From positions 1 through 36,523 of the forward strand of contig NZ_JACHVA010000131.1 of assembly GCF_014230055.1 (NCBI RefSeq): a DNA stretch of 36,523 bases, read 5' to 3'. This DNA comes from Puniceicoccus vermicola (GTDB taxonomy: Bacteria > Verrucomicrobiota > Verrucomicrobiia > Opitutales > Puniceicoccaceae). The position numbers were made by a program, and so were the translations under genes. Position 1 is the first letter of the stretch. The number at the start of each line of letters is the position of its first letter. Under the pieces are notes generated by a model. That model was not told the origin of the DNA. It saw nothing but the letters and a program-made list of their open reading frames with translations, and searched no databases. Positions 1 to 36,523 of this stretch are shown here, one piece after another.

Positions 1-765
1 GGGGAGTTGCTCGTATCGTGTAGCGACTCTTCTGTATGATTTTATTCTGCAGAAGAAGTTTTCGACGATTCTTCGAAGCCTACCGATTTCCTTGTCGTAA
101 GAGATCGTCTCTTTTCGATTCGCTTTAGGAGGGATGACGCAGAACCCTCCCGCCGATTCAATATGACTTCTGATGCGGTTGGCATCATAGGCCTTGTCGG
201 CGAGAACGAACTTGGCTTTCAAGTTCTTGGGAAGGGTTTCGATGGCACTGACACTGTCGTGTTCATTGCCGGGAACCAAGACAAGGGAAACGGCTCTTCC
301 GGCAAGATTTACCACAGCAGAGAGTTTTGTATTTCTGCCACCTTTGGTTTTTCCAAGTTTTTGTTGTTCAGAATCTAAGGGACTCCGGGAAGCGTCCTGA
401 TGAGCCTTGATATGGGAGCCGTCCAGCATCAAGGCGATTTCGTAGTCAGAGTGCTGTTCCGTAAGATTCTGCAGAATCCATCCCCACATGCCTGAACCAC
501 ACCAGCGGCGAAAACACCGCCAAACACTGTTCCATTTTCCATAACGTTCAGGCAACTGATTCCAAATCGAGCCCGTGCACAATATCCACCAAATCCCATT
601 GAGCGTAGCGTCAAGGTTTCCAACCGGACGCCCTCGGTGGCTTCCTACCTCAGTGCGATATAGGTTGTTAATTTTTTTAGCTCCTCGCGAACTGCGAGAG
701 GCATTTCGTTCGACCTGTATGTTGTCACGGATGAACAATGACAAAACTATATCTCGTTGCAACAT
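1..765 (-). CDS. IS5-family DDE transposase, 3' end cut by the window edge
   Basis: One open frame runs on the minus strand from an ATG at 765 to base 1 (255 codons) with no stop, so the C-terminus lies outside the window. Conserved IS5/IS427-group features are visible in order: an N-terminal GILWxLRTG-like block read here as GIWWILCTG, then QLPERYGKW. The first catalytic Asp is in MLDGSHIKAH, followed by KTKGGRNTKL. The second Asp is in LADKAYDAN. The catalytic Glu is in RRIVENFFCRIK, just before RVATRYEQLP. It would cut and paste its own element. All three catalytic acidic residues are present, so the visible part looks intact. Many IS427-group members use two frames with frameshifting, but here one frame suffices. 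The extreme N-terminus is poorly conserved, so the start is uncertain. Terminal inverted repeats could not be defined because one end is missing. Confidence 0.85.
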   Translation of the reverse strand, partial: MLQRDIVLSLFIRDNIQVERNASRSSRGAKKINNLYRTEVGSHRGRPVGNLDATLNGIWWILCTGSIWNQLPERYGKWNSVWRCFRRWCGSGMWGWILQNLTEQHSDYEIALMLDGSHIKAHQDASRSPLDSEQQKLGKTKGGRNTKLSAVVNLAGRAVSLVLVPGNEHDSVSAIETLPKNLKAKFVLADKAYDANRIRSHIESAGGFCVIPPKANRKETISYDKEIGRLRRIVENFFCRIKSYRRVATRYEQLP

Positions 766-780
766 AAATTGTTAGAAAAT
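1..780 (-). mobile_element. Insertion sequence (IS5 family), partial
   Basis: The element is recognised only by its transposase frame. The end near 766-900 has no inverted repeat that can be verified, because the partner end is off the window. A short direct repeat (GATGTAACCC at about 891 and 904) lies beyond the gene, but its relation to the element is unknown. Confidence 0.6.
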
Positions 781-1039
781 TATTCCGACCGTTGAGAATT
801 TGTCCACGCGGCCTAATGAGAAATCCTGAAGAGTCATCATTTTCTCATGGCTTCCACGCCGAACATTCCCACTCAGTCCCTTGCTCTAAGATGTAACCCC
901 GAGATGTAACCCAACTCGAAAATTCGGGCCTTTTCAGGCTAATTCGGGATAACCGAAAAATTTCACGAATCCCCATAGAACCCATTCAGGATGACTCTTG
1001 TTGATTTTCGCAAAATGCTGAAAAAAAACGTTTTGCGTT

Positions 1040-1075
1040 ATTGTCCCTCTGCTCTAACCGCTGAGCTACAGGCCC
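1040..1075 (-). pseudogene. 5' half of a tRNA (fragment)
   Basis: Read on the minus strand, the sequence begins GGGCCTGTAGCTCAGCGG and continues TTAGAGCAGAGG. It therefore has an acceptor 5' strand, the U8-A9 linker and a complete D-arm of a canonical tRNA. The match stops in the anticodon arm: no 3' stem strand, T-arm (GGTTCGAATCC-type) or CCA end follows. The 5' half resembles the tRNA-Met/Ile class, but the anticodon is lost, so identity cannot be assigned. It is probably a remnant of recombination or integration next to the IS element. Confidence 0.6.
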
Positions 1076-1701
1076 GCCGAAGAATGACACTATTTGCGGG
1101 GAAGGTCCGTTTGGGCAAGCGTGGAAAATCGGGAGGTGGCGGCTTTTTCTCTCACGGAGATCACTGAGGTCACAGAGGGCGGCATGCCGCATCCTGGAGG
1201 AAGATGCGTTTGGGAAGTGTCCCAAGGACATCGATTTTCGGCCCCGAGAAGGCACAAAAGATCACCCGCCTACGCTCTTCGAGCTTTCGGCGCGGCAGGC
1301 AAAAAGAGGGGGGTTGTGTGGGGACGGGGCATATCCCGTGGCTTGCTTTGGGAGGGGATCTCCTCTTGGGGGGTAAACCTCGTTGCGACGATTGGATACT
1401 GATGAGTTTCGTCTCAATGGGGGAAAAGAGACTCCGTGCGCTCCGTGCCTCAGTGAGAGCTGATGCGTGGGAATGGATTCGGACTTGGTTTCGACGGGAG
1501 TTTTGAATTGGAATTTCGCCAATCCTACCGGGGCGGACTGAAGTCTGCGGTCCCGGTGGGACGGGCGTGGCGAGGGCTGACGTTCTGGAGGGGTGTCGGC
1601 GGTTGCGGTCATCGAGCAAGGCTCGACGGGGATGATTGAATGGTGGTTTTCTTCCCCTCAGAAAGTTTGGGTCCGAAACCGCAAAGATTTCGACAGAGGG
1701 A

Positions 1702-1730
1702 TTGACAAGGGGGTGGGGAATTTCTTTTCT
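1702..1730 (+). promoter_or_regulatory. Candidate sigma-70 promoter for tRNA-His
   Basis: A perfect -35 box TTGACA lies at 1702-1707. Seventeen bases later comes a weak -10-like hexamer TTTTCT (1725-1730), about 16 bases before the tRNA. The -35 and the spacing are good and the -10 is poor. Confidence 0.4.
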
Positions 1731-1745
1731 CTTCTTTTCCTCTTT

Positions 1746-1823
1746 GGTGGTAGTAGCTCAGTTGGTTAGAGCATCGGCTTGTGGTGCCGAGGGTCGCCGG
1801 TTCGAGTCCGGTTTACCACCCCA
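1746..1823 (+). tRNA. tRNA-His (GTG)
   Basis: A full cloverleaf can be drawn. The acceptor GTGGTAG pairs with TTACCAC, the D-arm is GCTC..GAGC, the anticodon stem TCGGC/GCCGA encloses loop TTGTGGT (anticodon GTG), and the T-arm is GCCGG-TTCGAGT-CCGGT (one G-T pair). CCA is encoded at 1821-1823. The extra G at 1746 opposite C1820 fits the G-1:C73 pair that is the identity mark of tRNA-His. A strong terminator follows 14 bases downstream. Confidence 0.95.
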
Positions 1824-1837
1824 TTGAATTTCAAAAG

Positions 1838-1867
1838 AAGCCCCTGAGTTTTCAGGGGCTTTTTTTG
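1838..1867 (+). terminator. Rho-independent terminator of tRNA-His
   Basis: A perfect 8-bp stem GCCCCTGA/TCAGGGGC with a GTTT loop is followed by seven T residues. It sits just after the tRNA. It could also act against transcripts from the minus-strand repressor gene, because the opposite strand begins with an A-tract (T-run on that strand). Confidence 0.9.
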
Positions 1868-1990
1868 TGAGGGATGGGATCGGGTCGAGCGTTCATCCGT
1901 GCGGAAGATTCAATGTGCCTCGCAGCGCGGAATGTGAAAGTGGCCGAGGCGTCTTGCCTCTGGAGTGTGTGGAATCTGAGGCGGGAGACC

Positions 1991-3046
1991 TTAGCCATCT
2001 TTGGGGAGGGGGGCTTTTTCGCGGAGCGTTTTTCCCGGTCGCCAGGACCCTTCGACGAGCATGCGGATGGGGGTTTTGGGAATCCCGCGCTCGCCGCGTT
2101 GAATCATTCCGATGAGGAAGTCGATGGCGGTGTGCCCGATGAGCTTCCCATTTTGATCGACGCCGGAGCGGCGTTCCTCGTCTTCGCCGAGGCTGAGCCA
2201 GGCGCAGCCGATGTCTTCGGGAATGCGGAGTCCGAGGGCCTCCAGCATTTCGATGGTCGGCTCGTCGGTATCGCTGATGATCACATCCGGTTTGCTGTTC
2301 TTCAGCCAATTCGCGAGGGCAGCTTCGTCGCTCTGTCCTTTGGGAACGATACAGGGCTCCATGTGCTCTCTTTGCGGGTGGCGCTGGCGGAACCGCCAAT
2401 ATCCGGCGGCGTAGGCGTTGTCGGTCTTGTTATCGACATATTCGTGGAGGTAGACGCCGATTTTCTTGTAGCCGAGTCGGCTGACTTCCTCCAGGGCCAA
2501 GCTCATGCTGTGCGATTGGTGATTCGTGACCAAATGGAAGACGTGGGGGGTGATGCTATAGCCAAAACAGACCGTTGAGAACTGATCGTAGTCAAGATCG
2601 AGTCGATCTCCTTGCGTTTGTCGCGGGGGGAGGAGGAGGCCGGCGATGCCCCGGGAGAGAAGAATTTTCGACAGGCGCTTGGGGCTCATGTCGTTGTCGC
2701 GCATGGAAAACTCCTGAAGTTCGTATCCCTGCTGCCGAGCGCGGGTCGAGGCCCCCAGAAAATACTCGTTGAAGGTCGGTTGATCCCTCAGTCCTTCATT
2801 CTCATCCTGCCAGGTGTCGATCCATGCGATCGTGGACTTGTAGTGAATCGGCAGTTTGGTCTTGCGGTAGGCATTGAGAGCGGTGAGTGCGGGGTCGGGG
2901 ACATAGCCCATCTCTTGCGCCAGTGCCTGAATGCGCTTTTTGACTTCGGTCGACACCCGCGGGTGATCCCGCAACGCGAGACTGACGGTGCTGTAGTGCA
3001 CGTTCGCCACCTTGGCGATATCGCGTAGAGTGACTCGGGGATTCAT
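1991..3046 (-). CDS. LacI-family transcriptional repressor
   Basis: A 351-aa protein with an N-terminal LacI helix-turn-helix (VTLRDIAKVANVHYSTVSLA, about residues 5-24). The hinge helix and a periplasmic-binding-protein-like ligand domain follow, ending in WRPGKTLR, a usual family C-terminus. I prefer the ATG at 3046, which places the helix-turn-helix at the usual distance from the N-terminus; an in-frame TTG at 3082 would add 12 unusual residues and run into the operator. The gene is divergent from the dehydrogenase. One copy of an 18-bp palindrome lies between them, and three more precede other carbohydrate genes in the window. I infer that this is the regulon repressor, relieved by a sugar or sugar acid. 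The effector is not known. Confidence 0.9.
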   Translation of the reverse strand: MNPRVTLRDIAKVANVHYSTVSLALRDHPRVSTEVKKRIQALAQEMGYVPDPALTALNAYRKTKLPIHYKSTIAWIDTWQDENEGLRDQPTFNEYFLGASTRARQQGYELQEFSMRDNDMSPKRLSKILLSRGIAGLLLPPRQTQGDRLDLDYDQFSTVCFGYSITPHVFHLVTNHQSHSMSLALEEVSRLGYKKIGVYLHEYVDNKTDNAYAAGYWRFRQRHPQREHMEPCIVPKGQSDEAALANWLKNSKPDVIISDTDEPTIEMLEALGLRIPEDIGCAWLSLGEDEERRSGVDQNGKLIGHTAIDFLIGMIQRGERGIPKTPIRMLVEGSWRPGKTLREKAPLPKDG

Positions 3047-3082
3047 GCCGGGTAGGGTGAGGAAGAGGCGAATCCCCGTCAA

Positions 3083-3100
3083 TGCTCAACAGTTTGAATC
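3083..3100. promoter_or_regulatory. Operator 1 (LacI-type palindrome), repressor/dehydrogenase intergenic region
   Basis: TGCTCAACAGTTTGAATC matches the perfect-arm copy at 15033 at 15 of 18 positions. It lies between the divergent starts at 3046 and 3145, so one bound dimer could repress both genes. Confidence 0.65.
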
Positions 3101-3144
3101 CGGAGGTTCTGGTTCTTTGCGGCGGAGGGGTTCAGACTGTTTCC

Positions 3145-4191
3145 ATGACCCAATTTGCCGAGAAGTCTCGACTCAGTTCTGGAGAAGACCGCCGCTCCCA
3201 GTCCTGCCGTGCCGTCTTGGCGTTGAACGAGAAGGAAATGGATTTGTTTTTCCCGAAGGGATTTGCGCCGGGCGGTCTGGAGGTCGCCCACTATCGGGGA
3301 GGTTGGGATGCGGAGGCATTTTGGGAGGATTTGCAGCGGCATGAGGCGGAGTTGGTGGTCACTTGTTGGTCGACGCCTCCTTTTCAGGAGGAATGGCGGG
3401 AGACGCTTTCTTCGTTGCGGTACGTGTGCCATGTGAGTGGAGCGGTTCGCAATCTGTTGCCGCGGGTCTATTTGGAGGAAGGCTTGCTGGTGACGAATTG
3501 GGGGAATCTGGCGGCGGCCAATGTGGCGGAGCACGCACTTTTGTTACTGCTGGCGGGGTTGCGCCGACTTTCCGAGTGGCCGAGTGTCATTGCGGGGAAA
3601 CGTCCTTGGCAGCCGTCTCCGATCGTGACGCGGACCCTTTTCGGCAAGCGGGTGGGCTTGCACGGATTCGGCAATGTGGCACAAAGTTTATCGCGACTTT
3701 TAAAACCGTTCGGGGTCGAGATCTCCGCGTATTCGGAGGGGGTGCCGGAGGGACTCTTCGGGGAGTTTGGCGTGAGCCGAGCCGATTCGCTGGAAGCCCT
3801 CTTCGAAGGGAATGAGATTGTGGTGGAGTGCGAGGCTTTGAATCCCCGGACGCAGGGAGTGGTGACGCGGGAGGTGTTGGAGCGGTTGCCCACGGGGGCG
3901 TTGTTTGTGAATGTTGGGCGAGGGGCAGTCGTGGATGAGCAGGCTCTCTCGGAGTTGTCGGCAGCGGGGCATATCGGCGTGGCGCTGGATGTATTCGATA
4001 CGGATCCGATTCGCCCGGACTCGCCTCTTCATGATTTGGAGGATGCGGTGCTTTCTCCCCATATCGCGGGGCCGACAAGCGATCAATTTGCCCGATGCGG
4101 AGAGCTCGCTGTTCGAAATATTGAAGCGTATCTGGAAGGATCTCCTTTAGAGGCTCAGGTTTCTCTGGAGATTTACGATCGGGCCACTTGA
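3145..4191 (+). CDS. D-isomer-specific 2-hydroxyacid dehydrogenase
   Basis: A 348-aa NAD(P)-dependent oxidoreductase of the D-2-hydroxyacid dehydrogenase family. The Rossmann motif is GLHGFGNVAQ. The substrate Arg is in NVGRGAVVDE and the catalytic His in LSPHIAG. The acidic partner is expected between these in the ALDVFDTDP segment. It would interconvert a 2-keto acid and a D-2-hydroxy acid in the cytoplasm. The start is uncertain: the frame is open from an ATG at 3082, but that start would overlap the operator at 3083-3100, whereas the ATG at 3145 has a GGAGGGG sequence 14 bases upstream. The SSS symporter follows after 102 bases on the same strand. Together with the divergent LacI gene this suggests catabolism of a sugar acid; the actual substrate cannot be read from sequence. 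Confidence 0.88.
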   Translation: MTQFAEKSRLSSGEDRRSQSCRAVLALNEKEMDLFFPKGFAPGGLEVAHYRGGWDAEAFWEDLQRHEAELVVTCWSTPPFQEEWRETLSSLRYVCHVSGAVRNLLPRVYLEEGLLVTNWGNLAAANVAEHALLLLLAGLRRLSEWPSVIAGKRPWQPSPIVTRTLFGKRVGLHGFGNVAQSLSRLLKPFGVEISAYSEGVPEGLFGEFGVSRADSLEALFEGNEIVVECEALNPRTQGVVTREVLERLPTGALFVNVGRGAVVDEQALSELSAAGHIGVALDVFDTDPIRPDSPLHDLEDAVLSPHIAGPTSDQFARCGELAVRNIEAYLEGSPLEAQVSLEIYDRAT

Positions 4192-4250
4192 CTGTTTTTG
4201 CCGGAAGAATTTTTCTCGTCCTTGATATCCCCACCTCGTCGAAAAATCGG

Positions 4251-4265
4251 AGTATCGCTGATACT
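4251..4265. promoter_or_regulatory. Inverted repeat upstream of the symporter gene
   Basis: AGTATC-GCT-GATACT is a perfect 6-bp inverted repeat with a 3-bp spacer, 28 bases before the symporter start. It differs from the LacI-type operators. It may be a protein-binding site or a small hairpin; function is unknown. Confidence 0.35.
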
Positions 4266-4293
4266 TTCCGTTTCGACCCTCTAACCGATCCCC

Positions 4294-6099
4294 ATGAAAA
4301 TTGAATACCTTACGCTAATCGTTTATCTCGGCGTCTTGCTGACGCTTGGGGGGCTTTTTGCCCGATTCAACAAGAACCTCAGCGACTTTGTGCGCGGCGG
4401 AGCGCAGGGGACTTGGTGGATGGTGGGCACCAGCATGCTGATGAGTGGAATCAGTGCGTTCACTTTCACGGGCAATGCCGCGGCAGCTTTTGAAGGGGGG
4501 CCGAGTTTGCTGGTCATCTACGCTGCGAATTGCCTGGGATTTGTCATCGGGGGGCTTTTTCTCGGACGTTGGTTTCGGCAAACCCGGGCTTACACCACGG
4601 CGGATGTCGTGCGGACTCGTTTTGGTGTTCCGGTTGAGCAGTTCTCCGCTTTTTCATCATTGTTTCTCGGACCGTTCGGGGCCGCGATCCAACTCTATGC
4701 ACTTTCGCTCTTCACGAGCACGGTGTTGAACATTCCGCTCATCCCCGTGCTGGTCACCATCGGGATCATTGTCACCTTCTACTCGACGACGGGGGGGAAG
4801 TGGGCCGTGATGGCGACGGACTTCGTGCAGGCTTTGGTGATGTTCGGCATCACGATTCTTGTCTGCTATCTCTCGCTGAAGGCCGTCGGTGGTTTTGATG
4901 CGTTTTTCGGGTTTTTCAAGGATCCCAGGTTTGCCGATGATTTTCGGTTCTTCAACGATGCGGGGCAGTTCGAAGGGGATCGCTTCACTTACAAATGGGC
5001 TGCGGTGATCTTCTTCATGCAGATTTATTCGCAAATCAGCATCAGCCAGGCCGGGCGCTTTATTGCGGCCCGGGACGGGAAAGAGGCTTCGCTCTCCTCT
5101 TGGTGGGCTTTTGTGCTCATGGCGGCGGGGAGTGCGATCTGGTTTATTCCGCCGATGGTCGCCCGCTTTCTTTTCGAGGCCGACATCGTGGGCAGCGGCG
5201 TTGAAAAACCCTCGGAAAGTTCCTACGCTTACATTGCCACTGAGCTTTTACCCAATGGCATGCTGGGGATGCTGATCGCGGCCATGTTTGCGGCTACGAT
5301 GAGTAGTATGGACTCGGGGTTGAATGCCCAGGTGGGCAACATCGCCCGCAACATCGTGCCGAGAATTCGCGGGGCTCTGGGTTACCAGAATGAGCTCTCA
5401 CCCAAAACCGAAATCCGTATCTGCCATATTGCGACGGTGGTCCTGGGGATCATTATCATCGCCTACGGAATCCTCATGGCGCGGCAGAGTGAGATCGCCC
5501 TGTTTGATGCGTATCTGATCATCGGCTCGATTATCGGAGTTCCGATGGGCTTTCCGCTGCTGATGGGGCTATGGATTAAGAAACTTCCGAAGTGGTCCTA
5601 CTTCCCGATTTTTGTCGCCTGCATGGTCCCCACGATCTGGTCCTTCATCGACAAAAAGCTCAATGGCACCGATTGGACGATTCAGGAAAGAACGTTGTGG
5701 ATCCTGATCTTCGGCTTGGTGGCCACCGTGATTTGTCGCCTGCTGTATTTCATCACTTCGGAGCGTGCCCGCAAGGATGTGGACGAATTTTTCGAAACCA
5801 TGCATACCCCGATCGACTACGAGAAAGAGGTGGGGTCGACGGCAATTGACTACGATCAGTACTTCGTCCTCGCCAAGGCTGTGTTTGGGGTGGGGCTGGC
5901 GGTTTTGCTGATATTGCTCGTCCCCAATGATCTGGCCGGGCGCCTGTGTATCCTCTTCGTGTCGGGCTTTATCTTGATCGCGGGGGTTTTACTCTACCTC
6001 GGCGGAAAGCGGTCGAAGAAGAGAGTGGAGAAAGCGATGAAGGCTGGAAAACTTTCGGCCGAAGATCTTCCTCCTCCTGATGTGAGTCAGATTCTTTGA
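4294..6099 (+). CDS. Sodium:solute symporter (SSS family)
   Basis: A 601-aa polytopic membrane protein. The N-terminal YLTLIVYLGVLLTLGGLFAR helix followed by the FVRGGAQGTWWMVGTSMLMS block is typical of the SSS family. TM3 begins AFTFTGNAAAAFEGG. A later AAMFAATMSSMDSGLNAQ segment is the conserved SSS block (TM8-like) associated with Na+ binding. Length and helix number (about 13, then a charged tail after residue 580) are normal. It would import an organic solute, commonly a sugar or sugar acid in this phylum, with Na+. It lies 102 bases downstream of the dehydrogenase on the same strand, so co-transcription is likely. No Shine-Dalgarno sequence precedes the ATG. Confidence 0.92.
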   Translation: MKIEYLTLIVYLGVLLTLGGLFARFNKNLSDFVRGGAQGTWWMVGTSMLMSGISAFTFTGNAAAAFEGGPSLLVIYAANCLGFVIGGLFLGRWFRQTRAYTTADVVRTRFGVPVEQFSAFSSLFLGPFGAAIQLYALSLFTSTVLNIPLIPVLVTIGIIVTFYSTTGGKWAVMATDFVQALVMFGITILVCYLSLKAVGGFDAFFGFFKDPRFADDFRFFNDAGQFEGDRFTYKWAAVIFFMQIYSQISISQAGRFIAARDGKEASLSSWWAFVLMAAGSAIWFIPPMVARFLFEADIVGSGVEKPSESSYAYIATELLPNGMLGMLIAAMFAATMSSMDSGLNAQVGNIARNIVPRIRGALGYQNELSPKTEIRICHIATVVLGIIIIAYGILMARQSEIALFDAYLIIGSIIGVPMGFPLLMGLWIKKLPKWSYFPIFVACMVPTIWSFIDKKLNGTDWTIQERTLWILIFGLVATVICRLLYFITSERARKDVDEFFETMHTPIDYEKEVGSTAIDYDQYFVLAKAVFGVGLAVLLILLVPNDLAGRLCILFVSGFILIAGVLLYLGGKRSKKRVEKAMKAGKLSAEDLPPPDVSQIL

Positions 6100-6185
6100 T
6101 TCCCCATCCTGTCCAGGGGAACGATTCCTCGGAGTCCTGCACTCCGGCTCCGTGGGAAAGCGGCCTTCCGGACGTGCGATGGAGT

Positions 6186-6953
6186 TTATTCCGTGGGAAC
6201 TGGAGCCCTTTCGATCAGCTTTCGAATCAGGAGGTCTTCGGTGAGCGGTCGGAGTTCTGTCGCTTGTTCGTCCACGAGGACGAGGGTGGAGCGAGTCCCC
6301 GGCAGGGTGATTTGTGGGCCTCCGATTCGCAGTTTCCAATCATTTTGCCCTTCTTGCGTCGCTACGTTCAGCAGAGCTTGTTTCGCGCCACTTTGGGGAT
6401 AGGGATAAGTGGCGGATTCCCCGGGGCCGAGAAGTTTGACCTTTCCGGCCGTATCGAGCTTTACGAGGGTATGTCGCTCGGATAGGTTGAAAACCAGTAG
6501 CGTCTCAAGGGGGTGACTTTCCCATGAGTCTTGGGCGACAAATGTTTTGATCCGGTTTGGATTGGTGGCGGATTCCGTCATGAACACGAAGAGACTCCCG
6601 GGTTTCTGATCTAGATCGATTTCGGTCACCGTGACCCGTTGGGGTTCGGTCTCTCCTTCCTTGGGGGGAAGCAGGCGATAGAAATCCAAGGTCCCTTTTT
6701 TCGGGAGAGGGTAGGTGCGGGAAAAGCTAGTCGTGCGCGCTCTTACCGGAATTTTCTGATCGTCATAATCGTAGTAGAGATCGTTGATCGGAGCGAGCAG
6801 GGAAAGGGTTCGAAAGCTCGCCTCCGGCTGTTTTAGGGGAGAGGTTTGTGCGTTTATCTCGGTGTTTCCGAAGAAGATCAACCCGAGGAGGAAAAGGTTT
6901 TTCCAGTGCCCGCGAGTGGAAGAGCGCTTTAGATTTGTTCGGGTCGGAGCCAT
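6186..6953 (-). CDS. Exported protein of unknown function, partner of the PilX-like protein
   Basis: A 255-aa protein with a basic N-terminus and a hydrophobic segment (NLFLLGLIFFG, about residues 19-29) ending near INAQ, consistent with a signal peptide. The rest is beta-rich and soluble, with no recognised catalytic motif. Its start overlaps the end of the 1152-aa PilX-like gene by 25 bases, implying translational coupling. I infer that the two act together at the cell envelope, but the sequence shows no direct function. Confidence 0.7.
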   Translation of the reverse strand: MAPTRTNLKRSSTRGHWKNLFLLGLIFFGNTEINAQTSPLKQPEASFRTLSLLAPINDLYYDYDDQKIPVRARTTSFSRTYPLPKKGTLDFYRLLPPKEGETEPQRVTVTEIDLDQKPGSLFVFMTESATNPNRIKTFVAQDSWESHPLETLLVFNLSERHTLVKLDTAGKVKLLGPGESATYPYPQSGAKQALLNVATQEGQNDWKLRIGGPQITLPGTRSTLVLVDEQATELRPLTEDLLIRKLIERAPVPTE

Positions 6954-9900
6954 CGTAACGAAAGGATTTTGAATTTGCGTCCGAATGCCAGATTCTCGGC
7001 GTTCAGGCTGCTTGCAGTATCATCGGAAGTGTTCGCGCTTTCGTCGATATAGTCGATCTTGCGTTGGACAATGGCCTCGCACCAAATGCGTCCTCCGGAT
7101 TTCCGAGTGAGCGGATCCATGACTTCGCCGTAGGTGCGAATGACGAAGGTGTCGGAGCGGGCGCTGAGTCCTGACCCAATGGCGGAGAGAATATCCCCCT
7201 GGGTGAGGAATTGAGGCGAGAACGCTGATTTAGAGCCATAGGCCCGAGTCTCCTCACTCGGGCCACTGTAGCCTTTCAAGAGGTCGAGGTCGTAGTTGTT
7301 GAAGCCCGAGCCTCCAGTGGGGGCATTGGGCTGCGAGTCGTAGAAAGGATTGCTTCCACGTGCGGCGTAACTGTTGGTTTCGCCCGCATTGATGGCAGCC
7401 GAACCGGTATAGGTTCGGTCCAGCGCGGCTTGAAGGACCCCGGTGAAGCGTTCATCGGTCGCGGTGGATGGGTTGTCGACCAAGCGCCGGTTGATGAAGT
7501 CGGCCAGGGAGACGAAGGGACCGCGATTTCGGCTTTCTGCGACGATGTTTTTTGCGAGTTCGGCAATCTGCTCGTCGGTGAGTTGCTTGTATCCCTGCCA
7601 GGCCCAGGACTGATTTCCCGAGGCGGAGGTCGGTCGGCTGAACCGTGGGAGAGGGGACTGAAGTTCCGTGCCCGAGGCGGAGCCGGTTTCCGGATTGTAG
7701 GCGAGCTGGTTGATTCCGCCCAATATTGCCCGCCACGCCTGTTCCGAAGTGGAATTTATGTTGAAGCCGCCGTTCACGGAAAGACCCGACGCTGCCAATG
7801 ACGCATCACGCAGATCCGAGTCAGATATAGTATCGGATCTGAGAATACGGGAGTTCGGGAGTTCGTTGGGGATTGTTGTAGAACTCGTGTCGGAGTTGGA
7901 GCCAGTGCCAGCGTGGGGAACGGTCGAGACAAAATACCGATCCCAGAGGCTTCGATTGAGTAGCCATGAAATGTCATAGTAGGCTACAATGGAATTGGTC
8001 GGGCGGTAATAGGAATTGAGGCTCTCGGCCATGCTTTGATAGACCTGTCCAAGTTGATCCTTGAAGTGGAAGTCTCCGACGCCGTTCCCGATCGGGTAGG
8101 CCGGGTACGTATTCAGCTTGGAAAGATTCGCATGTTGTAGTTGTCCGAGAGCTAATAGCGGTTGTGACTCCGGTCGGATTTCGAACAGCGTTGTATCGAT
8201 GATCTCGGACGCCGAATCCAGCGAGATCCCGGAGGAGGCACGCTTCAGTCCGCTCTCCATGGTGAACTGGTCGAGGCTGATTCCCTTGTTGCAACGACCG
8301 AAGTAGTTCAGCGGTTGTCCGTCGAGTTCGCTGCGGGTCACTAAGGGAGCGCGAGGATTGTTTTGCGCGATCCAACGAGTTTCCACATAGGTGTTTGGCG
8401 ACTCGGAGACATCCGAGAATATCTTATTGAAGCTGATGACAGAGGTCGGACCTACTGGATAATCGAGGGGGCCTTCGTCCTGAAGAAGATGGACTTCGGC
8501 ACCGCCGCTTCCCTGGGTGATTCGGTTGATTGACTGATACCACTGTTGATCGTTCGAGCTATCGGTCGTGTAGTCGCTGCGTCCCTGATCGACGACTCCC
8601 AAGTATAAGTCGGATTCGCCCCGTTGCATATTGACTCGGCGAGTGCTGGGGTCTTCTCCGATAAATTCGTAGTTGGAGACACGGAAGTCATATGCGGATT
8701 CGCCGGGTCCAAAATCAAGTCCGTTGCGATTGAGAAGAATGAAGTTGTAGGCTTTGTATCCCTCGTCATTGGTCAGCACATTGGTCGGCACGTCGTTTTG
8801 CGGTGCGCTGTACTCTTTGCCGCTTTCGGAATCCGGTAGCGAAAAGATCAAACTCTCACCGGGTTGGATCGTCGGGGAGTCGATGAGAAAGCGGACATAG
8901 CTTCGATAGGTGCCACTGGAAGCACCCTTCGAAAAATCGATGGTTTCTTTCGCGACCCAGTTGGGGTCCGTGGGATCGAGACTATCGTTCATCTGGAGTT
9001 GAATTCGTGCGTAGGTGCGATTGGTGTAGCCCACCTCGTATTGCGCGGCGGCAATCGGAGTGGTGTAGGGGTTCCAGAGAACGACGACCGGATACATCGC
9101 GAGACGGATCGGCGCTCCGTCGGCAGCACCTTGCGGAGCCACATATTCGAGACCGAGAGCAAAGTAGGTGAGTACGGGCGAGATGCCTGTCTGGGTTTCT
9201 GTCGGCAGCCGCGGGGTCAGCCCGGTCGCTGGTGCCGTGGTCTGCGCGAAGCTCCTCAACATTCCCCACGTCGGAACGCCAAATTCGTCCCCACTGCCAC
9301 CTTCAGGGGTAAACAAGTATTCGTCATTCAATGGAGTGGTCGCGTCGGTTGCCAACAGGGCGGAGAGATCTTGTTTGAGTCCGCCTGCGTAGCTGTCGAC
9401 CGGAAGTGATTCGGAGTGGGGGGTCAGGTGGTGGAAATTCGTGCGTACGGCCGTTTTCATGTCCGACTCGCTCTGTGCTGCAGTGAAGGCCAAATCGCCG
9501 AGCCAATTGATTTTTGGCGAAGCACTGTAGGTCGGATCGAAATTGTTACCGATCAATTGAGTGGGATCGAAGGCGTTCAGGTTTTCTTGGTCGACGAGCT
9601 CGATGGCCGCGCGTTGGGCGGTGACAAAAGCGGCCGGCAGTTGGGTGCCCGATGGCATGCCCATGGTCACATTGGCTTTGGCGTTCTCATCGCCGATCCA
9701 CCACGCGTAGCGGCCGGAGGTTGAGGCATTTGGATCGAATTCGACGAGGGGAGCGGCAACGTGGTCGGAGGCTCGGTTGACTGTGTTCGGGCCGACGAGG
9801 GCGACCTGTGTGTCAGTGGAGGACGGAGCTGTGCTGATGCGATCGAGATCGATAGCACTGTTTGGTTCGAAATTGAACGATGCGGGAGGTGATTCGATGT

Positions 9901-10387
9901 GCCCGTCAGCGGCTACTTCCATGTTGGGAATGGTCTCGTTGCCACTGACCAGCCAATTGAGCAATCTCGCTTGGGAGCCTCGAGAATTCGAATGGGTTGT
10001 GATCGTCTGAGCCAGGGAGCTGGGAGGCGCAGTGTAGTCTGCGGATGCGGCGTTTCCGTAAACACCGATCCAGTTTCCGTTTGCCGTGGTACTTCCCGTC
10101 CAATTTTCATTGAGGTTGGCGGTCGCGGTCGTGCGCTGGTCGGGGCCAGCATATTTTTGCAGTTCGCCGACGGCAACATTGAGGGCCAAAAGCGCATTTT
10201 GCCGGGCGATCTTTACTTGAGCGGTCTGGATCGATTGTTGGGCTTCGATTTGCGTGACCGAAATCAGCGTAACGAGAATCAAGAGGATGAATCCCATCAG
10301 CATCAGCGCAGTGATCAGCGCAAAACCGTCCGTCCGTGGTGATCCAGTGTCTTTGTCGGGTGTGGTTTTAAAGTGAGGTAGTTGCAT
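6929..10387 (-). CDS. Very large PilX-like / pseudopilin-like exported protein
   Basis: A 1152-aa protein. Residues about 21-48 (DGFALITALMLMGFILLILV) resemble a type IV pilin/PilX leader: a short polar leader, Gly before Phe, then one long hydrophobic helix. Unlike classical pilins, the Glu at mature position 5 is absent (FALIT). Then comes an amphipathic stretch, ARQNALLALNVAVGELQKYA, followed by AGPDQRTTATA, a block I recognise from large Verrucomicrobia proteins annotated as PilX-like. The remaining ~1000 residues are Ser/Thr/Asn-rich, with YYDISWLLNRSLWDRYFVST near residue 810. It lies between the CE7-type esterase gene (36 bases upstream) and the 255-aa exported protein in a minus-strand run with carbohydrate enzymes. 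I infer a surface or secretion-system part used with polysaccharide degradation. No catalytic domain is recognised. Confidence 0.8.
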   Translation of the reverse strand: MQLPHFKTTPDKDTGSPRTDGFALITALMLMGFILLILVTLISVTQIEAQQSIQTAQVKIARQNALLALNVAVGELQKYAGPDQRTTATANLNENWTGSTTANGNWIGVYGNAASADYTAPPSSLAQTITTHSNSRGSQARLLNWLVSGNETIPNMEVAADGHIESPPASFNFEPNSAIDLDRISTAPSSTDTQVALVGPNTVNRASDHVAAPLVEFDPNASTSGRYAWWIGDENAKANVTMGMPSGTQLPAAFVTAQRAAIELVDQENLNAFDPTQLIGNNFDPTYSASPKINWLGDLAFTAAQSESDMKTAVRTNFHHLTPHSESLPVDSYAGGLKQDLSALLATDATTPLNDEYLFTPEGGSGDEFGVPTWGMLRSFAQTTAPATGLTPRLPTETQTGISPVLTYFALGLEYVAPQGAADGAPIRLAMYPVVVLWNPYTTPIAAAQYEVGYTNRTYARIQLQMNDSLDPTDPNWVAKETIDFSKGASSGTYRSYVRFLIDSPTIQPGESLIFSLPDSESGKEYSAPQNDVPTNVLTNDEGYKAYNFILLNRNGLDFGPGESAYDFRVSNYEFIGEDPSTRRVNMQRGESDLYLGVVDQGRSDYTTDSSNDQQWYQSINRITQGSGGAEVHLLQDEGPLDYPVGPTSVISFNKIFSDVSESPNTYVETRWIAQNNPRAPLVTRSELDGQPLNYFGRCNKGISLDQFTMESGLKRASSGISLDSASEIIDTTLFEIRPESQPLLALGQLQHANLSKLNTYPAYPIGNGVGDFHFKDQLGQVYQSMAESLNSYYRPTNSIVAYYDISWLLNRSLWDRYFVSTVPHAGTGSNSDTSSTTIPNELPNSRILRSDTISDSDLRDASLAASGLSVNGGFNINSTSEQAWRAILGGINQLAYNPETGSASGTELQSPLPRFSRPTSASGNQSWAWQGYKQLTDEQIAELAKNIVAESRNRGPFVSLADFINRRLVDNPSTATDERFTGVLQAALDRTYTGSAAINAGETNSYAARGSNPFYDSQPNAPTGGSGFNNYDLDLLKGYSGPSEETRAYGSKSAFSPQFLTQGDILSAIGSGLSARSDTFVIRTYGEVMDPLTRKSGGRIWCEAIVQRKIDYIDESANTSDDTASSLNAENLAFGRKFKILSLRWLRPEQI

Positions 10388-10423
10388 GGGATGGAGTCCT
10401 GGTGGTCGTGGGGAACAGGCATT

Positions 10424-11770
10424 TTACTCGTTTTTCGTGTGTTTGAGAATGAAGTTGTGGTAGATCTTGCGCAGGTCGGAAGAGGGAACGGACAGGCCAT
10501 GATGGGTGCCGTCGGGGACACTGATGATTTCTTTCGGAGCCTTGATCTGGTTGTAGACGGCGAAGACTGACGGGGCCGGGCAGGTCGTATCCGAGAGGCC
10601 GACGGTGATCAGGGTGTCGCCTTGGATGCGGCTCGCGAAGTTTACGGTATCGAAATAGCTCATGGTCTTCTCAACGACATCTCCTTCGGGGGTACCGGTC
10701 TTGGCCTTATTGAGTCCGGGCCAGCCGGGGATCTCGCCGGCAATGTTGCTCAAGGCCGGGACGATGGCGATCGTGGCCGATACGCGTGAATCCAGACCGG
10801 CGGCAGCCAGGGCTTGGCCTCCTCCTTGGCTGACCCCGTAAGTGATGAGGTTTTTGCCGTCCCATTCCGGGCGAGAGCAGAGAAAATCGATGCCCCGGAG
10901 CAAGCGGAGATTCATGCCGAGGAAGTAGTTGTTGTCGCGATCGTCGTTGCCTTGGTAGCGATAGTTCTTCAGCTCCCCATCCTCCAGCTCGTCGTAGTAG
11001 GACTGTGGTTGGCCGTTGAGCATGCCGTGGGCATTGATGTCGAGGACCAGGGCCTTGTATTTCTCTGCCATGGCGAGCGTGTTGACCAGGCTGGAGCGGC
11101 ACCAGCCGCCTTTGACTCCAGCGGCGTGGAAGACGAGGATTGCCGGATTTTCCCCGGCTGAAGAATCGCTGGGCATGGCAAAGTATCCCCGCATGGGTTC
11201 TGTCCCGGGGGTGGGAATCTCGACGTTGAAATAAGAGTAGCCCATCGCTTCCAGACGCTGAACTTTGGCAAGATGGTCGGGGTTTTGGGTTTCAATCGCA
11301 AACTGCTCGCTCGTGACCGGAGAAACGATCGCTTCTGCGGGGGAGGCTGCGAGCCGGGCTTTTTGTTGGTTCCAGAACTTGTCGAAATCGGCCGGTGTTT
11401 CCCGGGTGGGCTCGAAGGAATCCGCGCCGAATACGATCCCCGACATCGCTGCGGGACGACGTTCGCCGGGAAGCAGCACGGAGCAGCGAAACCAACCGCT
11501 TTCACGCGATGTATAGGTGACCTCTTGATTGGCGGCCGCAGTGTCGAGTGACACCGTATCGAGCGTTTTCCAAAGGTTCTTCGTCAGACGATATTCCGCG
11601 GTTTTCGAGGAATCCGGATTCTTGTTTTCGATCGCAAAGGTCGCGGTTTCTCCCATGTCATAGAGCCCGTCGGAGTGATCGACGGAAATCGAATAATCGG
11701 ACTTGGCCGCTTGAGCACTTGCGAAAGGGATCGCGAGTGCGGCTCCGAGGAAGAGGTATGGTTTTAGATT
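10424..11770 (-). CDS. Exported acetylxylan-esterase-like hydrolase (CE7/AXE1 type)
   Basis: A 448-aa protein starting at an ATG with a clear signal peptide (YLFLGAALAIPFASAQA, residues 6-22). An Ig-like N-terminal domain (to about residue 110) precedes an alpha/beta-hydrolase domain of the AXE1/CE7 type. The nucleophile Ser315 is in GVSQGGG, Asp395 is in GLSDTTCPAPS, and His424/425 is in GTHHG. It would remove acetyl or similar esters from carbohydrates in the periplasm or outside the cell. The open frame extends 26 codons upstream of the chosen start, but that would bury the signal peptide. It lies 28 bases after the GH37 gene and 36 bases before the PilX-like gene, so it is probably in the same transcript. 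Close relatives act on xylo-oligosaccharides or cephalosporin C; the substrate here is unknown. Confidence 0.87.
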   Translation of the reverse strand, partial: NLKPYLFLGAALAIPFASAQAAKSDYSISVDHSDGLYDMGETATFAIENKNPDSSKTAEYRLTKNLWKTLDTVSLDTAAANQEVTYTSRESGWFRCSVLLPGERRPAAMSGIVFGADSFEPTRETPADFDKFWNQQKARLAASPAEAIVSPVTSEQFAIETQNPDHLAKVQRLEAMGYSYFNVEIPTPGTEPMRGYFAMPSDSSAGENPAILVFHAAGVKGGWCRSSLVNTLAMAEKYKALVLDINAHGMLNGQPQSYYDELEDGELKNYRYQGNDDRDNNYFLGMNLRLLRGIDFLCSRPEWDGKNLITYGVSQGGGQALAAAGLDSRVSATIAIVPALSNIAGEIPGWPGLNKAKTGTPEGDVVEKTMSYFDTVNFASRIQGDTLITVGLSDTTCPAPSVFAVYNQIKAPKEIISVPDGTHHGLSVPSSDLRKIYHNFILKHTKNE

Positions 11771-11798
11771 CATAAGCGATTCGAGTATTTGGAAAGGA

Positions 11799-13133
11799 TT
11801 ACGCGATGAATGCGGTCGATGAGACCGGCGAGAGCCAGTAGGGTTCACCTTCCTCCAGGAAGGCTAAGGCGTCGAGGAAGACACCTGCAGTCCAGCCCAT
11901 CATGGCCGGAGGTTCCGAGGGAATGCCCGTGTCGGCGGTGTTGTTGGCGAGGGTATCGGGATTGATGAGATAGCCGGCTTCTTCGGTGGCATGATGGCTC
12001 CCATCCAGAACGTTGTATTTCTCCCAGAGATCACCGGTCTTCTCGAAAGTTTGGGTCACGCATTCAACGTATTTTTCAGCAATTCGTCGGGCTGCATCGT
12101 GGTACCCGTAGCGTTCGAGGCCCCGGTAGGTGATGTGCTGGAGGCAGGCCCAGGCGTTTGGGTGATCCCATTGGAAACGGCCGGAAAACTCGCTCGGTGC
12201 GGTCGGGGAGATCCCGTAGGCATGTTCCAGTCGAGGAAGGAGGTTGCGAACGACGCTGGAGGCCTGATCGCGGGAGGCCAAGCCCGCCCAGAGAGGTTGG
12301 AAGGATGCGGCGGATTCAACCGTACTCAATGCTTGGTTGCGAAGATCGTAGTCGACAAAGATTCCGAGTTCCGGGCTCCAGCAGTAGTCTTTGATCAGGT
12401 TTTGCCGAAGTTCCGCTCTCAGTTGCCACTTGGCCCAGTCGGATTCGGTCGGGGCCCACTGGGATAGGAGGATTTCATAGAGCCAGAGATTTGTATTGAG
12501 ATCGATGGAGCAGAATTCGGCACAGCGGTGGTCGAAGCGGGAGTTGAAGTCCCATCCGGACTCGCATTCGGCCATTGCCTGATAGGCGGTGGACACCTGA
12601 TCTTCGGCTCGTTCATCCGCCCGTCCGAGCCGATGTTTGACCGTCTGGAAGAATTCTTGCAGCTCGTTCGAGGTGGCGTGATTTCCGTAGTGGGCCAATC
12701 CGACGGTCGAACTTCTGCGTGTCGTCCAAAATTCGTACTCCTGCTCAAGAAGCGGATAGGCGGCGCTCCGTAGTTCATGGTCGCCGCGATGATGATCCAC
12801 GAGTCCCACCATGGCGGCGAGGTAGGGAGGCTGGGACCGGTTCAGGTAGTAGCTTCGGTTCCCGTTGGGGACGTAGCCGTAGCGTTGGACCTGCGCGAGA
12901 AGGTTGCGCGCATTATTCTCGGCGAGCTCGATGCGGTCGGAATGAATCAGCCCGAGAGTCGAAAAGTAGGTATCCCAATAGTAGAATTCCTGAAAGGCTC
13001 CTTTGCGCGACGGAATCGTGTAGGGGTGGGGGAGGCCAATGAGAGTGCCGTCGTCTTCCGTGCAGGAGCGGATGGTCTCGTCCCATTGGGAGAGAATGAA
13101 AGCTTTGACTTCGGATGTGCGGGTGGAAGACAT
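11799..13133 (-). CDS. GH37 trehalase-like glycoside hydrolase
   Basis: A 444-aa protein carrying both GH37 signatures: RKGAFQEFYYWDTYFSTLGL (residues 43-62, cf. PGGRFxExYYWDSY) and QWDHPNAWA (321-329, cf. QWDxPxGWAP). The catalytic Asp195 is in ESGWDFNSRF and the likely catalytic base Glu371 is in LWEKYN, matching the positions known for E. coli trehalases. It would hydrolyse alpha,alpha-trehalose or a related alpha-glucoside. It has no signal peptide and is shorter than typical trehalases (535-565 aa), so it is probably cytoplasmic and compact. An 18-bp LacI-type operator lies 74 bases upstream. It is the first gene of a tight minus-strand run with the esterase, PilX-like and exported genes. 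The first signature has Lys in place of one Gly (RKGAF), so the true substrate may not be trehalose. Confidence 0.87.
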   Translation of the reverse strand: MSSTRTSEVKAFILSQWDETIRSCTEDDGTLIGLPHPYTIPSRKGAFQEFYYWDTYFSTLGLIHSDRIELAENNARNLLAQVQRYGYVPNGNRSYYLNRSQPPYLAAMVGLVDHHRGDHELRSAAYPLLEQEYEFWTTRRSSTVGLAHYGNHATSNELQEFFQTVKHRLGRADERAEDQVSTAYQAMAECESGWDFNSRFDHRCAEFCSIDLNTNLWLYEILLSQWAPTESDWAKWQLRAELRQNLIKDYCWSPELGIFVDYDLRNQALSTVESAASFQPLWAGLASRDQASSVVRNLLPRLEHAYGISPTAPSEFSGRFQWDHPNAWACLQHITYRGLERYGYHDAARRIAEKYVECVTQTFEKTGDLWEKYNVLDGSHHATEEAGYLINPDTLANNTADTGIPSEPPAMMGWTAGVFLDALAFLEEGEPYWLSPVSSTAFIA

Positions 13134-13206
13134 GACGGAGTTTCGTGTCGGTTGGGGGGATTGAGAGTATTAGAGTTTCTGGAGAAGCCGAGGCCAAGAT
13201 CTGCGC

Positions 13207-13224
13207 TATTCACACTGTTGAGCG
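13207..13224. promoter_or_regulatory. Operator 4 (LacI-type palindrome) upstream of the GH37 operon
   Basis: TATTCACACTGTTGAGCG is the weakest copy, with 14 of 18 matches to the best site in reverse orientation. The core ACTGTTGAGC is fully kept. It lies 74 bases before the GH37 start. Confidence 0.5.
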
Positions 13225-13309
13225 GTTGGTTGCGGACTTTCCCGGGCGATGGATCGGGCTGGGTCGGACGCGGAGAATGTCTATCGCGTCGACGGGATCT
13301 GTGATTGTC

Positions 13310-14743
13310 TCAGGGTTGTTCCGTCCGGCGGACGGAGACATCATTGACGTAGAGATGCCATTTTGCGGGAGTTTCGCTCGATCCGAAAAGGATGCGATCG
13401 ACAAAGTTCACGGGATGGGTCGTGGAAACGTCGGAAAGAGCGGGGGTTCCGTCGAGGAAGATATCCGCGGTCTGGGCTTCCGGACGAAGGTCGACTCTGA
13501 CCTCGTGCCAAGTGTTCTTCTGGATCGGGCCGACGATTTGCGGGGTCCCCTCGGAATCGATGAAGATGAGATTGCCTTTGCCATCGGTCTCTAATTCGAC
13601 CGCGGTGGTGTTTCCGCTGAGAAGTTGCATGCGATGTCCTTTGAGAATGCCGTTCTCTTTGAACGACCAGCGGGCGGTGATTGGCTGGCTTTGGGGAAGG
13701 AAGCTCTTCCAGGCCTCCGCATAGCCTTCCGGGTTCTCATCCCAGAATTGCATGCACTGGCCCGGGTCGCCAGCGATTTCGCGGATGGCGACATTGGTTT
13801 GCCGCTCAGCGTGGACGTGCCATCCCTCGGGCCTCTTATTCGTCGGCATCGCATCGAAAGTTTCCTCAAGGACGACGGCGGGCGGCTCCTCGGGGCTTGT
13901 CGACTGGGTTCCATATCCGGTGGGTTGAACGAGAGAGAAGGCGTCTTCGGGGTTCCCTACGATGTAGGCGATGTCGTCATAGAAAATCTCCCGGGTTTCT
14001 CCCTCATCATAGTTGCGGTAGTCCCAGCAATAGGGGCCCCATTTGATATAGGCACCGGCTGTCATTTCCTCCGAGGTTGTCCAGCCGCCGTTCCCCAGTT
14101 TGATGTCCGTGTACTCGACCGTGGGCTCGGACTCGGGCGCACCATCCATCCATGCCCGGAGGATGCCCGTGTTGTTGTTGGAGAATTTGCAGTAGAGGAT
14201 GAAATCGTGCCAGGTCTCTTTGGTGAGTTCCGGGGCGAGCGTGGTGTAGACGGTGACCTCCTTGCGTCCGTCGCCGACACCGTAGGCACCTTCGAGCATG
14301 AGTGCTCCGTTGTCTTCGAGGTGAACGGTGATCGTGATGTTGGTTTTGGGCAGGCTGTGGTCCCAGGCGTGGATTTGGCCGAGCACGATGTTTTTTCCCG
14401 GAGTGGGGAAATCGGCGGGGGCATAGAGGCTGAACCCAAACCAGCCTTCGCTGGTGATTCTCGGTAAGTGAAATCCGGAGGACCCTTCGACGCTACGGCC
14501 GGACCGGCGTCCATTGTAGTTTTCTTCCTTCCAGACGATGCGATGGACCTTGGAGCCGGAGCGGGCGGGAAAGTCCGTGGGCTCGACGATCTCGGAAACG
14601 TTTCCTTCGAGAACTTCGACGTTGAAAGGGGAGAAGCTTCCATCCTCGAAATCTTCCGAAGCGGTCTGAGCATAGTTCGCAACCGGAAGGGCGAGAGTGA
14701 TGATTCCAAGCGCGGCGATAAATGGGGTTCTATTCTTCATCAT
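13310..14743 (-). CDS. Secreted polysaccharide-lyase-like protein with C-terminal LamG-like domain
   Basis: A 477-aa protein starting at tandem ATGs (14743/14740) with a signal peptide (FIAALGIITLALPVANYAQ). The frame upstream, to a TTG at 14812, would run across the operator and is rejected. Residues ~25-270 look like the heparin-lyase-I-like jelly-roll group (PF14099, PL13/PL20-type). Supporting segments are RIVWKEENYNGRRSGRSVEG, GWFGFSLYAPADFPTPGKNI, an AWMDG turn and a GETREIFYDDIAYI strand. A second concanavalin-like domain (VVLEETFDAMPTNKRPEGWH to the end) probably binds carbohydrate. The family cleaves uronic-acid polysaccharides or binds glycans; catalytic residues could not be verified. 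It has its own operator and faces the opposite way to the PEP-CTERM gene. Confidence 0.72.
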   Translation of the reverse strand: MMKNRTPFIAALGIITLALPVANYAQTASEDFEDGSFSPFNVEVLEGNVSEIVEPTDFPARSGSKVHRIVWKEENYNGRRSGRSVEGSSGFHLPRITSEGWFGFSLYAPADFPTPGKNIVLGQIHAWDHSLPKTNITITVHLEDNGALMLEGAYGVGDGRKEVTVYTTLAPELTKETWHDFILYCKFSNNNTGILRAWMDGAPESEPTVEYTDIKLGNGGWTTSEEMTAGAYIKWGPYCWDYRNYDEGETREIFYDDIAYIVGNPEDAFSLVQPTGYGTQSTSPEEPPAVVLEETFDAMPTNKRPEGWHVHAERQTNVAIREIAGDPGQCMQFWDENPEGYAEAWKSFLPQSQPITARWSFKENGILKGHRMQLLSGNTTAVELETDGKGNLIFIDSEGTPQIVGPIQKNTWHEVRVDLRPEAQTADIFLDGTPALSDVSTTHPVNFVDRILFGSSETPAKWHLYVNDVSVRRTEQP

Positions 14744-14805
14744 GAGGTTTTGAAGTTTGTGCTCCTTACTGTCGTTGACGTCGGTCCAATAGCCAAGTGT
14801 CGACT

Positions 14806-14823
14806 TGCTCAAACTGTTGATCT
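14806..14823. promoter_or_regulatory. Operator 2 (LacI-type palindrome) upstream of the lyase-like gene
   Basis: TGCTCAAACTGTTGATCT matches the reverse complement of the site at 15033 at 16 of 18 positions. It lies 63 bases before the ATG at 14743. Confidence 0.65.
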
Positions 14824-15032
14824 CGGGGATCGACGGGGGTCATCGTGCAAGGCTCGATGCGAAAGAATGCATCGGCGCTTTGCCGATGAATGAGGGATCA
14901 AGTTCTTTGTAGCATCCCCTCGTAAGGCGGATGACGGAGGCGGGCGGGAACACTCCTGAAGATTTGCAGGGAACGGTCTTTTCGGTGGCTAAGGTGCTGA
15001 ATGTGAGAGAGCAGAAGTCGATCAACGGCTAC

Positions 15033-15050
15033 TGCTCAACAGTTTGAGCA
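15033..15050. promoter_or_regulatory. Operator 3 (best LacI-type palindrome) upstream of the PEP-CTERM gene
   Basis: TGCTCAACAGTTTGAGCA has perfect 7-bp arms (TGCTCAA/TTTGAGCA with a 4-base centre) and serves as the reference for the other three sites. It lies 84 bases before the gene start. An 18-bp even-spaced palindrome is a usual size for a LacI-family operator, although the centre here is AC/AG rather than CG. Confidence 0.7.
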
Positions 15051-15133
15051 ATGATCGGGTTGCTGATTTTGAGCAAATCCCCCATAAATTTGGGCAGAAA
15101 CTATAACTCGAACCACCCTAACCCCCCAAGAAA

Positions 15134-16048
15134 ATGAATAAAAAAGGAATGAGAAGTACCCTGTTCTCGGCGATTGATTTCAAGTCCAGCTTGCTGGCGA
15201 TCGGAACTCTGTCTACTTTCATGGTTGGATCCGTGGAGGCGGTCGACATCGGATATTGGACTTTCGAGGAAGGCCTGGCGGGGACCGATATCGTTACCGC
15301 CGTCAGCTCGGCGAATAGTCCGACTATGGACGCGACGCAGCATTCGGGCAATGAGATCCCCGCCGCTTACAGTAGCAATGTGGGAGGCGCCTACGTTTAT
15401 GACCCGGTCAGTGGATCGTATCGGTCGAATAATTTGTCCATGTATGGTGCGGCAGGTGCTGCGAGTGACGACACTCAGCTCGTTATTACCGGGGGATCGA
15501 GTCAGTTGACCAATAGCTATACGGTCGAAATGTTCATCCTTGTCACGGATCCCAATAATGGTGACGGGCCCGCGAATCTTTCAGGCACTGACCGGATCGT
15601 GAACATCGACGGAAATACCCGCTACAATGTTAACGTGGGAAGTAACAATCTTCAGTTCCGAGTGGATACGCCCACTGACAGTAGTGGCACGTCCGTTTAC
15701 GAATACGGAGCCCCCCTCGAGGATGGGCAGTGGCATCACTTGGGGTTCACCCTGGATTATGACAGTCTTGTCGAGCAGACGACGATTTCTCTTTATGTTG
15801 ACTATGCTAACGCGGGTTCGGTGGTCATCGATGGACAGTTTGATCCCTTCAATGACATTCGGTTCGGGCATGATGGAAGCAATGATGGCATCTATGACTG
15901 GTGGTTCGACGAGGTTCGCATCAGCGATTCCGCGCTGACGAGCGATCAGTTCCTCCGTTATTCGGCCGTACCGGAGCCCTCGACCTTGGCATTGATCTCG
16001 GGAGTGATTGCCCTCGGCATCGTCGTGACGCGCCGGCGTCGTTCGTAA
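15134..16048 (+). CDS. PEP-CTERM protein with LamG-like domain
   Basis: A 304-aa exported protein. The N-terminal hydrophobic segment (SLLAIGTLSTFMVGSVEA, about residues 19-36) is a signal peptide. A LamG/concanavalin-like domain occupies about residues 40-270, with YTVEMFILVTDPNNG and GQWHHLGFTLDYDS strands and a WWFDEVRISDSALTSDQF end typical of LamG domains. The C-terminus is a PEP-CTERM sorting signal: VPEPSTLAL, a hydrophobic helix and the RRRRS tail. Such proteins are exported and processed by exosortase, usually at the cell surface or in exopolysaccharide. The best LacI-type operator lies upstream, so it is probably induced with the carbohydrate genes and may bind the glycan. No exosortase gene is in the window. 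Confidence 0.88.
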   Translation: MNKKGMRSTLFSAIDFKSSLLAIGTLSTFMVGSVEAVDIGYWTFEEGLAGTDIVTAVSSANSPTMDATQHSGNEIPAAYSSNVGGAYVYDPVSGSYRSNNLSMYGAAGAASDDTQLVITGGSSQLTNSYTVEMFILVTDPNNGDGPANLSGTDRIVNIDGNTRYNVNVGSNNLQFRVDTPTDSSGTSVYEYGAPLEDGQWHHLGFTLDYDSLVEQTTISLYVDYANAGSVVIDGQFDPFNDIRFGHDGSNDGIYDWWFDEVRISDSALTSDQFLRYSAVPEPSTLALISGVIALGIVVTRRRRS

Positions 16049-16152
16049 GGGGTCAATTCCGAAAAGGTTGACGGGGAAATCGCCGCAATCGTCCCTAGGT
16101 CCCAAGTTTTTCGATGGCTCGCACCAACGGGACGAAGATTTTCGCCTTCGGT

Positions 16153-17070
16153 CTATTCGCTTCCGCGAATGCGGATGCGGTAGAAGTTTGTGTCGCTGCC
16201 GTTGTTGGGCGTGAGGGAGGCGGTTCGGCGATTTTCGTGGCTCTGAAAGCTTGCCCTCGGGAGGGTCTGCCAGCTGTCGGGGTCGGAGAGGTCGTCGGTC
16301 CATTGCACTTCGTAAAGGCAGTTGGGGTTGTGGGGGAAATAGTCGATCTTCACTTGGCCATTTTCCCAACGAATCTGATGCTGGAAGTGATCTTGGGCGT
16401 TTTCGGGATTTGTTCCCATCAGGGTCTCGTTCTCGTCGCTCCAGCCATCGAGGTCGGAGTCGGCTTGGTAGGTGGCGGTAAAAGTCACGTTTTCCGTGAT
16501 CTGATTGGTGGCGATGCCGGACGGTTCGGAGGTCCATCCGTTAAAGATCCAGCCGGGATCGACTGAAAGGGTGGGTTCTCGGGCGGTTGAGTCTTCGGGT
16601 ACGAACTGATTTAAAGAGATTTCGTCTGAAGTGATACCGTGACTAGATGGATCGAAAGTTACCTGGAAGCCGGAGATGATGAGGAGAGAGTTCGAAACTA
16701 TATTCTCACTGTGTTCAGAACTGTAGAAAGTCCACTCCTGGCCATCTATGTAGAAAGTCACATCGAGGCTTGAGAGGGGAACGATTCCGTATGGATTTTC
16801 GAGGATTAATCCAGAGTCCGACCAGTCGATGCCGTTGAGATCAATCTCTTCGCCTAATTGGAGCTCGCCTCCGATTATCCCTGTCCCACCTGAATACCAG
16901 TTCGGATTTTCCAGAACCAAGGTCCCACTTCCAGTTTTTGAGATGTCGACGGTGCCATTTCCTGAAACGCTGCCGGAAGAATCTTCTTCATTGGATTGTG
17001 CGTCAGTCTCCTGAGCCGGGGCCGGGGCCGTCAGACTGCAGAGGAAAAGAAGGGAGAGAAAGGTTTTCAT
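16153..17070 (-). CDS. Exported protein with autotransporter-type strand repeat and TSP3-like calcium motif
   Basis: A 305-aa protein starting at the ATG before a signal peptide (KTFLSLLFLCSLTAPAPAQ). The ORF extends 53 codons upstream, but that part is not signal-like. After a Glu/Ser/Asp-rich linker comes DISKTGSGTLVLENPNWYSG followed by GGTGIIGGELQLG, the passenger-associated repeat found in autotransporters and Verrucomicrobia surface proteins. A segment similar to InlB B-repeats (WIFNGWTSEP...VTFTATYQ) follows. Then comes a thrombospondin-type-3 calcium motif (DSDLDGWSDENETLMGTNP) and a C-terminal domain of the kind often seen as a fibronectin-like end (CLYEVQWTDDLSDPDSWQTL, FYRIRI). It is likely a secreted adhesion or substrate-binding protein. 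It is convergent with the PEP-CTERM gene and divergent from the ion channel. No catalytic motif is seen. Confidence 0.75.
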   Translation of the reverse strand: MKTFLSLLFLCSLTAPAPAQETDAQSNEEDSSGSVSGNGTVDISKTGSGTLVLENPNWYSGGTGIIGGELQLGEEIDLNGIDWSDSGLILENPYGIVPLSSLDVTFYIDGQEWTFYSSEHSENIVSNSLLIISGFQVTFDPSSHGITSDEISLNQFVPEDSTAREPTLSVDPGWIFNGWTSEPSGIATNQITENVTFTATYQADSDLDGWSDENETLMGTNPENAQDHFQHQIRWENGQVKIDYFPHNPNCLYEVQWTDDLSDPDSWQTLPRASFQSHENRRTASLTPNNGSDTNFYRIRIRGSE

Positions 17071-17310
17071 GAAAATTGACTCGCGGAATTTATGGAATGC
17101 TCTGGATTTGGGAGGGTCCAGTGCAAAGTTGGAGCATAGGGCTTTTTGTTCGAGGAACACGATTCTCTTCCTATTTTTTGGGAACCCTCTGGAGCGACCG
17201 TTTTCCGGCTTCAGTGGGATGCGCGGCACGGGGACATCGGTGCTGCCATTGGGGTGGATTGCGAATCGGAGGCTGGACAGAGATCATTTGGTCCCTAGTT
17301 TTCTGAGGGT

Positions 17311-18399
17311 ATGCGGTTTGGTGTCAGAACTCCTCTTGTTTGGATTGGGCTCGCATTCGGGCTGTGGCTTTCGCTTGGCGTTTTCCCTGCGCAAGCGCAG
17401 CGGGCGGTGGAGGCGGGGATGCCGAATCCTCCCGGTCGTCCTACGGAGGTCAAAGTGGGGGTGTTTCTGGCCGACATCATTGATGTCGACGAGTTGAACG
17501 AAACCTTTGAGGTCGAGTTGATCTTGACGGCGGAGTGGGAAGATCCCCGATTGGCCTTTGACCCGGCAGAGGAAGGGACTGCGGAGAAACTTTTTCAGGG
17601 AGCCTTTCAATTTAACGAAATCTACGCAGCCTGGTGGCCCCAGCTTCTGTTCGTGAACCAAATTGGGAGTGGCGATACCAACGCCGTGAAAATCTCCATT
17701 TTTCCCGATGGGCGCGTGCGTTATCTGGATCAACGTAGTGTCCTCTTGGAGACTCCGATGGCTTTGCGGGCCTTCCCCTTCGATCATCAGAGTTTGGTGG
17801 CGAAGATCGTATCGTTTGGGGACTACAGCAATCAGGTGAAGCTTACGGTCGATGAACGGGTGTCCGGGGCGAGCGAGGAATACGCAGAGGTGAACGACAA
17901 GGTGAACATCGCCCAATGGGAGCTGAAGAGTGTCGAGTTGGAAGAGGGCGAGGCTGATTTTCGCTATTACGGGGGGCGCGAGAATTTCTCTGAGCTGACC
18001 CTTACGATCGGTTTGAAGCGCAAATCCGGGAACCTGATTTGGAAGGTGATCTTACCGCTGGTTATTCTGGTGCTCCTGATGTGGGCGGTTTTCTGGATGG
18101 ACGAGGACAACCTTTCCGATCGTCTGAATGTTTCTTTTATCGGGATTCTGACTATCGTGGCCTATCAGTTCCTGATTGATGGCTCGATGCCACGAATCGA
18201 TTACTTCACCTTCACCGATGCGGTGTTGCTGTATTCGTTTTTGGTGATGTGCCTGACGATTTTCGAGAGCCTGGTCCTGTATTCCCTCTGTAAAAAGGGG
18301 CGTAAAGAGTTTGCCGAGAAAATCGATGTGGTCTTTCGCTGGTTCTTCCCGGTGCTCTATTTCACCGGCGTGATCGCGAGCTACTTCTACTACATTTAG
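17311..18399 (+). CDS. Bacterial pentameric ligand-gated ion channel (Cys-loop-like, ELIC/GLIC type)
   Basis: A 362-aa protein with a signal peptide (WIGLAFGLWLSLGVFPAQAQ, residues 11-30) and a beta-sandwich extracellular domain to about residue 232. Four membrane helices follow: LIWKVILPLVILVLLMWAVF, then the pore helix beginning LSDRLNVSFIGILTIVAYQF, a TM2-TM3 loop with MPRIDYFTF, then DAVLLYSFLVMCLTIFESLV, and WFFPVLYFTGVIASYFYYI at the C-terminus. The loop ALRAFPFDHQSL carries the invariant Pro of the Cys-loop with the cysteines absent, as in prokaryotic members. The TM2 start SDRLNVSF resembles ELIC (SERLQTSF as I recall it). It should form a pentameric channel in the inner membrane opened by an external small ligand. 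The ligand is unknown. The gene stands alone, divergent from the TSP3 protein and followed by the 179-bp array. Confidence 0.9.
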   Translation: MRFGVRTPLVWIGLAFGLWLSLGVFPAQAQRAVEAGMPNPPGRPTEVKVGVFLADIIDVDELNETFEVELILTAEWEDPRLAFDPAEEGTAEKLFQGAFQFNEIYAAWWPQLLFVNQIGSGDTNAVKISIFPDGRVRYLDQRSVLLETPMALRAFPFDHQSLVAKIVSFGDYSNQVKLTVDERVSGASEEYAEVNDKVNIAQWELKSVELEEGEADFRYYGGRENFSELTLTIGLKRKSGNLIWKVILPLVILVLLMWAVFWMDEDNLSDRLNVSFIGILTIVAYQFLIDGSMPRIDYFTFTDAVLLYSFLVMCLTIFESLVLYSLCKKGRKEFAEKIDVVFRWFFPVLYFTGVIASYFYYI

Positions 18400-18460
18400 T
18401 CGGGAAGGCGTCGTAAAAGTCTCATCTGCGGGTTTTTGCCGACTGCGTATCGCTGGGACG

Positions 18461-19581
18461 GACCGCACGACTAAAGTCATGCGGGTACGGGGGGATTGCG
18501 AAGGAGCGGAGGGAGAGGGTTCCTTTAGGTCCCTCGCGTTGCCTCTCCGGTAGGGCCGTAACTTTAGTTGCGCCCTTGCGTTGCCGCTCGGCCCGCGTGG
18601 TTGATCGGTCTCACCCGGCCTTCGCCCGAGGTTGGGGGGGACCGCACGACTAAAGTCATGCGGGTACGGGGGGATTGCGAAGGAGCGGAGGGAGAGGGTT
18701 CCTTTAGGTCCCTTGCGTTGCCTCTCCGGTAGGGCCGTAACTTTAGTTGCGCCCTTGCGTTGCCGCTCGGCCCGCGTGGTTGATCGGTCTCACCCGGCCT
18801 TCGCCCGAGCCTTCGCCCGAGGTTGGGGGGGACCGCACGACTAAAGTCATGCGGGTACGGGGGGATTGCGAAGGAGCGGAGGGAGAGGGTTCCTTTAGGT
18901 CCCTCGCGTTGCCCCTCCGGTAGGGCTGTAACTTTAGTTGCGCCCTTGCGTTGCCGCTCGGCCCGCGTGGTTGATCGGTCTCACCTGGTCTTCGCCCGAG
19001 GCTACGGGGGACCGCACGACTAAAGTCATGCGGGTACGGGGGGATTGCGAAGAAGCGGAGGGAGAGGGTTCCTTTAGGTCCCTCGCGGTGCTTCTCCGGT
19101 AGGGCCGTAACTTTAGTTGCGCCCTTGCGTTGCCGCTCGGTCCGCGTGGTTGATCGGTCTCACCCGGCCTTCGCCCGAGGCTATGGGGGACCGCACGACT
19201 AAAGTCGTGCGGGTACGGGGGGATTGCGAAGGAGCGGAGGGAGAGGGTTCCTTTAGGTCCCTCGCGTTGCCCCTCCGGTAGGGCCGTAACTTTAGTTGCG
19301 CCCTTGCGTTGCCGCTCGGCCCGCGTGGTTGATCGGTCTCACCCGGCCTTCGCCCGAGGCTATGGGGGACCGCACGACTAAAGTCGTGCGGGTACGGGGG
19401 GGATTGCGGAGGAGCGGAGTGAGAGGGTTCCTTTAGGTCCCTCGCGTTGCCCCTCCGGTAGAGCCGTAACTTTAGTTACGCCCTTGCGTTGCCCCTCGGT
19501 CCGCGTGGTTGATCGGTCTCACCCGGCCTTCGCTCGAGGCTATGGGGGACCGCACGACTAAAGTCATGCGGGTACGGGGGA
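18461..19581. repeat. Tandem array, six 179-bp units plus a partial seventh
   Basis: Units beginning GACCGCACGACTAAAGTC start near 18461, 18640, 18831, 19010, 19189, 19368 and 19548. The period is 179 bases, with one 191-base unit caused by a 12-base internal duplication (CTTCGCCCGAGC-like, near 18808) and one 180-base unit. Copies are nearly identical. Each unit holds two small hairpins: CCGCACGACT-AA-AGTCGTGCGG (some copies have AGTCATGCGG), and a GTAG-headed one with core GTAACTTTAGTTGC. The final unit stops after the first hairpin. The array is immediately downstream of the ion-channel gene. The design is like REP/BIME elements; no spacers of CRISPR type are present. Confidence 0.93.
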
Positions 19582-19620
19582 GACGAAGCTCCCACGCGTA
19601 GGAAGGGACGGAGAGGCAGT

Positions 19621-19646
19621 GTGCGGGAGCTGGAAGCTCCCACTAC
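19621..19646 (-). repeat. GTAG-headed REP-like hairpin
   Basis: On the minus strand the tetranucleotide GTAG is followed by the imperfect palindrome TGGGAGCTTCCAGCTCCCGC. About 40 surrounding bases recur at 21000-21066, and the same layout (GTAG then TGAGAGCATCCTGCTCTC) occurs in the array at the end of the window. Confidence 0.65.
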
Positions 19647-19710
19647 TTTGAGATGCGTTGGAGAGGGGGTGTTGTTCAGGCATTCGCCTGCTGCGTATCG
19701 TTGGGATGGG

Positions 19711-19732
19711 CCGCACGACTAAAGTCATGCGG
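19711..19732. repeat. Isolated copy of the 179-bp array's first hairpin
   Basis: CCGCACGACTAAAGTCATGC followed by GG is identical to the array units. The following bases (GGCACGTCGGAGGGG) match the region after the copy at 20924, so two related copies flank the PEP-CTERM gene at 19775-20632. Confidence 0.7.
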
Positions 19733-19774
19733 GCACGTCGGAGGGGTAGAATCGTGGGAAAGGGACGGAGTACT

Positions 19775-20632
19775 TCAGCGATTCCTTCGCCGGGTGGCCA
19801 AGGCCATCCCCACGGCTCCCATCCCTAGGATGGCGGCGTAGCTCGACGGCTCGGGGATGGCGAAGACGGCGTTGCGGACGTTTTCGATCTCACTGAGGTT
19901 GAGGACGCCGTCGTAGACCCGGACGTCACTGATGTACGCGGGAGGGGTGCGGTCGGAGGTCGGGGCGGCGGGGGTCCCTCCGATGCGAAGGAGCGAGCTG
20001 GGATCGAGGGCTCCGGTCTGGTTGCCGCTGTTCAGGAATGCGGCGGCGGTGGATTCGTTGCCCGTGTAAAAGGAGACCTGATTGCTCCCGAGCGTGCTGT
20101 CGTAGGTGACGGCAATGAAGGCCCAGCTATCGTTTGCCGAAAAGTTTCCCGAGACCGCGGGGTTATTTATCGTGTTTACGTTGAAACTCGTATTGAAGCC
20201 GGATGGGGAGTGATTGTTGGAAACCCGAAGATCAAATCCATCGTAGGGTGAGGGCGTCAGTGTGGAAACGAATCGTTCATTATTGGAGAGCGTTCCCTGA
20301 ATGTTCACCCAGAGGGTGAGCGTCAACGCGGTCAGTCCGTCGTAGGAGGTTCCGGTATTGGCCTCCATGTAGTTGTTGCCCGCAGAGTTCGGGGTGAGGT
20401 CGAGGGACTGGGTGTAATTGCCGGGAGCGTCACTGGTGTAGGCGGCAGAGCCGTAGAGGGTTCCGTCGGCTCCGATGCTTCCGGAATCCGTCGTATTCCC
20501 GTTGAGCTGATAGTGGGAAATGAGCGTCTGGGCGCTGACCGCGAGAGAGGATGCGGCGAAGCCCGCCAGCGGGAGAAGGGCGAGTTTGAAGGCGGAGCAG
20601 CGGAAGAAAGAGTGCGTGACCGGAATTTGCAT
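19775..20632 (-). CDS. PEP-CTERM protein with LamG-like domain
   Basis: A 285-aa exported protein. The signal segment (FKLALLPLAGFAASSLAVSAQ, about residues 15-35) is followed by a LamG/concanavalin-like domain: LISHYQLNGNTTDSGSIGAD, LTALTLTLWVNIQG, SWAFIAVTYDS and YISDVRVYDGVLNLSEI. The C-terminus is a PEP-CTERM tail (IPEPSSYAAILGMGAVGMAL then RRRNR). It is likely exosortase-processed and surface-located. Unlike the PEP-CTERM gene at 15134, no LacI-type operator is seen upstream. It is flanked on both sides by copies of the same repeat, which may have allowed rearrangement of the gene as a block. Confidence 0.88.
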   Translation of the reverse strand: MQIPVTHSFFRCSAFKLALLPLAGFAASSLAVSAQTLISHYQLNGNTTDSGSIGADGTLYGSAAYTSDAPGNYTQSLDLTPNSAGNNYMEANTGTSYDGLTALTLTLWVNIQGTLSNNERFVSTLTPSPYDGFDLRVSNNHSPSGFNTSFNVNTINNPAVSGNFSANDSWAFIAVTYDSTLGSNQVSFYTGNESTAAAFLNSGNQTGALDPSSLLRIGGTPAAPTSDRTPPAYISDVRVYDGVLNLSEIENVRNAVFAIPEPSSYAAILGMGAVGMALATRRRNR

Positions 20633-20923
20633 GGGATTTTCGAAACTGGGGAGAGAGGGGAGGTCGCTTAAATAGCCGAAAGGGTAGGTAAACTTAAGGA
20701 AGATTTCTTGGATTATCGAATGTCTCCGAGACTATTTTGGGCACTTTTTGGAGCTTTTTCGTTGTTTCGGGGGCGAAATGGGCTCCAAAGGCCCTGATCG
20801 GGGAGGATGACGGAAGGGGGGTCATTCGGGAACATGGGCAGAATTTTGCTTTGCCCTTTCTTCCATCCTTCTGCCTCTCCGGTTTGTTGTTCAGGCTTCA
20901 GTCTGTCTCGTCTCCGGGGAGGG

Positions 20924-20945
20924 CCGCACGACTAAAGTCATGCGG
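20924..20945. repeat. Isolated copy of the 179-bp array's first hairpin
   Basis: Same 22-base palindrome as in the array units and at 19711, with similar downstream bases (GGTACGTCCGAGGGG). Confidence 0.7.
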
Positions 20946-21013
20946 GTACGTCCGAGGGGCAGAGTCGTGGGATCTCTCCCGCTTCCGCGCGTAGGACGTG
21001 GCGGAGGGGCAGC

Positions 21014-21039
21014 GTGCGGGAGCTGGAAGCTCCCACCAC
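21014..21039 (-). repeat. REP-like hairpin, GTGG variant
   Basis: Same palindrome TGGGAGCTTCCAGCTCCCGC as at 19621, here preceded by GTGG instead of GTAG. The two copies share about 60 bases of flanking sequence. Confidence 0.6.
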
Positions 21040-21221
21040 TTTGAAATACGATGGAGAGGGTTGAAGAGGTTCTGTGGATTGCCGGAGAGTTTTCGGCGCG
21101 TGTGGTTCATCGAGCAGAGCTCTATGCGACGGGTTGAAATGGGGCGTCACCCATCGGAGGCGATATTCTGGAGTTGAGATCAGAGTTGTCTGATTCCCGG
21201 TCATTCTCGGTGATCTTCGCC

Positions 21222-22988
21222 CTAGAGAGCGCTGTTCGTCTGGAGCTCCTTGAAGGCTCCGTTGCGGAGGGTGAGTTCCTCCGGAGGGCCGACTTCGATG
21301 GCCTCGCCTTCTTTCATCACGACGACCAGGTTGGCGTTGCGGATCGTGGAGAGCCGGTGGGCGACGATAAAGGTCGTGCGGCCCCGAATGAGGTTCTCGA
21401 TGGCGGACTGAACCTCGCGTTCGGAAATGACGTCGAGGGCGCTGGTGGCTTCGTCGAGAATGATGACCTGCGGGTTGCGGATGACGGCCCGGGCGATGGC
21501 GAGGCGCTGACGCTGGCCACCGGAGAGCTTGAGTCCGTTTTCCCCAACGGGCGTATCGAGCTTCTGCGGGAGGTCGTTGATGACTCCGCGGAGATTGGCC
21601 ACGTCGAGGGCGTTCCAGATGTCCTCGTCGGTGAAGGGGTCGAGGCCGTATCCGACATTGTCCCGGATGGTGCCCGAAAAGAGAATCGTTTGTTGGGGGA
21701 CCATGGCGATGTGGCGGCGCCAGCTGCGCATGTCGATCGATTCCATGGGAAGGCCATCGAGAAGAATCTGGCCGGATTGGGGACGCAGAAAGCCGATCGC
21801 GAGCTGCATTAGAGTGCTTTTGCCGGAGCCGGATTCGCCGACGAAGGCTACACAGGTGCCGGGCTTGACCGAGAGACTGAAGTTGGAAACGGCCGGTCGA
21901 TCCTGCCCGTGATAGTGAAAGTTGACGTTGCGGAAATCGACGCAACCGCCAACGGACGTGACAGAGGTTTTGCCCTCGTTCTCTTCGAGGTCCGGGCACT
22001 CGAGGATCTCTCCGATGGAGCGGACAGAGGCCATACTCTTGGAAAACTGCGGCATCAGGTTGAGGAGTTGCTGCACAGAGCCGACCACCATCTGGAAAAG
22101 GGCGGAGTAGAGGGCGATCTTGTCGAGGCTGGCATGGCCTTGAATGACCATCCAGGTGACCCCCATCGTGATCAACAGAACGGCAAACATGAAAACCACG
22201 AAGGCGTTGGCCCCGAAGATGGCGTTGATCGAGTCGACCCGCTGTCCGCGTTCGCGCACATGCTCGAGTTGGCGCTGGACGTTTTCCGTTTCCTGTTGTT
22301 CTACGCCGTGGGCACGGGTCACGGGGACCATGTCGATCATTTCGGAAACCCGCTGCGACATGCCCTCGAACTCGTGGCGGAGTGCGTCGTTGCGCTTGCG
22401 CATGGCGTCGCGGAAGATGCGAATCAATCCTACCGCCAGTGGGGTGGCGATCAGGTAGCCCAGGGCGACGAGAGGCTCTTGGATGAGCGTGTAAGTGACG
22501 GCGAAAACAATCGAGAGGATGGCCCCCATGGAGGCGTTGAAGTAGACTTCGGAGAAGCGAACGATTTCGTCGACGTCCCGGAGGACCTTGGACTGTAGGC
22601 GTCCGGTCTCCCGTTCGCTGTGGAAGTGCATCGAGAGTTGTTGGAGGCGTCGGACGAGGGCGGCGCGCAGGCGAAGCTCCATGTTGCGGGTGGCCCGACT
22701 GCTGCCCCGGATGAACCACATGTGAAAGGGAACATTGGAAAAGAGGAGGACGAGGTAGGCCCCGTAGAAGAAAATGAGATATTCCCAAGGCTCGCTCATG
22801 TCGCTGTCGGCTATGCGAATCGACTCGGCGATGACGAGCGGGAAGACCAGTATCGGCGCTTGCTTGATGAGGAACAGCATCAACAGTCTCAGGTGTTCCC
22901 ATACAGGAATTCCGAGGAGACGCAGGTAGGTGCGAAACGGTTCGACGCTCTTGTATTCGCGCTCCAGTTCTTTGGTAATGATTGGCAT
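21222..22988 (-). CDS. ABC exporter, fused membrane and ATPase domains (MsbA/LmrA type)
   Basis: A 588-aa half-transporter. A six-helix membrane domain (about residues 30-310) precedes the nucleotide-binding domain: Walker A GESGSGKST (384-392), Q-loop MVPQQTILFSG, signature LSGGQRQR (488-495), Walker B VIILDEATSALD (508-519) and switch His in VAHRLSTIR. The coupling region EMIDMVPVTRAHGVEQQETE is typical of multidrug/lipid/peptide exporters. It works as a homodimer in the inner membrane, exporting lipid, peptide or drug; the substrate is not readable. It is divergent from the TauB-type ATPase gene at 23285. Its C-terminus (KEGEAIEVGPPEEL) differs from the ABC fragments repeated at the end of the window, so it is not their source. 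Confidence 0.93.
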   Translation of the reverse strand: MPIITKELEREYKSVEPFRTYLRLLGIPVWEHLRLLMLFLIKQAPILVFPLVIAESIRIADSDMSEPWEYLIFFYGAYLVLLFSNVPFHMWFIRGSSRATRNMELRLRAALVRRLQQLSMHFHSERETGRLQSKVLRDVDEIVRFSEVYFNASMGAILSIVFAVTYTLIQEPLVALGYLIATPLAVGLIRIFRDAMRKRNDALRHEFEGMSQRVSEMIDMVPVTRAHGVEQQETENVQRQLEHVRERGQRVDSINAIFGANAFVVFMFAVLLITMGVTWMVIQGHASLDKIALYSALFQMVVGSVQQLLNLMPQFSKSMASVRSIGEILECPDLEENEGKTSVTSVGGCVDFRNVNFHYHGQDRPAVSNFSLSVKPGTCVAFVGESGSGKSTLMQLAIGFLRPQSGQILLDGLPMESIDMRSWRRHIAMVPQQTILFSGTIRDNVGYGLDPFTDEDIWNALDVANLRGVINDLPQKLDTPVGENGLKLSGGQRQRLAIARAVIRNPQVIILDEATSALDVISEREVQSAIENLIRGRTTFIVAHRLSTIRNANLVVVMKEGEAIEVGPPEELTLRNGAFKELQTNSAL

Positions 22989-23284
22989 GTCGACAAGGGC
23001 CCGGCCGCAGTCGCCCGGGCGAGCCTCTAAGATGCAGGTGTTGGAAGGATCGGAAAGGAAGTGAATCGTTCCAACCTTGGAGGCCTCCGATAGCGGTCCT
23101 CCGTGAAACGGTTGAGGGCGATTATACCACAGGGCGAAGAGCGAGGGTGAAAAAAATGTGGAAAAATGTGAGTTTTTTGTGGGCGAGGGAACGGTTTCTC
23201 GAGACCGGTGCGTCGGGCTGGGAAGATGGGGAAATCACCCACGGCTTCGTCTTTTGGTATTCTTTTTGCTCTTCTCTCCTCAAT

Positions 23285-24196
23285 ATGGGAACGGGGCTAA
23301 CAGCAGGAGTGGAGAGGACCGGAGTTCTCGAACCATCGGAGGAGGTCCGCAATCGGTTGGAGCAGCTTCGTGAGCGGCCGATCGTTCTCTCCGCGGAGGG
23401 GATTACGAAACAATTCGGATCGGGCAAGCGGCTCGTCACGGCCTTGGATGATATTTCCTTCCAGGTGCATCGGCGCGAGTTCCTCAGCATTCTCGGGCAG
23501 TCGGGCTGCGGAAAGTCGACGATGATTCGCATTCTCGCCGGACTGGAGAAGCCGACTAGCGGACAGATCCTGCTCGACGGAAAGCCGGTTTCCGGTCCCG
23601 GGCCGGAGCGCGGGATGGTCTTTCAAGCCTATACGCTCTTCCCGTGGCTGACGGTGAAGAAGAACGTGATGTACGGCATCAAGGTCGGCGGGCAATCCTC
23701 GTCGGAGGCCGAAAGGCAGGCCCGTGAGTGGATCGACTTGGTGGGATTGTCGAAATTTGAAAATGCCTATCCTCACCAACTTTCCGGGGGGATGAAGCAG
23801 CGGGTGGCCATCGCCCGGGCCATGGCGAACCGTCCGCGGATACTTCTCATGGACGAGCCTTTCGGTGCGCTCGATGCGCAGACGCGGGGGCAGATGCAGG
23901 AGCACCTGTTGCAGATCTGGAAGAGCATCGACGTCACGATTGTTTTTATCACCCACGATCTCGACGAAGCGGTTTACCTCTCGGACCGAATCCTGGTCTT
24001 GGGAGCGAACCCGAGTTGCGTCGCCGACTTGGTGGAAAACCCGGTGGCGCGTCCACGGGACCGCTCGCAGGTGGTCCAGCCCGAATATCAGTCGGTGCTG
24101 GGGCATTTGAATGATCTGATCCACCCGCCTTCGGAGAAGTCTGAATTTCCGGTGAAAATCCCCCGTTTGACCACGGTCGGGGACGATGTGGAGTAA
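23285..24196 (+). CDS. ABC importer ATPase, nitrate/sulfonate/taurine type (TauB/SsuB)
   Basis: A 303-aa nucleotide-binding subunit: Walker A GQSGCGKST (71-79), Q-loop MVFQAYTLFPWLTV, signature LSGGMKQRVAIARA, Walker B ILLMDEPFGALD and switch His in VFITHDLDEAVYLSDRI. FQxYTLFPWLTV and LSGGMKQR are typical of the NitT/TauT family. The frame stays open far upstream, but the ATG at 23285 is preferred; even so it carries an extra ~30-residue charged N-terminal helix before the usual start. It should energise the permease at 27411 with the binding protein at 28272. Those partners are 3.2 kb away, separated by the regulator, a repeat array and a broken MFS gene. The regulator gene follows after 17 bases. 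Confidence 0.92.
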   Translation: MGTGLTAGVERTGVLEPSEEVRNRLEQLRERPIVLSAEGITKQFGSGKRLVTALDDISFQVHRREFLSILGQSGCGKSTMIRILAGLEKPTSGQILLDGKPVSGPGPERGMVFQAYTLFPWLTVKKNVMYGIKVGGQSSSEAERQAREWIDLVGLSKFENAYPHQLSGGMKQRVAIARAMANRPRILLMDEPFGALDAQTRGQMQEHLLQIWKSIDVTIVFITHDLDEAVYLSDRILVLGANPSCVADLVENPVARPRDRSQVVQPEYQSVLGHLNDLIHPPSEKSEFPVKIPRLTTVGDDVE

Positions 24197-24213
24197 TTTG
24201 ATCGCGACGAACC

Positions 24214-24954
24214 ATGATCGACAATCGCAAGACGGCTGAAGACACGACGACGGAGATGGACCCGGTTCTGGATCATCTCCGTGCGGGATTTCTGTCCCTC
24301 TACAGTGTAGGGGTGAGGAACCGCTCGACTTATTCGAGCATCCTGAAGCAAGCCTTGTTGGCGCACCCGCATCTGCTTTCGACTTGGACGGTCTGGGAAC
24401 CGAATGCCCTCGACGGGAGGGATGAGGCCTACCGGACGACGGTCGGGCACGATGAGAGTGGTCGCTTTGTGCACTGCTGGCATCGCGCCCATGGAAAACA
24501 GGAGTTAGTGCCGGTCGTGGACTACGACGCGCCGCTCCGCGGAAAATGGTACACACTCCCAAAGCAGAAGATGATGCCCTGCCGCCTGGATCCGATTCCG
24601 TACCGCTTTGGCAAGTTGCACGTGTGCATCACGAGCACGATCGCGCCGTTGATTCTCGAAGGGAAATTTTTCGGCGTGGTGGGAATTGACCTCAAGGCCT
24701 CGAAACATTCGGAAGGATGTCGCAAAGCCATCGCCTCCGGGAAGTGCCCGGCATGGCCAATGAGCGGGAAAAGACACCCGGACCTGACTCCCCGGGAGCA
24801 CGAGGTCTATCACTGGATGCGAAACGGGAAGACGAATGAAGAGATCGGAATGATCCTTGGCATCAGCCACCACACGGTCAAAAACCACATCGAGCACATT
24901 TTTCAAAAAATCGGGGTCAATAATCGCTACGAAGCGATGCTGGCGGCCTCCTGA
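24214..24954 (+). CDS. One-component regulator: Cache-like sensor domain plus LuxR-type HTH
   Basis: A 246-aa soluble protein. Residues ~20-175 resemble a PDC/Cache sensor as found in chemoreceptors: WTVWEPNALDGRD, a DESGRFVHCWHR strand, DYDAPLRGKWYTLPKQ, then ITSTIAPLILEGKFFGVVGI followed by DL. Residues ~183-246 are a LuxR/GerE HTH (LTPREHEVYHWMRNGKTNEE then IGMILGISHHTVKNHIEHIF). No membrane helix or signal peptide is present, although Cache domains are usually extracytoplasmic. I infer that it senses a cytoplasmic small molecule, probably the substrate of the adjacent ABC system, and controls these genes. It starts 17 bases after the ATPase gene, without a clear Shine-Dalgarno sequence. 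Domain assignment rests on motif recognition, not a search. Confidence 0.8.
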   Translation: MIDNRKTAEDTTTEMDPVLDHLRAGFLSLYSVGVRNRSTYSSILKQALLAHPHLLSTWTVWEPNALDGRDEAYRTTVGHDESGRFVHCWHRAHGKQELVPVVDYDAPLRGKWYTLPKQKMMPCRLDPIPYRFGKLHVCITSTIAPLILEGKFFGVVGIDLKASKHSEGCRKAIASGKCPAWPMSGKRHPDLTPREHEVYHWMRNGKTNEEIGMILGISHHTVKNHIEHIFQKIGVNNRYEAMLAAS

Positions 24955-25941
24955 ACGCGAGCGTAGGGCTGCGGCTAGGTTACCTTCAAGTCCTGGCCGA
25001 TAGCGTTGGCGAGGACCCGTGGTGGAGTTGCTTCCGCGGGCACAGCGAGACGTGGATGTCGGCGTCCGAAGTAGGGCCGTAGCTTCAGCTGCGCCCCGCG
25101 CGTCGCCTCACCGCCGTGAGCCCAATTCCGTGTATGAAATCGATCCTCGCTCCGGGGAACCCCCCCCAGAATGCGGAAAGTCGATCATGTTCTTCGTTTG
25201 CCGTTTCAGCCAGCGGATGTCGCGCAGCTAAAGCTGAGCGACTACGAAAGACGGCATCCCCAGTAGGGCCGTAGCTTCAGCTGCGCCCCGCGCGTCGCCT
25301 CCCGGCCGTGAGCTCAATTCCGGGTAGGAAATCGATCCGCGCTCCAGAGAACCTCCCCGGAATTCGGAAAGTCGATCGTGTTGTTCGTTTGCCGTTTTAG
25401 CCAGCGGATGTCGCGCAGCTAAAGCTGAGCGACTACGGAAAGACGGCGTCCCAGTAGGGCCGTAGCTTCAGCTGCGCCCCTCGCGTTGCCTCCCGGCCGT
25501 GAGCCCAATTCCGGCTATGAAATCGATCCGCGCACCAGAGAACCTTCCCGGAATTCGGAAAGTCGATCGTGTTGTTCGTTTGCCGTTTCAGCCAGCGGAT
25601 GTTGCGCAGCTAAAGCTGAGCGACTACGGAAAGACGGCGTCCTAGTAGGGCCGTAGCTTCAGCTGCGCCCCTCGCGTTGCCTCACCGCCGAGAGCCCAAT
25701 TCCGGGTATGAGATCGATCCGCGCTTCGGGGAACCTTCCCGGAATCCGGTATGTCGACAGTGTTGTTCGTTTGCCGTTTCAGTCAGCGGATGTCGCGCAG
25801 CTAAAGCTGAGCGACTACGGAACGGTGGCGTCCCGCGTCACCTTACATCGAGGCATGGCTCGCATCTCAATTTTTTCGCTTGGGTCCGCTTTGCGCGACT
25901 CTTGGCTCGTCCAAGACGACGGCTCTTGATAACGGAAAGGA
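24955..25941. other. Repeat-filled intergenic interval
   Basis: This stretch separates the regulator from the broken MFS gene and is mostly the 191-bp array. The bases from 24955 to 25070 and from 25819 to 25941 show no gene. Confidence 0.75.
25071..25818. repeat. Tandem array, four 191-bp BIME-like units
   Basis: Units start with GTAGGGCCGTAGCTTCAG at 25071, 25263, 25454 and 25645 (periods 192, 191, 191). Each unit runs from a GTAG-headed hairpin to an inverted hairpin ending in CTAC (copy 1 ends at 25245, copy 2 at 25436, copy 4 at 25818). The two ends are therefore imperfect inverted repeats (AGCTTCAGCTGCGC against GCGCAGCTAAAGCT), about 174 bases apart, joined by a 17-base linker to the next unit. 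This is the classical BIME layout. The array lies between parts of what looks like one ABC transport locus. Confidence 0.92.
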
Positions 25942-27271
25942 ATGCGGGAAAAATCAGATTGGATTGAGAATCTTTATGATCGTCTGGCGAACCAGGAAGA
26001 TGCTCGCGTCTGCAAGGCCATCAGCGAGGACGCCTGTCGTGAGGTTCCGGGAAATTTTTTCCTGCAGCTCATCAGCAACACGCTGACCAAGGTCGGGGAT
26101 CGTTTGGCGAATCCTAAGACGACTTTAGCCTGGCTTTTGGAGGCTTTTGGAGGCGCCATCGGTTTTTACCGGACTGATTGTTCCTCTCCGCGAATCAGGA
26201 TCGTTGCTTCCCCAGATTCTGATAGCCGGATTTATTCGGCGGCTGGGCGTGCGCAAGTGGGTCTGGGTGGCAGGATCGGCGGCTCAGGCTCTGTGCGTCG
26301 CTGGAATGGGACTGGTTGCCCTTTCTTTGGAGGGCTCGCTGGCGGGCTGGTCGTTGATCGTCCTGCTGGCCGTTTTCAGTCTGGCCCGAGGGCTATGTTC
26401 CGTCGCCTCGAAGGATATTCTTGGAAAAACGATTCCGAAGTCCCGCCGAGGTCGGCTGAAGGGATGGATGAGCTCGGCGAGTGGATTCATCGCCATGGGG
26501 TTCGGAGCATTTTTGATTGGAGAGGCGTGGACGGGGTCTTCCGAATCTTCGGTTGGAATCTACGCCTTGTTGCTTTTCGTTGCCGCGTTTCTTTGGGCAG
26601 TGGCCGCAGGAGTTTATTCCCGGTTGAAAGAATTCTCGGGGGAGACCGAGGGTGGAGGAAATGCCATTTCGGAGGCGCTGGATCAGATTCGGTTGTTGAA
26701 AACCGATGAAAATTTTCGGCGGTTTGTTGGGGTGCGGGCCTTGGCCATCGGGTCGGGGATGGGCGCTCCGTTTGTCATCTCTCTCGCACACCAGAGTTTG
26801 GGGGGATCTGCTCTCTGGCTGGGAATTTTCGTGATGGTCGATGGTTTCGCTGCGCTTCTGTCGGCTCCCGCTTTGGGAAGATGGGCGGACCGTTCCAGTC
26901 GAAATTTGTTGCGAGCCTCCATGCTCATCATCGGAGCTTTGCTTCTGGGAGTGAGCGTTCTTCCCTTTTTGGCTTTGCCGGAACCAGCTCTGGCGGTCCT
27001 GTTCCCCTTAATCTTCTTTCTTCTCGGGATCGGACACAGTGGGGTCCGATTGGGGAGAAAAACCTACTTAGTCGATTTTGCCGAGGGGAACCGGCGTACG
27101 GCTTACGTGGCGGTGAGCAATACCGTCATCGGAGTTTTACTCCTTTTCTCGGGAGCCTTGACGGGGCTGGTGGCCCTTCTTTCGGTTCCGGCGGTGCTCG
27201 TGCTCTTTTCTCTGGCGGCAGTTTTGGGTGCCTGGGGGGCTCGAAAGCTCCCGGAGGTCTCAGAAGGATAG
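25942..27271 (+). pseudogene. MFS transporter, frameshifted by a 10-bp tandem duplication
   Basis: The upstream frame starts at 25942 (MREKSDWIENLYDRLANQED) and reads the MFS N-terminus NFFLQLISNTLTKVGDRLAN up to LAWLLEAFGG. The matching continuation (EAPSVFTGLIVPLRESGSLL then PQ) is in another frame, which runs to 27271. Removing one copy of the repeated CTTTTGGAGG at 26134-26153 restores one continuous frame of about 440 residues (LAWLLEAPSVFTGLIVPL). The protein would be a 12-helix major facilitator transporter of unknown substrate. The second frame is long and otherwise undamaged, so the lesion is recent or reversible. A start at 26147 could yield a truncated product of 374 aa lacking the first helix, but this is unlikely to work. 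Confidence 0.85.
26134..26153 (+). repeat. 10-bp tandem duplication causing the MFS frameshift
   Basis: CTTTTGGAGG occurs twice without a gap (26134-26143 and 26144-26153). Ten bases added to a coding sequence shift the frame by one. Slippage or recombination between the two copies could remove it. Confidence 0.85.
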
Positions 27272-27359
27272 GCGGACCGTCGTTGAATCGCGATCTTCTC
27301 CGGAAAAGCGTGGAGATTCCGGAGAAATGAGCCGGATCGGGTGCAAAATTCACCCCCCC

Positions 27360-27375
27360 TAGGAAGGTCTTCCTA
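27360..27375. promoter_or_regulatory. Inverted repeat upstream of the permease gene
   Basis: TAGGAAG-GT-CTTCCTA is a perfect 7-bp inverted repeat 35 bases before the permease ATG. The size suits a dimeric regulator such as the LuxR-type protein encoded at 24214, but that link is only inferred. A six-T tail is lacking, so it is not a terminator. Confidence 0.4.
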
Positions 27376-27410
27376 TTGGCTCGGAGCCCAGATCTTGATA
27401 AGCTGAGGTC

Positions 27411-28241
27411 ATGGGAAGCATTACAGGGAGTAACGGATGGGTAAAAGGTTTCTTCCGGGGGTGGTTTGATTTTCAATCCCCGATCTCCAGATCGTCGAAG
27501 ATCTGTTTGTTGATCATCGCTTGGACGGTCTTTTTGTTGATCTGGCAGTATTATCCGCGCCCGGAGTCCATGGTGCGGTTGGTTCCGACGGCCAGTGATG
27601 TGGCGGTCACCATCAAGGAGCTCTTTGCCGAACAATTTTTTATGGACGATGTGATTGCGAGCGTGAAGCGGATCAGCATCAGCTTTGGAATCGCCGTCCT
27701 GATCGCGCTCCCATTGGGGATCGCGATGGGAACTTTTCCGGCGGTCGAGGCGTTTTTCAATCCCATCGTCTCGCCGATGCGCTACCTCCCGGCCCCTTCC
27801 TTCATTCCTTTGCTTCTCGCCCTTCTTGGAACAGGGGATAATCAGAAGGTCGCTCTCCTCGTGATCGGGGTCGTCTGGTTCCTGATCAGTCTTTTAATGG
27901 AGGATGCGAAGCGCGTCCCCAAGGAGCTGGTGGAGGCCTCGCGAACATTGGGCGCCGGAAAGATCAAGGCGATCACTTCGGTGATCATCCCCTCCGCCTC
28001 TCCCTATTTTATCGACACCATGCGCCAGTTGTTGGCGGTTAGTTGGACCTATCTGGTGATCGCTGAAATCGTAGCCTCCACCGACGGGATCGGCGCAGTC
28101 ATGATGCGCGCCCGTCGGGTGGTTGGCATGGATACCATCATGGCCTGCATCCTTATGATTGGGGTGCTGGGCTTCTGCTCGGACTGCCTGATACGGGGAC
28201 TGCGCTGGCTCTTGTTCCCTTATCTGCGGAACTCGAAATAA
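27411..28241 (+). CDS. ABC importer permease, nitrate/sulfonate/taurine type (TauC/SsuC)
   Basis: A 276-aa inner-membrane protein with about six helices. The BPD_transp_1 domain spans about residues 75-270. The EAA-type coupling loop is visible in EASRTLGAGKIKAITSVIIP, followed by ASPYFIDTMRQLLAVSWTYL. It would form the channel of the importer with the ATPase at 23285 and the binding protein at 28272. It is the first gene of a five-gene plus-strand run. The binding-protein gene follows after 30 bases. The preceding 138 bases contain an inverted repeat at 27360. Confidence 0.92.
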   Translation: MGSITGSNGWVKGFFRGWFDFQSPISRSSKICLLIIAWTVFLLIWQYYPRPESMVRLVPTASDVAVTIKELFAEQFFMDDVIASVKRISISFGIAVLIALPLGIAMGTFPAVEAFFNPIVSPMRYLPAPSFIPLLLALLGTGDNQKVALLVIGVVWFLISLLMEDAKRVPKELVEASRTLGAGKIKAITSVIIPSASPYFIDTMRQLLAVSWTYLVIAEIVASTDGIGAVMMRARRVVGMDTIMACILMIGVLGFCSDCLIRGLRWLLFPYLRNSK

Positions 28242-28271
28242 TTCTAACTCACTAAAAAAAGAAAAAAAGAT

Positions 28272-29312
28272 ATGAAGAAAAAATACGGTAAGATCGCCCT
28301 CGCAATGGGCCTCTCCCTTCTCATGGGCAACGCGCTTCTCGGTGCGGACAAGTCCACGGTCAAGGTTTCGCTCTTCTCATGGCCGGGTTACGGCTTTTGG
28401 TATATCGCTAAGGAAAAGAATCTCGCTCCCGATATCGATTTTGACATTCAGATCATCGAGGATCCCTACGAAAGTTTTGGGCAGATGACTGCGGGGCGCA
28501 TCGACATTTCGTCGAGCACTTCCGAATACGGACCGATTGCCGCGGACGCCAAAAATGGCATTAAGCTCGTAGCTTTCACCAATCCATCGACCGGGACAGA
28601 CAAGATCATCCTCGCTCCTGGCGAAGAGTCTGCCAAAGGCCTGAAAGGGAAGTCGGTCGCTGTTCTTGAAGGAGGACTGACTCAGGTTTTCATGGCCCTC
28701 TGGCTCGAGAAGAACGGCGTCAAATACGATGAAGTCAGCTACGTGAACGTCATCATGGACGATGCGGTTGCGGCGATGGTCAGTGGCGAAGTCGCTGCTG
28801 GTGAATTCTGGGAACCTTTCGGCGGTGCAGTGCGCGATGCCCTCTCCGGCACCAAGGTGATGGCCACCTCCTCGGAAAAGGAATGGCTCGAAACCGGTCT
28901 CCTCGGAGATGGGATGTACATGAGCACGCAGTTCATCGAAGAAAATCCGGAAGTGGCGAAGAAAGCCATGAAAGCTTACTGGGATGCAGTTGACTGGTGG
29001 CGGGAAAATCCCGACAAGGGCAACAAGATCATCGCTAAGGCCATTCGCTTCAAGGTGAGCGATGTCGAAGAGATCCTCGGAAACTCTCCTGAGCCGATGA
29101 GTGCCGGCATCTATTGCTTCAACATGGAAGAAGCCGCCCAATACATGGGACTTGCCAAAGGCACTCCTCCGTTGGGACTGAAGAACGGTCAAATTCAAGA
29201 GCACTGGGACATCCTCAGTGAGTGGTGGAAGAAGTTTGGTTTTACCAAAGCGAAGTATCCTATCGAGGCTGGGGTCAGCTTTGAACCGCTCAAGAGCCTG
29301 GTTAGCGAGTAA
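28272..29312 (+). CDS. ABC importer substrate-binding protein, NitT/TauT type
   Basis: A 346-aa periplasmic protein with a signal peptide (KIALAMGLSLLMGNALLGA, residues 7-25, cleaved before DKS). The mature part begins VKVSLFSWPGYGFWYIAKEK, the usual first strand and helix of TauA/NMT1-like binding proteins. Then come GQMTAGRIDISSSTSEYGPI and GKSVAVLEGG. Aromatic residues near the start (W38, Y41, W44 region) could line the ligand site. NMT1-like proteins bind taurine, alkanesulfonates, nitrate, pyrimidines or riboflavin precursors; the ligand here cannot be decided. A poly-A region with AAAAAGA precedes the ATG. The Rieske oxygenase follows after 33 bases, suggesting that the imported compound is its substrate. 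Confidence 0.92.
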   Translation: MKKKYGKIALAMGLSLLMGNALLGADKSTVKVSLFSWPGYGFWYIAKEKNLAPDIDFDIQIIEDPYESFGQMTAGRIDISSSTSEYGPIAADAKNGIKLVAFTNPSTGTDKIILAPGEESAKGLKGKSVAVLEGGLTQVFMALWLEKNGVKYDEVSYVNVIMDDAVAAMVSGEVAAGEFWEPFGGAVRDALSGTKVMATSSEKEWLETGLLGDGMYMSTQFIEENPEVAKKAMKAYWDAVDWWRENPDKGNKIIAKAIRFKVSDVEEILGNSPEPMSAGIYCFNMEEAAQYMGLAKGTPPLGLKNGQIQEHWDILSEWWKKFGFTKAKYPIEAGVSFEPLKSLVSE

Positions 29313-29345
29313 TCCATTAAGTCGAATCAACAAGGAGCAAAGATT

Positions 29346-30695
29346 ATGGAATCAGCTGCTACATTTTTCCAAGAAGCGACGGTCAAGGGGGGAGGCTCTC
29401 CCCTGACCGGACGCAACGGCCTCGGAAGCCCGGACTACCAGTTCCGCAATACCAAGAAGAAAGTGCCACTGGATGAGCTGTTGAAGCAGATCCAGGAGAT
29501 GGCCGACCTTCCTCTCGAAGAGAGCAAGACTCTCCCTGCGGAGACCTATACCAGCGAGGAATTCCTCGATTGGGAAATCGAAAACGTTCTCGGTGGGGGA
29601 TGGATGTGCCTCGCCCACCAGTCCCAGATCCCGAAACCGGGGGACTTCATCAATATGGACATCATGGGTGAGCCGATGATCGTCGTCCACGGTAAGGACG
29701 GGGAGTTCCGGGTTCTCTCGCGAGTCTGTCCGCACCGGGCCATGGACATCATGCCCCCCGGATTCGGCTACGATGGACACGGGCCCGCCGAGGCCCGTGA
29801 CGGGAAGTCAGATTGTGGGCATACCCGCATTTTCCTCTGCCCGTATCACCACTGGAGCTTCGAGCTCGACGGGAAGATGAAAGGCGGGCCGGAAATGCAC
29901 AAGGCGAAGAACTTCTGCCGTCAGGATGTGGGGTTGAAAACCTACCGCTCCGAAGTTTGGCAGGGATTCATCTTCGTGAATATCTCCGGGGATGCCGAGC
30001 CACTGGCCGAGCAATACCAAGAACTCAAGAAGGATGTTCAGGGTTGGCAGATGGAGGACATGGATGTCGTCATTGCGAAATCATGGGACTGTCCCTTCAA
30101 CTGGAAGGTCCTCGTCGAGAACTTCATGGAGGGCTATCACCACATGGGAGCGCACTGCAAGACACTGCAGCCCTTGATGCCCGCACGCGATACCTGGACG
30201 GATGGCGAGCATTCTCACTCGGTTCGAGTGAATCTGCCTTACCGCGACAGTGTTCCGACTACAGGGGATTCCGATTTTGAGGCAATCCCAACTCTGGACC
30301 CTGAGCACTATCGCCAGATGGCGGTGTTTCTCGGCCAGCCGACCTTCTTGCTCTTCACGGCGCCGGACCGGGTTTTCTGGTATCGCATTGAGCCAATCAG
30401 TGCTGATCGCAGCCGTCTGTTGACGACCTGCATGGTGCCGAAAAAGGCCAAGGAGGATCCGAAGTATGACGAGAAGATGGAGGAAGCCGAGAAGATGCTC
30501 GTCGACTTCCACCTCGAGGATATGGAGGTCTGCACTGCGGTTCAGCGTGGCTTTTACGCCAAGGGTTACCAGCGGGGACGGCTCAGCCACTTGGAAATGC
30601 CTCTGTGGTTGATTCATCGATACTATGCGGCCCGTGCCCGGGGGACTTATCCGACGTTTGACCGTCCAGCGGCTCCCTCGCAGGCTCCGTCCTGA
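29346..30695 (+). CDS. Rieske non-haem iron oxygenase, alpha subunit
   Basis: A 449-aa protein with a Rieske 2Fe-2S domain. Cys128/His130 are in CPHRAMD and Cys165/His168 in CPYHHW. The catalytic domain follows: ENFMEGYHHMGAH holds the mononuclear iron His265 and His270, and Asp392 (HLEDMEVCTAVQRG) is the likely third ligand. It would insert oxygen into an imported aromatic or quaternary-amine-type compound, using electrons from a reductase. The spacing between the two Rieske ligand pairs is 34 residues, about twice the usual 15-17; the extra part is GYDGHGPAEARDGKSDCGHT and contains another Cys and two His. No ferredoxin or reductase gene is in the window. AAGGAG at 29332-29337 is a strong ribosome-binding site. 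It lies between the binding-protein and FGE-like genes. Confidence 0.92.
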   Translation: MESAATFFQEATVKGGGSPLTGRNGLGSPDYQFRNTKKKVPLDELLKQIQEMADLPLEESKTLPAETYTSEEFLDWEIENVLGGGWMCLAHQSQIPKPGDFINMDIMGEPMIVVHGKDGEFRVLSRVCPHRAMDIMPPGFGYDGHGPAEARDGKSDCGHTRIFLCPYHHWSFELDGKMKGGPEMHKAKNFCRQDVGLKTYRSEVWQGFIFVNISGDAEPLAEQYQELKKDVQGWQMEDMDVVIAKSWDCPFNWKVLVENFMEGYHHMGAHCKTLQPLMPARDTWTDGEHSHSVRVNLPYRDSVPTTGDSDFEAIPTLDPEHYRQMAVFLGQPTFLLFTAPDRVFWYRIEPISADRSRLLTTCMVPKKAKEDPKYDEKMEEAEKMLVDFHLEDMEVCTAVQRGFYAKGYQRGRLSHLEMPLWLIHRYYAARARGTYPTFDRPAAPSQAPS

Positions 30696-30707
30696 ACTTC
30701 AAAGGAA

Positions 30708-31394
30708 ATGAGAGTCTTGATCGAGACAGACATGATTGAGGTGCCCTCCGGGACCTTCCTGATGGGAGAGAACGAGGAGGATAAGTACGCAAACGACACG
30801 GAACGGCCGCGCCATGAGGTGAGCGTTGATCGGTTCGAGATCGGGCGGGATCCGGTGACGATCGGCCAGTTTCGGGTCTTCCGTCCGGATCACGAACCGG
30901 GACTCCCCGAGGATTGGCCGGCCGCGAATGTCTCTTGGCTGGACGCTCAGGAGTACTGCAAGTGGCTCGGGTGGGGGTATCGACTTCCCACTGAGGCCGA
31001 GTGGGAGTTCGCGGCGCGAGGGGGGACTCAGTCCCCCTATCCACACGGCACGGTCCTCGAGATCGAACACGCCAATTTCTACTACGACGAGCGGGGGAAT
31101 CGGGTGGGCCTCGGACATCGATCGCCGGTGGGGTCCTATCCTCCCAATCGGTTCGGTCTTCACGACATGCTTGGCAATGTTTGTGAATGGGTCGAAGATG
31201 AGTGGACTCATATGTACGGCGCCACCGAGGAGGGGAGTGGGTCGGTGACCCAGCTCAATACGCACCGGGTTCTTCGGGGCGGAGCCTGGGATTATCTCCC
31301 GCGCCTCCTACGCGTGTCCTGGAGGGATTGCCTGGCGCAAACCGTCCGTCGGGACAATGTCGGCTTCCGCATCGCTCGAAGCTTGGATTCCTAG
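30708..31394 (+). CDS. Formylglycine-generating-enzyme-like (SUMF1/EgtB fold) protein
   Basis: A 228-aa protein of the FGE-sulfatase fold: IEVPSGTFLMGENEED, SVDRFEIGRDPVT, ANVSWLDAQEYCKWLG, RLPTEAEWEFAARGG, NRFGLHDMLGNVCEWVEDEW, then RVLRGGAWDYLPRLLRVSWR and VGFRIAR. True formylglycine-generating enzymes have two active-site cysteines in the last block, which reads DYLPRLLRVSWRD here with no Cys before the RxxxR part. It is therefore unlikely to make formylglycine. Relatives act as sulfoxide synthases (EgtB) or as unexplained accessory proteins. It begins 12 bases after the Rieske gene with AAAGGA just before the ATG, so it is almost surely co-translated. It may modify or oxidise the same substrate. 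Confidence 0.87.
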   Translation: MRVLIETDMIEVPSGTFLMGENEEDKYANDTERPRHEVSVDRFEIGRDPVTIGQFRVFRPDHEPGLPEDWPAANVSWLDAQEYCKWLGWGYRLPTEAEWEFAARGGTQSPYPHGTVLEIEHANFYYDERGNRVGLGHRSPVGSYPPNRFGLHDMLGNVCEWVEDEWTHMYGATEEGSGSVTQLNTHRVLRGGAWDYLPRLLRVSWRDCLAQTVRRDNVGFRIARSLDS

Positions 31395-31416
31395 GAAGGA
31401 AAAGAGATTTGGCCCG

Positions 31417-31510
31417 AAACTCCTCCCCTGCAAGCAGGGGAGGGGGACCCCCGACGATGTCGGGGGTGGAGGGGTTCCGGTCGAGCGCATTCATCCGTAA
31501 ACATTCTTTC
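31417..31510. repeat. Double-hairpin repeat, copy 1
   Basis: Contains CTCCCCTGC-AA-GCAGGGGAG (31423-31442) and then CCCCCGAC-GAT-GTCGGGGG. The tail GGTCGAGCGCATTCATCCGT resembles bases 1874-1897 near the LacI gene. Confidence 0.85.
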
Positions 31511-31620
31511 GAACAGCTCCACCTTGCATTTAGAAACTTTATTCTGCCACACAAGTCTCTTGCTTCTCACCTTTCGATTGTTGATAGGTCTTCTTCCGCG
31601 GAAGCAGCCATTCCATCGGG

Positions 31621-31636
31621 GCGGACTAAAGTCCGC
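31621..31636. repeat. CTAAAG-loop palindrome
   Basis: GCGGACTAAAGTCCGC is a perfect inverted repeat between the two double-hairpin copies. It belongs to the same loop family as the hairpins of the 179-bp array. Confidence 0.6.
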
Positions 31637-31724
31637 GCTCCAGGAACATCGTTTTCACCGACCGCTCTTCCCAACAACTGACGCTGGTCCCTACATGATT
31701 AAGTGTGCAATCCAATTTTGCACC

Positions 31725-31818
31725 AAACTCCTCCCCTGCAAGCAGGGGAGGGGGACCCTCGACGATGTCGAGGGTGGAGGGGTTCCAGTCGAGCGCTCTC
31801 ATCCGTAAACACTCTTTC
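31725..31818. repeat. Double-hairpin repeat, copy 2
   Basis: Same length (94 bases) as copy 1. The second hairpin reads ACCCTCGAC-GAT-GTCGAGGGT: the C-G pair of copy 1 has become a T-A pair, with both arms changed, so pairing is kept. It ends 11 bases before the start of the TIM-barrel gene. Confidence 0.85.
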
Positions 31819-31829
31819 TCAATGACTTT

Positions 31830-32675
31830 ATGAACGTACAACTATTTAAAACACTTTGGGGGCACTCCGGGCCCTATGCTACAGCAGCCGATCAGGTCGT
31901 CGCAGCGGGGTTCCAGGGCTTCGAGGGGCCCATTCCCGCTGGAGGTCCGGAGCGCGCAGAGTTTCTCGAAGCACTTTCGTCGCGGGATCTCCTCTACATC
32001 GGAGAAATTTCTACAACTGGATTTGCGGTGCCCGACCCGGGATCCACGGTCGAGGATCACTTGGAAGCTTTTGAGCGGATTCTGGAAAGTAGTCTGGAGG
32101 CGAAGCCGATCTACTTCAGTTCCATGGCGGGAAACGATCTATGGTCTTTTGCGGAAACGATCGATTTCTTTACCAAGGCCTGGGAGATCGCCCAGAAGTT
32201 CCAAGTCCGGGTTGGATTCGAAACCCATCGCAGCCGGAGTCTCTATCATCCGATTGTGACCAAAAACCTTTTGGCCGAACTTCCTCCGATCGAATTGACC
32301 CTCGACATCAGTCACTGGTGCAACGTCTGCGAGCGCCTGGTCCTCGACGAGCTGCCGGAGGTCTTGGAATTGATCTCGGAACGGGCTCTCCACATTCAAC
32401 CCCGGATCGGTTATGATCAGGGAGCACAGGTGCCGGATCCCCGCGCTCCTTTATACCAACCGGCGGTGGAAGCACACATTCGCTGGTGGAAGTCCGTGTG
32501 GAAAAGTCAGAAGGAAAGGGGATTCGAGCGGATCACCATGACCCCGGAGTTCGGTCCGGACGGCTATCTCCAAGTCGATCCCTACACAGAAAAGCCCGTT
32601 GCCGATCTTTGGGAACTCAACCAATGGGCTGGTCACCGTATGAAGGAAGAGTGCCTCGCTTTCTTGGGTGAATGA
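31830..32675 (+). CDS. Sugar phosphate isomerase/epimerase-like TIM-barrel protein
   Basis: A 281-aa protein of the xylose-isomerase-like TIM-barrel (AP endonuclease 2 / sugar phosphate isomerase) family. Visible segments are AADQVVAAGFQGFEG, VRVGFETHRSRSLY with a metal-type Glu and His, IELTLDISHWCNVCERLV with a metal Asp and His, HIQPRIGYDQGAQ, and ITMTPEFGPDGY with a Glu. Glu, Asp, His and Glu at these strand ends form the usual metal site, so the enzyme is probably active. The substrate is unknown. It closes the plus-strand run, but the repeat interval before it means it may have its own promoter. It may process a product of the Rieske reaction. A terminator follows. Confidence 0.85.
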   Translation: MNVQLFKTLWGHSGPYATAADQVVAAGFQGFEGPIPAGGPERAEFLEALSSRDLLYIGEISTTGFAVPDPGSTVEDHLEAFERILESSLEAKPIYFSSMAGNDLWSFAETIDFFTKAWEIAQKFQVRVGFETHRSRSLYHPIVTKNLLAELPPIELTLDISHWCNVCERLVLDELPEVLELISERALHIQPRIGYDQGAQVPDPRAPLYQPAVEAHIRWWKSVWKSQKERGFERITMTPEFGPDGYLQVDPYTEKPVADLWELNQWAGHRMKEECLAFLGE

Positions 32676-32750
32676 TTTTCCCCATCCAAATTTGATTCCG
32701 TAGAAGAAATCGAATTCGTAGAGGGAAGGATCGTGTCCGAACCCTGAGCG

Positions 32751-32795
32751 GAAAGACAGCGATGGGGAGCAGGAATGTTCCCCATCTCTGTTTTC
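32751..32795. terminator. Bidirectional terminator between convergent genes
   Basis: ACAG-c-GATGGGGA pairs with TCCCCATC-t-CTGT (32756-32791) around a 10-base loop, one mismatch in the stem. A-residues precede and a TTT(T) run follows on the plus strand. It sits between the TIM-barrel gene (plus) and the DoxX gene (minus). Confidence 0.7.
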
Positions 32796-32823
32796 CGTTC
32801 TAATAGAAAGAAGTATGAACCGA

Positions 32824-33234
32824 TTAGCTGGACGCCTTCGGAAGATTTTTCTCTGGATCCGGGCCTGGTGTATAGCGGTTGATCAAGAGAAGGTAGAAAA
32901 TGCCGAGGTGAACTAGCTGCGCCATGACCGCGCTCCAGTTCTCGATGAGGCCTGAGCCGAACATCAGAACGCCCATTAAAAGGGCTCCTGCAGCGAGCCC
33001 CCATCGGATGAACTTTCCTCCCAAAAGGATCAGGATTCCGGAGGCAGCTTCGACGATAGGAATGACGAATCCTGCCGCCAGGGAAGGATATCCACTGAGA
33101 AGCGTTTCGGCAAACTCGGAGGAAATCCCCTCAGCAAAAGATCCCAACTTGGGGAGTCGGACCGCTCCATGCATGAAGAAACCGAGTCCGAGGCTGATCC
33201 GGCAGCAGAGGTAGGCAAGTTTGTGATTGTCCAT
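32824..33234 (-). CDS. DoxX-family membrane protein
   Basis: A 136-aa protein from the ATG at 33234. The N-terminal ISLGLGFFMHGAVRLPKL is the DoxX hallmark (helix then HGxxKL). Four helices follow, with VIPIVEAASGILILLGGKFI the conserved middle segment. The family includes DoxD-like quinone oxidoreductase parts and putative membrane redox proteins; function here is unknown. The frame extends 20 codons upstream, but that part is not membrane-like. It faces the TIM-barrel gene convergently. Confidence 0.85.
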   Translation of the reverse strand: MDNHKLAYLCCRISLGLGFFMHGAVRLPKLGSFAEGISSEFAETLLSGYPSLAAGFVIPIVEAASGILILLGGKFIRWGLAAGALLMGVLMFGSGLIENWSAVMAQLVHLGIFYLLLINRYTPGPDPEKNLPKASS

Positions 33235-33361
33235 GAAGAAGAGGGCTTTGGTTTGCGATTTTAAGTAACCAATGCGGCCGTCCGGATCGGTCAAATGGGT
33301 TGCGGTGATTCAGCAGATATTTCGATTGTGAATTGGGTTCCTGATACGATCCCTTCCGTTT

Positions 33362-33814
33362 TCATTGTGAATGTAATAATGCCTTCAGTTCATCCAGGGG
33401 ACCGTCGCCGGATTTGTATCCAAACCGCGAGGCTAAAAAAATTAGGCATCTGGCCCAACACGGAATTCCACTGGATTTGAGGTCGAAAGAATGAACGAGA
33501 TTGCACCCCGATTCGTCCCGACGGGAGAGGGTGTAGGATTCGTCAGCGCTACGGGAGCGTCCCTTGCGGTCGTGAAAAAAGTAGCGGAGGAGCAGGGATT
33601 TTTCGGGCTCGAGCGTTACGATCTTGCCGAGGGTTTCGGTAGGCGGACCGGATAATTGAAAAACGGCGCGGAATTCGGCGCCCTCCTCAAATTTGCGAGG
33701 AGAACTCGCCTCCACACATTTGGAATTCCAGGCTGGCAGGTTGCCTGGGTCTCGAATGATCTCCCAGACTTGGGCGCAAGAATTCGGAAGATTCATTTTT
33801 TCCTGCAAGATCAT
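33362..33814 (-). CDS. SRPBCC (START-like) protein
   Basis: A 150-aa soluble protein. The N-terminal strand and helix with VWEIIRDPGNLPAWNSKCVE is the classical SRPBCC polyketide-cyclase/Bet v1-like opening, followed by GAEFRAVFQLSGPPTETLGK and a C-terminal helix. These proteins bind lipids or hydrophobic small molecules in a cavity; the ligand here is unknown. It lies 18 bases after the 136-aa membrane-anchored protein gene, so they are probably co-transcribed. Confidence 0.8.
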   Translation of the reverse strand: MILQEKMNLPNSCAQVWEIIRDPGNLPAWNSKCVEASSPRKFEEGAEFRAVFQLSGPPTETLGKIVTLEPEKSLLLRYFFHDRKGRSRSADESYTLSRRDESGCNLVHSFDLKSSGIPCWARCLIFLASRFGYKSGDGPLDELKALLHSQ

Positions 33815-33832
33815 ACGAAGATGGGAAGGAAC

Positions 33833-34243
33833 TCAGGTCGGGCTATCCATGCTTTCCAGCTCGGCCAATCGTTTCCGCAAGCGTGCTTTCTCGGCTTCGA
33901 TCGATTCGGGATAGGGGGCTGACGGGGTTTTAGCGGTAGCGATCGACTCCGGTTCTTCGATGATGTGGTCGTTGGTGAGGTACACCCCACTCATCATGGA
34001 CGTCTTTACGTGGGCCTGATGAATTCTTCCCTCTTTGTCCTTAAAGACAATCTGGTAAATCCGGGAGTCCTTCTCGCCAAACCATCCCGGACCAAAGGGA
34101 TCCCAGCTTTTGTCGAGGAGCTCGTATCCTTGTTCGCGGATGTAGCGTTCGACGCGTTCGCCGTCGAAGGATCCCGCCGCCATGCGAATGATGATCGCGA
34201 GGACGATGAAAAATCCGAAGATCAAAAAAATCTCAGAACCCAT
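33833..34243 (-). CDS. Membrane-anchored protein of unknown function
   Basis: A 136-aa protein with one N-terminal helix (EIFLIFGFFIVLAIIIRMAA). A soluble domain follows (RYIREQGYELLDKSWDPFGP, then GWFGEKDSRIYQIVFKDKEG), and a Glu/Arg-rich C-terminal coiled-coil-like end (ESIEAEKARLRKRLAELES). No family is recognised. It begins 10 bases after the 68-aa membrane protein gene. Confidence 0.7.
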   Translation of the reverse strand: MGSEIFLIFGFFIVLAIIIRMAAGSFDGERVERYIREQGYELLDKSWDPFGPGWFGEKDSRIYQIVFKDKEGRIHQAHVKTSMMSGVYLTNDHIIEEPESIATAKTPSAPYPESIEAEKARLRKRLAELESMDSPT

Positions 34244-34253
34244 GACGATCGAT

Positions 34254-34460
34254 CTAGCGAGCTTTGGTGAAGACCCCGGCGAAGTAGAGGCCGACCAGTG
34301 AGATCAAGACAGGGCCAACGACTTGGCCGATCGTTCTGGCGGAATCCGCCCCGGCCCCGTTTTGAGTCATCAGGACTTGCACGGCGGCAATGATGCCAAT
34401 TGCGAAAAGGAGCCATCCGACGGTCTTGCTCACCTTTTGTTTGTAGGGGTTGTCGTTCAT
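34254..34460 (-). CDS. Small two-helix membrane protein, unknown
   Basis: A 68-aa protein with two membrane helices (TVGWLLFAIGIIAAVQVLM and IGQVVGPVLISLVGLYFAGV). Its ATG at 34460 overlaps the previous gene's stop by four bases (ATGA), so translation is coupled. No function is recognised. Confidence 0.7.
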   Translation of the reverse strand: MNDNPYKQKVSKTVGWLLFAIGIIAAVQVLMTQNGAGADSARTIGQVVGPVLISLVGLYFAGVFTKAR

Positions 34461-34840
34461 GATGAGTTTTTCTGAGATATCTTGATTCGTCTTCGACGGA
34501 TCCAGTTTTTTCCTGTTTCTCGAAAATAGGTATAGATGAGAGTGATTAGAAGAAAGGAAAGAAGCCAGACTGTAGGTTTTTGGTAGAGGCGGGACAGATC
34601 ACAATTTAACTGGAGATTTTTCCAGAAAATGGGGTCGAGGTTTATTCTATTTTCAGGAGAGCTTGGATCCTGGGCCGAGATCTGAGAATAGAGAATACGG
34701 GTTTTCTCGGAGACGATGCGTTGGGCTTGCGCACTGATAATAAAAGTTAAGATCCAAAAGTAGGTTATGGAAACAAAAGCGAGCCACCAGAAGAGGCGCA
34801 TGATCACCTTTCCCGATAACTTCTTTAGAATTTGGATCAA
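34457..34840 (-). CDS. Two-helix membrane protein, unknown
   Basis: A 127-aa protein with a helix near residues 16-37 (LFWWLAFVSITYFWILTFII), a soluble loop, and a second helix (PTVWLLSFLLITLIYTYF) before a very basic tail (GKNWIRRRRIKI). A start at the internal Met 14 is also possible. It lies 10 bases after the 104-aa protein gene and overlaps the next gene by four bases. No family is recognised. Confidence 0.65.
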   Translation of the reverse strand: MIQILKKLSGKVIMRLFWWLAFVSITYFWILTFIISAQAQRIVSEKTRILYSQISAQDPSSPENRINLDPIFWKNLQLNCDLSRLYQKPTVWLLSFLLITLIYTYFRETGKNWIRRRRIKISQKNSS

Positions 34841-34850
34841 ATCAATGAGC

Positions 34851-35165
34851 TTAGCGTCTCAAGGATGAGACTGGGGAAGAATCCGAAGAATAGCTAATTT
34901 GCGGGGATATCTTTGCATTCTCATTCTTAGACTCCGGAGCGAGAAGAATATACAGAATCATTCCAAACCAATTCAGAACGCAGAGAACGATAGTCCAACA
35001 GATTTTGTCGGTAGGGTTCATGTCTTCACTTTTGAGGTGCGCAATGAGGCACCACAACCAAGCGATTTCCACTAGAAAACCGATGCAAATGAAGGGAATC
35101 AGAAAACTACGAACTTTGTCCGGACCCAATAGTTCGGAGAGAGAGATGTCGATCAAGGCAATCAT
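34851..35165 (-). CDS. Small two-helix membrane protein, unknown
   Basis: A 104-aa protein from an ATG at 35165. The frame is open upstream to 35435, but that part overlaps the repeat array and is not protein-like. Helices: VRSFLIPFICIGFLVEIAWL and ICWTIVLCVLNWFGMILYIL, the second ending LLAPES. This layout is like the PLDc_N-type two-helix domain. The tail is Asn/Lys/Ser-rich. It is probably first in a minus-strand operon down to 33362. Confidence 0.65.
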   Translation of the reverse strand: MIALIDISLSELLGPDKVRSFLIPFICIGFLVEIAWLWCLIAHLKSEDMNPTDKICWTIVLCVLNWFGMILYILLAPESKNENAKISPQISYSSDSSPVSSLRR

Positions 35166-35400
35166 GGAGGGGTGCTCTAATTTCTGCTTCTTCCATAGGA
35201 CCGGGAATTGGAGCTGGAGGCAATGATTCTTTCTCTCCGTACCGTGCATCCCTCTGAAGCAGAATAAACGGCTGCGCCGCAGCGGAACGGAGGATCCAGG
35301 GAAAATCCCGCCACACCACTGAAGACCTCGGAAGTCCGAAGTAGTGAGAGCATCCTGCTCTCTCACACGTAGGAACGGGCAGGTTTCGTTCTCCCGCCGG

Positions 35401-35533
35401 CTACTCCTCGGTGAAGCGCCGATAGAGATCTGCATAGTGTCCTTTTTCGGATAGGAGGTCGCGGTGATTGCCGCGCTCGCTGATCTCGCCTTGATCGAGA
35501 AGGAGGACCTGATCGGCTTCGCGGATGGTCAAT
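35401..35533 (-). pseudogene. ABC exporter C-terminal fragment, array copy 1
   Basis: Reads PLTIREADQVLLLDQGEISE then RGNHRDLLSEKGHYADLYRR and FTEE with a stop at 35403-35401. This is the region after the switch His of an MsbA-type ATPase (HRLSTIR...). The rest of the gene is absent. Confidence 0.85.
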
Positions 35534-35646
35534 GGAGGATCCAGGGAAAATCCCCGGCACAGCACTAAATACTCCGGAAAGCCCAAAGTAGTGAGAGCAT
35601 CCTGCTCTCTCACGCGTAGGAGCGGGCAGGATTCGCTTTTACGCTA

Positions 35647-35779
35647 CTACTCCTCGGTAAAGCGCCGATAGAGATCTGCGTAGTGTCCTTTTCCGGAAAG
35701 GAGGTCGCGGTGATTGCCGCACTCGATGATCTCGCCTAGATCGAGAACGAGGACCCGATCGGCTTTACGGATAGTCAGT
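35647..35779 (-). pseudogene. ABC exporter C-terminal fragment, array copy 2
   Basis: Reads PLTIRKADRVLVLDLGEIIE then CGNHRDLLSGKGHYADLYRR and FTEE-stop. The Cys of ECGNH and the Gly of SGKG differ from copy 1, so missense changes are tolerated. Confidence 0.85.
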
Positions 35780-35891
35780 GGAGGATCTAAGGGAAATCCC
35801 CGGCACAGCACTGAAGACGTGGGAAGTCCAAAGTAGTGAGAGCATCCTGCTCTCTCACACGCAGGAACGGGCAGGATTCGCTTTTACGCGA

Positions 35892-36024
35892 CTACTCCTC
35901 GGTAAAGCGCCGATAGAGATCTGCGTAGTGTCCTTTTTCAGAAAGGAGGTCGCGGTGATTGCCGCGCTCGATGATCTCGTTTTGATCGAGAAGGAGAACC
36001 TGATCGGCTTTACGGATAGTCAAT
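35892..36024 (-). pseudogene. ABC exporter C-terminal fragment, array copy 3
   Basis: Reads PLTIRKADQVLLLDQNEIIE then RGNHRDLLSEKGHYADLYRR and FTEE-stop. An upstream start makes a 65-residue frame by reading through the hairpin, but this looks accidental. Confidence 0.85.
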
Positions 36025-36135
36025 GGAGGATCCAGGAAAATCCCCGCCACAGCACTGAATACGTCGGAAATCCAAAGTAGTGAGAGCATCCTACTCTCTC
36101 ACGCGCAGGAACGGGCAGGATTCGCTTTTACGCTA

Positions 36136-36268
36136 CTACTCCTCGGTAAAGCGCCGATAGAGATCTGCGTAGTGTCCTTTTCCGGAAAGGAGGTCGCGGT
36201 GATTGCCGCACTCGATGATCTCGTTTTGATCGAGAAGGAGAACCTGATCGGCTTTACGGAGGGTCAAT
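36136..36268 (-). pseudogene. ABC exporter C-terminal fragment, array copy 4
   Basis: Same segment as copy 3, with ECGNH and SGKG as in copy 2 and a leucine in PLTLRKAD. The reading frame to the stop is kept. Confidence 0.85.
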
Positions 36269-36381
36269 GGAGGATCCAGGGAAAATCCGGGCCACAACAC
36301 TGAATACGTGGGAAGTCCAAAGTAGTGAGAGCATCCTGCTCTCTCACGCGCAGGAACAGGCAGGGTTGGTTTTCCCGCCGA

Positions 36382-36514
36382 CTACTCCTCGGTGAAACGC
36401 CGATAGAGATCTGCATAGTGTCCTTTTTCGGAAAGGAGGTCGCGGTGATTGCCGCACTCGATGATCTCGTTTTGATCGAGAAGGAGAACCTGATCGGCTT
36501 TACGGAGGGTCAAT
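36382..36514 (-). pseudogene. ABC exporter C-terminal fragment, array copy 5
   Basis: Same segment (PLTLRKADQVLLLDQNEIIE then CGNHRDLLSEKGHYADLYRR). It too starts at the GGATCC junction, so it is not yet the true gene; the donor gene and more copies are expected to the right of the window. Confidence 0.8.
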
Positions 36515-36523
36515 GGAGGATCC

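Follow-up and report, generated by a model that had tools for sequence, protein, structure and literature searches.

The window, a stretch of 36,523 nucleotides from Puniceicoccus vermicola, contains a LacI-family regulator gene, genes for a D-2-hydroxyacid dehydrogenase and a sodium:solute symporter, a gene run that begins with a trehalase-family hydrolase, a polysaccharide lyase-like gene and a gene for a LamG-domain PEP-CTERM protein, together with four copies of a palindrome (Table 1). The regulator carries an N-terminal LacI helix-turn-helix (PF00356) and a periplasmic-binding-protein-like effector domain (PF13377). The mechanically predicted dehydrogenase reading frame starts at 3082 and would overlap a palindrome copy; because homologues begin later and an in-frame ATG at 3145 fits, this copy is placed between the divergent lacI and dehydrogenase genes. 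The symporter gene perhaps belongs to the dehydrogenase operon. The protein previously called PilX matches TIGR02600 with 20.5 bits over residues 21-80, far under the cut-off of 332.3, and the lyase-like protein had no PDB relative at E 0.01. The GH37-like protein resembles periplasmic trehalase 2jf4 (phmmer 8.7e-50) and scores 188-196 bits against the NCBIfam trehalases TreF/TreA, under their cut-offs of 512-941. Trehalose had been suggested as a substrate; membership of the trehalase family stands by PF01204, but trehalose itself is doubtful given the TreF/TreA scores and the lyase-like neighbours.

Table 1. Coordinates of genes, candidate operators and predicted promoter boxes in the window
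Feature	Coordinates	Strand	Details
LacI-family regulator gene, 351 aa	1991..3046	-	PF00356 49.4 bits (cut-off 27); PF13377 27.7 bits (cut-off 26.5)
Candidate operator between divergent lacI and dehydrogenase genes	3083..3100	+	15/18 match to best 18-mer
D-2-hydroxyacid dehydrogenase	3145..4191	+	PF02826 123.8 bits; 63-67% identical in three relatives; start inferred from homologues
Sodium:solute symporter (SSF)	4294..6099	+	PF00474 116.3 bits; 78-80% identical in three relatives
Last gene of trehalase-family gene run	6186..6953	-	No Pfam match; conserved neighbour at about 35%
Protein with Verru_Chthon_A/pseudopilin-like N-terminus	6929..10387	-	Conserved neighbour, 53-54%
AXE1-type esterase	10424..11848	-	PF05448 111.9 bits
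Trehalase-family (GH37-like) glycoside hydrolase	11799..13133	-	PF01204 284 bits (cut-off 21)
Predicted -10-like box TCTAAT, trehalase-family promoter	13169..13174	-	17 bp from -35-like box
Predicted -35-like box TTGGCC, trehalase-family promoter	13192..13197	-	9 bp from operator
Candidate operator upstream of trehalase-family gene	13207..13224	-	14/18; third best in window by foreign matrix; exact match to operator-N-TTG pattern
Polysaccharide lyase-like protein	13310..14743	-	PF14099 76.2 bits (cut-off 29.9); 55-57% in three relatives
Predicted -10-like position GACAGT (weak), lyase promoter	14768..14773	-
Predicted -35-like box TTGGCT, lyase promoter	14791..14796	-	9 bp from operator
Candidate operator of lyase gene	14806..14823	-	16/18; orthologous gene preceded by site in three genomes
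Candidate operator of PEP-CTERM gene	15033..15050	+	18/18
Predicted -35-like box TTGCTG, PEP-CTERM promoter	15060..15065	+	9 bp from operator
Predicted -10-like box CATAAA, PEP-CTERM promoter	15083..15088	+
LamG-domain protein with C-terminal PEP-CTERM signal	15134..16048	+	PF13385 52 bits; TIGR02595 24.2 (cut-off 16)

The positions and match counts of the four palindrome copies in the initial annotation were all correct on recheck. From site edge to start codon the distance is 36 bp for LacI, 44 bp for the dehydrogenase, 73 bp for the trehalase-family gene, 62 bp for the lyase and 83 bp for the PEP-CTERM gene, so that, after correction of the dehydrogenase start, every copy does lie just upstream of a gene start (36-83 bp). 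The palindrome is even and, at 18 bp, falls within the 16-22 bp expected of LacI-family operators, with 7/7 arm positions paired in the best copy and fewer in the others. Its centre is CAGT at all four sites, and the CG that is typical of LacI-family operators, though not universal, is absent.

The motif was examined in shuffled sequence, in its own genome and in other genomes. Dinucleotide shuffling of the window (100 shuffles) gave 0 matches at three or fewer mismatches. Throughout the 5.2 Mb genome, a 14-bp core with at most one mismatch occurs only at 15035, 3085 and 14808; 13209 is one among 30 matches at two or fewer mismatches and is therefore unremarkable by mismatch count alone. When the window was scanned with a foreign matrix made from seven distinct Cerasicoccus-group sites from three genomes, the four sites ranked 1-4 with at least 18.3 bits, the fifth match reaching 14.0 bits, against a chance expectation at the lowest threshold of 0.015 matches per random 36.5 kb. 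Since the foreign sites were originally picked by likeness to the window's 18-mer, this ranking is not fully independent for 15033, whose 18-mer also stands unchanged before the C. maritimus PEP-CTERM gene; the ranking carries most weight for 13207 and 3083. A pattern of core, 12 N and TTG, drawn up after the sites at 15033, 14806 and 13207 had been seen, has three exact matches in the genome, which are these sites.

A search of 371 other genomes found orthologues of the regulator (70-72% identity) in three, within a syntenic cassette. These relatives are Cerasicoccus-group genomes, including C. frondis and C. maritimus. Together with the window's own genome, four genomes from two families keep the cassette; the three relatives are closely related and their sites are not independent. 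Among 372 genomes, two or more copies of the exact 15-bp core occur only in the four that have the LacI orthologue, always inside the cassette, and five other genomes have a single exact copy. A 12-bp core at lacI/dehydrogenase, TCAACAGTTTGA, is invariant in the four genomes, with diverged flanks. Random occurrence of the motif genome-wide, named beforehand as evidence against a regulon, was thus not seen in either the own-genome or the 372-genome core searches.

Taken as sequence evidence, these results make it probable that the LacI protein encoded at 1991-3046 has its operators at the four sites and runs a local polysaccharide-breakdown regulon. The LacI protein would bind all four sites; its targets would be the dehydrogenase and probably the symporter, the lyase, the trehalase-family hydrolase with the esterase and two more genes, and the LamG exosortase-signal protein. 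The substrate would be a polysaccharide, perhaps with uronic acids, and the PEP-CTERM protein may help to hold this glycan at the cell surface. The local regulon first proposed for the window therefore stands in that dehydrogenase, lyase, trehalase-family operon and PEP-CTERM gene are joined and kept together in four genomes of two families, whereas its repressor and trehalose components are doubtful.

Doubt about the repressor role comes from promoter geometry. The lyase, PEP-CTERM and trehalase-family promoters share, in 9/9 cases, a layout that is new here: after the operator come exactly 9 bp, a TTGnnn box, 17 bp and a -10-like hexamer. The boxes are predicted, and the -10-like hexamers vary in quality, several being poor (for example GACAGT). 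For the four window promoters, 9/17 was the best combination of offset and spacer and was equalled in 0/2000 mononucleotide shuffles; for the three without the dehydrogenase, 1/2000 shuffles did as well. The dehydrogenase promoters have TTG at +9 in 0/4 cases, with TCGTTC or TGGTTC instead, and the five single-copy 15-mer matches in other genomes have TTG at that offset in 0/5. More distant cassettes show TTG at one of six sites and TT at five of six, with weak -10 boxes. When the distance to TTG was tallied for every palindrome near a LacI homologue, no clear general peak appeared at +9: with 7/8 arm positions paired the count was 20 and the mean 15.6, and with 8/8 the count was 3 and the mean 0.67, where the matches may be second-operator sites that had already been counted.

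This second operator belongs to a paralogous LacI with a different palindrome; its spacing is identical at a pilin-like gene and, in two genomes, at PEP-CTERM-type genes. The +9 offset is present at 3/4 sites of the pair, the fourth site being at lacI itself. By word pattern, the protein behind the second operator in G328 has a PEP motif, and it shares 60% identity with its G050 counterpart; at E 0.01 it falls below both TIGR02595 and PF07589, whereas the counterpart passes both. One-mismatch matches to the second operator in G000 and G022 fall within open reading frames and were not counted. The operator had surfaced through a de novo search for reused palindromes. That search was swamped by G+C-rich pairs, and 24 LacI-homologue regions, with 13.3 pairs each on average, could not be told apart from 20 controls, with 9.2.

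Most LacI-family proteins are repressors, and the regulator here had been described as one. Under classical repression, LacI bound to the same sites would shut all promoters until a sugar releases it, and the spacing would reflect no more than a block to the polymerase's upstream contacts or a shared ancestry of the promoters. We give this a little less than an even chance. It is consistent with the fair -35-like boxes that the target promoters have of their own and with a survey in which most LacI-family proteins control sugar use locally and 72% are autoregulated (PMC4052901). It does not readily account for an exact 9-bp spacing upstream of the -35 in non-homologous promoters, found again with the second operator; a repressor requires overlap, not phase. 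For CcpA, another LacI-family protein, a rule has been described by which operators upstream of the -35 activate, with the lev operon as a counter-example (PMC3463425). By this rule, the position of the operators upstream of -35-like boxes suggests that the LacI regulator may activate its lyase, PEP-CTERM and GH37 targets. In such a scheme, which we rate at about an even chance, LacI would activate by contacting RNA polymerase while bound at about -62 to -45, and the site near lacI would repress lacI, so that the label of repressor could hold for lacI while the target promoters point to activation.

The LamG protein ends in a PEP, hydrophobic and basic signal, which scores 20.0 bits by PF07589, just under the cut-off of 20.7, and the genome has four exosortase matches (PF09721), three of them above cut-off. 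The operator precedes a PEP-CTERM gene in 4/4 genomes with the cassette. The proteins behind it differ: the LamG-type protein of the window matches the PATR-type proteins of the three relatives over only ~30 residues. A CBM_4_9 gene lies directly downstream of the PEP-CTERM gene in the relatives, which, with the LamG domain, makes glycan binding at the surface plausible. By word pattern, a PEP-CTERM-like gene is present in 22/44 LacI regions against 6/40 controls (Fisher p 0.001); the regions were hand-picked, with L123 left out as not LacI-centred, and batch 1 (12/24 against 2/20) and the PEP-CTERM gene of L110 had been seen before the counted run. The fresh batch 2 alone gave 10/20 against 4/20 (p 0.096), with three of its 20 controls also carrying the same LacI type. 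A first word pattern had two false matches in L137 and was tightened before the counted run.

The PEP-CTERM gene could also be a bystander, or encode an extracellular-matrix protein that is not directly involved in capturing glycan, a possibility that we rate as less likely than not. The divergence of the proteins behind the site would fit, as would a report that a PEP-CTERM protein of Aquincola takes part in floc formation (PMC9850573). The constancy of the site before a PEP-CTERM gene, its recurrence under the second LacI in two genomes, the LamG domain here and the adjoining CBM_4_9 gene in relatives all argue against this.

It is very unlikely that a different regulator, encoded elsewhere, binds the palindrome. 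An AraC-type gene (PF12833 62.4 bits) does adjoin the PEP-CTERM gene of C. frondis, but LacI is the sole regulator among cassette genes having a match in the window, and only the four genomes that carry the LacI gene have the motif in multiple copies. Moreover, TCAACARTTTGA cores in G050, G310 and G368 have LacI relatives (42-46%) nearby whose recognition helix is similar. Chance likeness of four unrelated sequences, to which the weakness of 13207 by mismatch count alone might point, is excluded in practice by the shuffles, the 372-genome core counts, the foreign matrix, the 9/17 spacing and the operator-TTG pattern.

To our knowledge, most PEP-CTERM proteins are without an assigned function. 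A regulon linking this kind of protein with the lyases of a single cassette would imply that the glycan inducing the lyases should be a ligand of the surface protein. If confirmed, the fixed geometry would bring in LacI-type activators of local scope, with a simple rule (operator + 9 + TTG) for finding their targets in Verrucomicrobiota. A full-text literature search, in which subscription journals were mostly not covered, found no paper on such a regulon by title. We tentatively extend the reading to the Cerasicoccus order, where it is doubtful: a LacI-type clade might consist of locus-specific activators that, with fixed geometry (operator, 9 bp, -35), switch on 'surface kits' whose exosortase-sorted PEP-CTERM lectin-like and pilin-like proteins take the SusD-like role of Bacteroidota. 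Regulator, operator and PEP-CTERM partner would be exchangeable and the layout constant, with kits moving between families.

The closest described systems include the local LacI-family sugar regulons of Ravcheev et al. 2014 (PMC4052901), in which lacI likewise adjoins its targets and has a site of its own, the targets are carbohydrate enzymes, and even palindromes of 18 bp lie 30-140 bp before starts. The locus here differs from those described there in its central CAGT instead of CG, its exosortase-signal target and an operator fixed upstream of the -35; in that paper, 49 of 1303 LacI-family regulators have another central pair and 29 a degenerate one, and a word search of it for 'Verrucomicrob-' gave 0 occurrences. 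Bacillus CcpA, of the LacI/GalR family, shares an operator upstream of the -35 and is reported to activate ackA, pta and ilvB, but is global and works with HPr-Ser-P, whereas the regulator here looks confined to one locus (PMC3463425). Dedicated transcriptional control of PEP-CTERM genes is also described for RpoN, probably with PrsK-PrsR, in a system that is sigma-54-dependent and linked to floc formation and is not a LacI-type sugar regulon (PMC9850573). The zinc exoprotein ZepA is a PEP-CTERM protein with palindromic motifs upstream and, in some phyla, a FUR-family gene nearby, but it is concerned with zinc uptake, not carbohydrate, and is reported to be constitutively expressed in Anabaena (PMC10957091).

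In related bacteria, the wiring seen here is found again, with other surface proteins. SusCD-type polysaccharide utilization loci, where a surface protein shares its regulation with lyases, hydrolases and a transporter, are organized in a similar way. Unlike in those loci, SusC and SusD are absent among the genes annotated here, and the PEP-CTERM protein may stand in their place.

The initial annotation had placed four copies of an 18-bp palindrome before gene starts, at 15033 (PEP-CTERM gene), 14806 (lyase), 13207 (GH37 gene) and 3083 (lacI/dehydrogenase), and on rechecking the sequence both positions and match counts agreed. Across the whole 5.2-Mb Puniceicoccus vermicola genome (143 contigs, the window being one complete contig), the 14-bp core at up to one mismatch occurred only at the three stronger sites; 13207 was one among 30 matches at up to two mismatches. 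We scored the window with a matrix of seven distinct sequences from nine sites in three Cerasicoccus-group genomes, leaving out the window sites. Its top four were 15033, 14806, 13207 and 3083, in that order, with a step from 18.3 for the fourth-ranked site to 14.0 for the fifth and a random expectation of 0.015 matches. Because a matrix from other species ranks it in the top four, the 13207 site stands above background; the test is weaker for 15033, since the foreign sites were originally picked by similarity to the window's 18-mer.

A search of 372 genomes from the order (E 1e-40) gave homologues of the LacI protein in 124; among the matches listed, identity exceeded 46% only in Cerasicoccus frondis (G103), C. 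maritimus (G116) (both Verrucomicrobiota, Puniceicoccales in the NCBI taxonomy) and a third genome of that group (G082), at 70-72%. Common to all three is the same cassette, encoding LacI, a divergent dehydrogenase, a heparinase II/III-like lyase, a symporter, an unknown protein, a Verru_Chthon_A-like protein, an AXE1-like esterase, a trehalase-family hydrolase and a PF14099 lyase. The heparinase II/III-like lyase had no window counterpart and gave only 24-28% matches elsewhere in the P. vermicola genome. Each relative has three sites, in the lacI/dehydrogenase gap, before the lyase and before a PEP-CTERM gene; the 13207 site is peculiar to the window, where the lyase-GH37 gap measures 176 bp versus 9 bp in the relatives.

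The exact 15-mer TCAACAGTTTGAGCA occurred 13 times across the 372 genomes: twice each in P. vermicola and the three relatives, every copy inside the cassette, and once each in five others. TTG lay 9 bp from the site at all nine PEP-CTERM, lyase and GH37 sites and, on either side, in none of the five single-copy genomes. The regulon looks local, because the exact core followed by 12 N and TTG was confined to cassettes (eight occurrences in the four genomes); one mismatch added the lacI/dehydrogenase sites and scattered others. No convincing distant member emerged with this pattern in the four genomes or with TCAACAGTTTGAGCA in all 372.

The window PEP-CTERM protein combines a LamG domain with a TIGR02595 signal above cut-off; the Cerasicoccus-group proteins also exceed this cut-off, and their PATR repeats, in those proteins for which Pfam lists any, score below its cut-off. 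Alignment between the two spans just 30-31 residues, which we take to be the PEP-CTERM sorting signal. Directly after the PEP-CTERM gene, the Cerasicoccus group encodes a CBM_4_9 protein. Exosortase genes were found in all ten genomes examined. Of the 44 neighbourhoods of LacI homologues surveyed, 22 contained a PEP-CTERM-like gene, versus 6 of 40 controls, an enrichment that was not significant in the fresh half of regions alone (p 0.096). The one paper retrieved that mentions PEP-CTERM together with LacI concerned Vibrio, and in the excerpts shown of a Planctomycetota review 'LacI' belonged to Lacipirellula. The window encodes a second LamG PEP-CTERM protein (PF13385 and PF07589), near which no operator-like site featured among the best window matches of the foreign matrix.

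In two other genomes, G328 and G050, a LacI paralogue is accompanied by a different palindrome, TCTCTACACGTAGAGA. At up to one mismatch, only these of the 372 genomes held two matches; two others held single matches, both within open reading frames. TCTCTACACGTAGAGA lies upstream of lacI in G328, of homologous PATR-type genes in both genomes (60% identical) and of a pilin-like gene in G050 (TIGR02532 25.7 bits, cut-off 16.3), with TTG at exactly +9 in all three non-lacI sites. The G050 PATR-type protein passes TIGR02595 and PF07589; that of G328 shows a PEP motif by custom word pattern only. A more distant G050 cassette (LacI 42% identical, core TCAACAATTTGA) contains PF14099 lyase, GH37, pilin-like and PATR-type PEP-CTERM genes, and in the distant cassettes of G050, G368 and G310 TT stood at +9 in five of six sites and TTG in one. 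AATTCAACAGTTAGAATT, 9 bp and TTG also precede a pilin-like gene (TIGR02532 24.0 bits) in a C. frondis region that holds a further LacI paralogue.

RpoB identity is 96% against the two genus-mates (G022, G041) and 77-78% against the Cerasicoccus group. No LacI orthologue was found in the genus-mates: the top G022 match reached 38%, and G041 gave none at 1e-40. Both also lack the GH37 gene; the symporter shares 78-80% identity with its Cerasicoccus-group counterparts. A tRNA-His gene and a transposase fragment flank the cassette, and horizontal transfer is likely. Beside the regulon lies a gene for a bacterial pentameric channel-like protein, and the window carries three long tandem arrays with 90-93% matches.

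Coordinates of features in the window and in compared regions (L-numbers)
Feature	Location	Strand	Details
IS4/IS5-type transposase fragment	window 1-765	-	runs to contig end, beside LacI cassette
tRNA-His gene	window 1747-1823	+	adjoins LacI cassette
Channel-like protein	window 17311-18399	+	neurotransmitter-gated ion-channel ligand-binding domain, PF02931 87.8 bits
Tandem array	window 18460-19580		period 179 bp, 6.2 copies
Second LamG PEP-CTERM protein	window 19775-20632	-	
Tandem array	window 25060-25834		period 191 bp, 4.0 copies
Consecutive genes	window 27411-30695	+	ABC-transporter permease, NMT1-like binding protein, Rieske ring-hydroxylating oxygenase
Tandem array	window 35289-36523		period 246 bp, 5.0 copies
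TCTCTACACGTAGAGA sites	L113 3096 and 9356; L125 9798 and 14509		before PEP-CTERM-type, pilin-like genes, same operator-9-TTG layout
AATTCAACAGTTAGAATT site	L111 18830 (G103 C4 32818)		before pilin-like gene 18088-18801

PDB relatives of the heparinase II/III-like lyase include a PL35 chondroitinase and an oligo-alginate lyase. The presence of this enzyme in relatives and of the PF14099 lyase in the window hints that the substrate may be a uronic-acid glycan; trehalose is still a conceivable substrate.

Read towards the gene, the sites share a layout in which 9 bp of dissimilar sequence separate the operator from TTGnnn, and a 17-bp spacer separates TTGnnn from a -10-like hexamer that varies from good (TCTAAT) to poor (GACAGT). 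Scanning offsets of 0-30 and spacers of 16-18 against 2000 mononucleotide shuffles, we found that offset 9 with spacer 17 came out best in three sets, namely the 13 gene-facing sites together, the nine left after excluding the dehydrogenase sites, and the window's four non-homologous promoters; no shuffle was as good in any of them. For the three window promoters without dehydrogenase, one of 2000 was equally good. None of the four dehydrogenase promoters had TTG at +9, TCGTTC or TGGTTC standing there. Because of this layout, the operator would lie at about -62 to -45. The site is 36 bp from the lacI start codon in the window and 28 bp in C. frondis, so the protein may repress its own gene, and a dual regulator is possible. 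Classical repression is a serious candidate, if short of an even chance; that the LacI protein activates its targets we would put at roughly evens. The comparison case is CcpA, a LacI/GalR-family protein of Bacillus, for which a published positional rule (PMC3463425), with lev as an exception, associates promoter-overlapping sites with repression and sites upstream of -35 with activation.
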